Below are positions 1 through 64,000 of a stretch of DNA of 64,000 nucleotides, in pieces. The DNA is taken from positions 38,294 to 102,293 of IMG/VR virus record IMGVR_UViG_3300000553_000009; one strand, given 5' to 3'. The stretch is from a virus. The notes under the pieces were generated by a model. It did not search any database and was not told where the DNA came from. It saw only the letters and a list, made by a program, of their open reading frames with translations. The position numbers and the translations under genes were made by a program. How positions within the stretch are numbered: the stretch's first letter is position 1; the number at the start of each line of letters is the position of its first letter.

Positions 1-2151
1 CCCAATTATTCTACTAAGTACCATTGAAGTCATCACATTTGATAATGGAGTTATGTCATCATAAGAGAATGAATCTACTAATGACAATGTTTGATACAAA
101 GTATCCAAAAACATATTTGTGGCGATTCCATTTGTTCCCATTACATCTTGATTAGATATGGTGGATGGGATCGTTGTCTTTGAATTGGAAAAATCGATGA
201 CACTATCCAAAACAGTATCATCATATGCATCCACATATTCAAAAAATAAATAATACTTTTCGATATCAGAAAATATAAAGTTTACTGGTAATACTAGTGG
301 CCATCCCCAATCAGATGAATAATCTGATAAGTTATATATTGCCGACCCCGTTGACGATACGGGTTGAAAGGTGTTTAGAACATTATATGTATTTGAAAAT
401 TTTTCCAACGCAACTATTGGTATTCCGGCGGTTATAGCATAACTAAAAGTATCGATTTTATCTCCTATGTTAATACCAAACTCAGATTTGGTACTTCTCC
501 CTTTGATATCCAAGTTTTCTTTAAATTTATTCGTTGTCCCTACTAATTTTGTCGTGTCTATAGATAGAGTATTAATAAGTCTCTTTATTTTTTCAGGATA
601 TTGATATTTTTCAGAATTAATATCATTGTAATTCATTAGTTCCGCTAAAGAATCTAGGAAGTCCACTTCGCATTTATCTAAATCTTGCGTGTTTTGAACA
701 AAATTGGAACTTTTTTCATAAGTTTTTAATCCTATTCCTTCATGATTAGAATTTTCATTTCCTAATATTCCTCCTAGAAAATCTCCAAATAAAACTTCTT
801 TATCAAGTAAGGTTTCTTGAAATCTTAAATCTTTTAAAGTGTCCTCTGAATTAAAGTTTTCGTTTACTTTATAAAAATCAAAATAGTTGAATGGATATAC
901 TGTAAAAGCTGAAGATTGTCCGAATAATTGATAAGAACTTAATAAATCATTAGTAAATATGCCATTTACTAAAATCACTACGTCATTCAATATTTTCCCA
1001 GAAGATAAATCGGAAAAATGAATTGCTCCTCTAAACGCTCCCCCCGAATTTTGTCCTGATAGGGTATAATTAAGAGTTTTTATTTCATATAAAGAAGAAT
1101 CCACTCCCGATAATGATATATTAAGATCAAATAATGATATTTTATCAAAATTTTTAACGGAAAATCCATATTGATCTTTTATCTTTACTACAAACGGTAT
1201 TTGAGTATTGTAGTATTTTATGGGATTAATATTAAAAGAGTCAATTGAATATCCCTCCCCGTCCAATCCATTAGAAGTAATACTTAGATAGGATGGAACA
1301 CTGTCCACTACTGTAGCCGAAAGGGTTATTCCCAAAGTATTGACATATTTCGAAGTATTATTGGTCTTGTCGAAGAAAAAGTTATATAATACCTGTGGAG
1401 ATACACTATCATCTTTAAAATATACATCTTTATAAGCAGACATTCCAATATAGAATGACCCGTCATCAGTAGATAAACAATTGGCTATAGTATCTCCAAC
1501 TATTTTTCCATATAATTTAGTAGGAATTAGTTGTATTCTATCTATTTCGGTATATTGATTTGATTGTATTGAAAAATTATAGATGGTATCATATAGAGAA
1601 TACGTATTTTCTAAATGTTGAAACTTATTATCTTTAGACCACCAATCATCACTATTACTATTATAAACCTGATAAAAGATATCAGATTGTGGTTGATAAG
1701 CCGGATAATATGATTGAAATGTGAATGGTCCCTCTATATGACCACATCTAAATATAAAATCATCATACGATGTAACTAGATAATTGTTCATCTCGTCGGT
1801 AAGATTTTGTCCATCTTCCGTTAAAATATAATTTTTAGTCTGTATAGTAAATGTAAATGGGATATAATCCACTATAGTTATAACTTTTTCAAAAGAGGAT
1901 ACCATTGCGTTGTTATCACAATTATATACAACAAGATTCACTGTATATATTCCAGGTAATGTATAACTTTTAAAGGACGAAAAAGATTTTGAAATGGTCC
2001 CATCTCCAAAATTCCATACTACCCTATAAATTGAATTATTTGGTAAATCAGGAACAAATAGTAAAGGAGTTCCATCTAAAGCATAAGATGATAAAGAATC
2101 CTGCCCTTTAAAATCATATGCGCTAAAGTTGACGTAGGTAGTGGTAGTCAT
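1..2151 (-). CDS. PKD-domain baseplate/tail structural protein (partial)
   Basis: This reading frame is open from an ATG at 2149-2151 to the window edge, giving at least 717 residues with the C-terminus missing. Around residues 45-75 it has a PKD (Ig-like) domain signature, with W-N-F-G-D-G followed by a Y-x-L-P-G-I-Y-T-V strand typical of PKD folds. The rest is Ser/Asn/Asp/Tyr-rich beta-type sequence with no motif I recognise. It starts 2 nt after the gp6 stop, so it belongs to the baseplate operon; in T4 this place is taken by gp7/gp8, but I see no direct similarity. A virion location is inferred from PKD content and context. A -10-like GATAAT lies 5 nt before the ATG. Confidence 0.75.
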   Translation of the reverse strand, partial: MTTTTYVNFSAYDFKGQDSLSSYALDGTPLLFVPDLPNNSIYRVVWNFGDGTISKSFSSFKSYTLPGIYTVNLVVYNCDNNAMVSSFEKVITIVDYIPFTFTIQTKNYILTEDGQNLTDEMNNYLVTSYDDFIFRCGHIEGPFTFQSYYPAYQPQSDIFYQVYNSNSDDWWSKDNKFQHLENTYSLYDTIYNFSIQSNQYTEIDRIQLIPTKLYGKIVGDTIANCLSTDDGSFYIGMSAYKDVYFKDDSVSPQVLYNFFFDKTNNTSKYVNTLGITLSATVVDSVPSYLSITSNGLDGEGYSIDSFNINPIKYYNTQIPFVVKIKDQYGFSVKNFDKISLFDLNISLSGVDSSLYEIKTLNYTLSGQNSGGAFRGAIHFSDLSSGKILNDVVILVNGIFTNDLLSSYQLFGQSSAFTVYPFNYFDFYKVNENFNSEDTLKDLRFQETLLDKEVLFGDFLGGILGNENSNHEGIGLKTYEKSSNFVQNTQDLDKCEVDFLDSLAELMNYNDINSEKYQYPEKIKRLINTLSIDTTKLVGTTNKFKENLDIKGRSTKSEFGINIGDKIDTFSYAITAGIPIVALEKFSNTYNVLNTFQPVSSTGSAIYNLSDYSSDWGWPLVLPVNFIFSDIEKYYLFFEYVDAYDDTVLDSVIDFSNSKTTIPSTISNQDVMGTNGIATNMFLDTLYQTLSLVDSFSYDDITPLSNVMTSMVLSRIIG

Positions 2152-2153
2152 GA

Positions 2154-3965
2154 TTAATTATCTAATACCTCAATACGATTTATTAAGGAAGACGGTCTAA
2201 AAATATATGGAAATTTAAAGAATGGTAAAGTGGTCGTTTGATTTATTAAAGTTTCATCTACTCCTTCAAACATTGGATTCCAGGCCACGAAAGAAAGTCC
2301 ATTTATAAATATACCCTCAGTATCATTTGTAGTTCTTATACTTCTAATAGCGGGAAGACTCAAAATATTAGAAGACAAAACAGAAATATCGATAGTCTGT
2401 CCTAATGTCATGTTGGACGGGCTAAAATAATCCAATATAACATTAAGAACTCTTTTTTTAAGGGTTTCTTTGTTGGTATTATCATTTTTTTCTCTAACTA
2501 TAACAAGTTTTGTATCGGAATACACATCTTTAGATACTACACTATCTGTAAATCCAAAATCCAGCGCCACATATATAGGATCTCTTGGGACTACCTCATT
2601 GCTTATCATCTTTTTATCCTTCGTTATGCTTTTAATAAGAGTTTTAAAGCTATTGCTTATGAAATCTGGATATTGTTCATCCTGTGAGATGTAGAATAAG
2701 GGAACGCAAAATACATTGACATTGTTAAAGTCACAGGAATCGGCAAAATTAGCCTGATTCATTATTACCCGGTTTACTTTATTAGGATCAACACAAATTT
2801 TATAAAAATAATCAATATATTCATCAATAAACAAGGTATTGTCAACCACTTTAACATCGTTTAAGATATTAGGCATGCTCTTTTTTAAAAACTTTTCGTA
2901 ATCCAATTCTGTGACCAATCTAAGTTGATTTGATAAGAATATGGGAGCATTTTCTCTGATTTGGTCCACTGTTTCCGCATCCTGCAATAAAGTAGAATTA
3001 GATGGATTACTAAAAGTTAAAAATGATCGTCTGGTTTCGTCTATTTGACTATTATTATCGGTATATACATCAGTATAAATCTCAGAAAATCTACTACTAT
3101 TATATATGAATAACTTATTTCCATTTATAGCATTCTTACTGATTTGTCCTTTAGTTCCATCGCTTAGAATGTAAAAAATTGCCACTTGATCTCCGGTATT
3201 CAGTCCCTTTCCAAATATATTATTTCCAAACTTGACTTCATAGTGACCATTTTCATTAAGACGAAGATCAAATACTCTTGAAGTAGAGTCCGATAAAAAT
3301 AAACTGTCAACTTCCGTCCATTCATACCACAATCCAGTAGATATTTCATTGACATACACGGAAATGGTTCCATGTGAAATAAATCTAGTGTCTGTAGTAT
3401 CGACTAAATTATCTACTACCACTGGAAATGTTTCGTAATCAATGCCCTCTGCCACATATATTGGATATTCTCCCACTACCCCCTGATATAAGATAACATT
3501 GGTATTTAATTCCTCAATAGATTCCACATCCGAATTAGATTTTTCAAAATTATAGTCAGATATAAACATATATTGAATATTATCTATTAAAAAATAGCTA
3601 TATTTACGAATATTGTAATTTCCCATAGCTAAAGATGCAGAAGCCACACAATTTATAGGAGAAAGAGAGGTTTGTTGCCCGGTGGGTTTGTATCCGATTA
3701 ATTTTACAATCTTATTCATGTTTTCATAGATTGTAGCCTGTGAAAACATTGCTTCCGACGAGTTTTGATTGAGATAAAACATCAAAACATGAGTATAATA
3801 GGCTAATACATCAATCAATGACGATAAATTACTACCTTCATAATTTTGATCAGTAAATTTTCCTCCATTATTAAGCTGTTCAATCATGAACGCCTTCAAT
3901 GTTAAGGCATCAAAGTTTATATAGGCATCTTGAGGAAGGTTATACTCTAGGGTAGGATTGCTCAC
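2154..3965 (-). CDS. 6: Baseplate wedge protein, T4 gp6-like
   Basis: The N-terminal 130 residues carry the gp6-family pattern: an early L-x-x-F/M-I-E-Q-L block, then SNLSSLIDVLAYYTHVLMFY and a conserved I-x-x-N-M-N-K-I-V-K-L-I-G-Y-K-P segment. The middle contains a baseplate-J-like region (Y-E-V-K-F-G-N-x-I-F-G-K-G). gp6 dimers crosslink baseplate wedges. An upstream GTG at 3999-4001 is possible, but I prefer the GTG at 3963-3965: it avoids overlap with gp25 and lies exactly 5 nt after a TAAATA late-promoter core, as at many genes here. About 603 residues, close to T4 gp6 (660). Confidence 0.85.
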   Translation of the reverse strand: MSNPTLEYNLPQDAYINFDALTLKAFMIEQLNNGGKFTDQNYEGSNLSSLIDVLAYYTHVLMFYLNQNSSEAMFSQATIYENMNKIVKLIGYKPTGQQTSLSPINCVASASLAMGNYNIRKYSYFLIDNIQYMFISDYNFEKSNSDVESIEELNTNVILYQGVVGEYPIYVAEGIDYETFPVVVDNLVDTTDTRFISHGTISVYVNEISTGLWYEWTEVDSLFLSDSTSRVFDLRLNENGHYEVKFGNNIFGKGLNTGDQVAIFYILSDGTKGQISKNAINGNKLFIYNSSRFSEIYTDVYTDNNSQIDETRRSFLTFSNPSNSTLLQDAETVDQIRENAPIFLSNQLRLVTELDYEKFLKKSMPNILNDVKVVDNTLFIDEYIDYFYKICVDPNKVNRVIMNQANFADSCDFNNVNVFCVPLFYISQDEQYPDFISNSFKTLIKSITKDKKMISNEVVPRDPIYVALDFGFTDSVVSKDVYSDTKLVIVREKNDNTNKETLKKRVLNVILDYFSPSNMTLGQTIDISVLSSNILSLPAIRSIRTTNDTEGIFINGLSFVAWNPMFEGVDETLINQTTTLPFFKFPYIFRPSSLINRIEVLDN

Positions 3966-3970
3966 CCAAG

Positions 3971-3976
3971 TATTTA
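3971..3976 (-). promoter_or_regulatory. Late promoter core before gp6
   Basis: TAAATA on the minus strand, 5 nt before the GTG at 3965, inside the end of gp25 coding sequence. Decides the gp6 start. Confidence 0.6.
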
Positions 3977-3978
3977 AC

Positions 3979-4464
3979 CTACAGAATTGTATATCCGGCA
4001 CTATTCAACTGAGACTTAATAGATAACCCGTTTATATCTAAGGAGGGAACATTAATTTGTAGATTTATATAGTATGTCTGCTCATCGGAATTTCCTATTA
4101 CTTGAATATTTTGAATTACTATGCGGGGTTCCATGTTAGGAAGTCCAGTTTGTATGGCATCTTTAATTATGAATGTCATAAAGTTATCTACAGGCTCAAA
4201 TAGATATTGATTTAAATCCATCCCATAAGTAGGATTTAGTATTTTTTGTCCTGGTGCAGTTAAAAATGCAGTAACTACACTATTTTTAACCGCATTTTCG
4301 TCGTATAGGGCAGACACATCATTTAAATATTCTTGTTTATTAAGTTGATTATTGAATGATACCGCAGGAATAAGATCAAATTGAATATCCTTATACAAAT
4401 AATTATGATTTAACACATTATTTGTCAATGCATCTATCTGTAGTGATTTAATTTTAATGGCCAT
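3979..4464 (-). CDS. 25: Baseplate wedge protein, gp25/GPW family
   Basis: About 161 residues matching the gp25/GPW lysozyme-like baseplate family: a central A-F-L-T-A-P-G-Q-K-I-L-N-P-T-Y-G-M-D-L block followed by a two-helix region and a terminal beta strand with N-V-P-S-L. gp25 forms part of the wedge core next to the sheath start. The ATG at 4462-4464 lies 1 nt after the previous stop; an ATG at 4480-4482 would add six residues (MKFFIK) inside the upstream gene and is less likely. Followed directly by gp6, the T4-like baseplate order. Confidence 0.85.
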   Translation of the reverse strand: MAIKIKSLQIDALTNNVLNHNYLYKDIQFDLIPAVSFNNQLNKQEYLNDVSALYDENAVKNSVVTAFLTAPGQKILNPTYGMDLNQYLFEPVDNFMTFIIKDAIQTGLPNMEPRIVIQNIQVIGNSDEQTYYINLQINVPSLDINGLSIKSQLNSAGYTIL

Positions 4465-4465
4465 C

Positions 4466-5758
4466 TTAATAAAGAACTTCAATTAGATCAATTTTAAAGG
4501 AGTCTTCGTCGAATCTATATGATTTCAGAAGATTAGTGGCAATTTTATTAAAATCCTCATTGATATTTGACGCTTTTAGAGAACTTCTAATCTTGACTGC
4601 GGCATTTGCCGACCCTTTTCTAGTATTAAATGGCCCCTTTGCCATGTTTAATAGGGTATCCTTATTAGAAACTGTCAGTCCATTGAGGTAATCAATCAAT
4701 TCTGGTCTTAAATTTTCAAATTGTGCTTCCGTTTTAACATTAGATAATCTATCTAACATCCCTCCTCCATCGGAAGATGAGGAATTCGCTCTTTTTTGTT
4801 GAACTTTTGATAATTTTATTTCCGGACTTCTAAGAATAGTATGGGAAAAGTAGTTAATTAGAGCAAATAGTGGAAGATTATTGTATAATTGATCTACTGT
4901 AATACTATAATTATCCCCATTTTTAAGTTGAAATGACCTATCTTTTGCTTCTTTATATCTTTCATCCTGTAGTTTTAAAAATATTAGTAATGGATTTATA
5001 CTATCATCTTCTGATGCCAATAATTCCAGTAATTGTAATTGTGCCTCGGCATCTTTATTCACTTGGGCTTGTAATTTTTCATAATCAAGCTCATGAAGAG
5101 GAATTGAGGTTTTCGGAGCTTCTTTATCTACTTGTAACTGGTTGGCTTGAATTTTATATAGCCGATTTGCAGTATGATTAATCACGGTGAGCAATTGATC
5201 AAGATATTGATCATTCAATTCCTCATTTTCCCCCACTACGTTCTCAATTTCTGCATAAACATCATCTAATTCTTTCTTATGGTCATCTTTAGTGGCCTTT
5301 ACTTTTTCTAATTCGGCTAAAAACTTATCATAATCCTCCCCACCCTCTTCTCTTTTCTTAGGATCGTTGACAATTTTGATTAAACGGTTTATTTGACCCC
5401 AAAGATTATCAATAACCTTTGGTTTGGTCTTAATTACACTTTCTTGATATGCTGAGATCTGTCCACGATTCTTTTTGAATCCATTCATGATTCCTCTCAT
5501 CTGATCAGTGAATACTTCATCATTTTTAAGTACCTGAAAGGCTTTTCCCAGTAATTTAATAGTAGAAATGGCATTTGCCCCTTTATCCACTGGATCTTTG
5601 CTCTCTCTTGGCTCAATTAATGGATTGAAATTAGACTTTCCAATAGGACTTGAGGATATTCCCGCTGGTCCAGCACTATTTTGAGCAGTAAAAAACCTTT
5701 CACCTGGTTTGGTGTCTTTGGCTTCGAGTATAACCTTACATAATTTTTGGAATGTCAT
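4466..5758 (-). CDS. Unknown late protein with capsid-targeting-like N-terminus
   Basis: 430 residues, first gene of the minus-strand baseplate operon. I do not recognise a family. The N-terminus MTFQKLCKVILEAKD resembles the T4 capsid targeting sequence (hydrophobic-x-Glu followed by Ala), seen in several other proteins of this window. Residues 130-220 are highly charged and predicted helical or coiled coil (runs of K/E/D). A TAAATA core lies 5 nt before the ATG, indicating late expression. It overlaps nothing and ends 1 nt before gp25. It could be an internal head protein or a baseplate accessory protein. Confidence 0.7.
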   Translation of the reverse strand: MTFQKLCKVILEAKDTKPGERFFTAQNSAGPAGISSSPIGKSNFNPLIEPRESKDPVDKGANAISTIKLLGKAFQVLKNDEVFTDQMRGIMNGFKKNRGQISAYQESVIKTKPKVIDNLWGQINRLIKIVNDPKKREEGGEDYDKFLAELEKVKATKDDHKKELDDVYAEIENVVGENEELNDQYLDQLLTVINHTANRLYKIQANQLQVDKEAPKTSIPLHELDYEKLQAQVNKDAEAQLQLLELLASEDDSINPLLIFLKLQDERYKEAKDRSFQLKNGDNYSITVDQLYNNLPLFALINYFSHTILRSPEIKLSKVQQKRANSSSSDGGGMLDRLSNVKTEAQFENLRPELIDYLNGLTVSNKDTLLNMAKGPFNTRKGSANAAVKIRSSLKASNINEDFNKIATNLLKSYRFDEDSFKIDLIEVLY

Positions 5759-5763
5759 GATAA

Positions 5764-5769
5764 TATTTA
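5764..5769 (-). promoter_or_regulatory. Late promoter core of baseplate operon
   Basis: TAAATA on the minus strand, 5 nt before the ATG at 5758; divergent with the core at 5781. Confidence 0.7.
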
Positions 5770-5780
5770 ACTATTTCCGC

Positions 5781-5786
5781 TAAATA
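5781..5786 (+). promoter_or_regulatory. Late promoter core
   Basis: TAAATA, 5 nt (TAGTC) before ATG 5792. Confidence 0.7.
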
Positions 5787-5791
5787 TAGTC

Positions 5792-6367
5792 ATGGGTAAG
5801 AAGTTTGACACAGTTTTCAATACAATTTGGGAGGGCGTGAACTCTCGCTTTCAAAATGGAGGTTATCTCCCTGGCGATATTGTTAAGTTTAGACCTGATT
5901 ATAAATCCACTGCTTGTTATAAGGCTATGCATACTCCAATGTGTCAGGAATTGGAAGCATTGATTAAAAGTGGTCTAAATATCAAGGTAATTCAAGTAGG
6001 AGATAAACTTTCTGGTCTATCTGCTGGTAATGATCATAAAACTGCTGATAATATTGTCCTTACAGTGGCGGGAGATCATGGCGGTGGTCGCCATTTTGGA
6101 TCAATTACCGTTTCTACTGATATGGTTGATATGGCAGATGCATCCGATCCAAGTCCTAAAATTCCTGATCAATTTTATAGAGATGATGAAAAATATCTCA
6201 ATGGTAAACAAGAAGAATGGAAGGCAGATCAGCAAAATATTACCCGTGTAACTGATAAGGGCAATGGAAAATATACTCCTACTGACCTAAAACTTGCAGG
6301 GGAATCCACTCGTCTTAAGATTGATAATGAAAATATTGCCAATCTATACGAAGCAACTTTACAATAA
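5792..6367 (+). CDS. Conserved-looking late protein, unknown function
   Basis: 191 residues, soluble, no signal peptide or membrane segment. I see no recognised domain. The middle has a Gly/His-rich stretch (A-G-D-H-G-G-G-R-H-F-G) and the C-terminus is charged. It is transcribed divergently from the baseplate operon; its TAAATA core (5781-5786) is 5 nt before the ATG, and the opposite-strand core for the baseplate operon is 12 nt away, so 5759-5791 is a compact divergent late promoter. Coding is supported by full-length frame and clean spacing to the next gene. Confidence 0.7.
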   Translation: MGKKFDTVFNTIWEGVNSRFQNGGYLPGDIVKFRPDYKSTACYKAMHTPMCQELEALIKSGLNIKVIQVGDKLSGLSAGNDHKTADNIVLTVAGDHGGGRHFGSITVSTDMVDMADASDPSPKIPDQFYRDDEKYLNGKQEEWKADQQNITRVTDKGNGKYTPTDLKLAGESTRLKIDNENIANLYEATLQ

Positions 6368-6370
6368 ATA
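6365..6370 (+). promoter_or_regulatory. Late promoter core
   Basis: TAAATA, 5 nt before ATG 6376, overlapping the stop of the preceding gene. Confidence 0.65.
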
Positions 6371-6375
6371 CTTAT

Positions 6376-7011
6376 ATGTCTAAATATACCAATAAAGATA
6401 TGGTGCTTCTACAGGAGGCGTATGCTCTTACTCTATTAAAAGAACAAGCCCCAAGTATGACCTTAAATCAGATTAAATCTCGACTATCTCTAATGTCAGA
6501 GTCCGAATTAAAGTATTTAATAACTGTTCAAGAAAGAATTCTTAATGAATTCTGGGGAGGCGTTAAGAATTTAATGGGGGCAGGTAAAAATGCTGCCAAT
6601 GCAGTAGGAAATGCTGCTAAAAGTGCAGTCGGAGCAGGAGTCAATGCAGCTAAGAATGTTGCGGGCAATGTTGGCAATGCAGTCAGTTCTGCTGCTAAAG
6701 GAGTTGGCGCGGCGGCGGGACAAATGGCAGGTAACGTCAAGGATATCTATAACGCAGGTAATCAAAGTTCTGCTTATGATGCCTCAATTAAACAAGCAAA
6801 TGATTTAATTGCTAATTTAGTAGCATTGGTTCAAAAATATGATCCTGAAGTCACCGAAGAAGATATTATGGGAACTCCGCTACAACAAATTATTGCGGAT
6901 CTGACTGTGGGTAAAGAAGATGTATCTGCTTCCACCCCATCCTTAACCCAAGGGGCAGGACAAGCTGCTCAAGCAGGATATCAAGCTAATAGACAACTCG
7001 CAACTGCTTAA
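6376..7011 (+). CDS. Late protein with Ala/Gly-rich helical repeat
   Basis: 211 residues. Residues 1-60 are amphipathic and contain E-Q and I-L-N-E-F-W motifs; residues 65-125 are an Ala/Gly/Val/Asn-rich, low-complexity segment of the kind G-N-A-A-K-S-A-V-G-A-G, suggestive of a flexible or membrane-interacting amphipathic helix. The E-x-F-W transition resembles the start of the protein at 61349 (S-E-G-F-W). It ends convergently with gp44, overlapping it by 4 nt. TAAATA lies 5 nt before the start, so late expression is expected. Function unknown; an internal head or ejected protein is one possibility. Confidence 0.65.
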   Translation: MSKYTNKDMVLLQEAYALTLLKEQAPSMTLNQIKSRLSLMSESELKYLITVQERILNEFWGGVKNLMGAGKNAANAVGNAAKSAVGAGVNAAKNVAGNVGNAVSSAAKGVGAAAGQMAGNVKDIYNAGNQSSAYDASIKQANDLIANLVALVQKYDPEVTEEDIMGTPLQQIIADLTVGKEDVSASTPSLTQGAGQAAQAGYQANRQLATA

Positions 7012-7931
7012 ACATTCTCCAAATTAAGAAGACATGCAAAGAAATTAATTTCCTTGTCATTTACTCTGGAAGCTCTATCAAGATGGTCGGCAATGGTTAA
7101 TATCATTGCCTTCTTCTTTGAATCATCTAACTTGATAGCGTAAATGTAATTCAATAAGTCCACTAATAGTTGATCCCAATCAGAATTAAATATCCCATCA
7201 TTTTGAATTAGATATTTTCTGGTTTTCAATGAATTATTATTCTGTAAATTTGTCCAGATAGTCTCCAATACGGGATTATTATCCGTTTTTGACTTAATAT
7301 CAAGTATTCCATCAATACAACTCTTATCAAGTTCATTTATACACTTTCTAAGGTCAGGAAAGTATTGTTTTACTAAAACAACCACATTTTGTTTATCCTT
7401 TAGGGTGGTTTCGATGCCTTCTTCTTTCAGAATATGTAAGCATCTTGTAACTGCGTCCTTTAAAGATGGTCGAATGTCCATACTTTGACACCTTGATTGC
7501 AAAGCAGGAATTATCTTATGTTTATAATTGCCAGTTAGAATGAATCTTGCAGTATTGGCATAAGATTCCATTAAATTTCTCAATGCTGCTTGAAAATTTC
7601 CAGTGCCGAAGTCAATCTCATCAAGAATGACTACTTTAACATTGCCATTCAAGCTTTTGGTTTGAACAAATCCCAATACTTTATTGCGAATAGTGTCAAT
7701 TCCATTTTCATCAGAGGCATTGATATAAAGATAATCACATTGAAGAATATCCTCTACAATTATTCGAGCAATTGTAGTTTTTCCTCCTCCCGGTGGACCT
7801 ACCAACATCAGATGTGGGATTTCATCGGTAAAAGATTCTAATATCTTTCGATTTTCATCGGATAAACATAAATCTTTTAAAGTCTTCGGGCGGAATTTTT
7901 CAATCCAAAGGGAATTTAGGTATTCATTCAT
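7008..7931 (-). CDS. 44: Sliding clamp loader large subunit, gp44-like
   Basis: 307 residues of an AAA+ clamp-loader ATPase. Visible motifs: W-I-E-K-F-R-P-K-T at residues 9-17, Walker A G-P-P-G-G-G-K-T-T near 45-53, Walker B V-I-L-D-E-I-D near 100, sensor region L-T-G-N-Y, and the S-R-C arginine-finger motif. It loads the gp45 clamp (29329) for gp43 (44478). In T4 the small subunit gp62 follows directly; here the next gene is convergent, so gp62 is not adjacent and I did not recognise it elsewhere. The start overlaps rmlA by 8 nt, indicating translational coupling. Confidence 0.92.
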   Translation of the reverse strand: MNEYLNSLWIEKFRPKTLKDLCLSDENRKILESFTDEIPHLMLVGPPGGGKTTIARIIVEDILQCDYLYINASDENGIDTIRNKVLGFVQTKSLNGNVKVVILDEIDFGTGNFQAALRNLMESYANTARFILTGNYKHKIIPALQSRCQSMDIRPSLKDAVTRCLHILKEEGIETTLKDKQNVVVLVKQYFPDLRKCINELDKSCIDGILDIKSKTDNNPVLETIWTNLQNNNSLKTRKYLIQNDGIFNSDWDQLLVDLLNYIYAIKLDDSKKKAMILTIADHLDRASRVNDKEINFFACLLNLENV

Positions 7932-8661
7932 AAGTTCTCTTCAAGAGAATATCAGAATTTGTGCGTTTGTCAAGGGCGCGAACGAATTCTGCACACTCTA
8001 AAAGATCATCGTGAGAACCGCAGTCGAACCAAATTCCGGTGAAAGGAAGAACTGACACCCCTTCTTCATAATTCATAAGTTTAATTAGATCTACTATCTC
8101 CAATTCTCCTCTCGGTGAAGGTTTCACTTGTTTGGCCAACTTGACTGCTAAATTTGTAAACACATAAAGTCCAATTACTGCATCATCACTGATGAAAGTA
8201 GTAGGTTTTTCTACTATATCTATTAATTCTGAATCTTTAACAACTGCGACCCCATATGCTGAAGGGTTTTTTACTTTATAAGTGAAAATATTATTAGGCT
8301 GAGTGTCTATTTTTACATCACCCAATAAAACATTATCTCCAAGAATCAAAGTCACATCATCATCGCCAATAAATTCTTCTCCTATGATAAATGCCTCCGC
8401 TAATCCATTTGGGGAAGTCTGAACAACATAAGTTATGCTTACTCCGAAGTAATATCCATTTCCCAAGTATTGAATAAACAATTCTTTTTGTGTTTCCGAC
8501 GCCACTATGATTAAAATCTCTGTTATTTCCATTTTTATGAGAGTTTTTAGAGGATAATAAATCATAGGTTGTTTATATACCGGAAGTAATTGCTTCGATA
8601 TTCCAAATGTCAATGGGAAAAGACGAGAACCCACTCCCCCAGCCAAGATTATACCGCGCAT
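7924..8661 (-). CDS. rmlA: Glucose-1-phosphate thymidylyltransferase-like (RmlA/RfbA)
   Basis: 245 residues of a nucleotidyltransferase. The N-terminus has the signature R-G-I-I-L-A-G-G-x-G-S-R-L-x-P-L-T, followed by K-Q-L-L-P-V-Y-K-Q-P-M-I-Y-Y-P-L, the Q-x-S-P-N-G-L-A-E-A-F block, and D-D-D-V-T-L-I-L-G-D-N. RmlA makes dTDP-glucose from glucose-1-phosphate and dTTP, the first step to dTDP-rhamnose. It is shorter than typical bacterial RmlA (about 290 residues), with the C-terminal part ending soon after G-I-W-F-D-C-G-S. With the RmlD-like gene at 9536 it suggests phage-directed sugar-nucleotide synthesis for glycosylation. Confidence 0.88.
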   Translation of the reverse strand: MRGIILAGGVGSRLFPLTFGISKQLLPVYKQPMIYYPLKTLIKMEITEILIIVASETQKELFIQYLGNGYYFGVSITYVVQTSPNGLAEAFIIGEEFIGDDDVTLILGDNVLLGDVKIDTQPNNIFTYKVKNPSAYGVAVVKDSELIDIVEKPTTFISDDAVIGLYVFTNLAVKLAKQVKPSPRGELEIVDLIKLMNYEEGVSVLPFTGIWFDCGSHDDLLECAEFVRALDKRTNSDILLKRTYE

Positions 8662-8662
8662 A

Positions 8663-8668
8663 TAAATA
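8663..8668 (+). promoter_or_regulatory. Late promoter core of homing nuclease
   Basis: TATAAATA at 8661-8668 is a full T4-type late element, 8 nt before ATG 8677. Confidence 0.7.
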
Positions 8669-8676
8669 TACTTATC

Positions 8677-9516
8677 ATGAGGACTCTACTTGTCAAGCCG
8701 GAACAACACGAATTAATTCACAAATTATATTTTGAAGATAATTTTTCACAAGGAGAAATAGGCAAAATTATAGGAGTTAGTCAAAAGTGTATTCATAAAT
8801 TGATGAAACGTCTAAATTGGCCCATTAGAACTAAACAAGAAGCCGCTAAGATTAAAAAATATAGTGTTGGATTAGATCATTGGAGAACTGAACATAAAGC
8901 TTGGAATAAAGGACTTACTCAAAATCATCCTATAATGAGATCCTTAATAGATAAAGGAAGAGAAACCCAAATAAAAAATGGAAAATCTAAGGGATCGAAC
9001 AATCCTATGTATGGTAAAGTATCAACTCATGCAAAAACTGGATATAGAAAAGATTTAAATCATTCTGTTAGATCCAGTTGGGAAGCAAATTTTGCTAGGA
9101 TCTTAAATTTCTTAGATTTAAGATATGAATATGAAAAACATACGTTCCCATTGAAAAATGGAGACACTTATACCCCCGATTTTTTCATACCTTCTAAAAA
9201 TAAGTTTTATGAACTGAAAGGATGGGAAATTACTGATAAACATTATAGATTTATTGAGGAATATCCACAGTATACATTAAAAATTATTAAAAGAGATAGA
9301 TATAATAAGTATATTAATAAATTTAGTAAGTTCATTGATTTGAATGACAATGCCTCTCTTTATACAGCAGAAGATATTATTTCGTTAGGGACCAAATGGA
9401 TGAACTCTAACCAAGGAACTATGAGAGAATTTTATAAAAAATATAAAATTTCCCATAGAACAATAACTAAATTTTTTGGGAATAAAACTACTCTAACTTC
9501 CATTATTTCCTGCTAA
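8677..9516 (+). CDS. Homing endonuclease, HTH + NUMOD3 + PD-(D/E)xK-like
   Basis: About 279 residues. Residues 5-50 form a helix-turn-helix (F-S-Q-G-E-I-G-K-I-I-G-V-S-Q-K-C), residues about 100-115 a NUMOD3 motif (G-S-N-N-P-M-Y-G-K), then a PD-(D/E)xK-type core: S-S-W-E-A-N-F, Y-T-P-D-F-F-I-P and Y-E-L-K-G. This fits stand-alone phage homing nucleases. It is the only plus-strand gene between rmlA and rmlD and has its own TAAATA core 8 nt before the ATG at 8677, so it moves and is transcribed independently of the operon. An earlier in-frame ATG at 8590 lies inside rmlA and is unlikely. Confidence 0.85.
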   Translation: MRTLLVKPEQHELIHKLYFEDNFSQGEIGKIIGVSQKCIHKLMKRLNWPIRTKQEAAKIKKYSVGLDHWRTEHKAWNKGLTQNHPIMRSLIDKGRETQIKNGKSKGSNNPMYGKVSTHAKTGYRKDLNHSVRSSWEANFARILNFLDLRYEYEKHTFPLKNGDTYTPDFFIPSKNKFYELKGWEITDKHYRFIEEYPQYTLKIIKRDRYNKYINKFSKFIDLNDNASLYTAEDIISLGTKWMNSNQGTMREFYKKYKISHRTITKFFGNKTTLTSIISC

Positions 9517-9535
9517 AAAATTATACCTTTCATGG

Positions 9536-10420
9536 TTAGTTAAATTTAATTCGTAATAGAGAATTGTCAATTATTTCTGATTCTGAAAGCATTTGATAAA
9601 TTTTATTGGCCTTTTCTCCATTGAGCACACAGTTACTTCTTGGAGCAATAATATTCAGATCCTTTAGGTCCACAAATTTCCAATTTTTATTTGCCCAATC
9701 CGCCTCTATCATTCTTTTCGCTATCTGTAGGGTATCCAAAGGATTTGGGTTGACCACATTGTAGATATCCTGTCCCTGCCAGAATCCTTCAGTATCAATA
9801 TCCATAAGATTCTTAATGAACTTACATAAATCTGGAATATAAGTCTTAGAATTTACCATACTTATGATATTATCGTAATTTTTGATTTTAACCAAAAAAT
9901 TTCTAGGATTTTCATCAGGAGTGATCGGCATTCTAATACGAACGATTTTATTGTCTAGATTGTTTGACATTAGTTCAAAGGCATGTTTAGATTTACTATA
10001 AAAGCTACTATGATCAAATAGTCCAAAATTTGGTTTATCTGTTTCGGTAAATTCCTTATCATATCCATTGTAGATACAACCGGAAGAAATATGAATATAC
10101 TTCACGCCAAGTTTATTACATATTCTATTGAGTTTGAGGGGAGAAATAACATTTAATTCCCAACATTCCTCTTTTTTAATCTCTGCCTCATCGACATTAG
10201 GTCTTCCCGTAAACCCCGAGCAATTTATTACAATTTTAATATCATTATTAAGTAAAAACTTACTTAAAATGGATACATTATGATAATTTAGTTCCTTTGA
10301 TGATCTAATCATCCTATCATACTGAGATAACTTATCGTGTAAATAAGTCCCAATATATCCCTTCCCGATTATGAGAATGCGCTCATTCCAAGGTTTCTTC
10401 CACGAAAGTTTTGATGTCAT
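9536..10420 (-). CDS. dTDP-4-dehydrorhamnose reductase-like SDR (RmlD-like)
   Basis: About 294 residues, short-chain dehydrogenase/epimerase fold. Rossmann motif I-L-I-I-G-K-G-Y-I-G near residue 17, then N-C-S-G, I-S-S-G-C-I-Y-N-G (catalytic Ser/Thr strand) and the Y-S-K-S-K catalytic Tyr-Lys pair. Members reduce or epimerise sugar nucleotides; RmlD is the last step to dTDP-rhamnose and pairs with the RmlA-like gene. The start ATG at 10418-10420 lies inside a 36-nt copy of the 3' end of the gene at 11695, which shows that the two genes overlapped before the tnpB insertion. Confidence 0.8.
   Translation of the reverse strand: MTSKLSWKKPWNERILIIGKGYIGTYLHDKLSQYDRMIRSSKELNYHNVSILSKFLLNNDIKIVINCSGFTGRPNVDEAEIKKEECWELNVISPLKLNRICNKLGVKYIHISSGCIYNGYDKEFTETDKPNFGLFDHSSFYSKSKHAFELMSNNLDNKIVRIRMPITPDENPRNFLVKIKNYDNIISMVNSKTYIPDLCKFIKNLMDIDTEGFWQGQDIYNVVNPNPLDTLQIAKRMIEADWANKNWKFVDLKDLNIIAPRSNCVLNGEKANKIYQMLSESEIIDNSLLRIKFN
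10383..10418 (-). repeat. Displaced copy of target 3' end next to tnpB
   Basis: 36 nt on the minus strand encoding DIKTFVEETLE-stop, matching 11695-11730 with five mismatches, all synonymous. It overlaps the rmlD start in another frame. Confidence 0.85.
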
Positions 10421-10452
10421 GTGAATTAACTGTATCATGAATTTGATACTTG

Positions 10453-11652
10453 TCAAGAGTTGAAATTATTTTTCTCTTTTTTAGACACTTCACAGAGACC
10501 AGTTTCACTACTTTTAACAGTAGCCAGAGCTTTTCTCTCCATGCCAGTACAACTCAATTCCTGAGAGGAGACATTTATACCTTGTCTAAGGATATTTTTA
10601 GCAGCATTAATATCTCTATCGTGTTCTTGAGAACATTTAGGACATTTCCAGATACGAATATTAAGAGGTAATTTATCTATAATATAATCACAACCAGAGC
10701 AGGTCTTAGAAGAAGGATAAAATCTATCTATTTTTATCACTTCTTTATCATACCACTTGGCTTTATATTCTAACATTAATATAAATGAAGACCAACCCGA
10801 GTCAGAAATAGAATAAGATAGTTTTCTATTCTTAATCATTCCTTTCACGTTTAGATCTTCCAAAGAAATCAAATCATATTCCTTTATTAATTTAGAACTT
10901 AATTTATGTTGAAAATCCTTACGAGAATTGGTTATCTTCTCATGAATCTTTGCAACTTTTATTCTTTGTTTTATGTATCTATTACTTCCTTTTGTTTTAC
11001 GACTTAAATGTTTTTGAGCTTTTGATAGCTTATTTTTAGATTTTCTATTGAAATTAGGATTTTTAATTTTTGTACCATCTGAAAGGATTATGAAATCTTT
11101 GATTCCTAAATCAAGACCAACTTTTTTATCAGTTTTAGATTTATATTTTTTAGGGACTTCACAGAGAATAGAAACGAAATATTTATTAGTAGGAGTTTTT
11201 GAAAATGTGGCGGATTTAATTTTTCCCTCTAATGGTCTATGGAGATTAATTTTAATTCCTTCCGTAAATTTTGGAACTTTGATAATTTCTTTTTGTATCT
11301 TGACGTTTTGAGGAACCCCAAAACTTTGATGCCTACTTTTCTTTTTAAATTTTGGGAATTTCGTTTGTTTTTTAAAAAACTTTCCATATGCGGTTTCTAA
11401 ATTTTTTAAAACTTGACAAAGCGTTTGGGAATTAACATCATTTAACCAATTATAATTTTTCTCTTTTTTGAGAGGAGGCAATCCCAAACAACACTGATTG
11501 AAGTTTAAAGTAGTACCATTATTTAAATAATGATTCTGTTTTTCTACTAGAAAATAATTATAAATAAATCTAGCACATCCAAAATGTTTAGATAATAATT
11601 CCTTTTGAGAATCGGTGGGATCGATTCTATATTTAAATGATTGATATGTAAT
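10453..11652 (-). CDS. tnpB: TnpB RNA-guided nuclease (IS200/IS605-type), start codon lost
   Basis: TnpB family: RuvC-like motifs G-L-D-L-G-I-K-D-F, I-S-L-E-D-L-N-V and H-D-R-D-I-N-A-A-K-N-I-L supply the three acidic residues, and a C-x-x-C...C-x-x-C zinc finger lies before the last. A TTG at 11485-11487 would start inside the family domain. The frame continues 55 codons upstream with a clear TnpB N-terminus (S-F-K-Y-R-I, S-K-H-F-G-C-A-R-F-I-Y-N-Y-F) back to ATT at 11650-11652, just after a TAA, with no ATG/GTG/TTG there. The start codon is therefore non-canonical or mutated. No tnpA is nearby. Confidence 0.88.
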   Translation of the reverse strand: MTYQSFKYRIDPTDSQKELLSKHFGCARFIYNYFLVEKQNHYLNNGTTLNFNQCCLGLPPLKKEKNYNWLNDVNSQTLCQVLKNLETAYGKFFKKQTKFPKFKKKSRHQSFGVPQNVKIQKEIIKVPKFTEGIKINLHRPLEGKIKSATFSKTPTNKYFVSILCEVPKKYKSKTDKKVGLDLGIKDFIILSDGTKIKNPNFNRKSKNKLSKAQKHLSRKTKGSNRYIKQRIKVAKIHEKITNSRKDFQHKLSSKLIKEYDLISLEDLNVKGMIKNRKLSYSISDSGWSSFILMLEYKAKWYDKEVIKIDRFYPSSKTCSGCDYIIDKLPLNIRIWKCPKCSQEHDRDINAAKNILRQGINVSSQELSCTGMERKALATVKSSETGLCEVSKKEKNNFNS

Positions 11653-11694
11653 TTCTGATTCTATTTACTTATTTAGTTCATTTAAGTAAACTTT

Positions 11695-11730
11695 TTATTC
11701 CAGTGTTTCTTCCACAAAAGTTTTGATATC
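11695..11730 (-). repeat. Active copy of target 3' end
   Basis: Last 12 codons of the 70-residue gene, the partner of 10383-10418. The two copies bracket the tnpB insertion. Confidence 0.85.
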
Positions 11731-11907
11731 ATTCAATGTCACCTGATCATTATTATATAGGAAGTCAAGGACAATTTCTGCAAATTCTGATCCCATCGAA
11801 GACAATTCCTCATCTTCGGGGGTGTCCAAAAATTCTTGTAATTCATATATGGCATCCAGTAGTTTTTCTTCCTTGGCTTGAAACTTCTTCAATATTTTAG
11901 CACTCAT
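11695..11907 (-). CDS. Small acidic helical protein interrupted downstream by tnpB
   Basis: 70 residues, acidic and helical, no recognised family. Its TAAATA core on the minus strand (11914-11919) is 6 nt before the ATG. Its last 12 codons including the stop (DIKTFVEETLE) are repeated at 10383-10418 on the far side of tnpB with five nucleotide differences, all synonymous. The gene is thus the target of the tnpB insertion, kept intact because its 3' end exists in two versions. Confidence 0.75.
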   Translation of the reverse strand: MSAKILKKFQAKEEKLLDAIYELQEFLDTPEDEELSSMGSEFAEIVLDFLYNNDQVTLNDIKTFVEETLE

Positions 11908-11913
11908 TTTTTG

Positions 11914-11919
11914 TATTTA
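11914..11919 (-). promoter_or_regulatory. Late promoter core
   Basis: TAAATA on the minus strand, 6 nt before ATG 11907. Confidence 0.6.
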
Positions 11920-11930
11920 CTAATTTATTG

Positions 11931-11936
11931 TAAATA
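11931..11936 (+). promoter_or_regulatory. Late promoter core of SGNH hydrolase
   Basis: TAAATA, 5 nt before ATG 11942; divergent with the core at 11914. Confidence 0.65.
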
Positions 11937-11941
11937 TTAAT

Positions 11942-12577
11942 ATGTTAAAGTGGATTATTTTAATTTGGATGATGATTGGAAATTCAGTTCCTAAAAAACC
12001 TACCGTTTTGATGATAGGAGATAGTTTAACATGTATGGCTTATGGGGACCGAATGGAATCTAAGTTAAAACAAATATATGGAGAAGTTCATGTATTGGCC
12101 GCTTGTGGGTCCAGTCCGGAAACATGGATGTCAGGAATGCGGTCATATCATAGTCGATGTGGAACTAAAAATCTTGAACCCTGGGGAGGCACAACCCCCA
12201 AGATGGCAGATCTATTAGACATATGGCATCCCGATATTATAATTATCTCTTTAGGGACTAATCATTTTGATGCAGTTAAAGAATCTGGTTCTAAAATTAT
12301 TCCCCATCTTGGATACCTATATAGTAAATTTATTACGGAAGCTTCAAGTAAATCCGCCAAAATTATTTGGGTTGGTCCTCCCGATTCGTCTAAGTTTCGA
12401 GGCAAAGTGCAGGAATCTGTTTGTGAAGAAATACAAACAATTTGTAAGGCCAAAGGAGTACAATATATTCCAAGTTCTACTTTTACATCCTATTCAGGAT
12501 CAGATGGAGTACATTATACTACTAAAGGGGCGGTTGCATGGGCGGATAAAGTGATTGAAAGAATTAGTTATCATTAG
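11942..12577 (+). CDS. SGNH/GDSL hydrolase with N-terminal hydrophobic segment
   Basis: 211 residues with all four SGNH blocks: G-D-S-L near residue 27 (nucleophile Ser), a Gly in G-S-S-P, G-T-N-H (Asn), and D-G-V-H near the C-terminus (Asp/His). The first 14 residues (MLKWIILIWMMIGN) form a signal-peptide-like or membrane-anchor segment. The family removes acetyl or acyl groups from polysaccharides and lipids; beside tail-fibre genes it may de-acetylate host surface glycan, which is inference. It has TAAATA 5 nt before the ATG and ends in TAG. Confidence 0.85.
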   Translation: MLKWIILIWMMIGNSVPKKPTVLMIGDSLTCMAYGDRMESKLKQIYGEVHVLAACGSSPETWMSGMRSYHSRCGTKNLEPWGGTTPKMADLLDIWHPDIIIISLGTNHFDAVKESGSKIIPHLGYLYSKFITEASSKSAKIIWVGPPDSSKFRGKVQESVCEEIQTICKAKGVQYIPSSTFTSYSGSDGVHYTTKGAVAWADKVIERISYH

Positions 12578-12590
12578 TTCTCAATATAGA

Positions 12591-12596
12591 TAAATA
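12591..12596 (+). promoter_or_regulatory. Late promoter core
   Basis: TAAATA, 5 nt before ATG 12602. Confidence 0.65.
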
Positions 12597-12601
12597 TAAC
12601 T

Positions 12602-12760
12602 ATGCTAACATGGATAATTTTAATTTGGGACAAGTTTAAAAATATTTTTAATCATAAATCGCCTGTAATCCCTATTCCTCCGGTAATACTGGATAATGAT
12701 TTAAGTTCTGAATCCGGTCAGAACTTGTACACGGAAAATAATCAATCTATAAGTAAATAA
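12602..12760 (+). CDS. Small peptide sharing the SGNH hydrolase N-terminus
   Basis: 52 residues. The first nine residues MLTWIILIW nearly match the start of the upstream hydrolase (MLKWIILIW), and both have TAAATA 5 nt before the ATG. The remainder is a short Pro-rich and polar tail with no domain. It may be a duplicated remnant of the hydrolase gene or a small membrane-anchored peptide. The next gene has its own TAAATA core overlapping the end of this gene. Confidence 0.55.
   Translation: MLTWIILIWDKFKNIFNHKSPVIPIPPVILDNDLSSESGQNLYTENNQSISK
12754..12759 (+). promoter_or_regulatory. Late promoter core of YadA-like fibre
   Basis: TAAATA, 5 nt before ATG 12765; it contains the upstream stop codon. 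Confidence 0.65.
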
Positions 12761-12764
12761 TGAT

Positions 12765-13754
12765 ATGAGTGTTAAAATTTCACAACTTCCTACTGCCTCT
12801 CTTCCCCTAATTGGAAATGAAACCTTCGCAGGCAATCAGAATGGAACAACTATTACTTCAGTTTTAAGTGACATTAAGACTTTTACAAATAGTGGAGTGG
12901 TTTTGACTACTAACTATCCTTCTCTTTCTACTAACTGGCAGAACACCTATACTACTTTCAGTGCGGCCTCTTCTAACTACGCATTAAAAAATGTTGACAA
13001 TCACTTTTCCACTGGACAAACCATCGTGGGGGGGTTGACTGCCAGTGGTTTCACTATTCCAAATCCTACATATCCAATAACCTTTAAACGGGGTATGAAT
13101 TCCGAAGTGTCCTTTGCAATAGGATTTACCCTTCTTCAAAATTTATCTGGAAATTTTGTTGTCGCTCTAGGTTATAGTGCCGGGGATCTTAATTCTGGGG
13201 ATTATGTAACTGCCATATCTAGGCTTGCCGCCTATAGTAATACTGGAAGTAATGTAAATGCTCTTGGATGGGCGTCCGCATATACTAATACTGGAAGTAA
13301 TATAAATGCATTGGGAACTAATGCATGTTATTTAAATACTGGCAATGATGTTAATGCATTAGGACATAGCTCGGCTGCGGGTAATGCTGGTAATAGTGTG
13401 GTTGCTATTGGAACCGGAGCTGCCACTAATAATGCGGGTAATAATGTGGTCGCTATTGGAAATGATGCGGGAGTCTCAAATTTTGGAGATGAGATGATTG
13501 CTATTGGGACCAATGCAGGAACTTCTAATGAGGGATCTAATAATATATTCATTGGACGAGACACTCTTCTTTTTACTACGCCCCTAAGTTCATGTATAAT
13601 AATAGGCAGAGAGGCATTAGCTACTGCCAACAATCAATTTGTATTGGGGTCCACCCACTATCCGGTATTAACCGCATCTTCAGGAATCAATACTAATAAA
13701 TTTTTAATGATTCAACTAAACGGTCAGACTTTGAAAATACCACTATATAGTTAA
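12765..13754 (+). CDS. Tail fibre/adhesin with YadA-like 16-residue repeats
   Basis: 329 residues. It begins M-S-V-K-I-S-Q-L-P-T-A, a common start in phage fibre proteins. Residues about 155-270 hold seven consecutive repeats of 16 residues with the core G-x-x-(V/I)-x-A-(L/I)-G, matching the left-handed beta-roll of YadA/Hep_Hag trimeric adhesin heads. A C-terminal F-V-L-G-S-T-H-Y-P region follows. The late core TAAATA is 5 nt before the start. It opens the 12-kb plus-strand tail cassette and is probably trimeric and surface exposed. Confidence 0.8.
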   Translation: MSVKISQLPTASLPLIGNETFAGNQNGTTITSVLSDIKTFTNSGVVLTTNYPSLSTNWQNTYTTFSAASSNYALKNVDNHFSTGQTIVGGLTASGFTIPNPTYPITFKRGMNSEVSFAIGFTLLQNLSGNFVVALGYSAGDLNSGDYVTAISRLAAYSNTGSNVNALGWASAYTNTGSNINALGTNACYLNTGNDVNALGHSSAAGNAGNSVVAIGTGAATNNAGNNVVAIGNDAGVSNFGDEMIAIGTNAGTSNEGSNNIFIGRDTLLFTTPLSSCIIIGREALATANNQFVLGSTHYPVLTASSGINTNKFLMIQLNGQTLKIPLYS

Positions 13755-13769
13755 GCGCTACAATAGTAT

Positions 13770-13775
13770 TAAATA
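13770..13775 (+). promoter_or_regulatory. Late promoter core
   Basis: TAAATA, 6 nt before ATG 13782; abuts ATG 13776, favouring the later start. Confidence 0.6.
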
Positions 13776-13781
13776 ATGGGG

Positions 13782-16448
13782 ATGGCAACTACCCTACAAT
13801 TAGGATTCCCCCCTGTTCCCCATAGTATTACCAATCCCAACGTAAAGAGGATTGATTCTTTGGATGTTGAGGGGCCAATGCCTTTTTTAACCTTTATTAA
13901 GATTATAACTGTGTCTTTTGAACCCGAAGGACTACAAAACTACTATAATTTTTATATTCAATCTTGGAATTCACAGAATCTTAACAAACCAGCTTCCGAC
14001 CAATCTATAATAGTTGAAAGATATAGAGATTTTATAAAAGATCTGACTATTAATTATACCACATTAGAAGAAAGACAATTTTTATCCAGAATAGATTTTA
14101 ATGATCCTTACGATTTAGATATTGCACTGGGATTTTATAGTAATAAGTTAAGAGAACTGGCCCAATACTATAATAATAAGAGAAATGATATTAGATTCTC
14201 CCTTATTAGGAATAAGTTAATAGGTACTGACTTTGGAACTGAACGAACAATAGAGGAATTGGTGTTGTCCTTTCTAAAAACATTGGAAGATGGAAAAATA
14301 TTATACGATTATGATGTAATCAAACAAAATATCGAGATCGAAATTGAAGAAATGTATGATACTTATTCTTTGTATTTCAACCAAATTCCCAATACTAAGA
14401 TCTATGATAACAAAGATCTTGATTATGGTCAAAATATATTTTTACGGACCAATTCTGATTTAATATCCTCTATATTTGTGGGAGTTTCCCCCGCCCTTTT
14501 GAATATTAAAGAGGCAGACCAATTATTTGATAATAAACGACTGTTGACTGAAAAATACCTGTCAACCGACTTCTATTTTTTATCAACTGGATCTACAGTT
14601 TCCAATATTTTATCGGGAAAATTATTTTCCAATGTTAGTAATTCCTCTAATTTTTTAAATAGGTACTATCCTACCACTGCATCTACCCAACATACCGAAT
14701 TTCTTCAAACTTCTAGAGAAAAGGGGTTTTTTAGACCTTCCAATACTACTATTGTATTGGTAGATGGGATAAATGGCACTTTTAGCTTCAACGTAGAAAA
14801 TTTATCTCCGAACAGTCTTTATTTTTTTCCTGATCCATCTTTAATAGGCCGAAATGGAGAAGTATTAACCTTTATAGTGGATGATAGTTATCTTAAAAAG
14901 AATGTTTCCTCTGGTCAGGCAAACAATCAACCCGCAACCACTCAATATGACACAAAATATTATGGTTATGTGTCGAAAATAGATCCAAATGTTCAAAAAG
15001 GATTCGATAATATCTTTGACATCGGATATATAAAAGATTTTAAAAGAGATATCAATGGTAATCTCTTTGGATTGTTTATAAATGATGGAAATTATGAACA
15101 GACAATATCCTTAACTACCACACCATCGGTCACAAGTGTATTATTCAATGGATACAAATTTTATGATGATACTTTTGGAGAAGGATTAGCCTTCAATTAC
15201 TTTACTACTTCCCCTCTCTCATCTTATCCCGAAACCATAATTAGCGGTCTATCCACCAAGACAGGAGGATTTACTAATTTTATACCTGATCTGATATTAA
15301 ATTTTGGCAGTTTTACTAAAAATAAATCTTTGACGGCTCCTACGGATTCTAACTTAACTACCAATTATCATATTGTGGAAAATGCATATATCATGAACGG
15401 GGATTTGCCATATGCGGACCCAGTTTCATCCGATCTATCAGCATTTCAATCTTCGCCCGGCCCTTTCTACTTCACCGAATTACTGGAATGTGGTTTGTTC
15501 TCCTCCAATCCTGTTCAGAGAGCATTGTGGGAGCCCACTAGCCCAACCCTAAGCTCTTTGAGTGCAACCTTCTCAGCGAGCTTCAGAGAACCTCAAATGA
15601 ACATCATAGAAGGCGGATGGTTTTTAGAAGATTTTCCAGAATATCAAATTCCTTCCCCGTTTTACTATTATGATGATACGGTGTTATGCCCGTCTCAGTT
15701 AGAAAATTTGAGTATTCCTACTCTATCTGGAAAACTAATGGTTAAAAACTCTTCATCAAAACAAATATTGCCAATTCTAGATGCCCTGCCGTATCTAAAT
15801 GTTATACATTCATCTCCCGTTATCGCCCAATTAGTTAATAAAAACAACAGATTTGAACTAGCCACAAATACTCTAATAATGGAAACCGACAACTGGGTTA
15901 CTATAGATAATATTAAATTTGATTCGGGATCTTTCATAGATCCTAAAACAAATACCTATGAAATATATCATTCTTCAAATCAATTTGATAAGATATCCAA
16001 TAGACTTAAAGTTGAAAATTCGGTATTTTTTGCAAAATTTTCCTTAACTGGGACTACATCCAGTAATAACTTTGTCCTGTATCCAGAAATATATAAATTT
16101 GATATTATAAATACCCAACTCTCTAATATATTTCCTTTAATTAACACTGATCTAACATCTTTTACTATAGATGCGGGAAATATACGGTACATTTCCTCGG
16201 ATTCTCCCATATTGGGATATGACTCACAGACAGATACATTTATTTTATCAATAATTCTTAGAGATCAAAATGATATGGTAATGATCAGGGATCTTAAATT
16301 CTATCTTAACCCTGATGTGTATTTTCAGTCAGATTCTAAATTAAAGCCAAGTTCTAATGATGTGTCCAATATATTTGGAACCGAAACATTAACTTACTTT
16401 TTATCCTCTAGTTCTATAGTCACTTATCAAGAAGAGCTAATATTATGA
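13782..16448 (+). CDS. Large tail-associated structural protein, unknown family
   Basis: 889 residues. The first 230 are helical with charged pairs and may anchor it to the tail; the rest is Ser/Thr/Asn/Tyr/Phe-rich beta-type sequence typical of virion fibres and baseplate appendages. No family recognised. Two start codons are possible, 13776 (MGMATT) and 13782 (MATT). I prefer 13782 because TAAATA at 13770-13775 then lies 6 nt upstream instead of abutting the ATG. It overlaps the next gene by 4 nt (ATGA). Confidence 0.75.
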   Translation: MATTLQLGFPPVPHSITNPNVKRIDSLDVEGPMPFLTFIKIITVSFEPEGLQNYYNFYIQSWNSQNLNKPASDQSIIVERYRDFIKDLTINYTTLEERQFLSRIDFNDPYDLDIALGFYSNKLRELAQYYNNKRNDIRFSLIRNKLIGTDFGTERTIEELVLSFLKTLEDGKILYDYDVIKQNIEIEIEEMYDTYSLYFNQIPNTKIYDNKDLDYGQNIFLRTNSDLISSIFVGVSPALLNIKEADQLFDNKRLLTEKYLSTDFYFLSTGSTVSNILSGKLFSNVSNSSNFLNRYYPTTASTQHTEFLQTSREKGFFRPSNTTIVLVDGINGTFSFNVENLSPNSLYFFPDPSLIGRNGEVLTFIVDDSYLKKNVSSGQANNQPATTQYDTKYYGYVSKIDPNVQKGFDNIFDIGYIKDFKRDINGNLFGLFINDGNYEQTISLTTTPSVTSVLFNGYKFYDDTFGEGLAFNYFTTSPLSSYPETIISGLSTKTGGFTNFIPDLILNFGSFTKNKSLTAPTDSNLTTNYHIVENAYIMNGDLPYADPVSSDLSAFQSSPGPFYFTELLECGLFSSNPVQRALWEPTSPTLSSLSATFSASFREPQMNIIEGGWFLEDFPEYQIPSPFYYYDDTVLCPSQLENLSIPTLSGKLMVKNSSSKQILPILDALPYLNVIHSSPVIAQLVNKNNRFELATNTLIMETDNWVTIDNIKFDSGSFIDPKTNTYEIYHSSNQFDKISNRLKVENSVFFAKFSLTGTTSSNNFVLYPEIYKFDIINTQLSNIFPLINTDLTSFTIDAGNIRYISSDSPILGYDSQTDTFILSIILRDQNDMVMIRDLKFYLNPDVYFQSDSKLKPSSNDVSNIFGTETLTYFLSSSSIVTYQEELIL

Positions 16449-16930
16449 ATAATTATTCCATATCTCTATCATCGTCATCTTCCAATACAATTCAAACCAT
16501 TCCTTTATTTGAAATGGAAGATCATAGTGAATTATCCCTAGATTTATCAAATCTTTATAACGACATAATACCACTATATTTACAAATAGATTGGGGTGAC
16601 GGACTAACAGAATCATTTGATAACGATATATTCGGAACAAGATATGATAATGAACTTTTATTCATGAATTATAACCCTATTTTCACCGATATTCATAATC
16701 ATGAATATTTTCCATCTGAAACTAGTTTATATAGAACTTCAACTATACAAATATTAATAAATTACTCCAATGGAGACATAACGTATTTTCAAATACCCAT
16801 AAAAATAAGAACTTATGATTTCTATGATGCCATAGGTAGAATATCCCTCATAAACGTGAATCAGATACAATCACAGTTACAATATCAATTCAAAAGTAAT
16901 AATGGCACGGTAGAAGCTAAAACTACATGA
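16445..16930 (+). CDS. PKD/Ig-like structural protein
   Basis: 161 residues. The segment L-Q-I-D-W-G-D-G near residue 45, followed by N-H-E-Y and regular beta strands, resembles a PKD-type Ig fold like that in the protein at 1-2151. It overlaps the preceding gene by 4 nt, so it is translationally coupled. Tail or fibre location is inferred from neighbours. Confidence 0.65.
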   Translation: MNNYSISLSSSSSNTIQTIPLFEMEDHSELSLDLSNLYNDIIPLYLQIDWGDGLTESFDNDIFGTRYDNELLFMNYNPIFTDIHNHEYFPSETSLYRTSTIQILINYSNGDITYFQIPIKIRTYDFYDAIGRISLINVNQIQSQLQYQFKSNNGTVEAKTT

Positions 16931-16934
16931 CAGA

Positions 16935-16940
16935 TAAATA
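16935..16940 (+). promoter_or_regulatory. Late promoter core before GTG start
   Basis: TAAATA, 5 nt before GTG 16946; supports the unusual start codon. Confidence 0.65.
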
Positions 16941-16945
16941 ATTAA

Positions 16946-19192
16946 GTGATTGTCACCCCATTATCTTCTTTATATTCTCCTACATTATCAGTCAACATGG
17001 CCAATGTTGACTTAAAGCAATTTAAAAGAACATTTTCAGGAGGATATTCTTTAAATTTTCCTCAATGTTTTGAGGGAATTAGAGATATCAAAACAAAAAA
17101 CTATTCTAATTTTTATTTGGCCGACAATACTTTATTGTCCGATGGGTTTGAAGTGAATAATACTCCTCTAAAAGCTTCCAATATCATTGTTTTTATAAAA
17201 TATGGTCAGGATTATTTGCAGTTTTCCAATTCAAACGAAGATCTATATAAATATGCTGACAGATACAAGGAAAGAAATAATTATGGAGAAGCCACCTTTA
17301 CAAATATCAATGATTCCTCTACTGAATTAAATCTAGAAATATTTGAAAATAATATATGTAGATTATATTTTTTAAGAGATTATATAAAATTTTATTTATC
17401 CTGTGACATTAACAATAAAGTTTCTTTTATATTGGAATCTCTTTTGCCCAATGAAAATGCTACTAATCCTCAAGATTTTGAATATCTTTTTTCATCCACT
17501 GAGAACAAATTTCTATTATTCAAACAACTTCCTAGCGGAACATTTTTAGTTACCAAATATGGAAATTCTTTAATTCTCCAACCGAATACAATTGGAATAG
17601 TCAGTCAACCATTTCAATTATCTAGAAGTATATTTCAATATCCTCATATATCGCAAGATACTTCATTTATAACTTACACCAATGCTAATAATATTGATGT
17701 GGGTAATAGCATATTTCATTTGCCGAATAACTTACTTATACATCGATCTTTAGAATCTAATATATTAAATCCTATCGTTCTAAAAAATCAATTACTGCAA
17801 AATGACGTGTTTTCTTGTTGTAACACTCTGATATCTGGCGGAAATGGACCAGAACTAGTGAATGGTCTTAGAGATTATACTATTATATCCGAAGACATAA
17901 AAGAAGAAACCACTGATGAATTGGAACTAAATTATGTATTTTACAATAAAGCATATAAAATATCTCCCGGTAGTAATATAATAATATCTCCATCTTCCTT
18001 GAATCCATTTTCCTCTATTAATATAAATGACACCACGTTTATATCCTCAGGAGCGTTTTCTTTTAATACCCCACAGTTTGCGGATAAGGTATATACCTTA
18101 TCCGATGAAAAAACATTTAATGGTCAATATCTATTATGCACTTGGCTATCTGGTGCGCCTAATTCAGATACTAAAATCTGGATTGATAGATATTATTATC
18201 CGAATTTAATAGAAAAGGAACAAGCACTTGCAGGCCAAAGCCCTACTCTACCGACTTACCAAAATCAAATAGAACAATTAATATCTGATAACTCCACTTT
18301 ACAGGAATCTATAGTAATATTGAAATTTTTTGATAAAATAAGTGACCTACTATTCATCCCCAATGGAATTTATCAATATGATAGAATCAAAAGTACCTCT
18401 GTATCTCCCCTAACTTCTGATATTAATACTTGCTCAGGATATTCTTCCACAAAACCCATAAATTACTTTAAAATAATTAACAATTCCTCTCAATTTTCTT
18501 TAGGATTTTATTTTCAAGGGGATTTCTCAAATTGGACAGTTCAAAGTGAAAGAAATGGTATTGACTCCGGACTAACTATCCAAAAAAACGGAAATATATT
18601 AAATTTCACATACAAAGTATTTGATATAAGTACCAATCTATTCATAGAAAATACTATATCTTCTACTATAAAAGGACTGAAAAATAATTTTATATTTGTT
18701 TCTATTGATGCAATCAGTGGCAGTGGATATTTCTTTCTAAACAATGAAATTCTATTAAACTTTAACATTCCGACATATCAATTTATTAATAAGCAACTAT
18801 TATATGGAGACTTTTTCTTGTATAAAGATGGTACTACACAAAATATATTGGAATCTAATCACACTATATACGATCCACTCATTAAAAATTCTTATATTGA
18901 TAGTGCATTGGCATTTATAAAACCTATATTGGATGAAAAGTCTAAAATAGATGATATTTATGTGACTCTTCCTTGTGGTATGAGAAATGGGTTTGATAAT
19001 TTAGAATATCTGCAAAGTCCATGTGGTTCCTCTATGTTCAAGTCAAATAATGTTAATATATTGGTAAAGAATTTGGATATTTCTAACGATACTATAATAT
19101 CTGGTATATCTTCCAATTTAATCGCGCATCTTCCTCAATACCTACCAGTAAATACTACTCTAAACCAATTAAAATTTGAAAATTATCGATGA
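16946..19192 (+). CDS. Large tail structural protein with GTG start
   Basis: 748 residues of Asn/Ser/Tyr/Ile-rich beta-type sequence with no recognised domain. Residues about 525-600 (isolated aromatic strands with G-S-G-Y-F-F-L-N-N-E-I-L) look like a concanavalin/LamG-type jelly-roll, a tentative reading. The GTG at 16946 is supported by TAAATA ending 5 nt upstream. A perfect 24-bp palindrome lies inside it (18081-18104). It overlaps the next gene by 4 nt. Confidence 0.7.
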   Translation: MIVTPLSSLYSPTLSVNMANVDLKQFKRTFSGGYSLNFPQCFEGIRDIKTKNYSNFYLADNTLLSDGFEVNNTPLKASNIIVFIKYGQDYLQFSNSNEDLYKYADRYKERNNYGEATFTNINDSSTELNLEIFENNICRLYFLRDYIKFYLSCDINNKVSFILESLLPNENATNPQDFEYLFSSTENKFLLFKQLPSGTFLVTKYGNSLILQPNTIGIVSQPFQLSRSIFQYPHISQDTSFITYTNANNIDVGNSIFHLPNNLLIHRSLESNILNPIVLKNQLLQNDVFSCCNTLISGGNGPELVNGLRDYTIISEDIKEETTDELELNYVFYNKAYKISPGSNIIISPSSLNPFSSININDTTFISSGAFSFNTPQFADKVYTLSDEKTFNGQYLLCTWLSGAPNSDTKIWIDRYYYPNLIEKEQALAGQSPTLPTYQNQIEQLISDNSTLQESIVILKFFDKISDLLFIPNGIYQYDRIKSTSVSPLTSDINTCSGYSSTKPINYFKIINNSSQFSLGFYFQGDFSNWTVQSERNGIDSGLTIQKNGNILNFTYKVFDISTNLFIENTISSTIKGLKNNFIFVSIDAISGSGYFFLNNEILLNFNIPTYQFINKQLLYGDFFLYKDGTTQNILESNHTIYDPLIKNSYIDSALAFIKPILDEKSKIDDIYVTLPCGMRNGFDNLEYLQSPCGSSMFKSNNVNILVKNLDISNDTIISGISSNLIAHLPQYLPVNTTLNQLKFENYR
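18081..18104. repeat. Perfect 24-bp palindrome
   Basis: CGGATAAGGTAT followed by its exact reverse complement, no loop, inside the 748-residue tail gene. Confidence 0.85.
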
Positions 19193-20952
19193 ACTACTAT
19201 AAGTACACAAATGGAACCGCATTCTTCCTGAATGGTGAAGACTATATTGGTTTTTTTAATATAGTTAATGGTATTCCCTATACTAATAAGTATTTTTCTG
19301 ATGAATCCCTAGAATTGTCATTTAAAAATACCTTTATAGCAGATTTTTTCCATAATTTAATGGAAAATGATACCACTTATCAAAATTTACCCTCAGAAGT
19401 TCCATATTATTCAAATGTATTAGACATCCTGGATAATCAAGGATTAAATGAATTATCTTCTGCTATAAATCTAAATAATTTGGAAGTTTTTAAAGGATTT
19501 AATATTGGAAATCCTATAGTATATAATTTTAAACAAAACAATAATCTTTTTTATGGAGTATCTTCAAGTTCTGAAACTTTAATAGGAAAGCAAAATTATT
19601 CTCATATTGAATCATTTTCTTCTCTACCTTATTGGAAATTCTTAGATTCTATAACCACTGGATCTTTTTTTGTAGATTCTCAGGACAATTTCAAGTATTT
19701 TTGCTCTACTGGGCAGGTGGATTATATATTAGAAGGAAGTTTTAATGTTCCTACTACCTTAAGTATCACGTATTCAAAAGATCTTCATCCTGATTATACC
19801 AATACCCCCGATTATACATATAAAATTCATAATGATTACGATAATTCTAAATTTTTCGTAGTTAATAATGATTACATAAGAATTTACGACTCTACTAATT
19901 ATAGTGAGTGTGAGAATCTTCCATTATTAGACGAGATTGCTTTATTAAAGACCACCACTGTAGATTACATCTTTGGAAAAATGGGCGATAGAAAGTTTGG
20001 AACTTTTCATCAAACATTCGGTACAAAATTTTGTACCGATAATCCAAATAATCCATTATTTATAAAATTTGGAAATAATGTTCGAACAGGATTACAAGGA
20101 AACATACTACAAATTTTCAATAAGTATTCTTCCGCCTTATATCAAAGCATAGACTTATCTTCCTATGTGGGAACTATATTGGATCTAGATATATCTCCTT
20201 CTACTGATACTATCATAGTCTTACATGAAATAAATAGTGAACTATGGATATTGATACTATATAATTTAGATTATACCACTATTGTAAATACAAAACTACA
20301 AAGTGTTATTCTTGGATTAGATTGGTATAAAGTCAGATTTTCTAATATTGATTCTAATCAATTTCATACATTTAATCAAAAAGAATATCAAACTAGATAT
20401 TTGACAAATCCGGCATACCCAGCAGGAAGATTAGAACAAGGCGAATTATTATACTTTCATCCATATACTTTTTCTCAAGCCAAGGAAAAATTTAGAGGAA
20501 TCGGAATAAAGTTCAATTCCAACGAATATCCTTCCAACCACTTTAATATAACTACAGTATCAGAGATAACACGAAATAATACTATGTATATGCTATTGCA
20601 TAATATTGGAAGGATATATGCTCTGAAACAGCCCATACAAAATAATATATTTTCTATAATTCCCACTAATTTAGAACAATTTTTCACGGGCACTACTTGT
20701 TCGGATTCTTCCTTAGGTCTATATGTCAATTCCGTGTTATCAAATCTTATAAAAGATACAATGAATTTATTAGTCAGCTCCGAGGGACAGTTTTCCATTT
20801 CGGAATATTCTTCCACTATAAATACTCTTAAAGATATTCAGTTTGATATGGGAAATATGTATATAAATGCAAATGAAACCATTAATGTGATCACCTTACA
20901 ACGAATATTGAGTACGGTGTCAAATATTCAGTCTAAAATGTTGCCAATATAA
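19189..20952 (+). CDS. Tail structural protein, unknown family
   Basis: 587 residues, aromatic- and Asn-rich, no recognised family, coupled by ATGA overlap to the preceding gene. The middle part has repeated short beta blades separated by loops, possibly propeller-like, but this cannot be settled by eye. The C-terminal 80 residues are more helical. It contains a perfect 22-bp palindrome at 20018-20039. Probably part of a tail-tip or adhesion complex with the two proteins before it. Confidence 0.68.
   Translation: MNYYKYTNGTAFFLNGEDYIGFFNIVNGIPYTNKYFSDESLELSFKNTFIADFFHNLMENDTTYQNLPSEVPYYSNVLDILDNQGLNELSSAINLNNLEVFKGFNIGNPIVYNFKQNNNLFYGVSSSSETLIGKQNYSHIESFSSLPYWKFLDSITTGSFFVDSQDNFKYFCSTGQVDYILEGSFNVPTTLSITYSKDLHPDYTNTPDYTYKIHNDYDNSKFFVVNNDYIRIYDSTNYSECENLPLLDEIALLKTTTVDYIFGKMGDRKFGTFHQTFGTKFCTDNPNNPLFIKFGNNVRTGLQGNILQIFNKYSSALYQSIDLSSYVGTILDLDISPSTDTIIVLHEINSELWILILYNLDYTTIVNTKLQSVILGLDWYKVRFSNIDSNQFHTFNQKEYQTRYLTNPAYPAGRLEQGELLYFHPYTFSQAKEKFRGIGIKFNSNEYPSNHFNITTVSEITRNNTMYMLLHNIGRIYALKQPIQNNIFSIIPTNLEQFFTGTTCSDSSLGLYVNSVLSNLIKDTMNLLVSSEGQFSISEYSSTINTLKDIQFDMGNMYINANETINVITLQRILSTVSNIQSKMLPI
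20018..20039. repeat. Perfect 22-bp palindrome
   Basis: TCGGTACAAAA followed by its exact reverse complement, inside the 587-residue tail gene. Confidence 0.85.
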
Positions 20953-20962
20953 CCAACCCAAC

Positions 20963-20968
20963 TAAATA
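20963..20968 (+). promoter_or_regulatory. Late promoter core of tail-collar gene
   Basis: TAAATA, 7 nt before ATG 20976. Confidence 0.55.
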
Positions 20969-20975
20969 ATATAAA

Positions 20976-21590
20976 ATGAGTGCCTTAACCAATCTTTACA
21001 TTGATGACGCCTATCCCGGTCTTCTTCATGCCAATGCTGCCGAACTTCCTACGACTGGACAACAGGATATATATGACGGCAATGGTAATATTTCCTCTTT
21101 AAAACTTGGAAGAGCTTGTAATGGGGCTACCATTTGTGGAGGACTAACTGTCGATACCATCAATATTAATGGGACCAATTGGTTTGATTTGATATATCCT
21201 GTCGGGTCAATACTTGTTACTACTCAAAATACTGTATCTCCCGCACTACAATTATTAGGAACCTGGCAACAAGTAGCACAAGGAAGATTTATAGCAGGAG
21301 TAGGTTCCGATCTTGATGCCAATGGAAATCCAGGCGCAATTGTACCAGGTAAAATAGGAAACATTGGAGAATATGATCATCAATTGACAGTAGGAGAGCT
21401 TCCAGCCCATACTCATACTCTTCCAAATGTACTATCCTGGCCAGGAACACTCGTAGAACAAATGTATTCCGGTGTAGCGCCTCTAAATTATAGTGACGTT
21501 TCTGGAGGAACCGGACCAACAGGATCAGGACAATACCATAATAATATGCCTCCCGCATTTGGTCTATACTTATTTGAAAGAACTGCTTAA
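20976..21590 (+). CDS. Tail-collar-domain fibre protein
   Basis: 204 residues. It carries the phage tail collar signature: Y-P-V-G-S-I, L-G-T-W-Q-Q, G-R-F-I-A-G-V-G, Y-D-H-Q-L-T-V-G-E-L-P-A-H-T-H and a terminal H-N-N-M-P-P-A-F-G-L-Y-L-F-E-R. Collar domains occur in short tail fibres (T4 gp12) and receptor-binding tips, where His pairs bind metal ions in the trimer. TAAATA lies 7 nt before the ATG. Confidence 0.87.
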   Translation: MSALTNLYIDDAYPGLLHANAAELPTTGQQDIYDGNGNISSLKLGRACNGATICGGLTVDTININGTNWFDLIYPVGSILVTTQNTVSPALQLLGTWQQVAQGRFIAGVGSDLDANGNPGAIVPGKIGNIGEYDHQLTVGELPAHTHTLPNVLSWPGTLVEQMYSGVAPLNYSDVSGGTGPTGSGQYHNNMPPAFGLYLFERTA

Positions 21591-21593
21591 TCC

Positions 21594-22724
21594 ATGTCCG
21601 CCCCAACCATAACAATTTCAAAAACAAAAGTTCGTAGAGGATCAAATTCCCAACGAAAACAAATAGTATTTGATCAAGGAGAACTTGCTTACACTATCGA
21701 TACTAAAAGATTATTTTTAGGAACCGGAACTACGTTAGGAGGAATTGCCTCAGGGTCTTTTAATCATCCCCCAATATCCGATTACTATTCTTTATCAACT
21801 ATAGATTCCGAAGTAGGAGATTTTATTAATGTAAACAATGTTCTATATCAACTAATATCTCCTGATTTTACCAATTTAAATTCTTGGAAAAGTATGGGAC
21901 TATCTATTGATACATCCGTGTTTTCCTATAATGCCAACAATATTCTAGGATTAAATATAGGATCTTTATCCGCGTCTTATTTAAATTCTAATACAGTATT
22001 AAGTGGACTCCAAGTAAAAAATGGAATTTTGCAATTAAATTATAATACCGGCTACTTCAATATTTCAGGAGGATCATTATCTATTCGTCCAAATGGGATA
22101 ACGGAACGGGAAATAAGTGGAACCTCAATCGGACTAGGAATTAAAGGAGGATCAGGGTCTAAAATACAACTAGACGTTGCTACTTCCCCATACCTTTATT
22201 TTGGAGGCGTTAGTGGAAATACCTTAACCTTCACCGCTAGTGGGAATACTCCATATACTTTACAATTTACCAATTTATCTTCTGGATGGTTTGGTCCTGG
22301 TCTGAATTATAATTTAGGGGCCAGTTACATTGAAGTTAAAATGGACCCGACTTGTTTACAAGTTGACGGAACTGGACATTTACAAATAAATCCTTCAGTG
22401 ACTCCAGGCACTTCAGAATGGCCATCAATAACAGTAGATAAATTCGGAAGAACGACCGCTCGCACGTCTGCAATCTACGATACTTTGACTGGTTTCTCAT
22501 CAACCTCAAATATTGGAAATTCATTATCTTCTATATTCAATGGAATTACTAGTGGATCAATACCGGGATTACAATTAACTTACTTTGATGTTATATCTTC
22601 CAATGGAACTAGTAGTGTGTCCTTAAAACTATCTTCTGCTGGTTTCATAACATTTGAGGGAAATACCACAACTAGAACTGGAAAACCTGTTGGAAGATTT
22701 GCTATACCCATTTTCTCATACTAA
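21594..22724 (+). CDS. Tail fibre protein with tropism-determinant-like N-terminus
   Basis: 376 residues. The N-terminal 45 residues (K-V-R-R-G-S-N-S-Q-R-K-Q-I, G-E-L-A-Y-T-I-D-T-K-R-L-F-L-G-T-G) match the short head-binding or virion-attachment motif common in fibre and major-tropism-determinant proteins. The rest is Gly/Ser/Asn-rich beta structure. The following gene starts with the same motif, so the two are probably paralogous fibre subunits. Confidence 0.78.
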   Translation: MSAPTITISKTKVRRGSNSQRKQIVFDQGELAYTIDTKRLFLGTGTTLGGIASGSFNHPPISDYYSLSTIDSEVGDFINVNNVLYQLISPDFTNLNSWKSMGLSIDTSVFSYNANNILGLNIGSLSASYLNSNTVLSGLQVKNGILQLNYNTGYFNISGGSLSIRPNGITEREISGTSIGLGIKGGSGSKIQLDVATSPYLYFGGVSGNTLTFTASGNTPYTLQFTNLSSGWFGPGLNYNLGASYIEVKMDPTCLQVDGTGHLQINPSVTPGTSEWPSITVDKFGRTTARTSAIYDTLTGFSSTSNIGNSLSSIFNGITSGSIPGLQLTYFDVISSNGTSSVSLKLSSAGFITFEGNTTTRTGKPVGRFAIPIFSY

Positions 22725-22728
22725 AATC

Positions 22729-23331
22729 ATGGAAATTTTACAAAATACCCTAATTCAATTGGCAGTTCGACAAGGTTCTGACTCAGATAGAAAATATATA
22801 GTCTTTTCTCCAGGGGAACCATTGTTTACTACGGACACTAATAGATTTTATATAGGAACAATCGGATTAAGTGGAGGATCATTAGCGGGAAATTTATTTA
22901 AAGGAATTGGCCCCTCAATAACAAATTTTTCTCCATCCGTATTTGGAGATTTATCATTCGATACTAATACTAATACCTTAAATCTATTACTATCTGGAGA
23001 TGGAACCAATATAAATAATTGGAAAGCGATTGCTAATCTATCTTATCCTACCTACATACCAGTCTATGCTCGATATAATGGCCCCTTAAGTGGAATCGAT
23101 TTCAGTAAAAATATTACATCTGCCTCTAGATTATCCGCTGGGCACTATAGATTTAACTATGGTCCATTGCCGACCTCCAATTTAATCCCCACGGTTCAAA
23201 TATTTGGAGGATCTCCTTTAGGATATCAAGCCAGAACCTTGACAATATGTAATTCATCGTGTGATGTGAAGGTATTGTCTTCTGACGGATCATCTACTGA
23301 TGCCATTATTACTTTAATGATTAATTATTAA
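22729..23331 (+). CDS. Second fibre protein with shared attachment motif
   Basis: About 200 residues starting at ATG 22729. The N-terminus repeats the motif of the previous gene (R-Q-G-S-D-S-D-R-K-Y-I-V-F, G-E-P-L-F-T-T-D-T-N-R-F-Y-I-G). The C-terminal 100 residues are beta-rich and unrecognised. The start in the frame at 22654 is rejected because it lies deep inside the upstream gene. Confidence 0.75.
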   Translation: MEILQNTLIQLAVRQGSDSDRKYIVFSPGEPLFTTDTNRFYIGTIGLSGGSLAGNLFKGIGPSITNFSPSVFGDLSFDTNTNTLNLLLSGDGTNINNWKAIANLSYPTYIPVYARYNGPLSGIDFSKNITSASRLSAGHYRFNYGPLPTSNLIPTVQIFGGSPLGYQARTLTICNSSCDVKVLSSDGSSTDAIITLMINY

Positions 23332-23332
23332 C

Positions 23333-24136
23333 ATGTCCTTTCCCTCTGATGTTCTCCTCCCAGCAAATGCTAAGTATTATGGATTTATAGATAATAAAAA
23401 TCCATATAATATCAATTGGGATTTAACTTGGAGTTTTAGCTTTGCCTTAACTGGTACTGAACATCTTTTTTGCACATTTTTAACATATAGTCCAATTTCA
23501 GCGGGAAATATTCCCGGCCAATACGCGGGCTATCTTTCCGAACCTACTTATCTTACCACTCAATTATCTCAAATGATATTGTCTGAGAATGGAAATCCTA
23601 TTATTGTAGATGATAATGGCGATAGAGGAGTTTTAGGAATAACTTTCGATACTACTGGGCTATTTGCATTATCAGCATCATTATCGTCTAATTTTTTTGG
23701 GGGAGTACCTAAAAACCAAATTATTAAAAATAGTTTAGTCATAAGGGATAGCAGCAATAATGTCATTTATAATCAGGCATTATCCTCTTTAGATTCTTCG
23801 TTTTTCTTAACCTCCTCAAGTAAAAATTATCAAACTTTACGATTCAGAGTGACCAACTCCGGTAGAAGACTAATCATAGATAAATTATATAATAATATAT
23901 ATAACAATTTATTAACAATTCCAATATCAACTTTTAATATTGAAAATAACGCCATTGTTTACCCAGGATTTTCATTTTGTTCTCCTGTTAGTAGTTTGAA
24001 TACTCCTTCAACTCTTTTTTTAAAAAACTTTCATGTGCAAGGAAATATTTCTCCTCCCACATATGACAATGTAACTGTAAATCCACTGTATATTCCATCT
24101 TCTACCGTTTTTACTACTATTTCCGGGGCACTATAA
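23333..24136 (+). CDS. Tail protein, possible jelly-roll lectin-like
   Basis: 267 residues. The alternation of aromatic strands (W-D-L-T-W-S-F-S-F-A-L, L-F-C-T-F-L-T) and a central D-D-N-G-D-R-G-V-L-G-I-T-F-D strand resembles L-type lectin or LamG jelly-rolls, which often have a G-I-x-F-D strand. This is pattern recognition only. It sits between fibre genes and the Thr-rich protein, so it may bind glycans on the host or on the phage. Confidence 0.6.
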   Translation: MSFPSDVLLPANAKYYGFIDNKNPYNINWDLTWSFSFALTGTEHLFCTFLTYSPISAGNIPGQYAGYLSEPTYLTTQLSQMILSENGNPIIVDDNGDRGVLGITFDTTGLFALSASLSSNFFGGVPKNQIIKNSLVIRDSSNNVIYNQALSSLDSSFFLTSSSKNYQTLRFRVTNSGRRLIIDKLYNNIYNNLLTIPISTFNIENNAIVYPGFSFCSPVSSLNTPSTLFLKNFHVQGNISPPTYDNVTVNPLYIPSSTVFTTISGAL

Positions 24137-24137
24137 T

Positions 24138-24545
24138 ATGGCGGACTCATCTTCAACTACAACTACTAGTGGGCCAACGACCACTTCTACTCCAACAACT
24201 CCCACTACTGGAACTACTGGAACTACTGGAACTACATCCACCACCCGAAAGCCAACAACCCCCACTACTCCTCATGGAACCACCACTACAACATGTAATC
24301 CGTGTTATCCATTTGTTCCAACTACTCCCCAATTTCCTCCTGGATTTATTCTGCCCGCAACTCAGACTGTTCAGCCAGTAATAATACCATTCACCACCCC
24401 AATTCCAGTGAATCCATTAACCATGGGTATTACTACGACCACTACGACCACTACAACCTCTACTACGACCACTACAACTACTACTATTCCAAATGTTGTG
24501 CCCGTTCCTCCATGTAAATTCAATTGTAATTCTCTTAGCTATTAA
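24138..24545 (+). CDS. Thr-rich mucin-like protein
   Basis: 135 residues, roughly half of them threonine. Residues 1-50 carry T-T-S-G-P-T-T-T and G-T-T repeats; residues 98-118 are almost uninterrupted Thr; Pro-rich segments and four cysteines (C-N-P-C mid-protein and C-K-F-N-C near the end) lie between or after. Such Thr/Pro/Ser tracts are typical acceptors of O-linked sugars. It starts 2 nt after the previous stop and is followed after 10 nt by a GalNAc-transferase-like glycosyltransferase, suggesting an enzyme-substrate pair. No signal peptide; a tail fibre extension is plausible. Confidence 0.75.
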   Translation: MADSSSTTTTSGPTTTSTPTTPTTGTTGTTGTTSTTRKPTTPTTPHGTTTTTCNPCYPFVPTTPQFPPGFILPATQTVQPVIIPFTTPIPVNPLTMGITTTTTTTTTSTTTTTTTTIPNVVPVPPCKFNCNSLSY

Positions 24546-24555
24546 TAATTAAGAC

Positions 24556-25380
24556 ATGAGAAAATTGACTATTGGAATGGCGACCCATGATGACTATGAT
24601 GGGGTTTATTTCACTATCCAACATATTAGAATGTTTCACAAGGAGATTTTAAACGATATAGAATTCGTAATCGTGGATAATAATCCCAAAAGTCCTTGTG
24701 GACATGCCATTAGAGAACTTACCGATTGGATAAAAGAACCTATTCAATATCTACCATTTACAAAATATCAATCTACCTCAATTAAAAACAAAGTATTTGA
24801 ATTAGCAGATACTCCATATGTCCTTTGTATTGATTGTCATGTCATGCTGGAGGCAGGATCAATTGAAAAATTGATCTCTTTTTATGATAGTTTCGAAGAT
24901 AATGGAAATTTACTACAAGGCCCATTAATTTATGATGATATGACTTCCATTAGTACTCATTTTGACCTCTCGACCTGGAGTTCGCATATGTGGGGAACTT
25001 GGGCAACGGATGATAGAGGGCAACATCCTTCAAACTCTCCTTTTGAAATTCCTGCACAGGGAATGGGGCTATTTTCATGTAGAAAAGAGTCCTGGTTAGG
25101 ATTTAATAAAGAATTTAGAGGATTTGGAGGAGAAGAGGGCTATATTCATGAAAAATATAGACAACACGGCAAAAAAACCCTATGTTTGCCCTTTTTAAGA
25201 TGGTTACATAGATTTGGAAGGCCCAATGGAGCAAATTATCCTAATAATTTAGAAGAACGCTTCCGAAATTACTATATTGGACATAAAGAACTTAGTTTAG
25301 ATATCTCTAATCTACTAAATCATTTTAATGATCTTGATTTATATCCTTTGCTTGAGAGCATAGATAAAGAATTAAAGTAA
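24556..25380 (+). CDS. GT-A glycosyltransferase, polypeptide GalNAc-transferase-like
   Basis: 274 residues, GT-A fold. The N-terminus has T-I-G-M-A-T-H-D-D-Y-D-G then I-E-F-V-I-V-D-N-N. The metal site reads C-I-D-C-H-V, a D-x-H motif as in polypeptide GalNAc transferases rather than the usual D-x-D, followed by a residue pattern like theirs. The acceptor-side motif F-G-G-E-E-G-Y near residue 195, followed by a charged helix and a P-x4-W-x-H segment, resembles the G-G-E-N block of mucin-type enzymes. Its neighbour is the Thr-rich protein, the likely acceptor. Sugar donor and specificity are inference. Confidence 0.8.
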   Translation: MRKLTIGMATHDDYDGVYFTIQHIRMFHKEILNDIEFVIVDNNPKSPCGHAIRELTDWIKEPIQYLPFTKYQSTSIKNKVFELADTPYVLCIDCHVMLEAGSIEKLISFYDSFEDNGNLLQGPLIYDDMTSISTHFDLSTWSSHMWGTWATDDRGQHPSNSPFEIPAQGMGLFSCRKESWLGFNKEFRGFGGEEGYIHEKYRQHGKKTLCLPFLRWLHRFGRPNGANYPNNLEERFRNYYIGHKELSLDISNLLNHFNDLDLYPLLESIDKELK

Positions 25381-25605
25381 TCCCAATTTCAATTCTTGAG
25401 TAACATCATGTAACATTGACGGAAACCTCTCTTTGATATAATCATCAATAGCATCGTGTCTTTTTAATGTTCGATAGTCCATTTTTAAATCTTTTGCCTT
25501 ATTTTCTATATAAATAGTGGCCTCAGCAAAACACATCCATCGACTAAACTCTTCCAATTCCATTAATTCCGAGCCTCCCCCCCTTTTTTCTATTTTAACT
25601 AACAT
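25372..25605 (-). CDS. Small protein, unknown
   Basis: 77 residues, charged and helical, no recognised family. It is convergent with the glycosyltransferase and overlaps its 3' end by 9 nt. A TATAAT-like box lies 9 nt before the ATG. It may be an early-expressed host-takeover protein like many small T4 genes. Confidence 0.6.
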   Translation of the reverse strand: MLVKIEKRGGGSELMELEEFSRWMCFAEATIYIENKAKDLKMDYRTLKRHDAIDDYIKERFPSMLHDVTQELKLGLL

Positions 25606-25628
25606 ATTACTAGTATTATATATTGGTT

Positions 25629-26099
25629 TTAATTATTAATATCTCCAATCATAGTCTCAAATGTCTCGTTTGGAGACAGAGGTTCACTAATAAGGACAGA
25701 ATCGTATTGAACATTAACTCTATACTTATTCCTACACTTTTCACATTCCACAATATTTTCTAATTTTGGGGAAAATAGCCCCTGAAATGTATTTCCTCCG
25801 CATATACAAGGCAATTCTACTAATTGGCTATCAAAGATCTTTTCATACTCAGTAATTACCTCCACTTGTTCGGCAATTACTGTCTCATATTCCGCAAATA
25901 CCTCATCGTTTGATGACTTGGTTTTAATTTGAGATGATTTCCGAAAATGATATATACCAAATCCTAAAAGTTTTAAGTATGATACTACAATAAATGTTTT
26001 CCAAAAAGGAATGAAATCTGAAACTCCAAATGCCAGTACTGCGCCAGCCCCAATTAAAGCGATAATTATTCCGCCATATTTCCAATATGTTTGTGTCAT
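25629..26099 (-). CDS. Membrane protein with C-terminal zinc ribbon
   Basis: 156 residues. Two hydrophobic segments at about 8-28 and 33-50 predict an N-terminal membrane hairpin. The C-terminal domain has C-I-C-G and C-E-K-C pairs about 28 residues apart, consistent with a zinc ribbon facing the cytoplasm. Upstream lies a sigma70-like promoter with TAAAAT exactly 5 nt before the ATG and TTGATT 16 nt further, implying early, leaderless expression. Function unknown. Confidence 0.68.
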   Translation of the reverse strand: MTQTYWKYGGIIIALIGAGAVLAFGVSDFIPFWKTFIVVSYLKLLGFGIYHFRKSSQIKTKSSNDEVFAEYETVIAEQVEVITEYEKIFDSQLVELPCICGGNTFQGLFSPKLENIVECEKCRNKYRVNVQYDSVLISEPLSPNETFETMIGDINN

Positions 26100-26104
26100 A
26101 CTTT

Positions 26105-26132
26105 ATTTTACTACGATTTAGTTAAAAATCAA
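26105..26132 (-). promoter_or_regulatory. Sigma70-like early promoter
   Basis: Minus strand: TTGATT (26127-26132), 16-nt spacer, TAAAAT (26105-26110), 5 nt before ATG 26099. Confidence 0.5.
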
Positions 26133-26515
26133 TACATTTCATCGAAATTATCCTCTTCATCATCAGCATGGCGACACCCTATTGTATATTTTTCTAAAGT
26201 AGGATCAACATTTTGCAGAAGATATATAACTGCTTTTTCCGTATTCTTTTTTAAGAGAAAAAGTGCTTTCTTGTTTTTTATTCCTTTGGTTTTCAATATT
26301 CCTTCCAAGGTTTTACATGCCTGAATCCCATTATCTACCATTGCCCCAAAATATGTAGGTAGTTCCGCCATTTCGTAAGGAAGAGTATTTGGGCCGGTGT
26401 GTGTTTCCTTTTCCTCTTTCTTAAATAACCGCATTTGTGTAGTAGGATCAAGATCATAATCTATCTCTCCTGATGCGAAACTTGTGGAATATGGGGATTG
26501 TCCTTTAGAAGCCAT
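26129..26515 (-). CDS. Unknown late protein
   Basis: 128 residues, no membrane segment, acidic C-terminus (D-D-E-E-D-N-F-D-E). No recognised domain. TAAATA on the minus strand is 5 nt before the ATG and faces the divergent late promoter of the gene at 26548; the two cores are 10 nt apart. Confidence 0.65.
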   Translation of the reverse strand: MASKGQSPYSTSFASGEIDYDLDPTTQMRLFKKEEKETHTGPNTLPYEMAELPTYFGAMVDNGIQACKTLEGILKTKGIKNKKALFLLKKNTEKAVIYLLQNVDPTLEKYTIGCRHADDEEDNFDEMY

Positions 26516-26520
26516 GTAAT

Positions 26521-26526
26521 TATTTA
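26521..26526 (-). promoter_or_regulatory. Late promoter core
   Basis: TAAATA on the minus strand, 5 nt before ATG 26515; divergent with 26537. Confidence 0.65.
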
Positions 26527-26536
26527 ACTAAAATGC

Positions 26537-26542
26537 TAAATA
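26537..26542 (+). promoter_or_regulatory. Late promoter core
   Basis: TAAATA, 5 nt before ATG 26548. Confidence 0.65.
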
Positions 26543-26547
26543 TATCC

Positions 26548-27075
26548 ATGAGAACTGATTTGTTTGCCCAGGCATTCCTAAAAGTATTAAAAGAAGCAGA
26601 CCAACCTTCCTTGGAACGTAAGGCAATGGAAGGAACATTGGATAGTGGAACGAATCCAGAAGATTTTGATACTAACATGGATATGCCTGATCAAAATTCT
26701 CAAGAAGGTCCAGTAGGTGATGAAGTAGCCGATGCCATGTCTCGTAGAAATGAGCAAATGGTGAAAGAACTTCAAGTATGGATTGATGAAATCGAACAAT
26801 TTTTAAATTTCCTTAATAGTGAAGAACCTACCAGTATTCAATCAAGACTTGCTGCTGCGGTTCCTGATACTGTCATGGATAAAATGAAGCAATCTCAACA
26901 GACTAAAATTAGTCGGGTTGCTTCAGACTTGGCATCGTTACACCAGAATTTCTTAGGATTCATGGCACAGACATCCAACTCTAGATATAAGTACGTGGCC
27001 ATTCCTCTGACATTTGGGTTAAGCATTCTTGGAGGTTTGAGTATGATTGGTTCTGCTATCAGCAATTTCTGTTAA
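26548..27075 (+). CDS. Late protein with capsid-targeting-like N-terminus
   Basis: 175 residues. The start at 26548 (MRTDLFAQAFLKVLKEADQ) is chosen because TAAATA lies exactly 5 nt upstream; a start at 26533 would overlap the promoter. The N-terminus ends in V-L-K-E followed by Ala, like the T4 gp21 cleavage context (hydrophobic-x-Glu). The rest is helical and acidic with a hydrophobic C-terminal segment (residues 152-175: I-P-L-T-F-G-L-S-I-L-G-G). A strong hairpin terminator follows. An internal head protein is plausible. Confidence 0.68.
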   Translation: MRTDLFAQAFLKVLKEADQPSLERKAMEGTLDSGTNPEDFDTNMDMPDQNSQEGPVGDEVADAMSRRNEQMVKELQVWIDEIEQFLNFLNSEEPTSIQSRLAAAVPDTVMDKMKQSQQTKISRVASDLASLHQNFLGFMAQTSNSRYKYVAIPLTFGLSILGGLSMIGSAISNFC

Positions 27076-27098
27076 TCCCCGGATTATACCTTTTTCAA

Positions 27099-27128
27099 AA
27101 AAATCCAGTAATTTATTACTGGATTTTT
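27099..27128 (+). terminator. Intrinsic terminator
   Basis: Stem with arms AATCCAGTAA and TTACTGGATT, loop TTTA, flanked by A and T runs; 24 nt after the stop at 27075. The symmetric A/T flanks would let it work in both directions. Confidence 0.75.
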
Positions 27129-27141
27129 CGCATCTTAGCAC

Positions 27142-27147
27142 TAAATA
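27142..27147 (+). promoter_or_regulatory. Late promoter core
   Basis: TAAATA, 5 nt before ATG 27153, just after the terminator. Confidence 0.65.
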
Positions 27148-27152
27148 TTATT

Positions 27153-27398
27153 ATGAAAAAGAAAGATCAAGAAGCAATTACCAAGTTATATGTAGAGAAT
27201 TATGGGCAGGGATTGGACGAATTCGATCCCCATAATACTACAATGCCAGAGGGACCGCTAGAAAGAATTCAAACCAGTCTATTTGAGTTTGCCAATACTG
27301 TAGAAAATGCCGCACAAGACAATGAATCTCATCATTTAGCTGCGTGTGTACAAGCTCTTAGAACCGCGTCACATTATTTGGCAGAGTATTTAAAGTAA
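27153..27398 (+). CDS. Small late protein
   Basis: 81 residues, helical and charged, no recognised domain; the N-terminus (K-D-Q-E-A-I-T-K-L-Y-V-E-N-Y-G) loosely resembles the other capsid-targeting-like starts. TAAATA is 5 nt before the ATG. It overlaps the primase 3' end convergently by 9 nt, and its terminator hairpin lies within the primase coding region. Confidence 0.65.
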   Translation: MKKKDQEAITKLYVENYGQGLDEFDPHNTTMPEGPLERIQTSLFEFANTVENAAQDNESHHLAACVQALRTASHYLAEYLK

Positions 27399-28511
27399 TC
27401 CTCCAAACAACATCTTACATTTGATAATACCCAATCCCCCACATTGGGTATTATCTTTTATAAATGATGGAGATATTTGATCAAGTTTATGCTTAATACA
27501 AATTTCATTGAAATCTTTGTATTTTCCCCAATTTTTAGGCCAAATGAAAACACATTCCCCTTGCTCTAATAATTTTAGAGTCTTTTCACGGGAAGTTTTA
27601 TCAATCCATTGACTATCAAGTACCCAAATTTTCTTAAAAAACTTCAATTCTTCCAATTGATCTTGTTGTATCTGGGTATAACGATGATATCCAGTATTGA
27701 TCCCTGCTACTGCCAATCCATTTTTTACAAAGAATGAATCTATTGGTCCTTCAAAGATAAAAACAGTATCAAAGTTTGGATCTATTTTATCCATTCCACA
27801 TATAGACTTATCTCCCCCCTGCTTGGAGGTATAAGATGCCTTTTCATCCCAAGAAAATAGTTTTCTCGACTGATAGAATATAATTTTTCCATCTGTATCT
27901 TTAAAGGGAATGATTAACCTATGTTTATGTACGACATCTTTTAACGAAATGTATAAAGCATCTGGGCCATTCTTGGCTGTTCTCAGCCTTCTCTCATCAA
28001 TTACTTTGTTAGCTTCGATAACTGCCAAATTTTGTTTATAGAATTCAACTTGAGTAGAATCAAACAAATTTATTGAATCCTCTGGAAGCGTAGGAATCAC
28101 TTGTGCGGGCTTGCCACTTGCTTCATCGGGGAGTGTCGCCATCCTTGCCCCTGAGTTGCCTATATCCTCTCTGAGAGCGTCATCATCCATTCCAGAAACT
28201 AAACGAATCCAGTTGTAAGGCTTGAGACTACTTCCACAATTATGACAGTAGATCAGATCATCTTCTACCAAAAAGAAACATCTTCTTTTCTTACCCCAAG
28301 ACTTTCCCTCTCTACAAATTGGACAACACGATCTATATGTTTTTCCATAGGCATTATAACTTACTTTGTAGCCAAATTCATAAAATTTTTCCACGGTATA
28401 TTCCAGAGGAATATTAAAATCAATCGGCGGTTTTTTCGTTTTCGATAAACTGCGCTTTAGACGTATTTCTAACGTATCTCGGGACTCTTTCAATATATTC
28501 GATGATACCAT
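27390..28511 (-). CDS. 61: DNA primase, gp61-like (zinc finger + TOPRIM)
   Basis: 373 residues. A zinc finger C-P-I-C...C-H-N-C spans residues 63-93, followed by a linker and a TOPRIM core: F-I-F-E-G-P-I-D-S-F-F near 250 and V-L-D-S-Q-W near 298. It synthesises RNA primers for lagging-strand synthesis with the gp41 helicase (34526). The start overlaps the upstream gene by 92 nt, but no later start codon precedes the zinc finger closely, so I keep it with some doubt. The last 20 codons contain a terminator hairpin acting on the opposite strand. Confidence 0.86.
   Translation of the reverse strand: MVSSNILKESRDTLEIRLKRSLSKTKKPPIDFNIPLEYTVEKFYEFGYKVSYNAYGKTYRSCCPICREGKSWGKKRRCFFLVEDDLIYCHNCGSSLKPYNWIRLVSGMDDDALREDIGNSGARMATLPDEASGKPAQVIPTLPEDSINLFDSTQVEFYKQNLAVIEANKVIDERRLRTAKNGPDALYISLKDVVHKHRLIIPFKDTDGKIIFYQSRKLFSWDEKASYTSKQGGDKSICGMDKIDPNFDTVFIFEGPIDSFFVKNGLAVAGINTGYHRYTQIQQDQLEELKFFKKIWVLDSQWIDKTSREKTLKLLEQGECVFIWPKNWGKYKDFNEICIKHKLDQISPSFIKDNTQCGGLGIIKCKMLFGGLL
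27423..27459 (+). terminator. Terminator inside primase coding end
   Basis: Perfect 13-bp stem GATAATACCCAAT / ATTGGGTATTATC with a 7-nt loop, followed by TTTT on the plus strand. It ends the plus transcript of 27153-27398 while encoding primase C-terminal residues on the other strand. Confidence 0.7.
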
Positions 28512-28692
28512 TTTTTAAAGCGAAGTCAAATTGTTCTTTGGGAATCCACAAGTTCTCCATAGTAGGAGTAGATAGAAATCCATACTGTTTTTGCTTATTT
28601 TCTTGAATGAAAACTAAAATCTTTCCAGCGTGATCACCTGTAATACAGGCGTATGCCTTGCCCAGTCTCATTCCTCGAAATATACTTATCAT
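28420..28692 (-). CDS. Small protein in primase operon
   Basis: 90 residues. Beta-rich N-terminal half (L-G-K-A-Y-A-C-I-T-G-D-H-A-G-K-I-L-V-F-I-Q) resembling a small KOW/SH3-type barrel, which is tentative. Start overlaps the upstream gene by 4 nt (ATGA) and the 3' part overlaps primase by 92 nt. Function unknown. Confidence 0.6.
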   Translation of the reverse strand: MISIFRGMRLGKAYACITGDHAGKILVFIQENKQKQYGFLSTPTMENLWIPKEQFDFALKNGIIEYIERVPRYVRNTSKAQFIENEKTAD

Positions 28693-28982
28693 ACTTTACT
28701 TTTCATAAAAAGACCAATCTGCTCCATGAAAAGATTATTGAGTGCAGATTGTTGCATCTTATCGTTAAAAACTGTCATAACAACCGGATTTCCATCTACA
28801 TCATACCCTATTAATTTATAGCAATCTAAAAATTCCATTATTGTATTAGATAATGCAAGATTCAACTGATTTTTTCTGGGAAGATTTCTTTTTTCCTCAA
28901 TTTTGACCTTTAGTGCTTCCTTCAATATCTGAGTTATCTCAGCATCATTGAATTCCGTAAGTTCAAAATTGTCATCTTCCAT
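28689..28982 (-). CDS. Small protein, unknown
   Basis: 97 residues, acidic N-terminus, then a helix and an alpha/beta C-terminal part (Y-D-V-D-G-N-P-V-V-M-T-V-F-N). No recognised family. TAAATA is 5 nt before the ATG, giving the downstream primase cluster a late promoter in addition to read-through from the clamp operon. Confidence 0.62.
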   Translation of the reverse strand: MEDDNFELTEFNDAEITQILKEALKVKIEEKRNLPRKNQLNLALSNTIMEFLDCYKLIGYDVDGNPVVMTVFNDKMQQSALNNLFMEQIGLFMKSKV

Positions 28983-28987
28983 TCATA

Positions 28988-28993
28988 TATTTA
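28988..28993 (-). promoter_or_regulatory. Late promoter core
   Basis: TAAATA on the minus strand, 5 nt before ATG 28982. Confidence 0.6.
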
Positions 28994-29332
28994 GATCGCC
29001 TTGAGAAAATTACTATCTTCGGTTTTTTGAGGAATTCCTTTTTCAATCAAATTTGTTATGATAACTTCCATTGATTGTGTCTTTAGATTGTAATTTTTAG
29101 TAAACTTATTTCCCCCATCATTAAATTCAAATGCAACTTCTCCTACAGACTCCTTATTTTGATAACAAGTTATGATTAGAGAATATCCCCCTGGATCAAT
29201 CATAATTGTCCACTTTCGAGGATCAGCTTGTCCATACTCTTTGAATAGTCTAATGGCGATGAATCCACTTTCTCTCAATCTACGAAGAAAGTATCCCCCC
29301 GTTGTAATTTTATTTTTCGATGTATTATTCAT
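28991..29332 (-). CDS. Small protein downstream of clamp, unknown
   Basis: 113 residues, alpha/beta (R-K-W-T-I-M-I-D-P-G-G-Y-S-L-I-I-T-C-Y, then V-A-F-E-F-N-D-G-G). No recognised family. It overlaps the gp45 stop by 4 nt, so its translation is coupled to the clamp. A transcription accessory role, as for T4 genes beside 45, is only positional speculation. Confidence 0.62.
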   Translation of the reverse strand: MNNTSKNKITTGGYFLRRLRESGFIAIRLFKEYGQADPRKWTIMIDPGGYSLIITCYQNKESVGEVAFEFNDGGNKFTKNYNLKTQSMEVIITNLIEKGIPQKTEDSNFLKAI

Positions 29333-30042
29333 TTAGTTAATGATGTTAAAATGTAAGACAATGCCACTTTTCCATTTTGGATTTGTATATTTCCAATTCC
29401 TAGTTTATTAATTCTGAAATTAAAGTATAGCTCATCACTAAAATTCAATAATCTTATATTGTCCAGATTCACTATAAATTCTTCCATTACAAAATCCACG
29501 GAATCACCAATTATAGTCAATACATCAGTATTCATTCTAGTTTTATCTCCTAATGACCAAACCAAATGATCATCATCGGTAAACACATATAACTTGTTTG
29601 TATCTTTAAATGTTGAGCTATTTTTTAATATCGATTGCATAAATGCTTTCGATACCTTAAATTCCCAGTCATATTTTTGACTTTTAATTTTTGATAGTGT
29701 GACCTTTGGTGCTACCAGCACTCCATCTCCGTGCAAATGATATTTAAACTTGGTAGTTGTCCCCTTATATTCCAAATTATTGGAATTAATTATTAATTCC
29801 ACTGTATCGGTAGGAATTAAATCCAAAGTCTTTGACAACTTATTCAAAGAGGGTAAATTCAATATTGTTTCAATATCAAAATTTTCTTCCATGGAGGACC
29901 AAAGAAACAAACTCTTATCTGTTGCCGAAGTGATCGCATACATACTATCATTTTCAATATGCAAAATTGCGGCGTCACTTACTTTTGAAAGACCATTGAG
30001 AAAATTTTGAAAATCCTGTTTTTTAAACTTGAGGCTTGGCAT
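29329..30042 (-). CDS. 45: DNA polymerase sliding clamp, gp45-like
   Basis: About 237 residues, similar to T4 gp45 (228). Two-domain clamp pattern: N-terminal F-L-N-G-L-S-K-V-S-D-A-A-I-L, a central P-K-V-T-L linker strand, and a second alpha/beta repeat ending L-S-Y-I-L-T-S-L. As a ring it tethers gp43 and, in T4, also activates late transcription with gp33/gp55. The start at 30042 (MPSLKF) is chosen over 30087, which lies further inside the preceding gene. Its loader gp44 is at 7008. Confidence 0.8.
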   Translation of the reverse strand: MPSLKFKKQDFQNFLNGLSKVSDAAILHIENDSMYAITSATDKSLFLWSSMEENFDIETILNLPSLNKLSKTLDLIPTDTVELIINSNNLEYKGTTTKFKYHLHGDGVLVAPKVTLSKIKSQKYDWEFKVSKAFMQSILKNSSTFKDTNKLYVFTDDDHLVWSLGDKTRMNTDVLTIIGDSVDFVMEEFIVNLDNIRLLNFSDELYFNFRINKLGIGNIQIQNGKVALSYILTSLTK

Positions 30043-30523
30043 TCGATTTCTGCTTTGGGATTGTGTCCTTCTCTTCCAAAAAACCAATAATCTTAGTCAA
30101 TTTTTTTGATATTTCTCTCAAAAGATCATTCGTAACTTTCTGAGTTGACTGATCGAATGATAACATCATTTGTCCATCATCAGGATGAACTGGGGGAAAT
30201 ATTCCAATCGTATGTGGAAGTACTGGAGGATAATTATTTGGAGATGCTGGGAAAGTTGGACTAATAGGAACTACGTGTGCTTCTTGAATATATTCGGGAG
30301 GAACATATTGGGGGGGAGGAGGCAGTTGCGCTCGAACAAGATTTTGTGCTTGTTCGAGCGCCCCTCGAATTTTCATGCTACCATCCTGTCTATGACCACC
30401 CACCACAGTATTCTCAGATGTCATTTGTTCCAGCATTCGAGATTCCCCGAACAGTGGACCCGCCACTTCCATTAATGCTTGCATGTCTGCGGGTGACATG
30501 GGAGGTAAGTCATAGTTATTCAT
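30023..30523 (-). CDS. Pro-rich protein between gp32 and clamp
   Basis: 166 residues. N-terminal helix, then a Pro-rich stretch (residues 68-120 with P-P-P-P-Q-Y-V-P-P-E-Y), then a C-terminal helix with a charged tail. No recognised family. The gene contains a perfect 13-bp inverted repeat (30328-30361) that could form a strong hairpin in its mRNA. It overlaps gp45 by 20 nt and follows gp32 after 4 nt, so it is in the replication operon. Confidence 0.62.
   Translation of the reverse strand: MNNYDLPPMSPADMQALMEVAGPLFGESRMLEQMTSENTVVGGHRQDGSMKIRGALEQAQNLVRAQLPPPPQYVPPEYIQEAHVVPISPTFPASPNNYPPVLPHTIGIFPPVHPDDGQMMLSFDQSTQKVTNDLLREISKKLTKIIGFLEEKDTIPKQKSNAKPQV
30328..30361. repeat. 13-bp perfect inverted repeat in coding sequence
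   Basis: Arms GCGCTCGAACAAG and CTTGTTCGAGCGC, 8-nt loop, GC-rich for this genome; inside the Pro-rich protein gene. No T-run follows on either strand. Confidence 0.8.
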
Positions 30524-30527
30524 AGTA

Positions 30528-31469
30528 TTAGTCTAAATCCAATCCAGCGATAAGTTGATCTACCGTATCTTCAACTTCTTCCGTTTTTTCTACTCTCTTA
30601 GTAGAAGTCTTCTTAGGTTTTGGATCCGTATCATGAAACATTGGAATGTCATCATTTACCTCATCCTCATCAGGAACTACTGGAAGTTCTTTTTCCCTTT
30701 TAGGAGCAGATTTCTTCTCTTCCTTATCCTTCCTAGGCGCACTCTTCGTATCACAGAAGTAGTGCTCATCAAGCATAGCTTGAAGTTCCTCGTAAGTCTT
30801 AACCGGATAAACCTGATTTAGATCATGAAGATTTTCATAAATCTTATCAACATCTTCATCCGTTATAACTGTTTTGGATTTTGTAGTGATAATTGAATTT
30901 TTGAAAGTGGTAAAAACTCCTTGCTTCTCGGCAACAATCTTAAGATCATGGCCCGCAGTAGGATCGAAAATTTCCCAACCAAGTTCATCTGCCTGAACAC
31001 CTTCAGTTGCAGCATCAATTTTTTCCTTCAGTTGAATTCCCATCTTGAGAATCTTAACTGTCCCATTATTCTCCGGTGTGGACGGATCATCAATAACATA
31101 AACATTAATGAACCAGTTTTCTGCTTCCTTAATATCTCCATCATAATCCTTGTTATCCGCATTTGGATTTTCCGTTTTCCATTCCTTCCATTGTTTCCAT
31201 CTCAGATTTGAGATTGGATCTTTTTCATTGAAAGTTCTTAGACTTAAAGCACTGATAAAAGAACCAGTTGCCTTGGAGGTCCAAGAATTAACATAGTGAT
31301 GGAATAAAGGCTCAACGCCTTCATCCAAGATTGGAAGCAATCGTAGGGTATATGTTTTACCCGCTGGGAACTTCATGACATTGGCGAATTGACCGCCACC
31401 ACTATTTCCCTGTTTATTGAGAGATTCTTTTATACGTTCAAACATACTGACTCCGAATTTTTTACTCAT
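30528..31469 (-). CDS. 32: Single-stranded DNA-binding protein, gp32-like, zinc ligands missing
   Basis: 313 residues, T4 gp32-like: N-terminal basic/helical segment (F-E-R-I-K-E-S-L-N-K), an OB-fold core starting F-P-A-G-K-T-Y-T-L-R-L-L-P, the H-H-Y-V-N-S-W-T-S block, and a long acidic tail ending V-D-Q-L-I-A-G-L-D-L-D that would contact partner proteins. T4 gp32 holds zinc with one His and three Cys after this block; here the expected region (residues 58-95) has no cysteine, so the zinc site is absent. The upstream leader is A-rich and repetitive, as expected for autogenous repression. Confidence 0.9.
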   Translation of the reverse strand: MSKKFGVSMFERIKESLNKQGNSGGGQFANVMKFPAGKTYTLRLLPILDEGVEPLFHHYVNSWTSKATGSFISALSLRTFNEKDPISNLRWKQWKEWKTENPNADNKDYDGDIKEAENWFINVYVIDDPSTPENNGTVKILKMGIQLKEKIDAATEGVQADELGWEIFDPTAGHDLKIVAEKQGVFTTFKNSIITTKSKTVITDEDVDKIYENLHDLNQVYPVKTYEELQAMLDEHYFCDTKSAPRKDKEEKKSAPKREKELPVVPDEDEVNDDIPMFHDTDPKPKKTSTKRVEKTEEVEDTVDQLIAGLDLD

Positions 31470-31516
31470 TTTTTATTACTTTTTAGTTTGTTTTGTTTTG
31501 TTTTAGAATGCTAATC
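31470..31516 (-). promoter_or_regulatory. A-rich gp32 leader, putative autogenous operator
   Basis: Minus-strand leader between gp59 and gp32 with three tandem AAAAC units and a long A-rich run up to the ATG, and no Shine-Dalgarno sequence. T4 gp32 represses its own translation by binding an unstructured A/U-rich leader; this has the same character. Confidence 0.5.
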
Positions 31517-32158
31517 TTATAATAGCTCGTTTAATTTGTCTTGTATTTTAATTTTAGCTTGTTTTGTGAATTCTCGCATTTTACTGGACGCATAATACTT
31601 ATTTTTTGTCTTTTGAAAAGTTCCGTAGAAATCTGAAAAGATGAAATCTATTATTCTTGAATCCAATTTTGGTGCTGAGAAAGACAACGCATGTAACGCA
31701 TAGTAATTGATTTCGTGTTCTTTCAAATGCTTTACGAAACTTGGAATTGTCTCCTCTATATTTAGCTCATATTGCTCTAAAGTCAAGCCTTTTTCTTTGC
31801 AAAAATTGAAAATAAATTTCAAACTCTGCTGAAGTCGTTCCAGACTTTTTTGAGAATCGGGGTCTTGAACCTCAAGCATCTTCATATATTGAGCATAGCA
31901 CGAAACGGCCTTCTGCCCAGTGTAAAAAACCAATTTATATTCTGCTGGTTCTGGATAAACTTTATGGGGGGCAATAAAAAAATCCTCTTGATCTATAGTC
32001 GGATAAGATGTAAAAAAACGGTCAAGCTTTTCAAGATAAGGAATTTTTTCCTCATCAAATTTAGCAAAATTCTTTCTTATTGTATAAGGTTCCCATTTGG
32101 CCTTCCTTGATACTACCAGATGATTATTGTAAATCCTTTGTTGATTTTCTGATATCAT
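31517..32158 (-). CDS. 59: Helicase loader, gp59-like
   Basis: 213 residues, near T4 gp59 (217). By eye the C-terminal half aligns in pattern with gp59: a V-F-Y segment, a helix with K-F-I-F-N-F-C-K-E-K, then I-P-S-F-V-K-H-L-K-E-H-E-I-N-Y-Y-A-L-H-A-L-S. It lies directly upstream of gp32, exactly as gene 59 does in T4. gp59 loads gp41 helicase on gp32-coated forks. Assignment rests on weak similarity plus synteny. Confidence 0.62.
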   Translation of the reverse strand: MISENQQRIYNNHLVVSRKAKWEPYTIRKNFAKFDEEKIPYLEKLDRFFTSYPTIDQEDFFIAPHKVYPEPAEYKLVFYTGQKAVSCYAQYMKMLEVQDPDSQKSLERLQQSLKFIFNFCKEKGLTLEQYELNIEETIPSFVKHLKEHEINYYALHALSFSAPKLDSRIIDFIFSDFYGTFQKTKNKYYASSKMREFTKQAKIKIQDKLNELL

Positions 32159-33022
32159 TTATCTTTCTCCTATGAGTAGTTTTTGTTTTTCTATATATGC
32201 TAACCTAGATTTTCTCATATTTTCTCTAGCTTCCAATGACATTTTTCTACCTACATTCACTTGCCTTAATTTTTCCTTCGTTTCTTCTGTATGTACTCTA
32301 CCTAGTTGGGATCGACTCATTTTTTGTTTAGTTTCTTCTGAATGAGTTTTTCCCAAATTTGCCAATCTCATATTTTCGACATGTTTTTCGGATTTGTGTT
32401 TTCCCAAGCTCGATTGACTCATTTTCAATTTAGTTTCCTCTGACAGAATCATACCTAAATGTCCTTTGCCAATATTTTGCTTCCACTCCTCAGAAAATTC
32501 TGGTCTTGATTTTCCTAATTTAGACTGTCGCATTTTCACCAAAGCTTCTGGCGAATGTCCTTTATGTGGAACGCCGGTTTTAGTTTTCCGCATTTTTTCA
32601 ATAGCTTCTTTGGATTTAGGTTTTCCTAAACTAGCTAAACTAATTTTCCTTCTGGTTTCTTCCGAGACAGTCAATCCGGTCCTATCCGTGGAATACTTAC
32701 ATATATTATAACCTTTATTTACATTTGTAGAATCAAACAATTCTATATAATAAGATTCTCTTTCAAGAAGTTTTTTATTGTCTTTAGTTTTATCAAAAAC
32801 TTCAAATATTTCTAATATTTCTACCGTAAAGGATGACCATCCATGTTTTTTAATAGCGTTCTGTATATAATATCCCTTAATACCTTTTCGGTTTTCAGAA
32901 TTTTTATGTTGGTTCAATCGGAGATACAGGTTTACTGCCTTGCCTATATAAATTTTATTACTGCCTGTAGAAGTTAATTTATATACTCCTGCCTCTTTTG
33001 GATATTCATTTCTTGGTCCCAT
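32159..33022 (-). CDS. GIY-YIG homing endonuclease with NUMOD3 repeats
   Basis: 287 residues. GIY-YIG core at residues 12-100 (G-V-Y-K-L-T...K-I-Y-I-G-K-A-V-N-L, catalytic R-L and the terminal E of L-L-E-R-E). From residue 115 on come about nine NUMOD3-type DNA-binding repeats with S-E-E-T-K-x-K-M-S and L-G-K. It is inserted between gp59 and the gene at 33006 and has its own TAAATA core 5 nt before the ATG. Paralogue of the genes at 42778, 53518 and 60597. Its start overlaps the upstream stop. Confidence 0.9.
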   Translation of the reverse strand: MGPRNEYPKEAGVYKLTSTGSNKIYIGKAVNLYLRLNQHKNSENRKGIKGYYIQNAIKKHGWSSFTVEILEIFEVFDKTKDNKKLLERESYYIELFDSTNVNKGYNICKYSTDRTGLTVSEETRRKISLASLGKPKSKEAIEKMRKTKTGVPHKGHSPEALVKMRQSKLGKSRPEFSEEWKQNIGKGHLGMILSEETKLKMSQSSLGKHKSEKHVENMRLANLGKTHSEETKQKMSRSQLGRVHTEETKEKLRQVNVGRKMSLEARENMRKSRLAYIEKQKLLIGER

Positions 33023-33296
33023 TTACATATTTATCGTTTCGGACCCATTTTGTAACATACTTACTTTTGGCTATAGTAGGATCGAATTCTAAAAACACTC
33101 TAACTAATTCATAATCTGTATCCAGATTCAGAATCTCCTTCATCACAGTTTTCAATTTCTCTGTTTGAAGAACATGAATGAATACATTTTGAACGGATAG
33201 TTTTTTACCCTTCAAATTCATTACAAAGGTACAAAACGATAAGAATAAGTGGTTAGACTCATCTTCTATTAAATCTGATGCGGGGTCATAATTCAT
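33006..33296 (-). CDS. Small protein in gp59/gp32 operon
   Basis: 96 residues, helical, no recognised domain. Position immediately upstream of gp59 corresponds to T4 gene 33 (late-transcription coactivator), but I see no sequence resemblance, so no symbol is given. The 3' end overlaps the start region of the GIY-YIG gene and contains its late promoter. It starts 3 nt after the DHH gene. Confidence 0.6.
   Translation of the reverse strand: MNYDPASDLIEDESNHLFLSFCTFVMNLKGKKLSVQNVFIHVLQTEKLKTVMKEILNLDTDYELVRVFLEFDPTIAKSKYVTKWVRNDKYVNGTKK
33028..33033 (-). promoter_or_regulatory. Late promoter core of GIY-YIG gene
   Basis: TAAATA on the minus strand, 5 nt before ATG 33022. Confidence 0.65.
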
Positions 33297-33299
33297 AAA

Positions 33300-34169
33300 T
33301 TAAAGTTGAAGCATTTTAGTTGTAAATTCCAAAAACTTCTCCGTCACATGACCACCAGCGGCCCATTCTCCCCCACCACCATTACAAAGATTCTCTGACA
33401 TAAAAACTATATCTGCTTTGGAATTGAGAGGCTTTCTAAAAGAGACGAACTTGGTGTCTGGATGAACCACAATAATAACATCGTGATCATGAATGTCCAT
33501 CAATTTTTTGGATATTTCGTTCACGGAAAGCTTGGAAAATACTGCCAAAACTGACCAAGATTTAAAATTTCCCACGTATACATCCAGATTAGAAACTTCA
33601 TAATCAATTTCCTTGAAAAATTGTTCGGCCTGCTCTAATTCCTGATTAGTAAATCCATCATAACCATTCCAAAATCTCTTAACGAATTCCGCAAATCTAT
33701 TATACTTCGTCTTTCTATATAAGGCATTTAAGTATTCTGATTCTGAATATTTTAAAGTGTACTTATTATAATCATCTACATAAGCCACAAGAGTTTTAAT
33801 TTCTGTTGAAATTTCTACCTTATCCTTGAATTTTTTATAAATCAATTTTGAACAGGATGAACATTCCTCTGAGATTAAGGTAGAATCAAACGTGTTTAAT
33901 TTCTCTCCTCGATCTGATATGAAAACCACTTTAGAGTCATCAATCTTATTAATGAGAGATTGATCCAGTACCATCCCAACCACAAATACTTTATCATAAT
34001 TATCTAAATTATCATCTACCCAATTTGAATATTGAGTTAAAAAATCTCCAAAAAACACAGATTTATAATCCATATTAGGAAAAATATTTCCCAAAAGAAC
34101 GGTGGAACATGCTCCGTCCAAGTCAGAATTAGCCCAAATGAAAATTTTCGACATATCATAATTATCCAT
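33300..34169 (-). CDS. DHH/DHHA1 family phosphoesterase
   Basis: About 289 residues. N-terminal I-W-A-N-S-D-L-D-G-A-C-S-T resembles DHH motif I; D-R-G near 85 and a V-D-D-Y-N-K-Y segment supply further Asp residues; the C-terminal G-G-G-G-E-W-A-A-G-G-H-V is the DHHA1 substrate-binding motif. Family members (RecJ, NrnA, oligoribonucleases) hydrolyse nucleic acids or small nucleotides with Mn2+. The start at 34169 overlaps the previous stop; 34154 (MSKIF) is an alternative. It lies among replication genes, so nucleotide scavenging or repair is likely. Confidence 0.78.
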   Translation of the reverse strand: MDNYDMSKIFIWANSDLDGACSTVLLGNIFPNMDYKSVFFGDFLTQYSNWVDDNLDNYDKVFVVGMVLDQSLINKIDDSKVVFISDRGEKLNTFDSTLISEECSSCSKLIYKKFKDKVEISTEIKTLVAYVDDYNKYTLKYSESEYLNALYRKTKYNRFAEFVKRFWNGYDGFTNQELEQAEQFFKEIDYEVSNLDVYVGNFKSWSVLAVFSKLSVNEISKKLMDIHDHDVIIVVHPDTKFVSFRKPLNSKADIVFMSENLCNGGGGEWAAGGHVTEKFLEFTTKMLQL

Positions 34170-34524
34170 AATATGTAATTTGACAACTTGGTCTTCCAAA
34201 GTAAGGGTCAAATGATAGTTCATTATATGAGTGCTTTCCTGCTAATTCCAACATATTTTTTTGAATTTTCTTCTGTCTGTCATCTTCAAATTCTTCATAA
34301 GAAGTAAAAATGTAATGTAAGGGACGATAAGATATTGAAACATCATTAGACCCAACCGAAAACTGTGGTTTTCTGGCCCATGTCATTTCTTCCGCTATAT
34401 GTTTGGCCTCAGTTTTTGTACACTTTATAGCAAATAAAGGAATTTCCGTGTCTCTCGACCCATACATTCCCTTAGAATATATACAAATGGCCCAATTTTC
34501 TATTTCTTCTTGTATGTGTTCCAT
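34162..34524 (-). CDS. Small protein between helicase and DHH genes
   Basis: 120 residues, alpha/beta, no recognised family (E-N-W-A-I-C-I-Y-S-K-G-M-Y-G; F-S-V-G-S-N-D-V-S-I-S-Y-R). It begins 1 nt after gp41 and overlaps the DHH gene start, so it is operon-internal. Function unknown. Confidence 0.62.
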   Translation of the reverse strand: MEHIQEEIENWAICIYSKGMYGSRDTEIPLFAIKCTKTEAKHIAEEMTWARKPQFSVGSNDVSISYRPLHYIFTSYEEFEDDRQKKIQKNMLELAGKHSYNELSFDPYFGRPSCQITYYG

Positions 34525-34525
34525 A

Positions 34526-35845
34526 TTATTGACTCGCCAGCCTTTCTAATAAGGACATTTCCTCTCGTCCCATCAATTCTTCATCTTCATTACTTTGCTG
34601 GATAGAAAGAGTTTCATAAATAATTTTCATTGCTTGAATCATACCTCTCGGGCCAAATCTATTTTTCATCATTCCTAATCTTATTAGACCAAGTTCCATG
34701 TCTTCTTCGGTTTGAAAAATTGACATGATACAGTCACAAGTAGCAGCAATTCCCAAACTTTCAGCAATACCTTCCATGCCAGGATTTTCTTTACCATAGA
34801 CCGAACGGTTCGTCTGGCACCCGGTTATAATAGGACATTTAAAAATATAGGACATTGCCCTAACTTGTTCACATATATATTTGATTCTTTCATAAGAATT
34901 AGATCCCTTGTCACTATAGAGTAATGATAGATAATCAATTACAATAGCATCAATATGTTCTCCTGAATCGATTAACTTTTGAATAAAAGAAGTTAATTGT
35001 TTTGGAGTAATTGTAGATGGAGGAAATTCTTTAATGAAAATTTTAGCCGTTGGAAGTCTTTTGTGTTCCTCTTCCAGAGCATATCTAAGAGTATGAGTAT
35101 CAGTTTTGAAATCCTTCATGGGGATTTTTGTAACATTAGAGGCAATTCTCTTAGCATAAAGCAATTCAGACATCTCCAACGAGATTACCAAAACAGTTTT
35201 ATCCTGCATTGCAATATTTGATGCAACATTTCCAAGAAAAATACTCTTACCGATATTAGCTTGTCCAGCAAACATATACAGTGCCTTCCCATCCTCTCTG
35301 AATCCCCCTCCAAGGGCATCATCAAGCCATGCCCATCCCGAGGGAATACAGGCATCCTCGTTCAAAATATCATCAATTATTCTCTCTGTATCTCTAAAGA
35401 GTTCCAGTCCTTTTTCAATATCCAAACAAATCTTACAAATCTCTTCAAAAGAATCCAAAACCTCTATGGGATTCTTAACTTTCCTTTCAAGATTCTCTGA
35501 AATTTCTTCCAGAGCTACACAAGTTGCCCTTTCTTTTAGAAATCTTTCCGTATTGACATATAATTCCTTAACATTTAAATTTTTATCAATATCTCGAAAG
35601 GATTCTATTAACTTTTTGAATCCAGTCTTGAGAATATCCGTATTCAGATACATTTTAATCTCTGTCAGAGTGGGCAGAGATTGATGTTCCTCATAAAAAT
35701 TCTTGATTATCTCAAAATAATTCGAGATATTCTGATTTTCAAAGTATTCGGGTTTAATGTAATCCGATATCGCGGCCAAATATGTGGAGTCGGTCATAGC
35801 ACGATATGCTAACACCCGCTCAAAATCGGTAAGGTCAATGCCCAT
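34526..35845 (-). CDS. 41: Replicative DNA helicase, gp41/DnaB-like
   Basis: 439 residues. N-terminal helical domain, then a RecA-type helicase core: Walker A G-Q-A-N-I-G-K-S near 192-199, H1a E at V-I-S-L-E-M-S, Walker B A-I-V-I-D-Y-L-S-L-L near 300, and G-C-Q-T-N-R region (H3). Translocates 5'-3' on the lagging strand with the primase at 27390 and loader at 31517. T4 gp41 is 475 residues. It overlaps the upstream gene by 11 nt. Confidence 0.92.
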   Translation of the reverse strand: MGIDLTDFERVLAYRAMTDSTYLAAISDYIKPEYFENQNISNYFEIIKNFYEEHQSLPTLTEIKMYLNTDILKTGFKKLIESFRDIDKNLNVKELYVNTERFLKERATCVALEEISENLERKVKNPIEVLDSFEEICKICLDIEKGLELFRDTERIIDDILNEDACIPSGWAWLDDALGGGFREDGKALYMFAGQANIGKSIFLGNVASNIAMQDKTVLVISLEMSELLYAKRIASNVTKIPMKDFKTDTHTLRYALEEEHKRLPTAKIFIKEFPPSTITPKQLTSFIQKLIDSGEHIDAIVIDYLSLLYSDKGSNSYERIKYICEQVRAMSYIFKCPIITGCQTNRSVYGKENPGMEGIAESLGIAATCDCIMSIFQTEEDMELGLIRLGMMKNRFGPRGMIQAMKIIYETLSIQQSNEDEELMGREEMSLLERLASQ

Positions 35846-36215
35846 GAGCTATAATACGTCTTTTATTTGTACAAAGGTCTTGAGAGAAATAACAATCTCC
35901 GATTACTTTAAATATATAGTCATGAAAAGGCATTGAATAATCAGATCGATTAGTGAAGATATAACATTCCTCTCCATTGTGGAAATATACCATGTCATCT
36001 AAAATAGTTTTCGGAAAGTACTTACTCCACGGTTTTTCATAGGTACTCTGATACCATCTAGTAAACCAATCGGCAACTTCCTCGTAATTTTTACATACAA
36101 TTGCTCCTGCTCCATCTCCCCCATCTTCTGATATACGTTCAAAAAACCACTTGAATAGATCTTCTGCCCATAAATTCGAGACAGTTATAATTGAATGTGG
36201 ATCTTTAGTGTCCAT
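35835..36215 (-). CDS. Small protein upstream of helicase, unknown
   Basis: 126 residues, Trp/Phe-rich (L-W-A-E-D-L-F-K-W-F-F-E-R; W-F-T-R-W-Y-Q-S). No recognised family. Overlaps both neighbours by 11 nt, so it is tightly coupled in the operon. Function unknown. Confidence 0.6.
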   Translation of the reverse strand: MDTKDPHSIITVSNLWAEDLFKWFFERISEDGGDGAGAIVCKNYEEVADWFTRWYQSTYEKPWSKYFPKTILDDMVYFHNGEECYIFTNRSDYSMPFHDYIFKVIGDCYFSQDLCTNKRRIIAHGH

Positions 36216-36879
36216 ACTTACTAATAAAATATTTTTCTCCTTTTTTCCAGTCTTCCGTGAACTCTGTTAACCCCGGTGATTCGTGTGTTATTAACACATC
36301 TCCAACTCCCACTTTCAGTCCAGCCTTATGACAATCCATAGAGAAATTTAGGTCATAAAAATCGAAAGGCGCAGGATTATCCTCATCAAATCTCATTTTA
36401 TTCATAACTTTTCTATTCAATGCCATGAATACTCCATCAATTAAAATTGCTCTGTGAGGGTAAACTCCAAAACTTGTCATGTATTTTCTATCAGCATTGC
36501 CATGTGCTACTGCTCCATGAAGATTAGTAGAATTGTAACCACCCATAAGATGCCACAGAGCAGGGGACTTAATTTCTATTTGCGATGCTCCTGCCACTCC
36601 TACTAAATCAAACTGATCAAACAGTCGTTCTAATTTTGGAAGAGGATCACATTCTAAAATAACATCATCATGGATTAACAACAGTGCATCCACGTCTTCT
36701 TCTAAGGCTTTGGATATAGCCCAATTATAAATGAATGGTAATGATTCCTTATTTTCCTTGATAAGGAAGGGTACAACCTCGAATCTTTCATTAAAAATAG
36801 TCCAACATTTTTGTAAATTTGTCAATTCTCCCTGCTTTTTCTTGCTCGCTGAGCAAACCATCGCTTTTTCGATATCCAT
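36205..36879 (-). CDS. GT-A glycosyltransferase-like protein
   Basis: About 224 residues. V-D-A-L-L-L-I-H-D-D-V-I near residue 60 is a GT-A nucleotide-sugar metal site of the H-D-D type; later G-V-F-M-A-L-N-R and F-D-F-Y-D-L-N-F-S-M-D-C-H-K-A-G resemble the acceptor and catalytic region of family-2-like enzymes. Substrate unknown. The ATG at 36879 is chosen because a sigma70-like promoter (TTGACA, 17 nt, TAATAT) ends exactly 5 nt upstream, indicating early and leaderless transcription; ATG 36894 would lie upstream of the predicted transcript start. Confidence 0.75.
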   Translation of the reverse strand: MDIEKAMVCSASKKKQGELTNLQKCWTIFNERFEVVPFLIKENKESLPFIYNWAISKALEEDVDALLLIHDDVILECDPLPKLERLFDQFDLVGVAGASQIEIKSPALWHLMGGYNSTNLHGAVAHGNADRKYMTSFGVYPHRAILIDGVFMALNRKVMNKMRFDEDNPAPFDFYDLNFSMDCHKAGLKVGVGDVLITHESPGLTEFTEDWKKGEKYFISKYGH

Positions 36880-36884
36880 GCCTG

Positions 36885-36913
36885 ATATTAACACGGATTT
36901 GGAGAATTGTCAA
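36885..36913 (-). promoter_or_regulatory. Sigma70-like early promoter
   Basis: Minus strand: TTGACA (36908-36913), 17-nt spacer, TAATAT (36885-36890), 5 nt before ATG 36879. Likely drives the glycosyltransferase-gp41-gp59-gp32 operon. Confidence 0.65.
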
Positions 36914-36932
36914 CTATTTTTGGAAATTTTGA

Positions 36933-36938
36933 TAAATA
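36933..36938 (+). promoter_or_regulatory. Late promoter core
   Basis: TAAATA, 5 nt before ATG 36944; back to back with the early promoter at 36885. Confidence 0.65.
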
Positions 36939-36943
36939 CCTAT

Positions 36944-38455
36944 ATGTCTAAGTTCGGATTTGAATACTTTGTTAAGCGCCAGGAAGTTATAAAGGAAATG
37001 GCAAGACCCAGCCCATTAGATTCTATGGGAGAAGTGGGACAATTAACAAAATCCATAATGGATAAAGTGGTGGGAGTTATAGGTCATGGGGGAGAAATTG
37101 ATGGGGAATTTGTGCCCGGATTAGGAGGAAATAGACCAGTTAATAGAATGCTGAGATATGTCATTTACATGATGACAAAGATGGATAAAAATACTGAAGA
37201 TCAAGATAGGGCATCCGAAGAAGAATCTCAATCAGAAATTACTGGAATGGCAACCCATATTTTAGGAATTCCGAGAGAAGGATATAGAAAAAAATATACC
37301 CCAGATGCTCTATACAGAGCGGCGATAATAAAAGGAATTACTGGGGATTATCATGATTATGTTATATCTCCCGAATTTAAGGAAAAAGTATTAAATCCTA
37401 ATAATATTTTAAATTATGTTGCCAGAAACCGAGTTCCCAATGCTTCTGCTCATGGATTTGCGGCAAAAAGAGAAAAATTACATGGAATGTCTGCGGAAGA
37501 TATTGACTTGGCGCAAACCGGACTAAAAGATATTGTTAAAAAAATCAATAGAGCAGAAGCAGCAAAAAGACAACGAAAGATTCCAGATGTTGAAGAAGCG
37601 CCCAAATCGGATGAACAAGTCACTAATGATTCCACAGTAAATCTTGATATTATCAGAATTGCCATTAAAGTTCTTATCCAGAAAAGCAATGTGGTGAAAC
37701 AGGTAGTCAATACGACTCTTTCTAAATTTAGTGACGTAGATCAAGAAACTCTAAAACATGTTTTAGAGGACTGGGCTGTAAAATATAGAGAAAATGTAGA
37801 GGTTGTGGATACCCTATATAGGGCAAATGTCCCTACTTTGCAAGTGTTACTTGCTAGTTATGAAAAATTGGAAGAAGTTGGTATAGATATGCCAGTCTTC
37901 TACAAGACCATGAAAAGAATTAAGACCACTTATTCTTCTGATCGGGCAGTTGTCAATCTAATTGACATGCTTACCTATAGTGTAAATCAACTTCTAAGTA
38001 AAATGGTAGATCCTCAGAAAGAACAACATGTTCAGGAATTTCCTGGATATGATAATGATATCATTAATACCTTTCTAAAAACCCCAGAAGATAAGGCAAA
38101 ATTTGCCAAATATCATAATTGGTTGAAAATAGAAAAGGAAAGGAAAGCCCAGAAGCTTCAAAATGATATTATTGCCTTGAAATGGGTAGAACATGAAGTA
38201 CCAGGAGAAAGAGAATGGGTCCGTGAGGGATTTGAGGATTTCCAAAAAAAAAGACCTGAGATGAAAACTCAACAGTTCGGTGCAGGTAATGAAGCTCAGA
38301 AAGCTTTAGGGCAAGCCCCGAGAAATGAATCCTATGTAATGGATTACATGTCCGAGCAGATTTCCAAAGATAGATTTAAACCAATTGGAGAATTTAAGGA
38401 TCGTGGATTTAAAAAGGTCAAAAACTATGACCAATGGCTACAAGTTAATGGATAA
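36944..38455 (+). CDS. Late protein with capsid-targeting-like N-terminus
   Basis: 503 residues. Starts MSKFGFEYFVKRQEVIKEMA, an amphipathic helix ending in I-K-E followed by M-A-R-P, like the next gene (L-E-M-A-R-P). The body is helical and charged with no recognised family; residues 100-115 are acidic. The start at 36944 is fixed by TAAATA 5 nt upstream; the frame is open back to 36731 but that lies over the opposite-strand gene. Overlaps the following gene by 8 nt. Confidence 0.7.
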   Translation: MSKFGFEYFVKRQEVIKEMARPSPLDSMGEVGQLTKSIMDKVVGVIGHGGEIDGEFVPGLGGNRPVNRMLRYVIYMMTKMDKNTEDQDRASEEESQSEITGMATHILGIPREGYRKKYTPDALYRAAIIKGITGDYHDYVISPEFKEKVLNPNNILNYVARNRVPNASAHGFAAKREKLHGMSAEDIDLAQTGLKDIVKKINRAEAAKRQRKIPDVEEAPKSDEQVTNDSTVNLDIIRIAIKVLIQKSNVVKQVVNTTLSKFSDVDQETLKHVLEDWAVKYRENVEVVDTLYRANVPTLQVLLASYEKLEEVGIDMPVFYKTMKRIKTTYSSDRAVVNLIDMLTYSVNQLLSKMVDPQKEQHVQEFPGYDNDIINTFLKTPEDKAKFAKYHNWLKIEKERKAQKLQNDIIALKWVEHEVPGEREWVREGFEDFQKKRPEMKTQQFGAGNEAQKALGQAPRNESYVMDYMSEQISKDRFKPIGEFKDRGFKKVKNYDQWLQVNG

Positions 38456-38459
38456 TTTT

Positions 38460-38840
38460 ATGAATATATTTCAAAATTTATATGAACAATTAATGTTAGA
38501 AATGGCAAGACCATTATCTAAACCTCTCCTTGCGGGACAAGAAGCTACTAATAGATATGTCAAACTATTAGATCAATTAGGAAGGTACTTCAAATTGGGA
38601 AAAGGCCCAGATGGGCAACCATTAACTGACAATGAGGGTAATGTGATACCGGGATTAGATAATAGTACTCTACAACATCGAAAACTATTATATTTTTTCT
38701 TGACTTTGATAAAACAAAAAGTTCCCACCGTCAATTCCACACAATTGAAGAAAGTTAATGATTATGCGAATCAAATACTAACCGATAATGGACTACCCGC
38801 TTACAATGGAGGGGCAAAATATAATCTAAAAATAGCATAG
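38460..38840 (+). CDS. Small late protein sharing E-M-A-R-P start
   Basis: 126 residues from ATG 38460 (MNIFQNLYEQLMLEMARP); ATG 38448 (four residues longer, overlapping the previous stop) is equally possible. The N-terminus is the clearest example here of a capsid-targeting-like segment, ending L-M-L-E and shared with the previous gene. The remainder is helical and basic, unrecognised. Confidence 0.66.
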   Translation: MNIFQNLYEQLMLEMARPLSKPLLAGQEATNRYVKLLDQLGRYFKLGKGPDGQPLTDNEGNVIPGLDNSTLQHRKLLYFFLTLIKQKVPTVNSTQLKKVNDYANQILTDNGLPAYNGGAKYNLKIA

Positions 38841-38849
38841 GATATATTC

Positions 38850-39053
38850 ATGAGAGAACATCCCGGTATTTTATCCAATGAATTCGAATCTGATCTATAC
38901 GATCCTCAAAACATGGCAGATTTTATTAGTGCCTCCCGTGTAACATCAAATACCCAATCTTTAAAAGCAGTAAAAACAAAAGAACATTCCACTGGAATGG
39001 GCATTTCTGATTTAAATGCTATTACTTCCAAAACTCGTCCACAGAGGCTTTAA
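38850..39053 (+). CDS. Small late protein, unknown
   Basis: 67 residues, polar, no domain. It follows the previous gene by 9 nt and ends convergently with the methyltransferase, overlapping it by 4 nt. Function unknown. Confidence 0.55.
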   Translation: MREHPGILSNEFESDLYDPQNMADFISASRVTSNTQSLKAVKTKEHSTGMGISDLNAITSKTRPQRL

Positions 39054-39790
39054 GCAGATAATACTCGGTTCTTTCCGATTTCAAAATATACTGGATCTTT
39101 TTCAATACCAATAAATTTTCTATTAGTATTTTTTGCCGAAACGCCTACTGAAAATCCACCGGCGGCGAAATCTAACACTGTATCCTCTTCTTGAGTATAA
39201 GTTTTTATTAGATATTCCATCAAAGTTATAGGTTTCTGTGTAGGATGATATCGAGTATATCCCTTATTTGCCTCCCAACATCCAGTAATGATACTTGTAG
39301 GATTTTTATCAGTATAAGTAAAGATCTTTGATTCATTATCTACATAATCTCCAATACCTTTTGAATTTTTTGTGACATTCCAAGTCGTCATAGGTTTATC
39401 TCTTGGAACTTTTATAGGATAATAATTATGTTTGTAATTTTTAGAGAAAACTATGACATTTTCATGCTTACGCATAGGCTGTTGTTTAGCCTGATGCATT
39501 CCTCTTGGGATATGTTTATCCCAAAACCACTCATATCTAAACCATTCTCTATTAGAGCTTACCAAGTCAGAAGTGAACGGTTGTTGTCCTGTCATGACAA
39601 TCACTCCATTTTCTTTAATTATTCTTTTTAATTGAGTCCATAGGGGATCAAAAGGAATAATCACATCCCATGAGTACTACCTGTAGTTAGATGAATATGG
39701 GGGATCGGACAACACAAGGTCTATGGAATTGTCTGGAAGATTTTTCATTTCTTCCAGACAATCGCCTAAAATGAATTGAAAATTATTCAT
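39050..39790 (-). CDS. DNA methyltransferase (N4/N6 amino type) with in-frame amber codon
   Basis: Read across one TAG codon (39677-39679, codon 38) the frame gives a full-length amino-methyltransferase: N-terminal D-L-V-L-S-D-P-P-Y catalytic motif IV, then W-D-V-I-I-P-F-D-P-L-W, and C-terminal H-P-T-Q-K-P plus V-L-D-F-A-A-G-G-F-S-V-G, the SAM-binding motif I of the beta-type order. Without the first part (GTG start at 39662-39664) the catalytic DPPY is missing. The ATG at 39788-39790 overlaps the uvsX stop as ATGA. It is a recent nonsense mutation, a suppressed stop, or a sequencing error. Confidence 0.75.
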
Positions 39791-41331
39791 TCTTCGTCTG
39801 ATGGAATTTCTTCCTCTTCTAATTCGTCTAACTTTTTAGATACTTTTCGTCTAATTGCCTTGAGTTTTTCCAATGGATCATCAGATACTTCATTATCTTC
39901 TTCATCATTATCCTCATCATCCATTACGTCTTCTTCATCATATGGAGCTTCTTCATTAGAATATTTCCAAGCAGTTTGAATACGATTTTCTAATTCGGGT
40001 AAAAGAGTTTTTTCCCAAAGTTCCTTCTTCTTTCTCCAAGCTTTATAGAACCCTAATTGATTACCATTCCAATCTTTATATGTTTTACCACCAAGAACTA
40101 CAACACCAAGACCTTTCATAAGATCTAAAAGTCCATAATACCGATCCAATCCAGTTGCAAATGAAAGATATAGTTCCACTTCAAGATATTGTTTGATAAA
40201 TCTGTTTTTAACAGATAGACAACGAAGAATAACTCCAGAGAAGTTTCTCTGCCCTGCTGCTAATGTATTATCTACAGTTTTTCCTTCATCATCTTTCATT
40301 GGTTTTCGAGCCAATTGAATGGTGACGGAAGGTTTGTAGGCAGCACCCTTACCGCCAGGCATATTCTTATCCAGTGAAGGATACATCGCAGAAGGATCAT
40401 CATATACTTCATTAGTTACTATGATAGTTGTTTTCGTAAGCTTACCCCAATTCACACAAGTTTTTAAGAAGTTCTTAATTGACTTGGCAAATGTTCCCAT
40501 ATCAGCGGAAGTTGCTCCTTTATCCATTCTAGCTTCTCCCAATTCGGTTTCCATATTAGCCAACGAATCAACTATAATGACAAACTTTCCAATTGCTCCT
40601 GCTTCTGCAACTTTTTTCAGGAAGTTGCGAACGGCATTTCGAGTATTCTCAATGGTTGTAGTTGGAACATACTTAACTTTTGTTGGATCAATCCCAAATG
40701 CTTTACATCCATCTCCCTCAATAGCATTTTCACTATCAAAAACTACTACATGTTTTCCCATCTTCTGAGAATTTGCAATAAGTTTTTGAACAAAAAAAGT
40801 TTTTCCACAGTTATGACTACATAACCCACCACTCCAATACCGTTGATTCATATGATTAACTGATATATCATACACAAGTTGTGGTTCAATTTTTTCTATA
40901 TTCGTTATTTCCAAATCACCAGACTGTGTTAATAGCATCTCCCCAATCTCTAAGTTTTTAGTAAACTCCCAAGTTTTATCATCTCTCTGAAATTGGTGTA
41001 TCTCAGAACATTCCACACTATAATCTCCTACCGTGACCCTATAACACTCCGAGATAGGTCGCTCAAATATTTTATTAATATCCGTCCATCCATCAGGAGA
41101 GTCCACTAAATATCTACAATTATATTTCATCATTTCAGGAATAGTTATTTCCTCTGAGTAATTCGATACATGTATGTCAAATAATTGAATTATTTTGTCC
41201 TCAGTATGTTTCGACACCATTCCCCCGTGAAAAAGTTTCGACACTAACTCCCGGTCTACTTCTGCGAGTTCTCCAATCTCTGTAAACGTGTAAAACTCTT
41301 TAAGTTCCTCTAATATTTCTTGTACTGTCAT
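39787..41331 (-). CDS. uvsX: UvsX C-terminal half fused to C-intein (split uvsX, part 2)
   Basis: 514 residues. Residues 175-514 are the RecA/UvsX core: C-G-K-T-F-F finishes Walker A, F-D-S-E-N-A, I-I-V-D-S-L-A-N-M (Walker B), Thr-rich loop and acidic C-terminal tail. Residues 68-174 are a C-intein: S-E-I-H block B, then V-Y-D-I-S-V and the terminal R-Y-W-S-G-G-L-C-S-H-N before Cys+1. Residues 1-67 are an extra HTH-like domain (E-I-G-E-L-A-E-V-D-R-E-L-V-S-K-L). Product must be trans-spliced to the part at 42467. ATG 41331 overlaps the nuclease by 32 nt; ATG 41130 would give only the intein and extein. Confidence 0.92.
   Translation of the reverse strand: MTVQEILEELKEFYTFTEIGELAEVDRELVSKLFHGGMVSKHTEDKIIQLFDIHVSNYSEEITIPEMMKYNCRYLVDSPDGWTDINKIFERPISECYRVTVGDYSVECSEIHQFQRDDKTWEFTKNLEIGEMLLTQSGDLEITNIEKIEPQLVYDISVNHMNQRYWSGGLCSHNCGKTFFVQKLIANSQKMGKHVVVFDSENAIEGDGCKAFGIDPTKVKYVPTTTIENTRNAVRNFLKKVAEAGAIGKFVIIVDSLANMETELGEARMDKGATSADMGTFAKSIKNFLKTCVNWGKLTKTTIIVTNEVYDDPSAMYPSLDKNMPGGKGAAYKPSVTIQLARKPMKDDEGKTVDNTLAAGQRNFSGVILRCLSVKNRFIKQYLEVELYLSFATGLDRYYGLLDLMKGLGVVVLGGKTYKDWNGNQLGFYKAWRKKKELWEKTLLPELENRIQTAWKYSNEEAPYDEEDVMDDEDNDEEDNEVSDDPLEKLKAIRRKVSKKLDELEEEEIPSDEE
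40810..41331 (-). other. C-intein coding segment with HTH-like extension
   Basis: Residues 1-174 of the reading frame end in His-Asn (40810-40815) directly before Cys (40807-40809), the canonical C-terminal splice junction. Residues 68-174, about 107 aa, are close in length to C-inteins of atypically split inteins such as AceL-TerL. Residues 1-67 look like an unrelated small helix-turn-helix and are absent from ordinary inteins. Confidence 0.85.
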
Positions 41332-42436
41332 GATTATTAATTTTATTTTTTATTATCGTTCTAAACTGTAAAATCTTATCCTGTCGATTATCTATCTTTT
41401 CCCAAAAATATAAAATCTCGAAATTATTGTGGTTAGCCAATTCCTCTTTGTTAAGATCTTTTTTTAAACTATCAGTTACTGTTATAAACGGAGTGTCCTT
41501 AACTCGGGGGTGAAACATTATTCCGTTGTATTCAATAATTAAATTAAGTTGCGGTATTGTAAAATCGTAAAAATATATTGATTTATTTTTATGGTCATAA
41601 ATAAAATATTCATCGTCATCCACATATATCTGGAAGTCTTGGGGAACTCCCAATCCGGCTATTATTTCCTTAAAAAATAAGGAAGAAGCTTTCGAATACC
41701 GTTTAAAACATGATGTCCTTTTCCATAAAATCTCGTCCTTCTCTGATTGGGGCCGAGCATTAAACGTGGTTGAGCATTTATTCGCTATAATAGATTGAAT
41801 ATTTAAAGCCTCAGATTCCGATACATTATGTCGAGTCATTATAGATTCCAATGACCGAGTATTTTGTAATATAGATATTCTTATTTTAGCGTCATCTGCT
41901 GAGAACCCTCTAAATGTCCAAAACTCAATATTTTTACAGGACCATCTTTTTTTATAGCCACCCAATTTAATTATTGTATCCTTATTGGATTGAACTTTTC
42001 GCCTAACCCTATCTTCATATTTAAGTTTAGCTTCTTCCTGTGAAATACCATAATACTCTGCTAACTTAGCAGGATCTTTAAAATTATGAGCTTTCTTAAC
42101 ATTTATTTTTTCTAATTCCTCCAGAGATTTTTGAGCATTTGTAGTCTTCATTCTCTCCATCGCTCTTTCTTTAACCGCTAAATCTAAATACCGACCGCCC
42201 TGTAAGCGTAATATTTCCGATTTAGCAGAATCTAAATCCCAAAATCTCTCTAAAAAATGTGAGATATTTCGTACAGTATGCGTCGGAAATAAATCACTTA
42301 TTATAGGACGCTTGTGTTTCCATATCAGTAGGTACTCTCTATATTTTCTCCATGTATCACTTTTAGTTCCCCTATAATTTTTTACCTTTTTCATAAGGGA
42401 CATGAAATGTTGTTTATTAGATAATTTTTTAGCCAT
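41300..42436 (-). CDS. Homing endonuclease between split-intein halves of uvsX
   Basis: 378 residues. N-terminal 250 residues are basic and helical, probably DNA-binding; residues 285-365 carry the nuclease core I-Y-F-Y-D-F-T-I-P, L-I-I-E-Y-N-G and an H-P after it, fitting Vsr/EDxHD-type or related PD-(D/E)xK homing nucleases known between split-intein genes (the published 'fractured genes' arrangement). Its start lies in a hairpin (42432-42454) that also holds a TAAATA core 5 nt before the ATG, so it is transcribed separately from uvsX. Expected target: intein-less uvsX at the Walker A codons. Confidence 0.85.
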   Translation of the reverse strand: MAKKLSNKQHFMSLMKKVKNYRGTKSDTWRKYREYLLIWKHKRPIISDLFPTHTVRNISHFLERFWDLDSAKSEILRLQGGRYLDLAVKERAMERMKTTNAQKSLEELEKINVKKAHNFKDPAKLAEYYGISQEEAKLKYEDRVRRKVQSNKDTIIKLGGYKKRWSCKNIEFWTFRGFSADDAKIRISILQNTRSLESIMTRHNVSESEALNIQSIIANKCSTTFNARPQSEKDEILWKRTSCFKRYSKASSLFFKEIIAGLGVPQDFQIYVDDDEYFIYDHKNKSIYFYDFTIPQLNLIIEYNGIMFHPRVKDTPFITVTDSLKKDLNKEELANHNNFEILYFWEKIDNRQDKILQFRTIIKNKINNHDSTRNIRGT

Positions 42437-42454
42437 ACTATTATTTAGTATGGC
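42432..42454. repeat. Inverted repeat around nuclease start
   Basis: Arms GCCATACTA and TAGTATGGC, loop TTATT. Contains the ATG and the late promoter core of the intein-associated nuclease, so an mRNA reading through from upstream would hide this start in a hairpin. Confidence 0.65.
42442..42447 (-). promoter_or_regulatory. Late promoter core of split-intein nuclease
   Basis: TAAATA on the minus strand, 5 nt before ATG 42436. Confidence 0.65.
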
Positions 42455-42466
42455 GATCCGATTTTT

Positions 42467-42775
42467 TCATTGACCCCCCGGCGAGGTATATCGCCGCCTA
42501 TAAACTCTGAGTTTTTGATTTCCGGTTAAACACATAGAAGGCCCAGCAAATTGAATTACTCGACCTTCTTGTGCTCCACCATACAATGATCCTGAAATAA
42601 TAGCATTCAAAGCTAAAGAACCAGTATCAATCCAAGCGTCCACCCTCGAAAGAGTGGATTCGCTTAGATAGGTGGCATATGGATTGACTTCATCAATCGA
42701 ATCCATAAGTTTCTTGTACTTCGCAAAGCTTTCTACTTCTTTTTTTTCTTTAATTTCTTTAACTTTAGCTGCCAT
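42467..42775 (-). CDS. uvsX: UvsX N-terminal part with short N-intein (split uvsX, part 1)
   Basis: 102 residues. Residues 1-81 are the UvsX N-terminus (V-D-A-W-I-D-T-G-S-L-A-L-N-A-I-I-S-G-S-L-Y-G-G, E-G-R-V-I-Q-F-A-G-P-S-M), ending inside Walker A. Residues 82-102 (CLTGNQKLRVYRRRYTSPGGQ) are a 21-residue N-intein starting with the catalytic Cys. Joined to residue 175 of part 2, Walker A becomes G-P-S-M-C-G-K-T. Predicted spliced UvsX is 81+340 = 421 residues (T4: 391). The stop TGA is at 42467-42469. Confidence 0.92.
   Translation of the reverse strand: MAAKVKEIKEKKEVESFAKYKKLMDSIDEVNPYATYLSESTLSRVDAWIDTGSLALNAIISGSLYGGAQEGRVIQFAGPSMCLTGNQKLRVYRRRYTSPGGQ
42470..42532 (-). other. N-intein coding segment (21 residues)
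   Basis: Begins with TGT (Cys1 of the intein) at 42530-42532, immediately after Met81 of UvsX, and runs to the stop. C-L-T-G at the start is a typical intein block A. At 21 residues it is at the short end for natural N-inteins (canonical ones are about 90-125 residues), placing it among the atypical N-terminally split inteins. Confidence 0.85.
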
Positions 42776-42777
42776 AA

Positions 42778-43653
42778 TTAATTCCCTTCAATTTCCTTAG
42801 ACTGTTTACGTTTAATATTATTCTGTTTCATTTTCTCTTTAGATTCTAAGGAATGTTTCCTTCCAAGTCCCGCCTGTCTTAACTTTTCCTTATGTTCTTC
42901 GGAAAGTTTTCTCCCCGTTTTTGCAAAACTCATATTTTGTTTTGCTTTCTCCGATTTAGGTTTTCTCATTTTTTCTTTGGCTTCTTCGGAATGTGTTCTC
43001 CCAAGATTAACTTGTCTAAATTTTTCCTTGGTTTCCTCTGATTTAGGTTTTCTCATTTTTTGCTTCGCCTCTTCAGAATGTTTTTTCCCTAATCTGCTTA
43101 GACTCATTTTTTCTTTGGTTTCTTGAGAATGCTTTCTCCCCAATCCAGTAGATTTTCCTAATCTAACCCGACTCATTTTTTCTTTAGTTTCCTTAGAAGC
43201 AGTTTTTCCTAGTTTGGCTTGTCTATATTTTTGTTTTATTTCCTCTGATGGTATCTTCCCTCTATTAGAATCTCCTATTTTTCTTTTTGTTTCTTCGGAG
43301 ACGGGCATTCCAGTTCTATCAGTGGAAAACTTACATATATTATATCCTATATCTATATTAGTGGAATCAAACAATTCAATATAATGGGATTCTCTTTCTA
43401 ATAAGAAAGTATTATCTTTTAATTTATCAAAATTATCAATTATTTCCAAAATTTCGACGGAAAACGATTTCCATCTATGTTTAATCAAGGCATATTGAAG
43501 ATATGATAATCTTTTATTACCCTGTTTAACATTTCTATAATGATAGAGTCTTTTTCTAATATTAATTGATTTTCCAATATATATTTTTCCATTATTAATA
43601 CAAGTTAGTTTGTAGACCCCGGCGACATTTGGATATTCTGGATGAGTTCCCAT
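42778..43653 (-). CDS. GIY-YIG homing endonuclease with NUMOD3 repeats
   Basis: 291 residues. GIY-YIG core at 13-100 (G-V-Y-K-L-T-C, K-I-Y-I-G-K-S-I-N-I-R-K-R, terminal L-L-E-R-E), then about nine NUMOD3-type repeats of S-E-E-T/A-K-x-K-M and L-G-K. Directly upstream of the uvsX N-part (gap of 2 nt), probably using uvsX or its flank as target. TAAATA lies 5 nt before the ATG and overlaps the stop of the gene at 43662. Paralogue of the genes at 32159, 53518 and 60597. Confidence 0.9.
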   Translation of the reverse strand: MGTHPEYPNVAGVYKLTCINNGKIYIGKSINIRKRLYHYRNVKQGNKRLSYLQYALIKHRWKSFSVEILEIIDNFDKLKDNTFLLERESHYIELFDSTNIDIGYNICKFSTDRTGMPVSEETKRKIGDSNRGKIPSEEIKQKYRQAKLGKTASKETKEKMSRVRLGKSTGLGRKHSQETKEKMSLSRLGKKHSEEAKQKMRKPKSEETKEKFRQVNLGRTHSEEAKEKMRKPKSEKAKQNMSFAKTGRKLSEEHKEKLRQAGLGRKHSLESKEKMKQNNIKRKQSKEIEGN

Positions 43654-43658
43654 CCATA

Positions 43659-43664
43659 TATTTA
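43659..43664 (-). promoter_or_regulatory. Late promoter core of GIY-YIG gene
   Basis: TAAATA on the minus strand, 5 nt before ATG 43653, including the stop codon of the gene at 43662. Confidence 0.65.
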
Positions 43665-44018
43665 ATCAACCAGATCATTTATGGAAATAACTTTAGGATT
43701 CTTAGCCGCTGGTTGAGCCAATTCAGGAGGAGTATTAATTCTTCCATATTGAGCAATCATATCAGCATTTAGTTCCACATTTGAAATTACAATATTGGCC
43801 TTATTATAAACCCATGTATTGTTTTCTCTCTTCGCCTTATCAATAAGTTCAAAGAAAAACAAAGGGAAAGTTTGAATTCCCAATTGTCCATTATCTTGAA
43901 GTTGAACATAAAGGATTACTGGATTATATAGAGAAAGAGTTGTATCTGTCTCGTCTTCCAGAGTTCCAATAATAGTTCTTCCTACTTGGTCTGCTATTAC
44001 TACGTATATTGGTTGCAT
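43662..44018 (-). CDS. Small beta-rich protein, unknown
   Basis: 118 residues. N-terminal half (I-Y-V-V-I-A-D-Q-V-G-R-T-I-I-G-T-L-E-D-E-T-D-T-T-L with following strands) has the strand-turn pattern of Sm/LSm-like small barrels, which is tentative. C-terminal tail is Pro-rich and polar. Lies in the replication operon 5 nt after the next upstream gene. Confidence 0.62.
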   Translation of the reverse strand: MQPIYVVIADQVGRTIIGTLEDETDTTLSLYNPVILYVQLQDNGQLGIQTFPLFFFELIDKAKRENNTWVYNKANIVISNVELNADMIAQYGRINTPPELAQPAAKNPKVISINDLVD

Positions 44019-44023
44019 ATGTC

Positions 44024-44473
44024 TTAATTTATCACGATTTCTTTGTTTGTCAAGAGGTCTTGCTTCTCTTTTAAAATATTTGCAAAAGCTTTTCCGACAT
44101 TATTTTTCTTCTTTGCGAGAGCTTTGAAATGGTTCATTAAAGATTCAAAGGTTTGTAAAACCGTAGTCACTCTACACGGCAATGCAGTACTTAATATGTA
44201 GGGTCGATCCGATATAATAGCTTCGAACATATCAGTTATATCTTGTGTGGACCACTCTGGAACTTTTACTCTTATATCATCATATTCAAATTCAGACTGT
44301 TCAACATTTTTACTTGTCCCTACTAATATCTGAATCAGTTGTTGTCTAAGTTCCTCCATTTTTGGATTTTGAAACTTTAAGGAATCATTTCCATTCAATA
44401 GTTCAGTGAAATTTTGAAACACTGCGTTTTCTGCGGCATCTAAGCCCTTAACATAAGCATCATTTATAGTCAT
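44024..44473 (-). CDS. Protein following DNA polymerase, unknown
   Basis: 149 residues from ATG 44473 (MTINDAYVKGLDAAENA); the frame is open upstream but inside gp43. Helical, mixed charge, no recognised family. Its position in a replication operon that lacks a recognised gp62 makes a clamp-loader small subunit conceivable, but nothing in the sequence shows it. Confidence 0.62.
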   Translation of the reverse strand: MTINDAYVKGLDAAENAVFQNFTELLNGNDSLKFQNPKMEELRQQLIQILVGTSKNVEQSEFEYDDIRVKVPEWSTQDITDMFEAIISDRPYILSTALPCRVTTVLQTFESLMNHFKALAKKKNNVGKAFANILKEKQDLLTNKEIVIN

Positions 44474-44477
44474 AATT

Positions 44478-47057
44478 TTAATTAAAAAAGTCTTCCAATT
44501 CAACTCGAACATTTTCATTCGGCTTTCTAAGTTTCCAATTTACTGCTTCATAAAATCTTTCAATTGAAGAATAGAGAATTTTTAGGAACATTTTATCGTA
44601 ATCAATATCAAATTCTTTCTCAAACTCTTCAGGATATTTAGATTTGAACCCAATAATGTCAATACCGTACTTATTCGGGGTCTTCAAATATACAGATTTT
44701 ACTTTATCCCCTGATTTAAAGATATCGTATTTTGAAGTTAGCCCCAATTTATCTACTAATAAATCATGATAATATGCAGCTTTAACGTGAGATGGCATAC
44801 CTTTTACAGTATCAAATCCTTTACATTGTTTACAATATTTTTCGTAATTATTGATTCCACTATTTTTATAAATTGCATCCACCCCTAACCCTTGAAAAAT
44901 CTCATATGCTTCATTAAACATCTTATTTGTCGTTGCCAAGGATTTATTCATTATCATTGATTCAATAATACCCTTAACATAAGGTTTAATGGCTTTTGGC
45001 ATAGTACTTTTAACTACATCAACTCCTTTATACTTGAATTTATTAACAGGAGTTCCCTCATCGTCTAATATATGTAAAACATAATACTTTTTACCGAGAA
45101 ATATTCCAGAATCACAAATAGCTTCTCTCTTAAAGACAAATCTTGGATCGGTGGATAATAATGCTTTCTTGGCCCATGCATTACATCCATCATTAATATG
45201 CTTTTCAAGTTTATTACAGATATCGAAAAAAACCTGTGAAATATTTCCCAATTCGTCTTTTAAAAAAGTATTATATTTTTCCAATAACTTTAATGATATA
45301 TAAACGCTGTCCGTATCGTTATATATAATATGTGCCTCTGCTTTATCATATAAATCTGGATAATTTATATCTATAAAGCTTAAAAATAATTCATTACTCT
45401 TTTTAATAACTGCTTGTCCAGTTTCCGTTACGGAAGATCCAATATCATTATCACCCAATGGAGCATATTGACTGGCACAATATCCATAAGTTGAATTAAG
45501 AGTAATCTTATAGGCGTGTTGAACCGTGTCATATCGTTGAATATCTGCTTGTCTTTTAACTATCTCTTCTTTAGTTAAATTTGGCTTGTCTTGTTGTAAA
45601 GCTATTTTACGTTCAAACATCTTAGACTTCATATCCTTTCGTTTTGAATATAAAAAGTCCAAGAATTCTGGCATAATTCCTTTCTTTTTCTGAGAAAATA
45701 AAATATTTGATTTAGATAAACATGCTTTTTCAGATGTTAGAAACTCTACAAATGATTCTTTTGATAATTTAAATAATTTTCCAGACACATGATAGATATG
45801 ATATTCATCATCTACCTTTTCCAATCTTCCAATTTTTGTTTCTGGGGAAAGATTCAATGAAATCATAACACTTGGATATAGAGAATTGGCATCGAAACTA
45901 ACCACACTCTCACAAAATCCCAATTTGGGATCTGCTACATATCCCCCAACAATAGTCTCAGATGATTTTGGTCTGATAAAAGTAGGAATTTTTTCATTTC
46001 TATTTCTAGCTTGAATTGCCACTGCACCATTCACAACTGGAACAGTTTTGATAGCATTCTCCATATTACACAATCCTAGATGAGAAATGAATCTAACCAG
46101 ATTAATATATTTGAGTTTTTCATCAAGTTCCACCAGAAGTTCCACATCAATGTAATTATAATTAACAAAATTATTCCAATCATTTTGAGCCAATTCCGAC
46201 AACGACCCATCATAACTTAATTTATTTTTTCCCAATTCAATCTCCCCGACATAATCTAATTTATAAGATTCCAAGGGAACCAAGGCAAATTTTTTATACA
46301 TTACATAATAATCAAGACAAGAAATACCTTCAATCACATATTCCTTTGAGGGCATTCCAAATTTTCCTTCTTGGTTGATCTTTTCATAGATTCTGCCAAT
46401 TGGAGATAATTCATTTACCCACCCTTCTTCCAATACGTTATTGATTCTATTGATTAGGTAAGGAATATCGAATCCGGCTGAATTATAACCGCATAATACA
46501 TCAGGAAAATCAGAAGAAAAATGACCAATAAATTTTTTCAAAAGATCTTCTTCTGATTTACAATGATAATATTTGATATTAGGCTTATCTGAAATGTAAG
46601 GCTTCAATCCAAACTGGGTGTATATCTTGCTGACAGAATCGTATGCCGTAATCAAATTAATAACATTCTCTGCTAATTCCGGCTCGGGAAATTTTGCTCC
46701 CACCGCCCCAGGACATTCCAAGTCAAAAAACATTACTTTCAATGGATATTGAGCAAAATCGTCATCTCCACAACAATGATAATAATTATCAATTAAAAAT
46801 TGTTGATATGGAGGAAGATTTTCGAAGATTCTCTTAATTCCTGAATCTTTTACAAACTTACTTCGATCCCACTGCGTATTAAATTCTCGTATTTTTAATG
46901 AGGTTCCAAAAATAGAAGTTTCGGTTCCTTTTTTATCTTCTAAATAGATATAAGGATTATAGTCTAACTCTTGATGGGTTCTATTGCCAGAACTATCCCA
47001 CCCCCAAAGATGAATTGCTTTGTCTTTATTTGAATACACACAGTTTCTATAACTCAT
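44478..47057 (-). CDS. 43: DNA polymerase, family B, gp43-like
   Basis: 859 residues (T4: 898). Exonuclease: F-F-D-L-E-C-P near 110, C-G-Y-N-S-A-G-F-D-I-P, and N-Y-I-D-V-E-L. Polymerase motif A S-F-D-A-N-S-L-Y-P-S-V, motif B K-I-T-L-N-S-T-Y-G-Y, motif C Y-N-D-T-D-S-V-Y. All catalytic acidic residues are in place, so both activities should be present, and no intein interrupts it. A sigma70-like promoter (TTGATT, 16 nt, TAAACT) ends 6 nt before the ATG, consistent with early transcription. Confidence 0.95.
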   Translation of the reverse strand: MSYRNCVYSNKDKAIHLWGWDSSGNRTHQELDYNPYIYLEDKKGTETSIFGTSLKIREFNTQWDRSKFVKDSGIKRIFENLPPYQQFLIDNYYHCCGDDDFAQYPLKVMFFDLECPGAVGAKFPEPELAENVINLITAYDSVSKIYTQFGLKPYISDKPNIKYYHCKSEEDLLKKFIGHFSSDFPDVLCGYNSAGFDIPYLINRINNVLEEGWVNELSPIGRIYEKINQEGKFGMPSKEYVIEGISCLDYYVMYKKFALVPLESYKLDYVGEIELGKNKLSYDGSLSELAQNDWNNFVNYNYIDVELLVELDEKLKYINLVRFISHLGLCNMENAIKTVPVVNGAVAIQARNRNEKIPTFIRPKSSETIVGGYVADPKLGFCESVVSFDANSLYPSVMISLNLSPETKIGRLEKVDDEYHIYHVSGKLFKLSKESFVEFLTSEKACLSKSNILFSQKKKGIMPEFLDFLYSKRKDMKSKMFERKIALQQDKPNLTKEEIVKRQADIQRYDTVQHAYKITLNSTYGYCASQYAPLGDNDIGSSVTETGQAVIKKSNELFLSFIDINYPDLYDKAEAHIIYNDTDSVYISLKLLEKYNTFLKDELGNISQVFFDICNKLEKHINDGCNAWAKKALLSTDPRFVFKREAICDSGIFLGKKYYVLHILDDEGTPVNKFKYKGVDVVKSTMPKAIKPYVKGIIESMIMNKSLATTNKMFNEAYEIFQGLGVDAIYKNSGINNYEKYCKQCKGFDTVKGMPSHVKAAYYHDLLVDKLGLTSKYDIFKSGDKVKSVYLKTPNKYGIDIIGFKSKYPEEFEKEFDIDYDKMFLKILYSSIERFYEAVNWKLRKPNENVRVELEDFFN

Positions 47058-47063
47058 TGAGTG

Positions 47064-47091
47064 AGTTTAGCCGATTTTTCGAGAAAATCAA
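47064..47091 (-). promoter_or_regulatory. Sigma70-like promoter of DNA polymerase
   Basis: Minus strand: TTGATT (47086-47091), 16-nt spacer, TAAACT (47064-47069), 6 nt before ATG 47057. Confidence 0.5.
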
Positions 47092-47095
47092 GTCC

Positions 47096-48286
47096 TCAAT
47101 TCCACTTTTTCAGATATTTTCGCTCAGGGGAATTGAATGGAGTATCAATCGCCTCTAAAAAGCACCCAACATTATGAGGATGCTCAAGGAATCTGGTCGC
47201 TCCTACGTCTCTCAGAGCTTGTGGTAACTGATAATATTTGGTTCTATTTTTCCAATTGAGAATTTTATCCACTTTATGTTCAAGTTCTGCCGCGTCTTTA
47301 AACCTTAAAAAATCGGGAGCATTCTTATAAGTTTCCATATCTTGACACAGGCAAGGAATACCCAGTTGGGCAGCTTCAATAAATTTAATGTCAGACTTAC
47401 TTCTATTGAATGGGTTGTCCATCAAAGGGGCTAAAAATAATTGAGCATTTAAAGAAGATAAAAATGTAGGATATTCCATCAGATTTTTCCAAGGATGAAA
47501 CTCAATCTGTTTGGATAAAATGAAAGGATGAAGAGGAGGAGGAAATGCGCCAATAAAAACAAATTGATATTTGCCCACGTTATCAATAATGAACTTAAGA
47601 ACATGGCTAAAGTCGTCCTGTTGACCATTCTGGTTCTTCATATCAAAGTGAGCACCTGAACCCGCATAAACAATCCGGGGCTTCTTTTTATTCTTATCGT
47701 AAGCCTCAATAATTCTACGATAATTATATTGGTGACCTATCCACCAATAAGGCATGAAATTAGGAACAACTGTAATTTTTTGTTGTCCGGTTTTTTCCAT
47801 ATAAAGATTTTTCATATATTCACAGGTGACTGTAACATCATCTGCCATATTAATCATATCAACACAATTCTGACGAATCATATCACAATCAAATCCATGT
47901 TTTGAAGCATTATAATCGGGTATTTCTTCCTTAAAAACAACATCATCAACTTCATAAATCAATTTAAATCCGCATTCTGGTTGAATTGCCTTTAAAAATT
48001 CAAAAAATTGTTTTTGATGGGGGGCCGCTTGCCTTTGAAGAGTAATTGATTTGATTCCTGTATAGAATCCCTTATCTCCTACCATTTTAGTAAGATCAGC
48101 AACATCACCATATCCAGTCATTCTGATATGATTGGATAAAAATCCTCTTCTATAAAAAAAACACCCATCCATACCAGCAGCAAAGTTAATGTAGCGATTT
48201 CCTACCGGCTCTGGAGTAGAGACTACACTTGTTTTTGAAATATATGGGGATTTTGGAAAGGGGGGAGAAAATGGAGGTATCAACAT
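47096..48286 (-). CDS. Glycosyltransferase, GT-B (family 4/1-like)
   Basis: 396 residues. GT-B pattern: N-terminal Rossmann part with I-Y-E-V-D-D-V-V, centre T-V-V-P-N-F-M, then R-I-V-Y-A-G-S-G-A-H, V-F-I-G-A, F-H-P-W (donor-domain start), and a C-terminal K-F-I-E-A-A-Q-L-G-I-P-C-L segment matching the E-x7-E-like region of family 4. The acceptor is unknown; three glycosyltransferases are encoded in the window. Inserted between gp46/47 and gp43. Confidence 0.82.
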   Translation of the reverse strand: MLIPPFSPPFPKSPYISKTSVVSTPEPVGNRYINFAAGMDGCFFYRRGFLSNHIRMTGYGDVADLTKMVGDKGFYTGIKSITLQRQAAPHQKQFFEFLKAIQPECGFKLIYEVDDVVFKEEIPDYNASKHGFDCDMIRQNCVDMINMADDVTVTCEYMKNLYMEKTGQQKITVVPNFMPYWWIGHQYNYRRIIEAYDKNKKKPRIVYAGSGAHFDMKNQNGQQDDFSHVLKFIIDNVGKYQFVFIGAFPPPLHPFILSKQIEFHPWKNLMEYPTFLSSLNAQLFLAPLMDNPFNRSKSDIKFIEAAQLGIPCLCQDMETYKNAPDFLRFKDAAELEHKVDKILNWKNRTKYYQLPQALRDVGATRFLEHPHNVGCFLEAIDTPFNSPERKYLKKWN

Positions 48287-48294
48287 ATCTATAA

Positions 48295-49395
48295 TTACTC
48301 ATCCATAATATAAAAGTCAAGTAGATATCCAGAATTAATAACCGATTGTTTTTTGAGAAGATTTTTTTCTAATTCTTTTTCGTAAGTCCACTTAGATTTC
48401 ACTTCAATAATTCTATTATCTTTAGGAATAAAAATATCAGGATAATATACTTTAGTCTTACCGTTTAAAATATATCTAAAGGTCGGTACTTCATCTCTTC
48501 CTATTTTAATATCTTCTATAAGATATCCTTCGGATAATAATTTATATATTCCTCGCAATTCATATCCCTGATATATAATTTCTATACCATCAATAATAGA
48601 AGTTTTGAACCGTAATCCTGAGTCCTGATTTTTAGTAAAATATTTTTTAACTTGCATAGGATTACGAACACCATATTTTTCTTCAAATTTATCACTTTGC
48701 CAATCTCTATAATTTTCCCAACTTCCATAATTTTTAAATATGGAAGTTGCAGACATTTCTTTATTTTTACTAGTATTAGCCGCCTCTTTTTGACCTCTAA
48801 TATGTATTTTCTGTTCATCTAATATTCTAAAAATAACACAAGAATCATATTTTAATAATTTAGAAATATATTTTGCCCCATACCCTTCGGCGTATAAAGA
48901 GCAAATACGGTCAACTTCATCCTCAGAAACATTGCGCTGGACTTGCGTTTTTTGTTTTTCATATCGTCTTTCTATATTTCTAGCCTCTTTAGGAGTTCTA
49001 ATATGAATACCGTTTCTCTTAAGCCAGGTACTAATAGTCATACTCTGAACACCAAATAAATCACATATTTCTGATGTTCCGTATCCCTCATCTACGTATA
49101 ATTTTCTAATTTCCTCATCTTTTCCCAATAATTTGGGATGGGTGAACTTAAAATCTCCAAATTTAGAATTATTCTCAACCCTAAATTTTCCCATAGTGGA
49201 TCTAGCTTGATCCAAGGTTCTAGTATTTAACCTATTGGCTCTAAACCATTTAGTTATAGTATCACAGGAGCACTTATATCTGTCCGCAATATATAAAATG
49301 GGAGCACCCTGAACATAATATAGATCAATAATTTCCTTTTCTTTACCGATTAAATTTTTATGATTAAATAGTTTAACAATAGTAATAGCATCCAT
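48295..49395 (-). CDS. HTH + PD-(D/E)xK-like homing endonuclease
   Basis: 366 residues. Three helix-turn-helix units in residues 15-200 (each with Y-G/V-x-x-I, W-L-K-R-N and a terminal I-R-T/G), a linker, then a nuclease core at about 310-345: Y-Y-P-D-I-F-I-P and R-I-I-E-V-K-S-K-W. This is the layout of stand-alone phage homing nucleases. Its TAAATA core is 5 nt before the ATG. Sits between gp46 and the glycosyltransferase without disrupting either. Confidence 0.83.
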   Translation of the reverse strand: MDAITIVKLFNHKNLIGKEKEIIDLYYVQGAPILYIADRYKCSCDTITKWFRANRLNTRTLDQARSTMGKFRVENNSKFGDFKFTHPKLLGKDEEIRKLYVDEGYGTSEICDLFGVQSMTISTWLKRNGIHIRTPKEARNIERRYEKQKTQVQRNVSEDEVDRICSLYAEGYGAKYISKLLKYDSCVIFRILDEQKIHIRGQKEAANTSKNKEMSATSIFKNYGSWENYRDWQSDKFEEKYGVRNPMQVKKYFTKNQDSGLRFKTSIIDGIEIIYQGYELRGIYKLLSEGYLIEDIKIGRDEVPTFRYILNGKTKVYYPDIFIPKDNRIIEVKSKWTYEKELEKNLLKKQSVINSGYLLDFYIMDE

Positions 49396-49400
49396 ATTAT

Positions 49401-49406
49401 TATTTA
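49401..49406 (-). promoter_or_regulatory. Late promoter core of homing nuclease
   Basis: TAAATA on the minus strand, 5 nt before ATG 49395. Confidence 0.65.
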
Positions 49407-49425
49407 TGGTTACGCTTACTATTTT

Positions 49426-51243
49426 TCAAATAATTCTTCTAGTTATTCCATTTTCTTTCTCTAAATTAACAATCTCCCCATCAATATGCTTCAAAGTCTC
49501 TTTTCTATGAGAAATTGTATAACAAGACATACTATTAGCTTCAATTCTTTCCTTAATTACTTCAATTAGAAGATCAACTCCTCTTTCATCAAAAGCTGAA
49601 TCTAGAATCTCGTCTAAAAATTCGACATTAGAAGATATTCCTGAAATTTTTCTCTTAATATCCTTAAAGGCCCACGCGCACGCAATGTCAACCGTTCTTC
49701 TTTCCCCGCCCGAGAAGTTCCAATACGAGATATTTTTACCCTTCTCATTGGTAATCTGTTCCTCAAAATATTCATCGAACTTACATCTCATGGTCATTCC
49801 CAACTTCGTTATATATTTTTGAATGGACCTGTTGAGCATATCTAAAAGCCTCTTGATAATGAATGACTTAACTCCTTCTTCTCCAAGAATAAACTTACAA
49901 GTTTCGTAATCTTCCGTTTTTTGTTTAAAAGTCGAATAATTTAATTCCTCTTCTTCTTTTCTTTTTTCAGTTTCTTGGATATATTCTTCCATAGAAGTCA
50001 AATTATCTTCTACTAAACCAATATCTTGATCAATATCCGCCAATTGTCTCTTGAAATCCTTCAAACTTATTTCAAGGTCTATCAATTTTTTACAATTAAA
50101 TATGTTATTTTGTAATTCTGTATTGGTAAGAATCAATTTTGTGGAGATTTTTTCTCTACTATCACTCAAAGAATTCATATCAATCTCAATGAGACAGATT
50201 TTAGTATGAATCTCTCCCATTTCTTCTGTTAGAGTTCTTCGCAATTCTGATAAGTGGGCCACATGATCACCAGTTATCAATTGTAGGCATTCAGGACAAA
50301 CGACTCCACTACTAGGTCTTAAAGTATTATCTTGTTCTTTTTTCTTTAGAGAATATTCTGCTTTTCGAATAGATAAATCCGTGGATAAAGAAGAAAGTCT
50401 TTTATTTATTTTATCAATTGCACTACTAAGCTTTTCCTTTTCTTCTTCTAACGTAGTTCCATTATCAATTATTAATTCTTTTAAATTGATAAAATCTTCT
50501 TCCGTTTTTAAAATTTTATTATTTAAATCAGATTTTCGATTATTTAAAATCTCTGATCTTTCTTCTGATTGTTTTTTGTGAAGATCGTATTGCTTTCTTT
50601 GAGAAGTTATACTATTTTCAATTTCTTCCTTCTTGGCTACGGATATTGAAAGATCGGATTTATTATCCTTAATATTCTCCTTTAATTCTTTGAGCATCTT
50701 GCCAAATATCTCCAATGAGAAAATATCTTCAATAAATTTCCTTTTCTCCTCTGGTTTCTTCGCCATGAAAGGAATATTATCACTCAAAGATAAAATATCG
50801 CAACTTTTACAGATAGTAGGATTCGATCCAATCAATTCACAAATATATTTGTTAGTATTCGTAATAGAATCCTTTGAAATATCTTCATCAATATCTCCAA
50901 GCTTGATCAATTTAACTGTCGAGGGCTTTAAAGTTCTTTCAATTCTATATGAATTAGTGGAAGAATCTGTTTGAACCTTAAATGTTAGTTGAATTTTACC
51001 CTCTCCTCTTGTTATATTGTTGAGACAAAATTCTTTTTTAATGTCTCGAATAGTAGTCCCAAATAAAGCATAATAATATGCCTCAATAACACTGGACTTT
51101 CCTGATCCATTGGCTCGTTCGGGACTATCTATATTTTTACCCACTATAAGATTAAATCCATCCTGAAAATCAATGGAGATAGTTTCATTTCCAACACTAA
51201 GGAAATTTTGAGTAGTTAATTTTTCAAATGTGATTTTTTTCAT
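49426..51243 (-). CDS. 46: Recombination nuclease subunit gp46 (Rad50-like)
   Basis: 605 residues (T4: 560). Walker A A-N-G-S-G-K-S-S near 45, long heptad coiled-coil regions either side of a zinc hook C-P-E-C near residue 315, ABC signature F-S-G-G-E-R-R, and Walker B F-L-D-E-I-L. With gp47 it resects DNA ends for recombination-dependent replication and host DNA degradation. AAGGA about 6 nt before the ATG is a normal ribosome-binding site, unlike the leaderless-type starts elsewhere. Confidence 0.92.
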   Translation of the reverse strand: MKKITFEKLTTQNFLSVGNETISIDFQDGFNLIVGKNIDSPERANGSGKSSVIEAYYYALFGTTIRDIKKEFCLNNITRGEGKIQLTFKVQTDSSTNSYRIERTLKPSTVKLIKLGDIDEDISKDSITNTNKYICELIGSNPTICKSCDILSLSDNIPFMAKKPEEKRKFIEDIFSLEIFGKMLKELKENIKDNKSDLSISVAKKEEIENSITSQRKQYDLHKKQSEERSEILNNRKSDLNNKILKTEEDFINLKELIIDNGTTLEEEKEKLSSAIDKINKRLSSLSTDLSIRKAEYSLKKKEQDNTLRPSSGVVCPECLQLITGDHVAHLSELRRTLTEEMGEIHTKICLIEIDMNSLSDSREKISTKLILTNTELQNNIFNCKKLIDLEISLKDFKRQLADIDQDIGLVEDNLTSMEEYIQETEKRKEEEELNYSTFKQKTEDYETCKFILGEEGVKSFIIKRLLDMLNRSIQKYITKLGMTMRCKFDEYFEEQITNEKGKNISYWNFSGGERRTVDIACAWAFKDIKRKISGISSNVEFLDEILDSAFDERGVDLLIEVIKERIEANSMSCYTISHRKETLKHIDGEIVNLEKENGITRRII

Positions 51244-51286
51244 TAGTATCCTTGACTTACTTTTATATAATGTGCCTCTTCTTCAA

Positions 51287-52303
51287 TTATCTATTCAGCA
51301 AAAGCAGTTCTTTTATTATTTTATCCACACGCTTCTGTTTTTCTTCTTCAAGCTTCAATTGTTCAATATACTCATCAAACTGATCAGCTAAATCAATAGA
51401 ATCTATCTCAACTTCTTCTAATGTCTTTTGAACTACATTATATTCAGTATTAAATTGAAATGGTTTGAATTTTGAGATATACGTCTGTATTTTCTCAACT
51501 TGTTTATCAGTCATTTCAATATCTATAATTAATTTGATGATATTATTTTCGATATCATCTTTTTTATAGGTCTTAATATTCGAAACAAAGAGTTTTTTAA
51601 ATCTAGGAGAAATATCGTTCTCGAAAAATTGCAAATCAGCAGTTTCCAAATCCAAAATATAATATCCTTTCAGATTATCTACATCTGAAAAATCCATCGG
51701 AAAGGTATTACCAATGTAATTTATTACTCCCTCATTATATTGTTTGGCATTTCTATGATGAAAATGTCCAGAGAATACAGTATCGGTCTTTGACAAGAGA
51801 TCTAAAGCGGATAGACCATGATCACAAATCTTGAAATTATTCATTTTGAATGATTTGATTTCAAAATGACCAAAAATATAATCGAATTTTTCATCTGGAA
51901 GTTCATTATTCCAAGGAACAAATAGTAATCTATTATCAAATGCATCAACTACATAATTTTTATCAACAATAGTAATATTTTGATGTCCACTTAATAGTCC
52001 TAAGCTATGAATATCACTTCGATTCTTATAGAAGGCATCGTGATTTCCAATAACCATCAAAATATTAAAGTCTTTTAAAATATCAAAGATCTTTGATGCT
52101 ACATGCATTGTCTGCACGCTTATCTCCGATCTATTGTGAAAGAAATCACCTAAAAAGAAAATATCCTTTATTTCATGAAAATTTAATTCAGCGACAATCC
52201 ATTCAGCCCAATCCAAGGCAATCTTAAGCCAAGCTTCCGAATTTCCATATATTCCCAAATGTAAATCTGAGAATAACGCTACTTTAGGATTTAAGATTTT
52301 CAT
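51287..52303 (-). CDS. 47: Recombination nuclease subunit gp47 (Mre11-like)
   Basis: About 338 residues, like T4 gp47 (339). Calcineurin-like phosphodiesterase motifs: F-S-D-L-H-L-G, F-F-L-G-D-F-F-H-N-R, V-I-G-N-H-D and S-G-H-F-H-H-R give the two-metal site. Start taken at ATG 52303 (MKILNP); ATG 52339 is possible but overlaps the upstream gene by 56 nt. Forms the Mre11-Rad50-type complex with the following gp46. Confidence 0.9.
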   Translation of the reverse strand: MKILNPKVALFSDLHLGIYGNSEAWLKIALDWAEWIVAELNFHEIKDIFFLGDFFHNRSEISVQTMHVASKIFDILKDFNILMVIGNHDAFYKNRSDIHSLGLLSGHQNITIVDKNYVVDAFDNRLLFVPWNNELPDEKFDYIFGHFEIKSFKMNNFKICDHGLSALDLLSKTDTVFSGHFHHRNAKQYNEGVINYIGNTFPMDFSDVDNLKGYYILDLETADLQFFENDISPRFKKLFVSNIKTYKKDDIENNIIKLIIDIEMTDKQVEKIQTYISKFKPFQFNTEYNVVQKTLEEVEIDSIDLADQFDEYIEQLKLEEEKQKRVDKIIKELLLLNR

Positions 52304-52577
52304 ATCCTTGATTGTATTTTTCCCCATCCATGATTCCATTCTTATAAAAGAATCCTGCCGCCGTAATGGATATTCCGAAATCCATGCAAATATCTAACAC
52401 AACCCATCGAGGGGCATCCGTTTTTGCTTCTCGCATCATTGGAACGTGTCCAGTTTTATACTGTCGATAATAAATTAACTCGTAACCACGCTTATCTAAT
52501 TCTTCAAATAATATACCTTCCATAATATCGTGTTCATTTTCGGTTAAACTCAAAGTAAAGTAAAAAACATCTTTCAT
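52284..52577 (-). CDS. Small protein upstream of gp47
   Basis: 97 residues from ATG 52577, which overlaps the stop of the 51-residue membrane protein as ATGA. Alpha/beta (M-K-D-V-F-Y-F-T-L-S-L-T-E-N-E-H-D) with a polar C-terminus, no recognised family. A longer frame from TTG at 52643 reads through the membrane-protein gene in another frame and is unlikely. Confidence 0.6.
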   Translation of the reverse strand: MKDVFYFTLSLTENEHDIMEGILFEELDKRGYELIYYRQYKTGHVPMMREAKTDAPRWVVLDICMDFGISITAAGFFYKNGIMDGEKYNQGYENLKS

Positions 52578-52729
52578 GTCTTCTTTTCTGCTAAAATTAG
52601 GCCCACATTTGCCATCGAATATGCGAACCACACCAATGCCCAAGCGTACTGGCCTTTTAGGAAGTATGACACGCCAACTGAAAAATACAAGATCGCCGAT
52701 ATTGAAATTACGATTTGTTCAAAATTCAC
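52574..52729 (-). CDS. Small two-helix membrane protein (GTG start)
   Basis: 51 residues: GTG at 52727-52729, TGA at 52574-52576. Residues 5-22 and 27-46 are hydrophobic (I-V-I-S-I-S-A-I-L-Y-F-S-V-G-V and A-W-A-L-V-W-F-A-Y-S-M-A-N-V-G-L-I-L), predicting a membrane hairpin with a short positively charged tail. It overlaps its upstream neighbour by 11 nt and its downstream neighbour by 4 nt, so it fits the operon closely. Function unknown. Confidence 0.68.
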   Translation of the reverse strand: MNFEQIVISISAILYFSVGVSYFLKGQYAWALVWFAYSMANVGLILAEKKT

Positions 52730-52901
52730 TTTTCGAGGAAAATTTAATTTCAATATTTTCGGCGGGAACAGGCACGGATAAATTGGCTTCTACGTCCCAA
52801 CCATCCTTAGTTCTAGTAATAATTATTTGTTGAATATCATGATCTCTCTTGGTTGAAAGATCCAATAAGAAGGTCAATCGTTTAAGAAGTTCTTCATTCA
52901 T
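52719..52901 (-). CDS. Small protein downstream of gp55
   Basis: 60 residues from ATG 52901 (M-N-E-E-L-L-K-R-L), overlapping the gp55 stop by 8 nt; alpha/beta with a V-E-A-N-L-S-V-P-V-P-A-E-N-I-E-I strand region. No recognised family. The frame is open further upstream but inside gp55. Confidence 0.6.
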   Translation of the reverse strand: MNEELLKRLTFLLDLSTKRDHDIQQIIITRTKDGWDVEANLSVPVPAENIEIKFSSKSEF

Positions 52902-53349
52902 CACAACCTCCGTCCTCATAATCATGTTCAAGCATTGGGCGCACATACACTGCTCCATGAGAGGAATCATTCATTTCCTCTTCATACATCATTTGTTTAT
53001 ATTCCTGAAGCCCCTCATGTTGTTTCTTTTCCTTTTTGATCCTATTGGAAAATGCATTCCAAGCAATCTTATTGAAATATGAAAATGGATTGAATTCCGA
53101 TTCAAGTTTAAATTTCTTGGATTCCAATGCCGCGTACATTTTTACGATAGCATCACCCACCATTTCTTCTTTCCAACTGGGAGTGTAAGAAAGGAATCTC
53201 CAATTATAGCTAAGTCCCTCTGCTATTTTCACGACATTTTCCGCTAAGATATTTATCATCTTATTATTTTCATAATAATCATTCAATTGTTCTCGAAATA
53301 ACTTCGAGGATACATAATACTTTTCCTTTATTTCCTTGTTGGTAATCAT
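52894..53349 (-). CDS. 55: Late-promoter sigma factor, gp55-like
   Basis: 151 residues (T4: 185). The core L-S-Y-N-W-R-F-L-S-Y-T-P-S-W-K-E-E-M-V-G-D-A-I matches the T4 gp55 segment of the same form (sigma region 2), followed by N-P-F-S-Y-F-N-K-I-A-W-N-A-F-x-x-R-I-K-K-E-K-K. gp55 directs host RNA polymerase to TATAAATA promoters, which are abundant in this window as TAAATA cores. The N-terminus is shorter than T4's. Confidence 0.87.
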   Translation of the reverse strand: MITNKEIKEKYYVSSKLFREQLNDYYENNKMINILAENVVKIAEGLSYNWRFLSYTPSWKEEMVGDAIVKMYAALESKKFKLESEFNPFSYFNKIAWNAFSNRIKKEKKQHEGLQEYKQMMYEEEMNDSSHGAVYVRPMLEHDYEDGGCDE

Positions 53350-53353
53350 AAAT

Positions 53354-53521
53354 TTATTCTGGTTCTACTATTACTGCTTTTTTAAGTTCTGGGGTTCTAT
53401 CATCTATCCAAGTACTATGAGGCTCTATTAACATTGCTTTGGAATTGGGTCCATTGTAATCTAGTACTGCTTTCCATTTATCTACTATTCTTTTTAATTC
53501 TTCTGGTGACGTTTCGCTCAT
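53354..53521 (-). CDS. Small protein upstream of gp55
   Basis: 55 residues: ATG 53519-53521, TAA 53354-53356. Charged and polar (M-S-E-T-S-P-E-E-L-K-R-I-V-D-K-W), no recognised family. Its ATG overlaps the stop of the GIY-YIG gene as ATGA and it ends 4 nt before gp55. Before the nuclease inserted it probably followed uvsW directly. Confidence 0.6.
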   Translation of the reverse strand: MSETSPEELKRIVDKWKAVLDYNGPNSKAMLIEPHSTWIDDRTPELKKAVIVEPE

Positions 53522-54273
53522 AAATCAATTTTAATAACGGGGATTACTATATTAGTTTTTCTTTTAGATTCTCTTAATTTATCTTTATGTTCTTGAGAGA
53601 AAGGCTTGCCCAATTTGGCCAGTCTCATCTTTAATTTAGTTTCATCTGAGCGTTTCTTTCCTAGATTAGATTGTCTATTTTTTTCTTTAGATTCTTCAGT
53701 ATGCTTCTTACCCATACGACTTTTTCTTATATTTTCTCTAGCTTCCTTGGATCTAGGTTGTCTCATCTTTTCCTTCGATTCTTCAGAATGAGTTTTTCCT
53801 AAATTATAATTTCTCATCTTTTCTCTATTCTCTTCAGTTGACATTTTATTTTTAATAGCTTCTTTATGATGATCAGATAAAGGCTTTCCGAGTTTAGCCT
53901 TGCTCATTTTTTCTTTTGTATCATCTGAATGGACCAATCCGGTCCTATCTTGGGAATAGGTGCAGATATTGTATCCTATATCTTTATTAGTGGATTCAAA
54001 TACTCCTATATAATATGCCTCCTTCTCTAATAAAAATTTATTATCTTTAGTTTTATCAAAATTTTCAAAAGTTTCTATAATTTCAACTACAAAAGAATTC
54101 CATCCATACTTTATAATCACATTTTCAAAATAACATCTACCTTTAGATCTACGTTCACAGTATCTATGTGAATTTAATCGTTTATTTAAATTAATAGCTT
54201 TACCTATATATACTTTACCATTATATATACAAGTTAATTTATAAATTCCCGCGACATTTGGATAGCTAGTCAT
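53518..54273 (-). CDS. GIY-YIG homing endonuclease with NUMOD3 repeats
   Basis: About 251 residues from ATG 54273, which overlaps the uvsW stop (TGA at 54270-54272). GIY-YIG core (G-I-Y-K-L-T-C, K-V-Y-I-G-K-A-I-N-L, L-L-E-K-E) followed by about seven NUMOD3-type repeats. Upstream in-frame ATG 54318 lies inside uvsW. It has no TAAATA core of its own and depends on uvsW read-through, unlike its paralogues at 32159 and 42778. Confidence 0.88.
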   Translation of the reverse strand: MTSYPNVAGIYKLTCIYNGKVYIGKAINLNKRLNSHRYCERRSKGRCYFENVIIKYGWNSFVVEIIETFENFDKTKDNKFLLEKEAYYIGVFESTNKDIGYNICTYSQDRTGLVHSDDTKEKMSKAKLGKPLSDHHKEAIKNKMSTEENREKMRNYNLGKTHSEESKEKMRQPRSKEARENIRKSRMGKKHTEESKEKNRQSNLGKKRSDETKLKMRLAKLGKPFSQEHKDKLRESKRKTNIVIPVIKIDL

Positions 54274-55697
54274 TTTAGTATTAATTTGCCGAGCAAATTT
54301 ATTTCCGATTCTTTCCACGGAATTTGTTCTTCTGTGTAAAATTGTTTTCTCTCTTCCACATGTCTCTTGGAATATTTTAGATTATCATAGATATCGAATA
54401 ACACAAGTTGATCCTTTGAATCATGTAATCTTAATCCTCTTCCAATTGACTGTATAGTTCTGATGAAACTTTTACCTCCAGACACAAACATAATATAATG
54501 AAGATTCTTAATATTTATACCAGTTGAAAATATTTTAGACATGGCAATACAGACAATATTATCCTGTATTTCCATCTTATTTGTTATGGACTGTCTTTCT
54601 TCCACAGGCATTTCACCATTGATAAAATAAACCTCTTTGCCTTCTAATTCAAGAGCGGCCAATAAATTATTACCATGCTCAAGTCTGTTGACAAGAATTA
54701 GAACATTTTTATCCAATCTCTTCACCAGAACCTTTATCATATTATTTCTCAAAGAAGACTCATGAATAAATTGAAGTTCTTCCTCATATCCCTTAATTTT
54801 AAGGGAATGATTTAATTTAATAATCTTAATTATCGCATTAGATAAGTATCCCTCATCTCTGAGTTCTTTGGATTTCTTTTCGTAAATCACTCTTCCAAAT
54901 GTTCCAATGACTTTCCATTTATCCATTAATGCTTTTGGAAGAGTTCCAGTGAATCCAAACTTATAAGGAGTTTTTATCTTATGTAATACTTTTGCTAATT
55001 TACTGGAAGTGTTTACTTTGTGACACTCATCAGTTATAACCAAATCAACTTCTGTCAACCACTTGAAATTTGAAAATTGAGAACATAAATTTTCAGAATT
55101 GGCAATTATTACCTGAGTGTCCTGAGGTTTCGTCCCACCCGTCCAGCCTGAATATGTAAATGTTACTCCATAATCTTCAAAGTCTCCCATAAGTTGATCT
55201 ACCAGAGATAACCCAGGAACGACCAGGAGGCACTTGAAATCATCCGAAACCTTTTCCTTGTAAGTCTGCAAGAGGGATGCTTGCAACAAGCTCTTACCTG
55301 ATCCTGTGGCACTTACGATGGTTCCGTGATGACTAGAGAAAGCACATTCCAATGTTTCTCTTTGATATTCTCTTAAATCATATCTAAGAGTATCCGACAT
55401 GGATAAAACTATTCCGAATTGAACATATACTCGTTTTCTAAAAGCTTCAGTATATTCAACTTCTCCCAATTGTTTTTCTCGAATAAATTTTTGAATATCA
55501 TCTTCCAATCCAAAATCGAAAGATCCATTAGATCCGATGGCATAATCTCTATCAGGAATATGCTTATTGACTTTTTTAATATAATAACTTCCCGCCTTTT
55601 TAACGGAAAAATGGTTACGAATCAAACCGAAAATTGAGGAGTCTTCACAACTCAATTTTCCCTTTCTCGATTTTTCATCATAATCCAAAGTTATCAT
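54270..55697 (-). CDS. uvsW: DNA/RNA helicase UvsW-like (SF2)
   Basis: 475 residues (T4 UvsW: about 500). SF2 motifs: I S-A-T-G-S-G-K-S, Ia L-V-V-P-G-L-S-L-V-D-Q, II I-T-D-E-C-H, III G-F-T-G-T-L, V S-T-G-I-N-I, VI Q-S-I-G-R-G-L-R-L. T4 UvsW unwinds R-loops and D-loops and shifts replication from origin- to recombination-dependent mode. It overlaps the upstream gene as ATGA. Confidence 0.9.
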   Translation of the reverse strand: MITLDYDEKSRKGKLSCEDSSIFGLIRNHFSVKKAGSYYIKKVNKHIPDRDYAIGSNGSFDFGLEDDIQKFIREKQLGEVEYTEAFRKRVYVQFGIVLSMSDTLRYDLREYQRETLECAFSSHHGTIVSATGSGKSLLQASLLQTYKEKVSDDFKCLLVVPGLSLVDQLMGDFEDYGVTFTYSGWTGGTKPQDTQVIIANSENLCSQFSNFKWLTEVDLVITDECHKVNTSSKLAKVLHKIKTPYKFGFTGTLPKALMDKWKVIGTFGRVIYEKKSKELRDEGYLSNAIIKIIKLNHSLKIKGYEEELQFIHESSLRNNMIKVLVKRLDKNVLILVNRLEHGNNLLAALELEGKEVYFINGEMPVEERQSITNKMEIQDNIVCIAMSKIFSTGINIKNLHYIMFVSGGKSFIRTIQSIGRGLRLHDSKDQLVLFDIYDNLKYSKRHVEERKQFYTEEQIPWKESEINLLGKLILK

Positions 55698-55948
55698 TTA
55701 TAAAAATCCACTTCTCCATTTTGGGTTAGCTTAATTTCTTCATAAGGAGCAATTCTACGACGATAAACTTCTTGCTTCACACATTCCAAAACTCCTATAA
55801 TATCATTGTAAGTTTGATATGATTCTTGTTTAAGAAAAAGATAATCGTTTAGTAGATCATGAATTTTATAATTCAAATCTCCCGCACACATTGGTTTAAC
55901 CCCAGGAACCTTTAAAAGTTTTCTTGTATCTTGTTTAATATATGGCAT
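55694..55948 (-). CDS. Conserved small phage protein upstream of uvsW
   Basis: 84 residues. The sequence M-P-Y-I-K-Q...R-K-L, A-G-D-L-N-Y, D-I-I-G-V-L-E-C-V-K-Q-E-V-Y-R-R is a pattern I recall from many phage hypothetical proteins of unknown function. Overlaps uvsW by 4 nt. No catalytic residues are evident. Confidence 0.68.
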   Translation of the reverse strand: MPYIKQDTRKLLKVPGVKPMCAGDLNYKIHDLLNDYLFLKQESYQTYNDIIGVLECVKQEVYRRRIAPYEEIKLTQNGEVDFYK

Positions 55949-56010
55949 ATGTTATTCGCTTTCCAATCTTTTATAAAGTTTATCATCGAAGATATTCCTA
56001 AATATACAAC

Positions 56011-56409
56011 TTAAGACTCTTCGAGCCTTTTTATATCAATAATATTTTTAATATCCTGTGCTATGAATGAAACCGACTTTACAAGTAGTTCCAAATATTC
56101 TATAAGATATTCCAATTCCTGAATTTTATCATTAATTTCGGACAATAGAGGAGTGTCGATATTTTCAAGAGTTTTTTTGGTAATATTTGATACCGGACTC
56201 GACTCAATCATTTTGGTCGCCTCATCATTCCAAAGCTTTTTCTTTTCCTTGATAAGCTTTCCCTTGGCAATCTTAGTCTCAATCAACCGAGAAACCCAAA
56301 AATGCTTTTCCGCAGGAACTCTTTTAGCCCTTTGTTCTAAATTGAAGTCAGTTATATCGCAGAATTCTGTGTACTGTAACTGGTATTTAGATAGTAAATT
56401 TGAGTTCAT
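56011..56409 (-). CDS. uvsY: Recombination mediator UvsY-like
   Basis: 132 residues (T4: 137), helical and charged. Resemblance to UvsY is in pattern: an N-terminal K/Y/F-rich part, a central K-H-F-W-x-x-R-L-I-x-x-K helix and a C-terminal I-x-x-I-x-D-x-K-R-x-E helix. Position next to uvsW is as in T4. UvsY loads UvsX on gp32-coated DNA. A sigma70-like promoter (TTGACA, 18 nt, TATATT) ends 5 nt before the ATG, so this is probably the first gene of the early uvsY-uvsW-gp55-gp47-gp46 operon. Confidence 0.6.
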   Translation of the reverse strand: MNSNLLSKYQLQYTEFCDITDFNLEQRAKRVPAEKHFWVSRLIETKIAKGKLIKEKKKLWNDEATKMIESSPVSNITKKTLENIDTPLLSEINDKIQELEYLIEYLELLVKSVSFIAQDIKNIIDIKRLEES

Positions 56410-56414
56410 ATTAG

Positions 56415-56444
56415 AATATATATCACACTTTTTACGAATGTCAA
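56415..56444 (-). promoter_or_regulatory. Sigma70-like promoter of uvsY-uvsW operon
   Basis: Minus strand: TTGACA (56439-56444), 18-nt spacer, TATATT (56415-56420), 5 nt before ATG 56409. Confidence 0.6.
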
Positions 56445-56486
56445 TATTTTAGCAAAATATTCCATTTTAAAATCTACTCCAACGAG

Positions 56487-56492
56487 TAAATA
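56487..56492 (+). promoter_or_regulatory. Late promoter core of GIY-YIG/NUMOD1 gene
   Basis: TAAATA, 5 nt before ATG 56498. Confidence 0.65.
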
Positions 56493-56497
56493 TAATC

Positions 56498-57340
56498 ATG
56501 TATACTGAATATTACGTTTATATATTAAAAGATCAAGATGGAATTATAAGATATGTGGGAAAAACCGGAGACTATAAAAACAGAATAGCTTCACATTTTA
56601 AAAAATCTAGTAATCCATTAGTTAGAGAACATATAAATAAAAACTGGACTCATGACCATATTATATGTTCCAGTGATGAAATCGAAATATTAAAGATAGA
56701 AAAAAACATAATCGAAAAATATAAACCACAACTTTACAATATAAAAAATTTTGGAGGTATATCTGGGAAATATAATAAAAATCCATCAGTAAAGATAAAA
56801 AATATCAATACTAATAATGTACTTCAATTTAAAACACAAAAAGAAGCCGCCCTTTTTCTAAATGTTCATAAATCCACTGTATCTTATTTAATAAAAGGTA
56901 AAAAATCTCATATTTCTGGACAATGGGTTTTAGAAAACACAGATCCGTCCATTATAAATATAAATCCCAGAAAAACAGGGTTTTTAGTAGATAAACAAGA
57001 AAGATATTTTAAATTATATGATACCGTCGAAAATACCTATATTGAATTTAAATCTGTTACTGATTGTGCGAATAAATTAAAAACAAACACTACTTCTATT
57101 TCTAGATTAAAAAAAGGAAGTCTACAATCCATAAAAAATGGTAGATATAAATTATCAGTTAATAATATCAGTCAATATAAACCCATAAAAATATATGATA
57201 AATTAACCAACACAGTATTACAATTTAATAAAAAATCAGAATTTTGTAAAGAATTTAATATTCATTCATCATATGCTTCCCAATTATCTTCTGGAAAAAT
57301 AAAACACATTCATAATAGATTTGAATTATATATTTCTTAA
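56498..57340 (+). CDS. GIY-YIG homing endonuclease with NUMOD1 repeats
   Basis: 280 residues. GIY-YIG core at 5-90 (Y-V-Y-I-L-K, I-R-Y-V-G-K-T-G-D-Y-K-N-R, E-K-N-I-I-E-K-Y), then three NUMOD1-type helix-turn-helix repeats with F-K-T-Q-K-E-A-A-L-F-L-N-V-H-K-S-T-V as clearest copy. Different lineage from the NUMOD3 paralogues. TAAATA is 5 nt before the ATG. Transcribed divergently from uvsY. Confidence 0.87.
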   Translation: MYTEYYVYILKDQDGIIRYVGKTGDYKNRIASHFKKSSNPLVREHINKNWTHDHIICSSDEIEILKIEKNIIEKYKPQLYNIKNFGGISGKYNKNPSVKIKNINTNNVLQFKTQKEAALFLNVHKSTVSYLIKGKKSHISGQWVLENTDPSIININPRKTGFLVDKQERYFKLYDTVENTYIEFKSVTDCANKLKTNTTSISRLKKGSLQSIKNGRYKLSVNNISQYKPIKIYDKLTNTVLQFNKKSEFCKEFNIHSSYASQLSSGKIKHIHNRFELYIS

Positions 57341-57343
57341 ATA
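57338..57343 (+). promoter_or_regulatory. Late promoter core
   Basis: TAAATA, 5 nt before ATG 57349, overlapping the preceding stop. Confidence 0.65.
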
Positions 57344-57348
57344 AAAAC

Positions 57349-57579
57349 ATGAGATTAACAATTGAAGACCATGATAAATTAGCAAACCTTTACATGGAAA
57401 GTGTTTTGGTTGAGATGGATGTGGGAAGTGTTGTAGGGGGAAGTCCTACACATGGAGGAGCAATTGAAAATGGAGATAATTATGCCAAGGGAGATACAAG
57501 AATTCCAAAAGTTTTAGGAGCTATACAAACCCGAAAGGGAAAACTTAAGAGAAAAGGCAAAGTTCGGAGAAAAGTCTAA
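57349..57579 (+). CDS. Small basic late protein with targeting-like start
   Basis: 76 residues. N-terminus L-A-N-L-Y-M-E-S-V-L-V-E followed by M-D-V-G fits the hydrophobic-x-Glu pattern of capsid-targeting-like segments; then a Gly-rich linker and a strongly basic C-terminus (K-G-K-L-K-R-K-G-K-V-R-R-K-V) that could bind DNA. TAAATA is 5 nt before the ATG. A DNA-condensing internal head protein is possible. Confidence 0.62.
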   Translation: MRLTIEDHDKLANLYMESVLVEMDVGSVVGGSPTHGGAIENGDNYAKGDTRIPKVLGAIQTRKGKLKRKGKVRRKV

Positions 57580-57589
57580 CAGTTTTCGC

Positions 57590-57629
57590 TTATAACTACT
57601 AATAATAGTAATAACATTAGTAGTTATAA
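57590..57629 (+). terminator. Hairpin, possible terminator
   Basis: 14-bp stem TTATAACTACTAAT / ATTAGTAGTTATAA with 12-nt loop, 10 nt after the stop at 57579, followed by AT-rich sequence without a strict T-run. The remaining intergenic DNA to 57752 holds further AT-rich direct and inverted triplets but no gene I can support. Confidence 0.5.
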
Positions 57630-57752
57630 TATTTATTATTGTTATTATAATTCTTATTACTACCAAAGCCCGCCCGCTACACCCATTAACTAATTTAACA
57701 ATTACTAAAGTCAAGAGGTTTTATTGAAAAAAATAAAAATAGTTAAAAATAC

Positions 57753-57781
57753 TTGACAATAACAATAATACGGTATATAAT
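57753..57781 (+). promoter_or_regulatory. Consensus sigma70 promoter
   Basis: TTGACA (57753-57758), exactly 17 nt, TATAAT (57776-57781), 3 nt before ATG 57785. The only perfect consensus promoter noticed. Confidence 0.8.
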
Positions 57782-57784
57782 TAG

Positions 57785-58240
57785 ATGACAACCTGGGAGA
57801 GATTACCTGAAGATACTACTAATTATATAGGTTTTATATATATTATTATTAATAATTATAAAGAAAATACTATAGACCCACCAATAAAAAAGTACTATAT
57901 AGGAAAAAAACAATTACTTAAAAAGACAAGATTAAAGAAAAACAATACTAGAAAAAGAGATAAAATTGTATGGAAAGATAATGATGTGGAAAAATATTGG
58001 GGATCTTCCAAAGAATTATTACAAGATATTGAAAAATATGGTATAGAAAATTTTAGAAGAGTAGTAATAGAAATGTGTACATCAAAATGGCATATGACTT
58101 ATTCAGAACTAGCCTGGCAAATGGAATTTAATGCTATTATTGACCCAACATTCTATAATGGAATATTAAATTGCAGATTGGTAAAATGTCCAAAGGGATA
58201 TGTTGACATTGAAAGAAACCGTGATAACCTCAATTTATGA
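57785..58240 (+). CDS. Possible GIY-YIG-related nuclease
   Basis: 151 residues. G-F-I-Y-I-I-I-N and K-K-Y-Y-I-G-K-K give GIY-YIG-like strands; W-G-S-S-K-E-L-L-Q-D-I-E-K-Y-G-I-E-N-F and an E in the following strand fit the rest of the fold, but no NUMOD repeats follow. This kind of small phage protein is often annotated as a putative endonuclease. A consensus sigma70 promoter (TTGACA, 17 nt, TATAAT) ends only 3 nt before the ATG, so expression should be early and the transcript leaderless or nearly so. Confidence 0.65.
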   Translation: MTTWERLPEDTTNYIGFIYIIINNYKENTIDPPIKKYYIGKKQLLKKTRLKKNNTRKRDKIVWKDNDVEKYWGSSKELLQDIEKYGIENFRRVVIEMCTSKWHMTYSELAWQMEFNAIIDPTFYNGILNCRLVKCPKGYVDIERNRDNLNL

Positions 58241-58743
58241 GCATTTGGATGAGGAGATTTGGAGTTACAGTAGAATCAATTGATCAAATATTTAATTCTA
58301 CTAATAAAATGGTAGGGCAATATCTCTTAAATCAAGGGTTGCCAATAACATTTGATTTTTCTAATAAGTTTAATAAAGCAATTTATACACATTATTTTTT
58401 AAATAATTTATGTGAATATATTAGAACATATCCATATGATAATAAATTAATGCTTTATAATGACACCTTATCAAAGGATGTATTTCGCAATTCTATAATA
58501 AAAAAGGTTAAAAGGATTTTTGGAATTAAAATCTGGAATGGGGTATGGGATTTCTACACTTTTGTAGGTAAGCTAAAAGACAACGATATTACTCTAGTAG
58601 ATCAATTTGAAGTTTATATTGAAGCAGAGACAAAACCCAAGACATTTAGGCATATTAAGAAATACCTAGAGAAAGAAGGATTCAAAGCATTATCAGATAA
58701 CTATTTCAAAGATATAGCAAATAAAATGGCTATTTGTAGTTAA
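58237..58743 (+). CDS. Unknown early-operon protein
   Basis: 168 residues, helical, no recognised family; Phe/Tyr-rich (I-W-N-G-V-W-D-F-Y-T-F-V-G). Overlaps the preceding gene by 4 nt, so it is in its early operon. The next gene has a late promoter whose core overlaps this gene's 3' flank. Confidence 0.6.
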   Translation: MSIWMRRFGVTVESIDQIFNSTNKMVGQYLLNQGLPITFDFSNKFNKAIYTHYFLNNLCEYIRTYPYDNKLMLYNDTLSKDVFRNSIIKKVKRIFGIKIWNGVWDFYTFVGKLKDNDITLVDQFEVYIEAETKPKTFRHIKKYLEKEGFKALSDNYFKDIANKMAICS

Positions 58744-58749
58744 AGGGAT

Positions 58750-58755
58750 TAAATA
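58750..58755 (+). promoter_or_regulatory. Late promoter core
   Basis: TAAATA, 5 nt before ATG 58761. Confidence 0.65.
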
Positions 58756-58760
58756 GTTGC

Positions 58761-59126
58761 ATGAGTAGATTCTTAGAACTATTGGAGCAATTAAATCCTG
58801 AAACCTCTGGTGATCCTAAATGGGCATTAATAGACTTTTTAAAATCGAAAGGTATTCATGTCTCTTTGGTGAAAAATACCGATATGTTGTATATTGATAC
58901 GGGTCACCGCACAGTTTGTGTCACTGTTTCCAATAAGGAAGAAGAGTCACAGGAAAGTGATTTAGTTAATGACATATCCAAAGATGACACTAATAAATTA
59001 CAACCACAAGCTGCCCAGATAGCAAAACAGCAACAGCAACTTGCTCCAAAGGCAATTCAAAATGCTAAAGTTCGCACTCAAAATCTTCAAAAGGAATTAC
59101 AGCGTCCTGTTAAACCTATTCAATGA
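58761..59126 (+). CDS. Small late protein with targeting-like start
   Basis: 121 residues. Starts M-S-R-F-L-E-L-L-E-Q-L-N-P-E; then an alpha/beta region and a Gln-rich tail (A-K-Q-Q-Q-Q-L-A-P). No recognised family. TAAATA is 5 nt before the ATG; overlaps the next gene by 4 nt. Confidence 0.6.
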   Translation: MSRFLELLEQLNPETSGDPKWALIDFLKSKGIHVSLVKNTDMLYIDTGHRTVCVTVSNKEEESQESDLVNDISKDDTNKLQPQAAQIAKQQQQLAPKAIQNAKVRTQNLQKELQRPVKPIQ

Positions 59127-59743
59127 AATCAAAAACTTTAGAATTACTGGATTACTATCTTAGGGTTATCAAAGAACAGGGCGATGATCCTTCCATGACT
59201 ACGCCTACTGCGCCGGAAGATTCTCCTGCCCCTGATCCCTCTCAACCACCTACGGATGAACCAGAACCTCCACAAGAAGATAATGCTCCTCCGACATCAT
59301 TGGCAGAAAATAAGTACGTGGAAGCATTAATCTATGGCGCATTATATACTCCAACTCCCCAACAGGTGATTCTTCTTAATAAAATGAAGGATCTTTTAGT
59401 AAAAGATAAGTATATAAATCCGAAAACTGACGTATTACCTATTCTTTTAAGAATGATTAATTTTAACTTCACACAAGTACCATCAGGAACAAATACCCCA
59501 AATCCATCGGAAGAATTAGCTTTGACACCGGAATTGGAAAATTCTTATATAAACGAATTAATTGATGCTACCATTCATGAACCTGATCCAGAGGAAACAA
59601 TGACTCTTAATAATCTTAGAGATGCCTTCCAAAAGGGATTGGTTAAAAATGCCAGAGAGGAAGCAATGCCGGAAATTTTAAGTATTATTTCCAATGAAAC
59701 CGGGGAAACTGAATTTAAAAAAGATTTACCAACACTTGATTAA
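59123..59743 (+). CDS. Late protein with Pro-rich linker
   Basis: 206 residues. N-terminus L-E-L-L-D-Y-Y-L-R-V-I-K-E followed by Q-G-D-D fits the targeting-like pattern. Residues 22-60 are Pro/Asp/Glu-rich and probably disordered. Two similar helical segments follow (E-N-K-Y-V-E-A-L-I-Y-G-A and E-N-S-Y-I-N-E-L-I-D-A-T, each with P-x-P-x-x-x-x-x-L-N-x-M/L), an internal duplication. Function unknown. Confidence 0.63.
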   Translation: MKSKTLELLDYYLRVIKEQGDDPSMTTPTAPEDSPAPDPSQPPTDEPEPPQEDNAPPTSLAENKYVEALIYGALYTPTPQQVILLNKMKDLLVKDKYINPKTDVLPILLRMINFNFTQVPSGTNTPNPSEELALTPELENSYINELIDATIHEPDPEETMTLNNLRDAFQKGLVKNAREEAMPEILSIISNETGETEFKKDLPTLD

Positions 59744-59746
59744 ATA
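59741..59746 (+). promoter_or_regulatory. Late promoter core
   Basis: TAAATA, 5 nt before ATG 59752. Confidence 0.65.
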
Positions 59747-59751
59747 ATACT

Positions 59752-60144
59752 ATGAGATTTAAAGATAATGAATTAATGTGGGAAGCATATAGTGCGCCTA
59801 TGAGTTTTGGTGGTGGCCAGGATGAACAGGAACTTGTATTATCTTTGGGAAGTGATCAAGATTTAGGGGTTGGAGACGAATTTGAATCTGATGAACTATC
59901 TGATGATGATTTAGATGGAATTATGGATGATGGTGATGTGGGGGAAGATGAAATTGATAAACTTGTCATGATAGAACTTAAAAAACTTGCCAAATATTCC
60001 GATATGATTCTTCAACATTGTTCAGAAGTTGAACTAGAACCTTGGATGCTGGCCAAATTAGTCAAGGCCGCAACTTATGTCTGTGATATTTGGGACCAAA
60101 TAGATCATGGAGCAGACTTCGCAAATGATGGCATCGCCCTGTAA
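59752..60144 (+). CDS. Acidic late protein with targeting-like start
   Basis: 130 residues. Starts M-R-F-K-D-N-E-L-M-W-E followed by A-Y, the hydrophobic-x-Glu pattern. Residues 30-70 are highly acidic (D-E-L-S-D-D-D-L-D-G), then a C-terminal helical region rich in Leu/Lys/Ala. TAAATA is 5 nt before the ATG. Internal head or scaffold-like role is possible. Confidence 0.62.
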   Translation: MRFKDNELMWEAYSAPMSFGGGQDEQELVLSLGSDQDLGVGDEFESDELSDDDLDGIMDDGDVGEDEIDKLVMIELKKLAKYSDMILQHCSEVELEPWMLAKLVKAATYVCDIWDQIDHGADFANDGIAL

Positions 60145-60150
60145 TGAAAC

Positions 60151-60600
60151 ATGAAATCTTTCAAACTATATTTTGTAGAAAAAACTATTCTTGGTTTGGA
60201 AGAAACCATTTATATTGATGAAATTGGACAACTTAAAGCAAAGCTCGATACTGGTAATGGCGCATTTAATGTTCTCCACGGGGAGGATATCCAACAAGAT
60301 GGAAAACTTGTTCGCTTTACCACCGACAAGGCAATCGTTTTGGAAAAGCCCATATCCAGTAGAATCACAATTAACCTTGGAGCAGGCAATACGGAAGAAC
60401 GTCCGGTTGTCCTTCTGAATGTAAAAATTGGAAATAAGATTTTTAAAGACATTCCGTTTTCCATAGGAGACAGAAAAGATAATGTTCATAAGGTTCTAAT
60501 TGGTAAGAATTTTATACAGACAAATCTCAACGCACTTGTGGATGTATCCTTGATAGATGTAGCCAGTAAAAATTTAGAGGCAGATTATAAAAATGTATGA
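60151..60600 (+). CDS. RimK-type ATP-dependent zinc protease-like protein
   Basis: 149 residues. K-A-K-L-D-T-G-N-G-A-F near residue 30 is the D-T-G motif of the retropepsin-like family annotated as RimK-associated zinc proteases; V-L-I-G-K-N-F-I near 125 is the second conserved loop. The first nine residues (MKSFKLYFVE) look like a capsid-targeting-like segment ending in V-E. Its last 17 codons have a diverged copy at the 3' end of the GIY-YIG gene that follows, showing that the latter inserted into this gene's end. Confidence 0.75.
   Translation: MKSFKLYFVEKTILGLEETIYIDEIGQLKAKLDTGNGAFNVLHGEDIQQDGKLVRFTTDKAIVLEKPISSRITINLGAGNTEERPVVLLNVKIGNKIFKDIPFSIGDRKDNVHKVLIGKNFIQTNLNALVDVSLIDVASKNLEADYKNV
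60529..60579 (+). repeat. 3'-end repeat, copy in protease gene
   Basis: Seventeen codons encoding N-A-L-V-D-V-S-L-I-D-V-A-S-K-N-L-E, homologous to 61290-61340. Confidence 0.8.
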
Positions 60601-61352
60601 AATCATATCCAACAGGAGCGGGAATATATAAATTGACTTGTGTCAAGAATGGAAAGGTATATATAGGAAAGTCCGTTAATATTTATTTTAGACTTAGTTA
60701 TCATAAAAGCTGTGAAAAAAAATCTAAGGGGAGAGGATATTTTGAAAATTCTATAATAAAATATGGATGGGATTATTTTAATATCGAGATATTAGAAACT
60801 GTCGATAATTTTGATAAATTAAAAGACAACGTCGCTCTTCTTGAAAGAGAAGCATATTATATAAAATTATTTGATTCTACCAATACTTCTAAGGGATATA
60901 ATATATGTTCGTATTCTACCGATAGAACTGGAATACCAAATTCTGAAGAGACGAGAAAAAATATAAGTCAAGGTCAATTAGGACGAAAGCTTTCAGAAGA
61001 AACAAAAGAAAAGATTAGACAATCTAGACTTGGAAAAGCCGGTACCCCCCATTCTGAAGCGACTAAAGAACACCTAAGACAAATTAATACTGGAAAAAAA
61101 CTTTCAGAAGAACAGAAAAGTAAACTGAGACAATTTCGACTCGGGACAAAACACTCCGAAGAAACCAAATTAAAGTTAAGTTTGGCCAGAATTGGCAACT
61201 CTAATGCCCGTGGGTTTAAACATTCAGAAGAGACTAAAGAAAAATGTAGGTTAGGTAAACTAAAAAGTAAGCAATCCACAACAGAACTTGATGCTCTAAT
61301 TGATGTTAGTTTATTAAATGTAGCAGATAAGAATTTGGAGGTATCGGTATGA
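60597..61352 (+). CDS. GIY-YIG homing endonuclease with target-derived C-terminal tail
   Basis: 251 residues. GIY-YIG core (G-I-Y-K-L-T-C, K-V-Y-I-G-K-S-V-N-I, L-L-E-R-E) and about six NUMOD3-type repeats. The C-terminal 20 residues leave the nuclease family and read A-L-I-D-V-S-L-L-N-V-A-D-K-N-L-E, matching the C-terminus of the preceding protease (A-L-V-D-V-S-L-I-D-V-A-S-K-N-L-E). The start overlaps the protease stop and the stop overlaps the next ATG. The nuclease is therefore fused in frame to the displaced 3' end of its target. Confidence 0.9.
   Translation: MKSYPTGAGIYKLTCVKNGKVYIGKSVNIYFRLSYHKSCEKKSKGRGYFENSIIKYGWDYFNIEILETVDNFDKLKDNVALLEREAYYIKLFDSTNTSKGYNICSYSTDRTGIPNSEETRKNISQGQLGRKLSEETKEKIRQSRLGKAGTPHSEATKEHLRQINTGKKLSEEQKSKLRQFRLGTKHSEETKLKLSLARIGNSNARGFKHSEETKEKCRLGKLKSKQSTTELDALIDVSLLNVADKNLEVSV
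61290..61340 (+). repeat. 3'-end repeat, copy fused to nuclease gene
   Basis: Seventeen codons encoding D-A-L-I-D-V-S-L-L-N-V-A-D-K-N-L-E, in frame with the GIY-YIG gene; diverged at many third positions from 60529-60579. Confidence 0.8.
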
Positions 61353-61909
61353 ATCATTTAACTCAAAAGGAACTTTTATCGGAGGGATTTTGGTCAAAGT
61401 TTGGGCAAGGATTGAAAAGTGCTGGGAAAGCTGGATGGGAAGTTGGAAAATTTTCGGCTAAACATGTAGCTCCATCAGTATATAATCCACTTGCTGCAAC
61501 AGCAAATGCCACCAAAGAATTAAATCAAAATATAATCAAGGCTACCACCCCAACTGAAAAATATATCTCAGATCAATTACATATGAGAGGATATGTAGTA
61601 GAGGGCCAAATTGAACCTATTCCAATGCCAAGAGGATTTTCCAAAGAAAAACAAACATTCTTTGTCACTGTCAATAAAATGGCATTCAACCCCACAAGTA
61701 AAAAAATGGAAGTATCTACTCTACCAAGAGATTTAGATATTCCTTTAGTTGTGGATAAGTATGGAAGCATTATAGAAAATCTGAGAAATAACCCAGAAAA
61801 AATTAAGGCATTTAAAGGAAAGACTATCACTCGTCCTCCAAAACCAAATCCTCAAGTAATAAATACGCCAGTTGCTCCTGCAACTCCGGTTACTTCTGTA
61901 GCCCCTTGA
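61349..61909 (+). CDS. Late protein with amphipathic N-terminal region
   Basis: 186 residues. Start M-N-H-L-T-Q-K-E-L-L-S-E followed by G-F-W fits the targeting-like pattern; residues 15-55 are Gly/Lys/Ala-rich and amphipathic, similar in character to the protein at 6376. C-terminal Pro/Thr/Val-rich tail. Before the nuclease inserted, this gene overlapped the protease gene by ATGA. Confidence 0.63.
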   Translation: MNHLTQKELLSEGFWSKFGQGLKSAGKAGWEVGKFSAKHVAPSVYNPLAATANATKELNQNIIKATTPTEKYISDQLHMRGYVVEGQIEPIPMPRGFSKEKQTFFVTVNKMAFNPTSKKMEVSTLPRDLDIPLVVDKYGSIIENLRNNPEKIKAFKGKTITRPPKPNPQVINTPVAPATPVTSVAP

Positions 61910-61941
61910 CATTAAGAAATTTCATGCTACTTTAGATTTTT

Positions 61942-62211
61942 ATGAACATAGAAATCGTAGCAATAACAGACCAAAACTTTTCTTTAATTTCAAACGGACT
62001 TAAAGAAACCATTACTGAACAAGTAGAATCCTTAGATGAAACTACCGTAGAACTTCCAGTGATTGAGATTCTACCCGATCCAGTAACAGTATCAACTCCT
62101 TCCAAAAGAGGTCCAAGACCTGTCCCATTAGAAAATCATAGTTCTACTGGAACAGGTTGGTTTGAAGGAACTTCTTGGGGAACTTCTGAGAATAAGCACA
62201 CCTTCAACTAA
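61942..62211 (+). CDS. Small protein, unknown
   Basis: 89 residues, acidic and Pro-rich middle, C-terminus T-G-T-G-W-F-E-G-T-S-W-G-T. No recognised family. TTGACA at 61906-61911 with TTTAGA 5 nt before the ATG could be a weak promoter, but the 19-nt spacing is long. Confidence 0.55.
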   Translation: MNIEIVAITDQNFSLISNGLKETITEQVESLDETTVELPVIEILPDPVTVSTPSKRGPRPVPLENHSSTGTGWFEGTSWGTSENKHTFN

Positions 62212-62235
62212 AATTGCTTTCTCTAACTAAGAGAT

Positions 62236-62241
62236 TAAATA
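62236..62241 (+). promoter_or_regulatory. Late promoter core of phoH
   Basis: TAAATA, 7 nt before ATG 62249. Confidence 0.5.
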
Positions 62242-62248
62242 ATATCAC

Positions 62249-62995
62249 ATGGCAACTAAATCTACCCCCAGGGCGAGACGTAAAGAAGTTAAAAATATTG
62301 AGATAGAAACCGCGTTAGCTCATAATTATGCTAAATTGGATTTTAAATTTAGAAAAAGAGATTACTCCTTTACGGAAAAACAGAAAGCATTAATTAATGT
62401 AATTTTAGATCCTGATATTAAAGTTGTGATGATTGATGGGGTAGCGGGAACTTCTAAAAGTTTGATTTCTGTTTACTGTGGCTTGACCATGTTACTGAAA
62501 CAATCCACAAATAAGATGCTTTTCATGCGATCTGTAGTAGAAAGTTCTCAAAAAGGATTGGGATTTTTGAAAGGCACGCTCGAAGAAAAAATGGAAGTTT
62601 GGAGACATGTACTAGATAGTAAATGTGAAGAACTGATTGAGCCTTTACATCTTCCGTTAGTTATGGCCTCTGGAAAATTAGAAGCTCTTCCAATTAATTA
62701 TATTCGAGGGGCATCATGGAAAAATATGTATGTGGTGGTGGATGAATGTCAAAATCTAGATTATGATGCATATAAATTGATAATGAGTCGGATTGGTGAC
62801 AATACAAAACTTATTATGTGTGGGGATTCTGATCAATGTGATATTAAGGATTCTGGATTTAAAAAAGTATATGAAATATTTAATGATTATGATTCCCAAA
62901 ATATGGGGATAGTGTCTTTTAAATTTGAGGAGTCTGACATTGTTAGGTGTGAATTATGTAAGTATATAGTGGGAAAATTTCGAATAGATAGATAA
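62249..62995 (+). CDS. phoH: PhoH-like ATPase
   Basis: 248 residues. F-T-E-K-Q-K-A-L-I precedes Walker A G-V-A-G-T-S-K-S-L near residue 68; V-V-V-D-E-C-Q-N-L is Walker B; G-D-S-D-Q-C-D-I is the sensor. PhoH proteins are common in phages, are RNA/DNA helicase-like ATPases, and are not always linked to phosphate stress. TAAATA lies 7 nt before the ATG. Confidence 0.88.
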   Translation: MATKSTPRARRKEVKNIEIETALAHNYAKLDFKFRKRDYSFTEKQKALINVILDPDIKVVMIDGVAGTSKSLISVYCGLTMLLKQSTNKMLFMRSVVESSQKGLGFLKGTLEEKMEVWRHVLDSKCEELIEPLHLPLVMASGKLEALPINYIRGASWKNMYVVVDECQNLDYDAYKLIMSRIGDNTKLIMCGDSDQCDIKDSGFKKVYEIFNDYDSQNMGIVSFKFEESDIVRCELCKYIVGKFRIDR

Positions 62996-63064
62996 CAAGA
63001 GAAGATTTTTCATTTTCCGATAAAAAAGAAACCAGTTATAATAAATAATAGTTTATTCTCGGAA

Positions 63065-63283
63065 ATGAATAGACGATCACATTTATCTTTTTCTAATATT
63101 ATTTTTACTAGAAAATTTAAAACTAAATCTGATAATATTTTACTTTGTTTAGACCAGTCTAGTAATTATGATTGTTATGATACTTTTAAAACTAATAGTA
63201 CCCTCTATCATAGATGTAAAAACTATAAATTGCTAAGACGGATCAAAAAAATTTTGGATGGTAAATCTACAAAAACCAATTGA
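63065..63283 (+). CDS. Doubtful small ORF
   Basis: 72 residues, basic and Cys/Asn-rich, no recognised family or convincing ribosome-binding site; TAAATA is 17 nt upstream, outside the usual spacing. It fills the gap between phoH and the kinase-like gene. Kept at low confidence. Confidence 0.3.
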   Translation: MNRRSHLSFSNIIFTRKFKTKSDNILLCLDQSSNYDCYDTFKTNSTLYHRCKNYKLLRRIKKILDGKSTKTN

Positions 63284-63307
63284 CAAATTAAAAAAATGTG
63301 GTAAATT
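63280..63307 (+). promoter_or_regulatory. Sigma70-like promoter
   Basis: TTGACA (63280-63285), 16 nt, TAAATT (63302-63307), 8 nt before ATG 63316. Confidence 0.5.
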
Positions 63308-63315
63308 ATTGTTAT

Positions 63316-64000
63316 ATGAGAGTAAGTATATCTGGATCGGCCGGGGTTGGAAAATCAACATTGGTCGATGCTTTTAAGAGAAGGTGGCCAATGTATCAAT
63401 ATCCCATGAAGACTTATAGAGATATTTTAATTGAGAATAATCTTGGGCATTCCACAAATACTTCGGATGAGTCTCAACTGTTGATTTTAGATTGGATGAT
63501 GGTGGAGCAAAAGAGTCGCCCAAAAGGGTCGAAGACAATATATGATCGTTGTTCCTGGGACAACCTGTCATACACCCTACAAGGAAATGCGCTTGGAAAA
63601 ATTTCTGATGAAGTCACTGCCGCATCCATTTCTTTAGTAAAAGAATCTTTAAAGGATATTGATATTATATTTTGGATCAAATATAATCCAAAAATTAAAT
63701 TAGTTGAAGATGGAGTAAGAGATGTTAAGAAAGAATTTGTCAAAGGAACGGAGGCAGTATTTACGGATTTGTTTCATCAATATATGGAAAATTTAGAACT
63801 AGATTTATTCTATCCAAAAGAGGATTGTCCTGCAATAATTGCAATTGATGATAGTTTCTCTAGCGTTGATGATCGTTTAATGTTTATTGGTGAATTTCTA
63901 GACCAGAATGGTGATCTTATTGAAACTAAGGATAGCATATTAGATCCTGCCAATAATGACATGATGTTGCAAATGTTGAAGGAACAGGAAAAGGAAAAGG
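63316..64000 (+). CDS. P-loop kinase-like ATPase (partial)
   Basis: At least 228 residues, running off the window. Starts M-R-V-S-I-S-G-S-A-G-V-G-K-S-T-L with a Walker A P-loop at residues 7-14; I-Y-D-R-C-S-W-D-N near 75 resembles the D-R-x catalytic region of deoxynucleoside and thymidylate kinase-like AAA proteins, and D-I-I-F-W-I-K-Y follows. A nucleoside or small-molecule kinase is likely, substrate unknown. A sigma70-like promoter (TTGACA, 16 nt, TAAATT) ends 8 nt before the ATG. Confidence 0.75.
   Translation, partial: MRVSISGSAGVGKSTLVDAFKRRWPMYQYPMKTYRDILIENNLGHSTNTSDESQLLILDWMMVEQKSRPKGSKTIYDRCSWDNLSYTLQGNALGKISDEVTAASISLVKESLKDIDIIFWIKYNPKIKLVEDGVRDVKKEFVKGTEAVFTDLFHQYMENLELDLFYPKEDCPAIIAIDDSFSSVDDRLMFIGEFLDQNGDLIETKDSILDPANNDMMLQMLKEQEKEK

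What the first reader, a model, noticed from the sequence alone, without database searches (positions are those of the whole stretch)
10383..11907. tnpB inserted into a gene end that is preserved by a synonymously recoded copy
The last 12 codons of the 70-residue gene occur twice, flanking tnpB. All five differences in 36 nt are synonymous, including TAA versus TGA. The displaced copy still carries the rmlD start. This looks like TnpB homing into the gene end while bringing a restoring, cleavage-resistant 3' end, the same outcome as a homing endonuclease with co-converted flanks.
Basis: partly seen in the sequence, partly recalled or inferred. Interest (0 to 1): 0.8.

Follow-up and report, generated by a model that had tools for sequence, protein, structure and literature searches.

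The report
RNA-guided nuclease carrying replacement gene end
In a T4-like phage, a gene for an RNA-guided DNA cutter (TnpB) sits across the end of another gene, which stays whole because a silently rewritten copy of that end lies beside it while the old end is stranded on the far side; four other TnpB elements show the same layout, so this looks like a natural counterpart of engineered 'home-and-rescue' gene drives.

Summary
Thirty-eight bases at the end of a 70-residue gene (host70) occur twice, on either side of tnpB, with five differences, all synonymous in the host70 frame (P about 1e-4 to 1e-3 without constraint). The downstream copy is also the complete 5' end of rmlD. About 25 related phage contigs without tnpB have one copy, with host70 overlapping or running directly into rmlD.

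A survey of about 100 TnpB sites (163 in a second pass) found four more cases: L198, L199, L190 (phage) and L162 (bacterial MAG). In each, the stranded gene end begins at the first guide base after the TnpB right end, and the intact gene carries a diverged copy on the TAM side. In L199 (RNA ligase) the replacement end is foreign: 88% identical to one lineage for about 74 codons, 62% in the rest of the gene, with the tract running about 27 codons past the junction, as in co-conversion.

The architecture matches fungal mitochondrial mORF hybrid genes, but with an RNA-guided nuclease. Homing itself is inferred. The window's own guide-RNA scaffold is weak (17.6 bits against about 84 in relatives), so this copy may no longer be active.

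The parts
11698..11907 (-). host70, 70-residue gene of unknown function, kept intact (stop TAA 11695-11697)
   Evidence: ORF; relatives at 51-68% identity directly upstream of rmlD; no Pfam or PHROG match
11695..11732 (-). recoded (replacement) copy of the host70 3' end, ATGATATCAAAACTTTTGTGGAAGAAACACTGGAATAA
   Evidence: 33/38 identical to the displaced copy, all differences synonymous in the host70 frame
11733..11737 (-). ATTGA, the position that would be the TAM of the recoded copy; relatives have TTTAA, TTTGA or TCTAA here, and the family TAM is TTTAN
11686..11690 (-). TTTAC, a possible second TAM at the left border of the element, just after the host70 stop (ambiguous)
   Evidence: sequence; TAM of the family from paired elements
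10453..11664 (-). tnpB; OrfB_IS605, Cas12f1-like TNB and HTH domains; RuvC and zinc-ribbon motifs intact; no ATG start
10421..10501 (-). 3' scaffold of the omega RNA / right end, weak hairpin GTATCA..TGATAC then AGTTAATTCAC; degenerate against relatives
   Evidence: right-end consensus GAAGCC-hairpin-GTAGTTCAC; model R1 best hit of the window ends exactly at 10421 but only 17.6 bits, E 0.11
10383..10420 (-). displaced host70 end = predicted guide region (first base 10420) = 5' end of the rmlD coding sequence
9536..10420 (-). rmlD (dTDP-4-dehydrorhamnose reductase-like), starts at the ATG of the displaced copy
   Evidence: Pfam RmlD_sub_bind 4.8e-18; start position conserved in relatives

Best explanation
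A TnpB element of IS200/IS605 type lies across the end of a phage gene at a TTTAN-adjacent site (originally TAM|ATGACATC...). The native gene end was pushed to the far side of the element, next to its right end, where it supplies the omega-RNA guide. The gene was made whole by a diverged copy of its end that now sits between the TAM side and tnpB. The guide matches the native empty allele but not the replacement copy. TnpB could therefore cut empty genomes in a mixed infection, repair would copy the element together with the replacement end, and the recipient gene would survive. This would be an RNA-guided counterpart of mORF hybrid genes and of engineered home-and-rescue drives. Shown: the duplicated end, the overlap in tnpB-less relatives, the right-end and TAM geometry in the other cases, the foreign origin of the replacement end and the tract past the junction in L199. 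Inferred: cleavage, homing, resistance of the recoded copy, and that the window copy was formed the same way.
For: Both copies and all-synonymous differences. tnpB-less relatives with one copy and a host70/rmlD overlap or direct junction. Right-end motif GAAGCC-hairpin-GTAGTTCAC in most surveyed relatives, with the displaced copy beginning at the next base. TAM TTTAT/TTTAC from paired elements and L026. Four further cases: L198 (TTTAT|recoded 5' end; 17 of 20 aligned aa identical), L199 (RNA ligase 5' end, 47 aa, 60% aa identity), L190 (5' end, about 28 aa), L162 (TTTAC|recoded 3' end, 48/54 nt in a bacterial MAG); protein scores 89-157 for these against a control maximum of 65. L199: first 72 codons 88% identical to L299, rest 62%; difference 0.25 against a maximum of 0.09 in 116 control pairs; change point at codon 74, delta lnL 30; the displaced end is about as diverged (61-65% nt) as the body. 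In all five the intact gene lies on the TAM side, the only geometry in which rescue and a guide against the empty allele can coexist. TnpB is sensitive to guide mismatches at weak TAMs (PMC11043419).
Against: The window right end scores only 17.6 bits with a model built from relatives, against about 84 in intact ones; most of that comes from the coding part, so the guide RNA may be dead. The 37 nt before the displaced copy resemble empty host70 alleles in register (P about 2e-4 to 4e-4), so the exact right border is uncertain. One mismatch in 16 might not protect the recoded copy if the TAM were strong (PMC11043419). No relative close enough to show the empty allele equal to the displaced copy. 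A TTTAC after the host70 stop allows insertion after a pre-existing duplication. No experiment or read-level check.
Confidence: 0.6

Rival explanations
1. Recombination without homing: the element jumped into the gene end, and a crossover with a co-infecting relative (for example between two copies of the IS at neighbouring sites) later restored the gene. The layout is a survivor of disruption; the nuclease plays no part in spreading it.
For: L199 keeps a canonical left end with its own TTTAT after the replacement copy, as expected if the left flank came from another insertion; the replacement end there is foreign; phage recombination is frequent.
Against: Five of five have the one geometry compatible with drive plus rescue (P 0.03 if both orientations were equally likely); the same outcome recurs in unrelated genes; every recoded copy mismatches the guide.
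Confidence: 0.22
2. A tandem duplication of the host70/rmlD overlap came first and freed the two genes from each other; the IS later inserted between them at TTTAC (11690-11686).
For: TTTAC is a good TAM and lies directly after the host70 stop; a whole-gene paralog case of this kind exists (L252).
Against: No tnpB-less relative has both copies. In the other four cases the second copy is truncated exactly at the right end, which a prior duplication would not predict. TTTAN is common in AT-rich DNA.
Confidence: 0.1
3. Duplication during insertion followed by drift in place, the upstream copy constrained by host70 and the downstream copy by rmlD.
For: Both copies encode the same 11 residues, a sequence found in no other relative, so they are close kin.
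Against: IS200/IS605 insertion makes no target duplication (general knowledge); a downstream copy free of host70 constraint should carry non-synonymous differences and has none; L199 and L190 copies differ by about 40% in protein, too much for drift in place.
Confidence: 0.05
4. Metagenome assembly chimera between empty and occupied strain variants.
For: All cases come from assemblies; no reads were available.
Against: The junctions share no sequence that would join variants; five unrelated assemblies, one a bacterial genome bin, show the same precise border.
Confidence: 0.03

Closest known systems
Fungal mitochondrial mORF hybrid genes (Allomyces atp6; Glomus atp6, atp9, cox2, nad3; PMC3630166)
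   Same: Nuclease ORF at a gene end; inserted, diverged gene end fused to the gene core; native end displaced beyond the nuclease; differences largely synonymous; inserted end foreign
   Different: Protein-guided homing endonucleases (LAGLIDADG is named for atp6) in mitochondria; here an RNA-guided TnpB in phages and one bacterium, with 5' as well as 3' gene ends
IS200/IS605 TnpB with omega RNA (PMC8612924)
   Same: Protein family, right-end hairpin and motif, TAM beside the left flank, guide taken from the right flank
   Different: Ordinary copies interrupt or sit between genes; they do not leave the interrupted gene whole with a rewritten end
TnpB gene drive of IS in plasmids (PMC11870625)
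   Same: TnpB cuts copies lacking the IS and so favours IS-bearing replicons
   Different: Abstract describes no repair of an interrupted gene; plasmid copy-number setting
T4-type free-standing and intron homing endonucleases (PMC2988022)
   Same: T4-like phage setting, DSB repair with co-conversion of flanks, spread in mixed infection
   Different: Free-standing enzymes cut at a distance and sit between genes; introns splice out; the eight other endonuclease ORFs in this window show no duplicated ends
Engineered home-and-rescue (HomeR) drives (PMC7968924)
   Same: RNA-guided nuclease at a target gene with a rescue sequence meant to escape the guide
   Different: Synthetic, Cas9, insects

Membership tests
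TnpB of IS200/IS605 | RuvC nuclease with zinc ribbon (OrfB_IS605, TNB domains) | tested here: met
   Pfam PF01385 2.9e-30, PF07282 6.8e-25; PDB TnpB 8bf8 E 1.4e-82; D182, E266, D348 and CxxC motifs present
TnpB of IS200/IS605 | omega-RNA right end with hairpin and GTAGTTCAC-like end | tested here: inconclusive
   Best hit of the window at the right place (ends 10421) but 17.6 bits, E 0.11, against about 84 bits in L187/L193; canonical in L198, L199 and L190
TnpB of IS200/IS605 | TAM (TTTAN) at the left flank | tested here: inconclusive
   Window: ATTGA before the recoded copy, TTTAC after the host70 stop; TTTAT, TTTAC, TTTGT, CTTAC in the other cases
TnpB of IS200/IS605 | Guide-dependent DNA cleavage | not testable with these tools
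   Needs biochemistry
mORF-type hybrid gene | Gene end duplicated on both sides of a nuclease ORF, gene core fused to the near copy | tested here: met
mORF-type hybrid gene | Displaced end native, inserted end foreign | tested here: inconclusive
   Not resolvable in the window (nearest relatives 68% or less); met in the sister case L199
Homing element | Empty homologous sites exist in relatives | tested here: met
   About 25 contigs
Homing element | Super-Mendelian transfer in mixed infection with co-conversion | not testable with these tools
   A conversion-like tract is seen in L199; transfer itself not observable

The most novel reading that the evidence does not exclude
Some TnpB elements are natural home-and-rescue drives: the guide is taken from the native gene end, the element travels with a foreign or recoded end that restores the gene and escapes the guide, and homing converts empty alleles in phages, and in at least one bacterium, without loss of the target gene.
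Probability: 0.5. Interest if true: 0.9.

Novelty: new variant of a known kind. Interest (0 to 1): 0.77.

Why it matters
TnpB is regarded as an ancestor of Cas12, and its role is usually given as keeping an IS in place. These loci suggest a further step: the element can occupy a gene without destroying it, because a guide-escaping gene end lies with it. That would be a natural precedent for recoded rescue drives and an RNA-guided parallel to mitochondrial mORFs, and it gives ready test cases (L198, L199 with canonical guide-RNA ends). It would also help explain how nucleases of this kind persist in compact phage genomes with overlapping genes. No report of this layout for TnpB was found in the papers searched, which do not cover most subscription journals.

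Tried and rejected
Idea that the displaced copy is 24 codons long (LDKYQIHDTVNSHDIK...): in-register similarity to empty alleles has P about 2e-4 to 4e-4, but the stretch also forms a right-end-like hairpin and TTCAC; left unresolved. Reading L026a's TTTAC as its left border: rejected, because the stretch aligns by eye with interior sequence of L026b. L252: tandem whole-gene paralogs with a canonical IS between them, not counted. L277/L278: repeats in tRNA clusters. L261: shared N-terminal motif of a gene family. A search for any sequence coding DIKTFVEETLE in viral contigs found nothing. The exact 16-mer TCTTGACAAGTATCAA hit only contigs without host70. Rfam gave nothing in the window. The eight other endonuclease ORFs in the window show no duplicated ends. 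host70 had no credible relative in GenBank phages and L026's interrupted gene had none. No second tnpB in the 126-kb record. GenBank phages with TnpB (16 regions fetched) gave no further case.

Full report
Setting. The window is 64 kb of a 126-kb virus record with T4-like replication genes (family B DNA polymerase, PHROG 262; clamp loader, gp46/47-like and UvsX-like proteins read by eye from the ORF list). On the minus strand lie host70 (11907-11695), a TnpB frame (11664-10453) and rmlD (10420-9536).

The observation. The last 38 nt of host70 occur again after tnpB (10420-10383), with five differences. All five are synonymous in the host70 frame, TAA/TGA included; random placement of five changes gives this in 0.013% to 0.095% of simulations. 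In the rmlD frame the changes are non-synonymous. The downstream copy starts at the rmlD ATG, so the duplicated stretch is exactly the host70/rmlD overlap seen in relatives.

Empty alleles. Searches with the rmlD and host70 proteins gave about 25 viral contigs in which host70 is followed by, and in most overlaps, rmlD with no insertion. The shared start reads ATGAyATy in L001, L007, L075, L076, L077, L090, L091 and others. Some more distant relatives have other genes between the two (L003-L005, L010, L023). None has both copies. L025, the nearest (68%), has the single overlapping arrangement.

The element. The protein is a TnpB by Pfam, by PDB match (8bf8, E 1.4e-82) and by its catalytic motifs. 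In most surveyed relatives, viral and cellular, the right end is GAAGCC, a hairpin and GTAGTTCAC, 101-174 nt after the last zinc-ribbon motif in most of them; the guide follows. In the window TTAATTCAC sits about 165 nt after that motif and ends at 10421, so the displaced copy begins at the first guide base. The scaffold is poor, however. A covariance model from 13 relatives, window excluded, puts its best window hit exactly there, but at 17.6 bits (E 0.11), against about 84 bits in L187 and L193, which were not in the training set. The 37 nt before the displaced copy also resemble empty host70 alleles in register. The exact right border and present activity are therefore uncertain. The TAM of the family, from near-identical elements with different flanks, is TTTAT; L026b shows TTTAC. 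Empty host70 alleles have TTTAA, TTTGA or TCTAA before the site in several relatives; the recoded copy in the window has ATTGA.

Other cases. A survey of 100 distinct TnpB sites for copies of the guide flank upstream of tnpB ranked the window first and turned up L198 and L190. A translated comparison added L199, and a wider pass over 163 items, with control pairs scoring at most 65, added L162. L198: TTTAT|AGGTCAGTGGG restores the 5' end of an opposite-strand gene (MKQYTPDKWLVIKIEGGDFPLT-YKVF...), while AGGTCAAAGGA after the right end encodes MNNEYTPDKWLVVKIEGEEFPLT. L190: MIYDPSSNIIENEQNHLFLCYCTFVNNIK is restored, MSNPSSAIIESESDHLFICYCSFVNHLK displaced. L199: an RNA ligase (Pfam RNA_lig_T4_1) whose first 47 residues exist twice at 60% identity. 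L162, a bacterial genome bin: TTTAC|AATGACGATGGG... restores the last codons of a long protein and 48 of 54 nt match the displaced copy. Mismatches to the guide in its first 16 positions number 1, 4, 5, 4 and 2 for window, L198, L190, L199 and L162. L252 was set aside as a tandem whole-gene paralog pair with a canonical IS between them.

Origin of the replacement end. L199 has 54 ligase relatives. Against L299 it is 88% identical over the first 72 codons and 62% over the rest; the difference of 0.25 compares with a maximum of 0.09 and a median of 0.03 in 116 control pairs of like divergence. The best change point is codon 74 (delta lnL 30), about 27 codons past the junction at codon 47. The displaced end is 61-65% identical to those relatives, like the rest of the gene. 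So the replacement end, with a stretch beyond it, came from another lineage, while gene body and displaced end look native: the pattern of homing with co-conversion, and of mORF hybrid genes (PMC3630166). For the window no relatives are close enough for this test.

How it most likely works. The guide is the native gene end. The empty allele (TAM plus native end) can be cut; the occupied allele should not be, because its native end has no TAM beside it and its replacement end mismatches the guide. Repair from the occupied genome would copy element and replacement end together and leave the target gene whole. One archaeal TnpB tolerates single mismatches beside a strong TAM but not beside weak ones (PMC11043419); the window copy has one mismatch in 16 plus a non-consensus TAM. 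In all five cases the intact gene lies on the TAM side, the only geometry that allows both rescue and a guide against the empty allele; with equal odds this has P 0.03. None of this is experimental proof. Passive recombination between phages remains the main rival, and L199's second TTTAT at a canonical left end fits it.

Novelty. TnpB drive in plasmids is reported (PMC11870625), homing endonucleases with co-conversion in T4-like phages are classical (PMC2988022), and mORFs give the architecture. Searches of the held papers found no TnpB element with a replacement gene end. It is best called a new variant of a known kind: RNA-guided, in phages and one bacterium, at 5' and 3' gene ends. The nearest engineered counterpart is the home-and-rescue drive (PMC7968924).

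Noticed in passing
window 8680-9516, 32159-33022, 41300-42436, 42778-43653, 48295-49395, 53518-54318, 56498-57340, 60597-61352: At least eight further endonuclease-like ORFs (GIY-YIG/Seg-like with repeated tails, and HNH- or resolvase-like) besides tnpB in 64 kb; none has a duplicated gene end beside it.
   Followed up: partly
window 39787-41331: UvsX-like ORF with an insert before CGKTFFVQ that reads like a small intein (ends in SHN followed by C); a separate endonuclease-like ORF at 41300-42436 overlaps its start. Judged by eye only.
   Followed up: no
window 11487-11664; L026, L186, L190: The TnpB clade of the window has no ATG/GTG/TTG near the expected start; the frame opens as ATAGAA..GAAATTACATAY in window, L026 and L190, suggesting an ATT or ATA start or translational coupling.
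   Followed up: partly
window 11931-11983 and 12591-12643: Two successive plus-strand ORFs share a leader and hydrophobic start (MLKWIILIW / MLTWIILIW), 75% identical over 53 nt.
   Followed up: no
window 13228-13460: Five direct repeats at 48-nt spacing inside a putative tail or structural protein ORF.
   Followed up: no
L252: Tandem whole-gene paralogs, each preceded by TTTAT/TTAAAA, with a canonical IS605 (tnpA and tnpB) inserted between them.
   Followed up: partly
L086/L187 and L087/L193 (same contigs): Related phages carry a 71%-identical TnpB elsewhere in the genome while their host70/rmlD site is empty.
   Followed up: no
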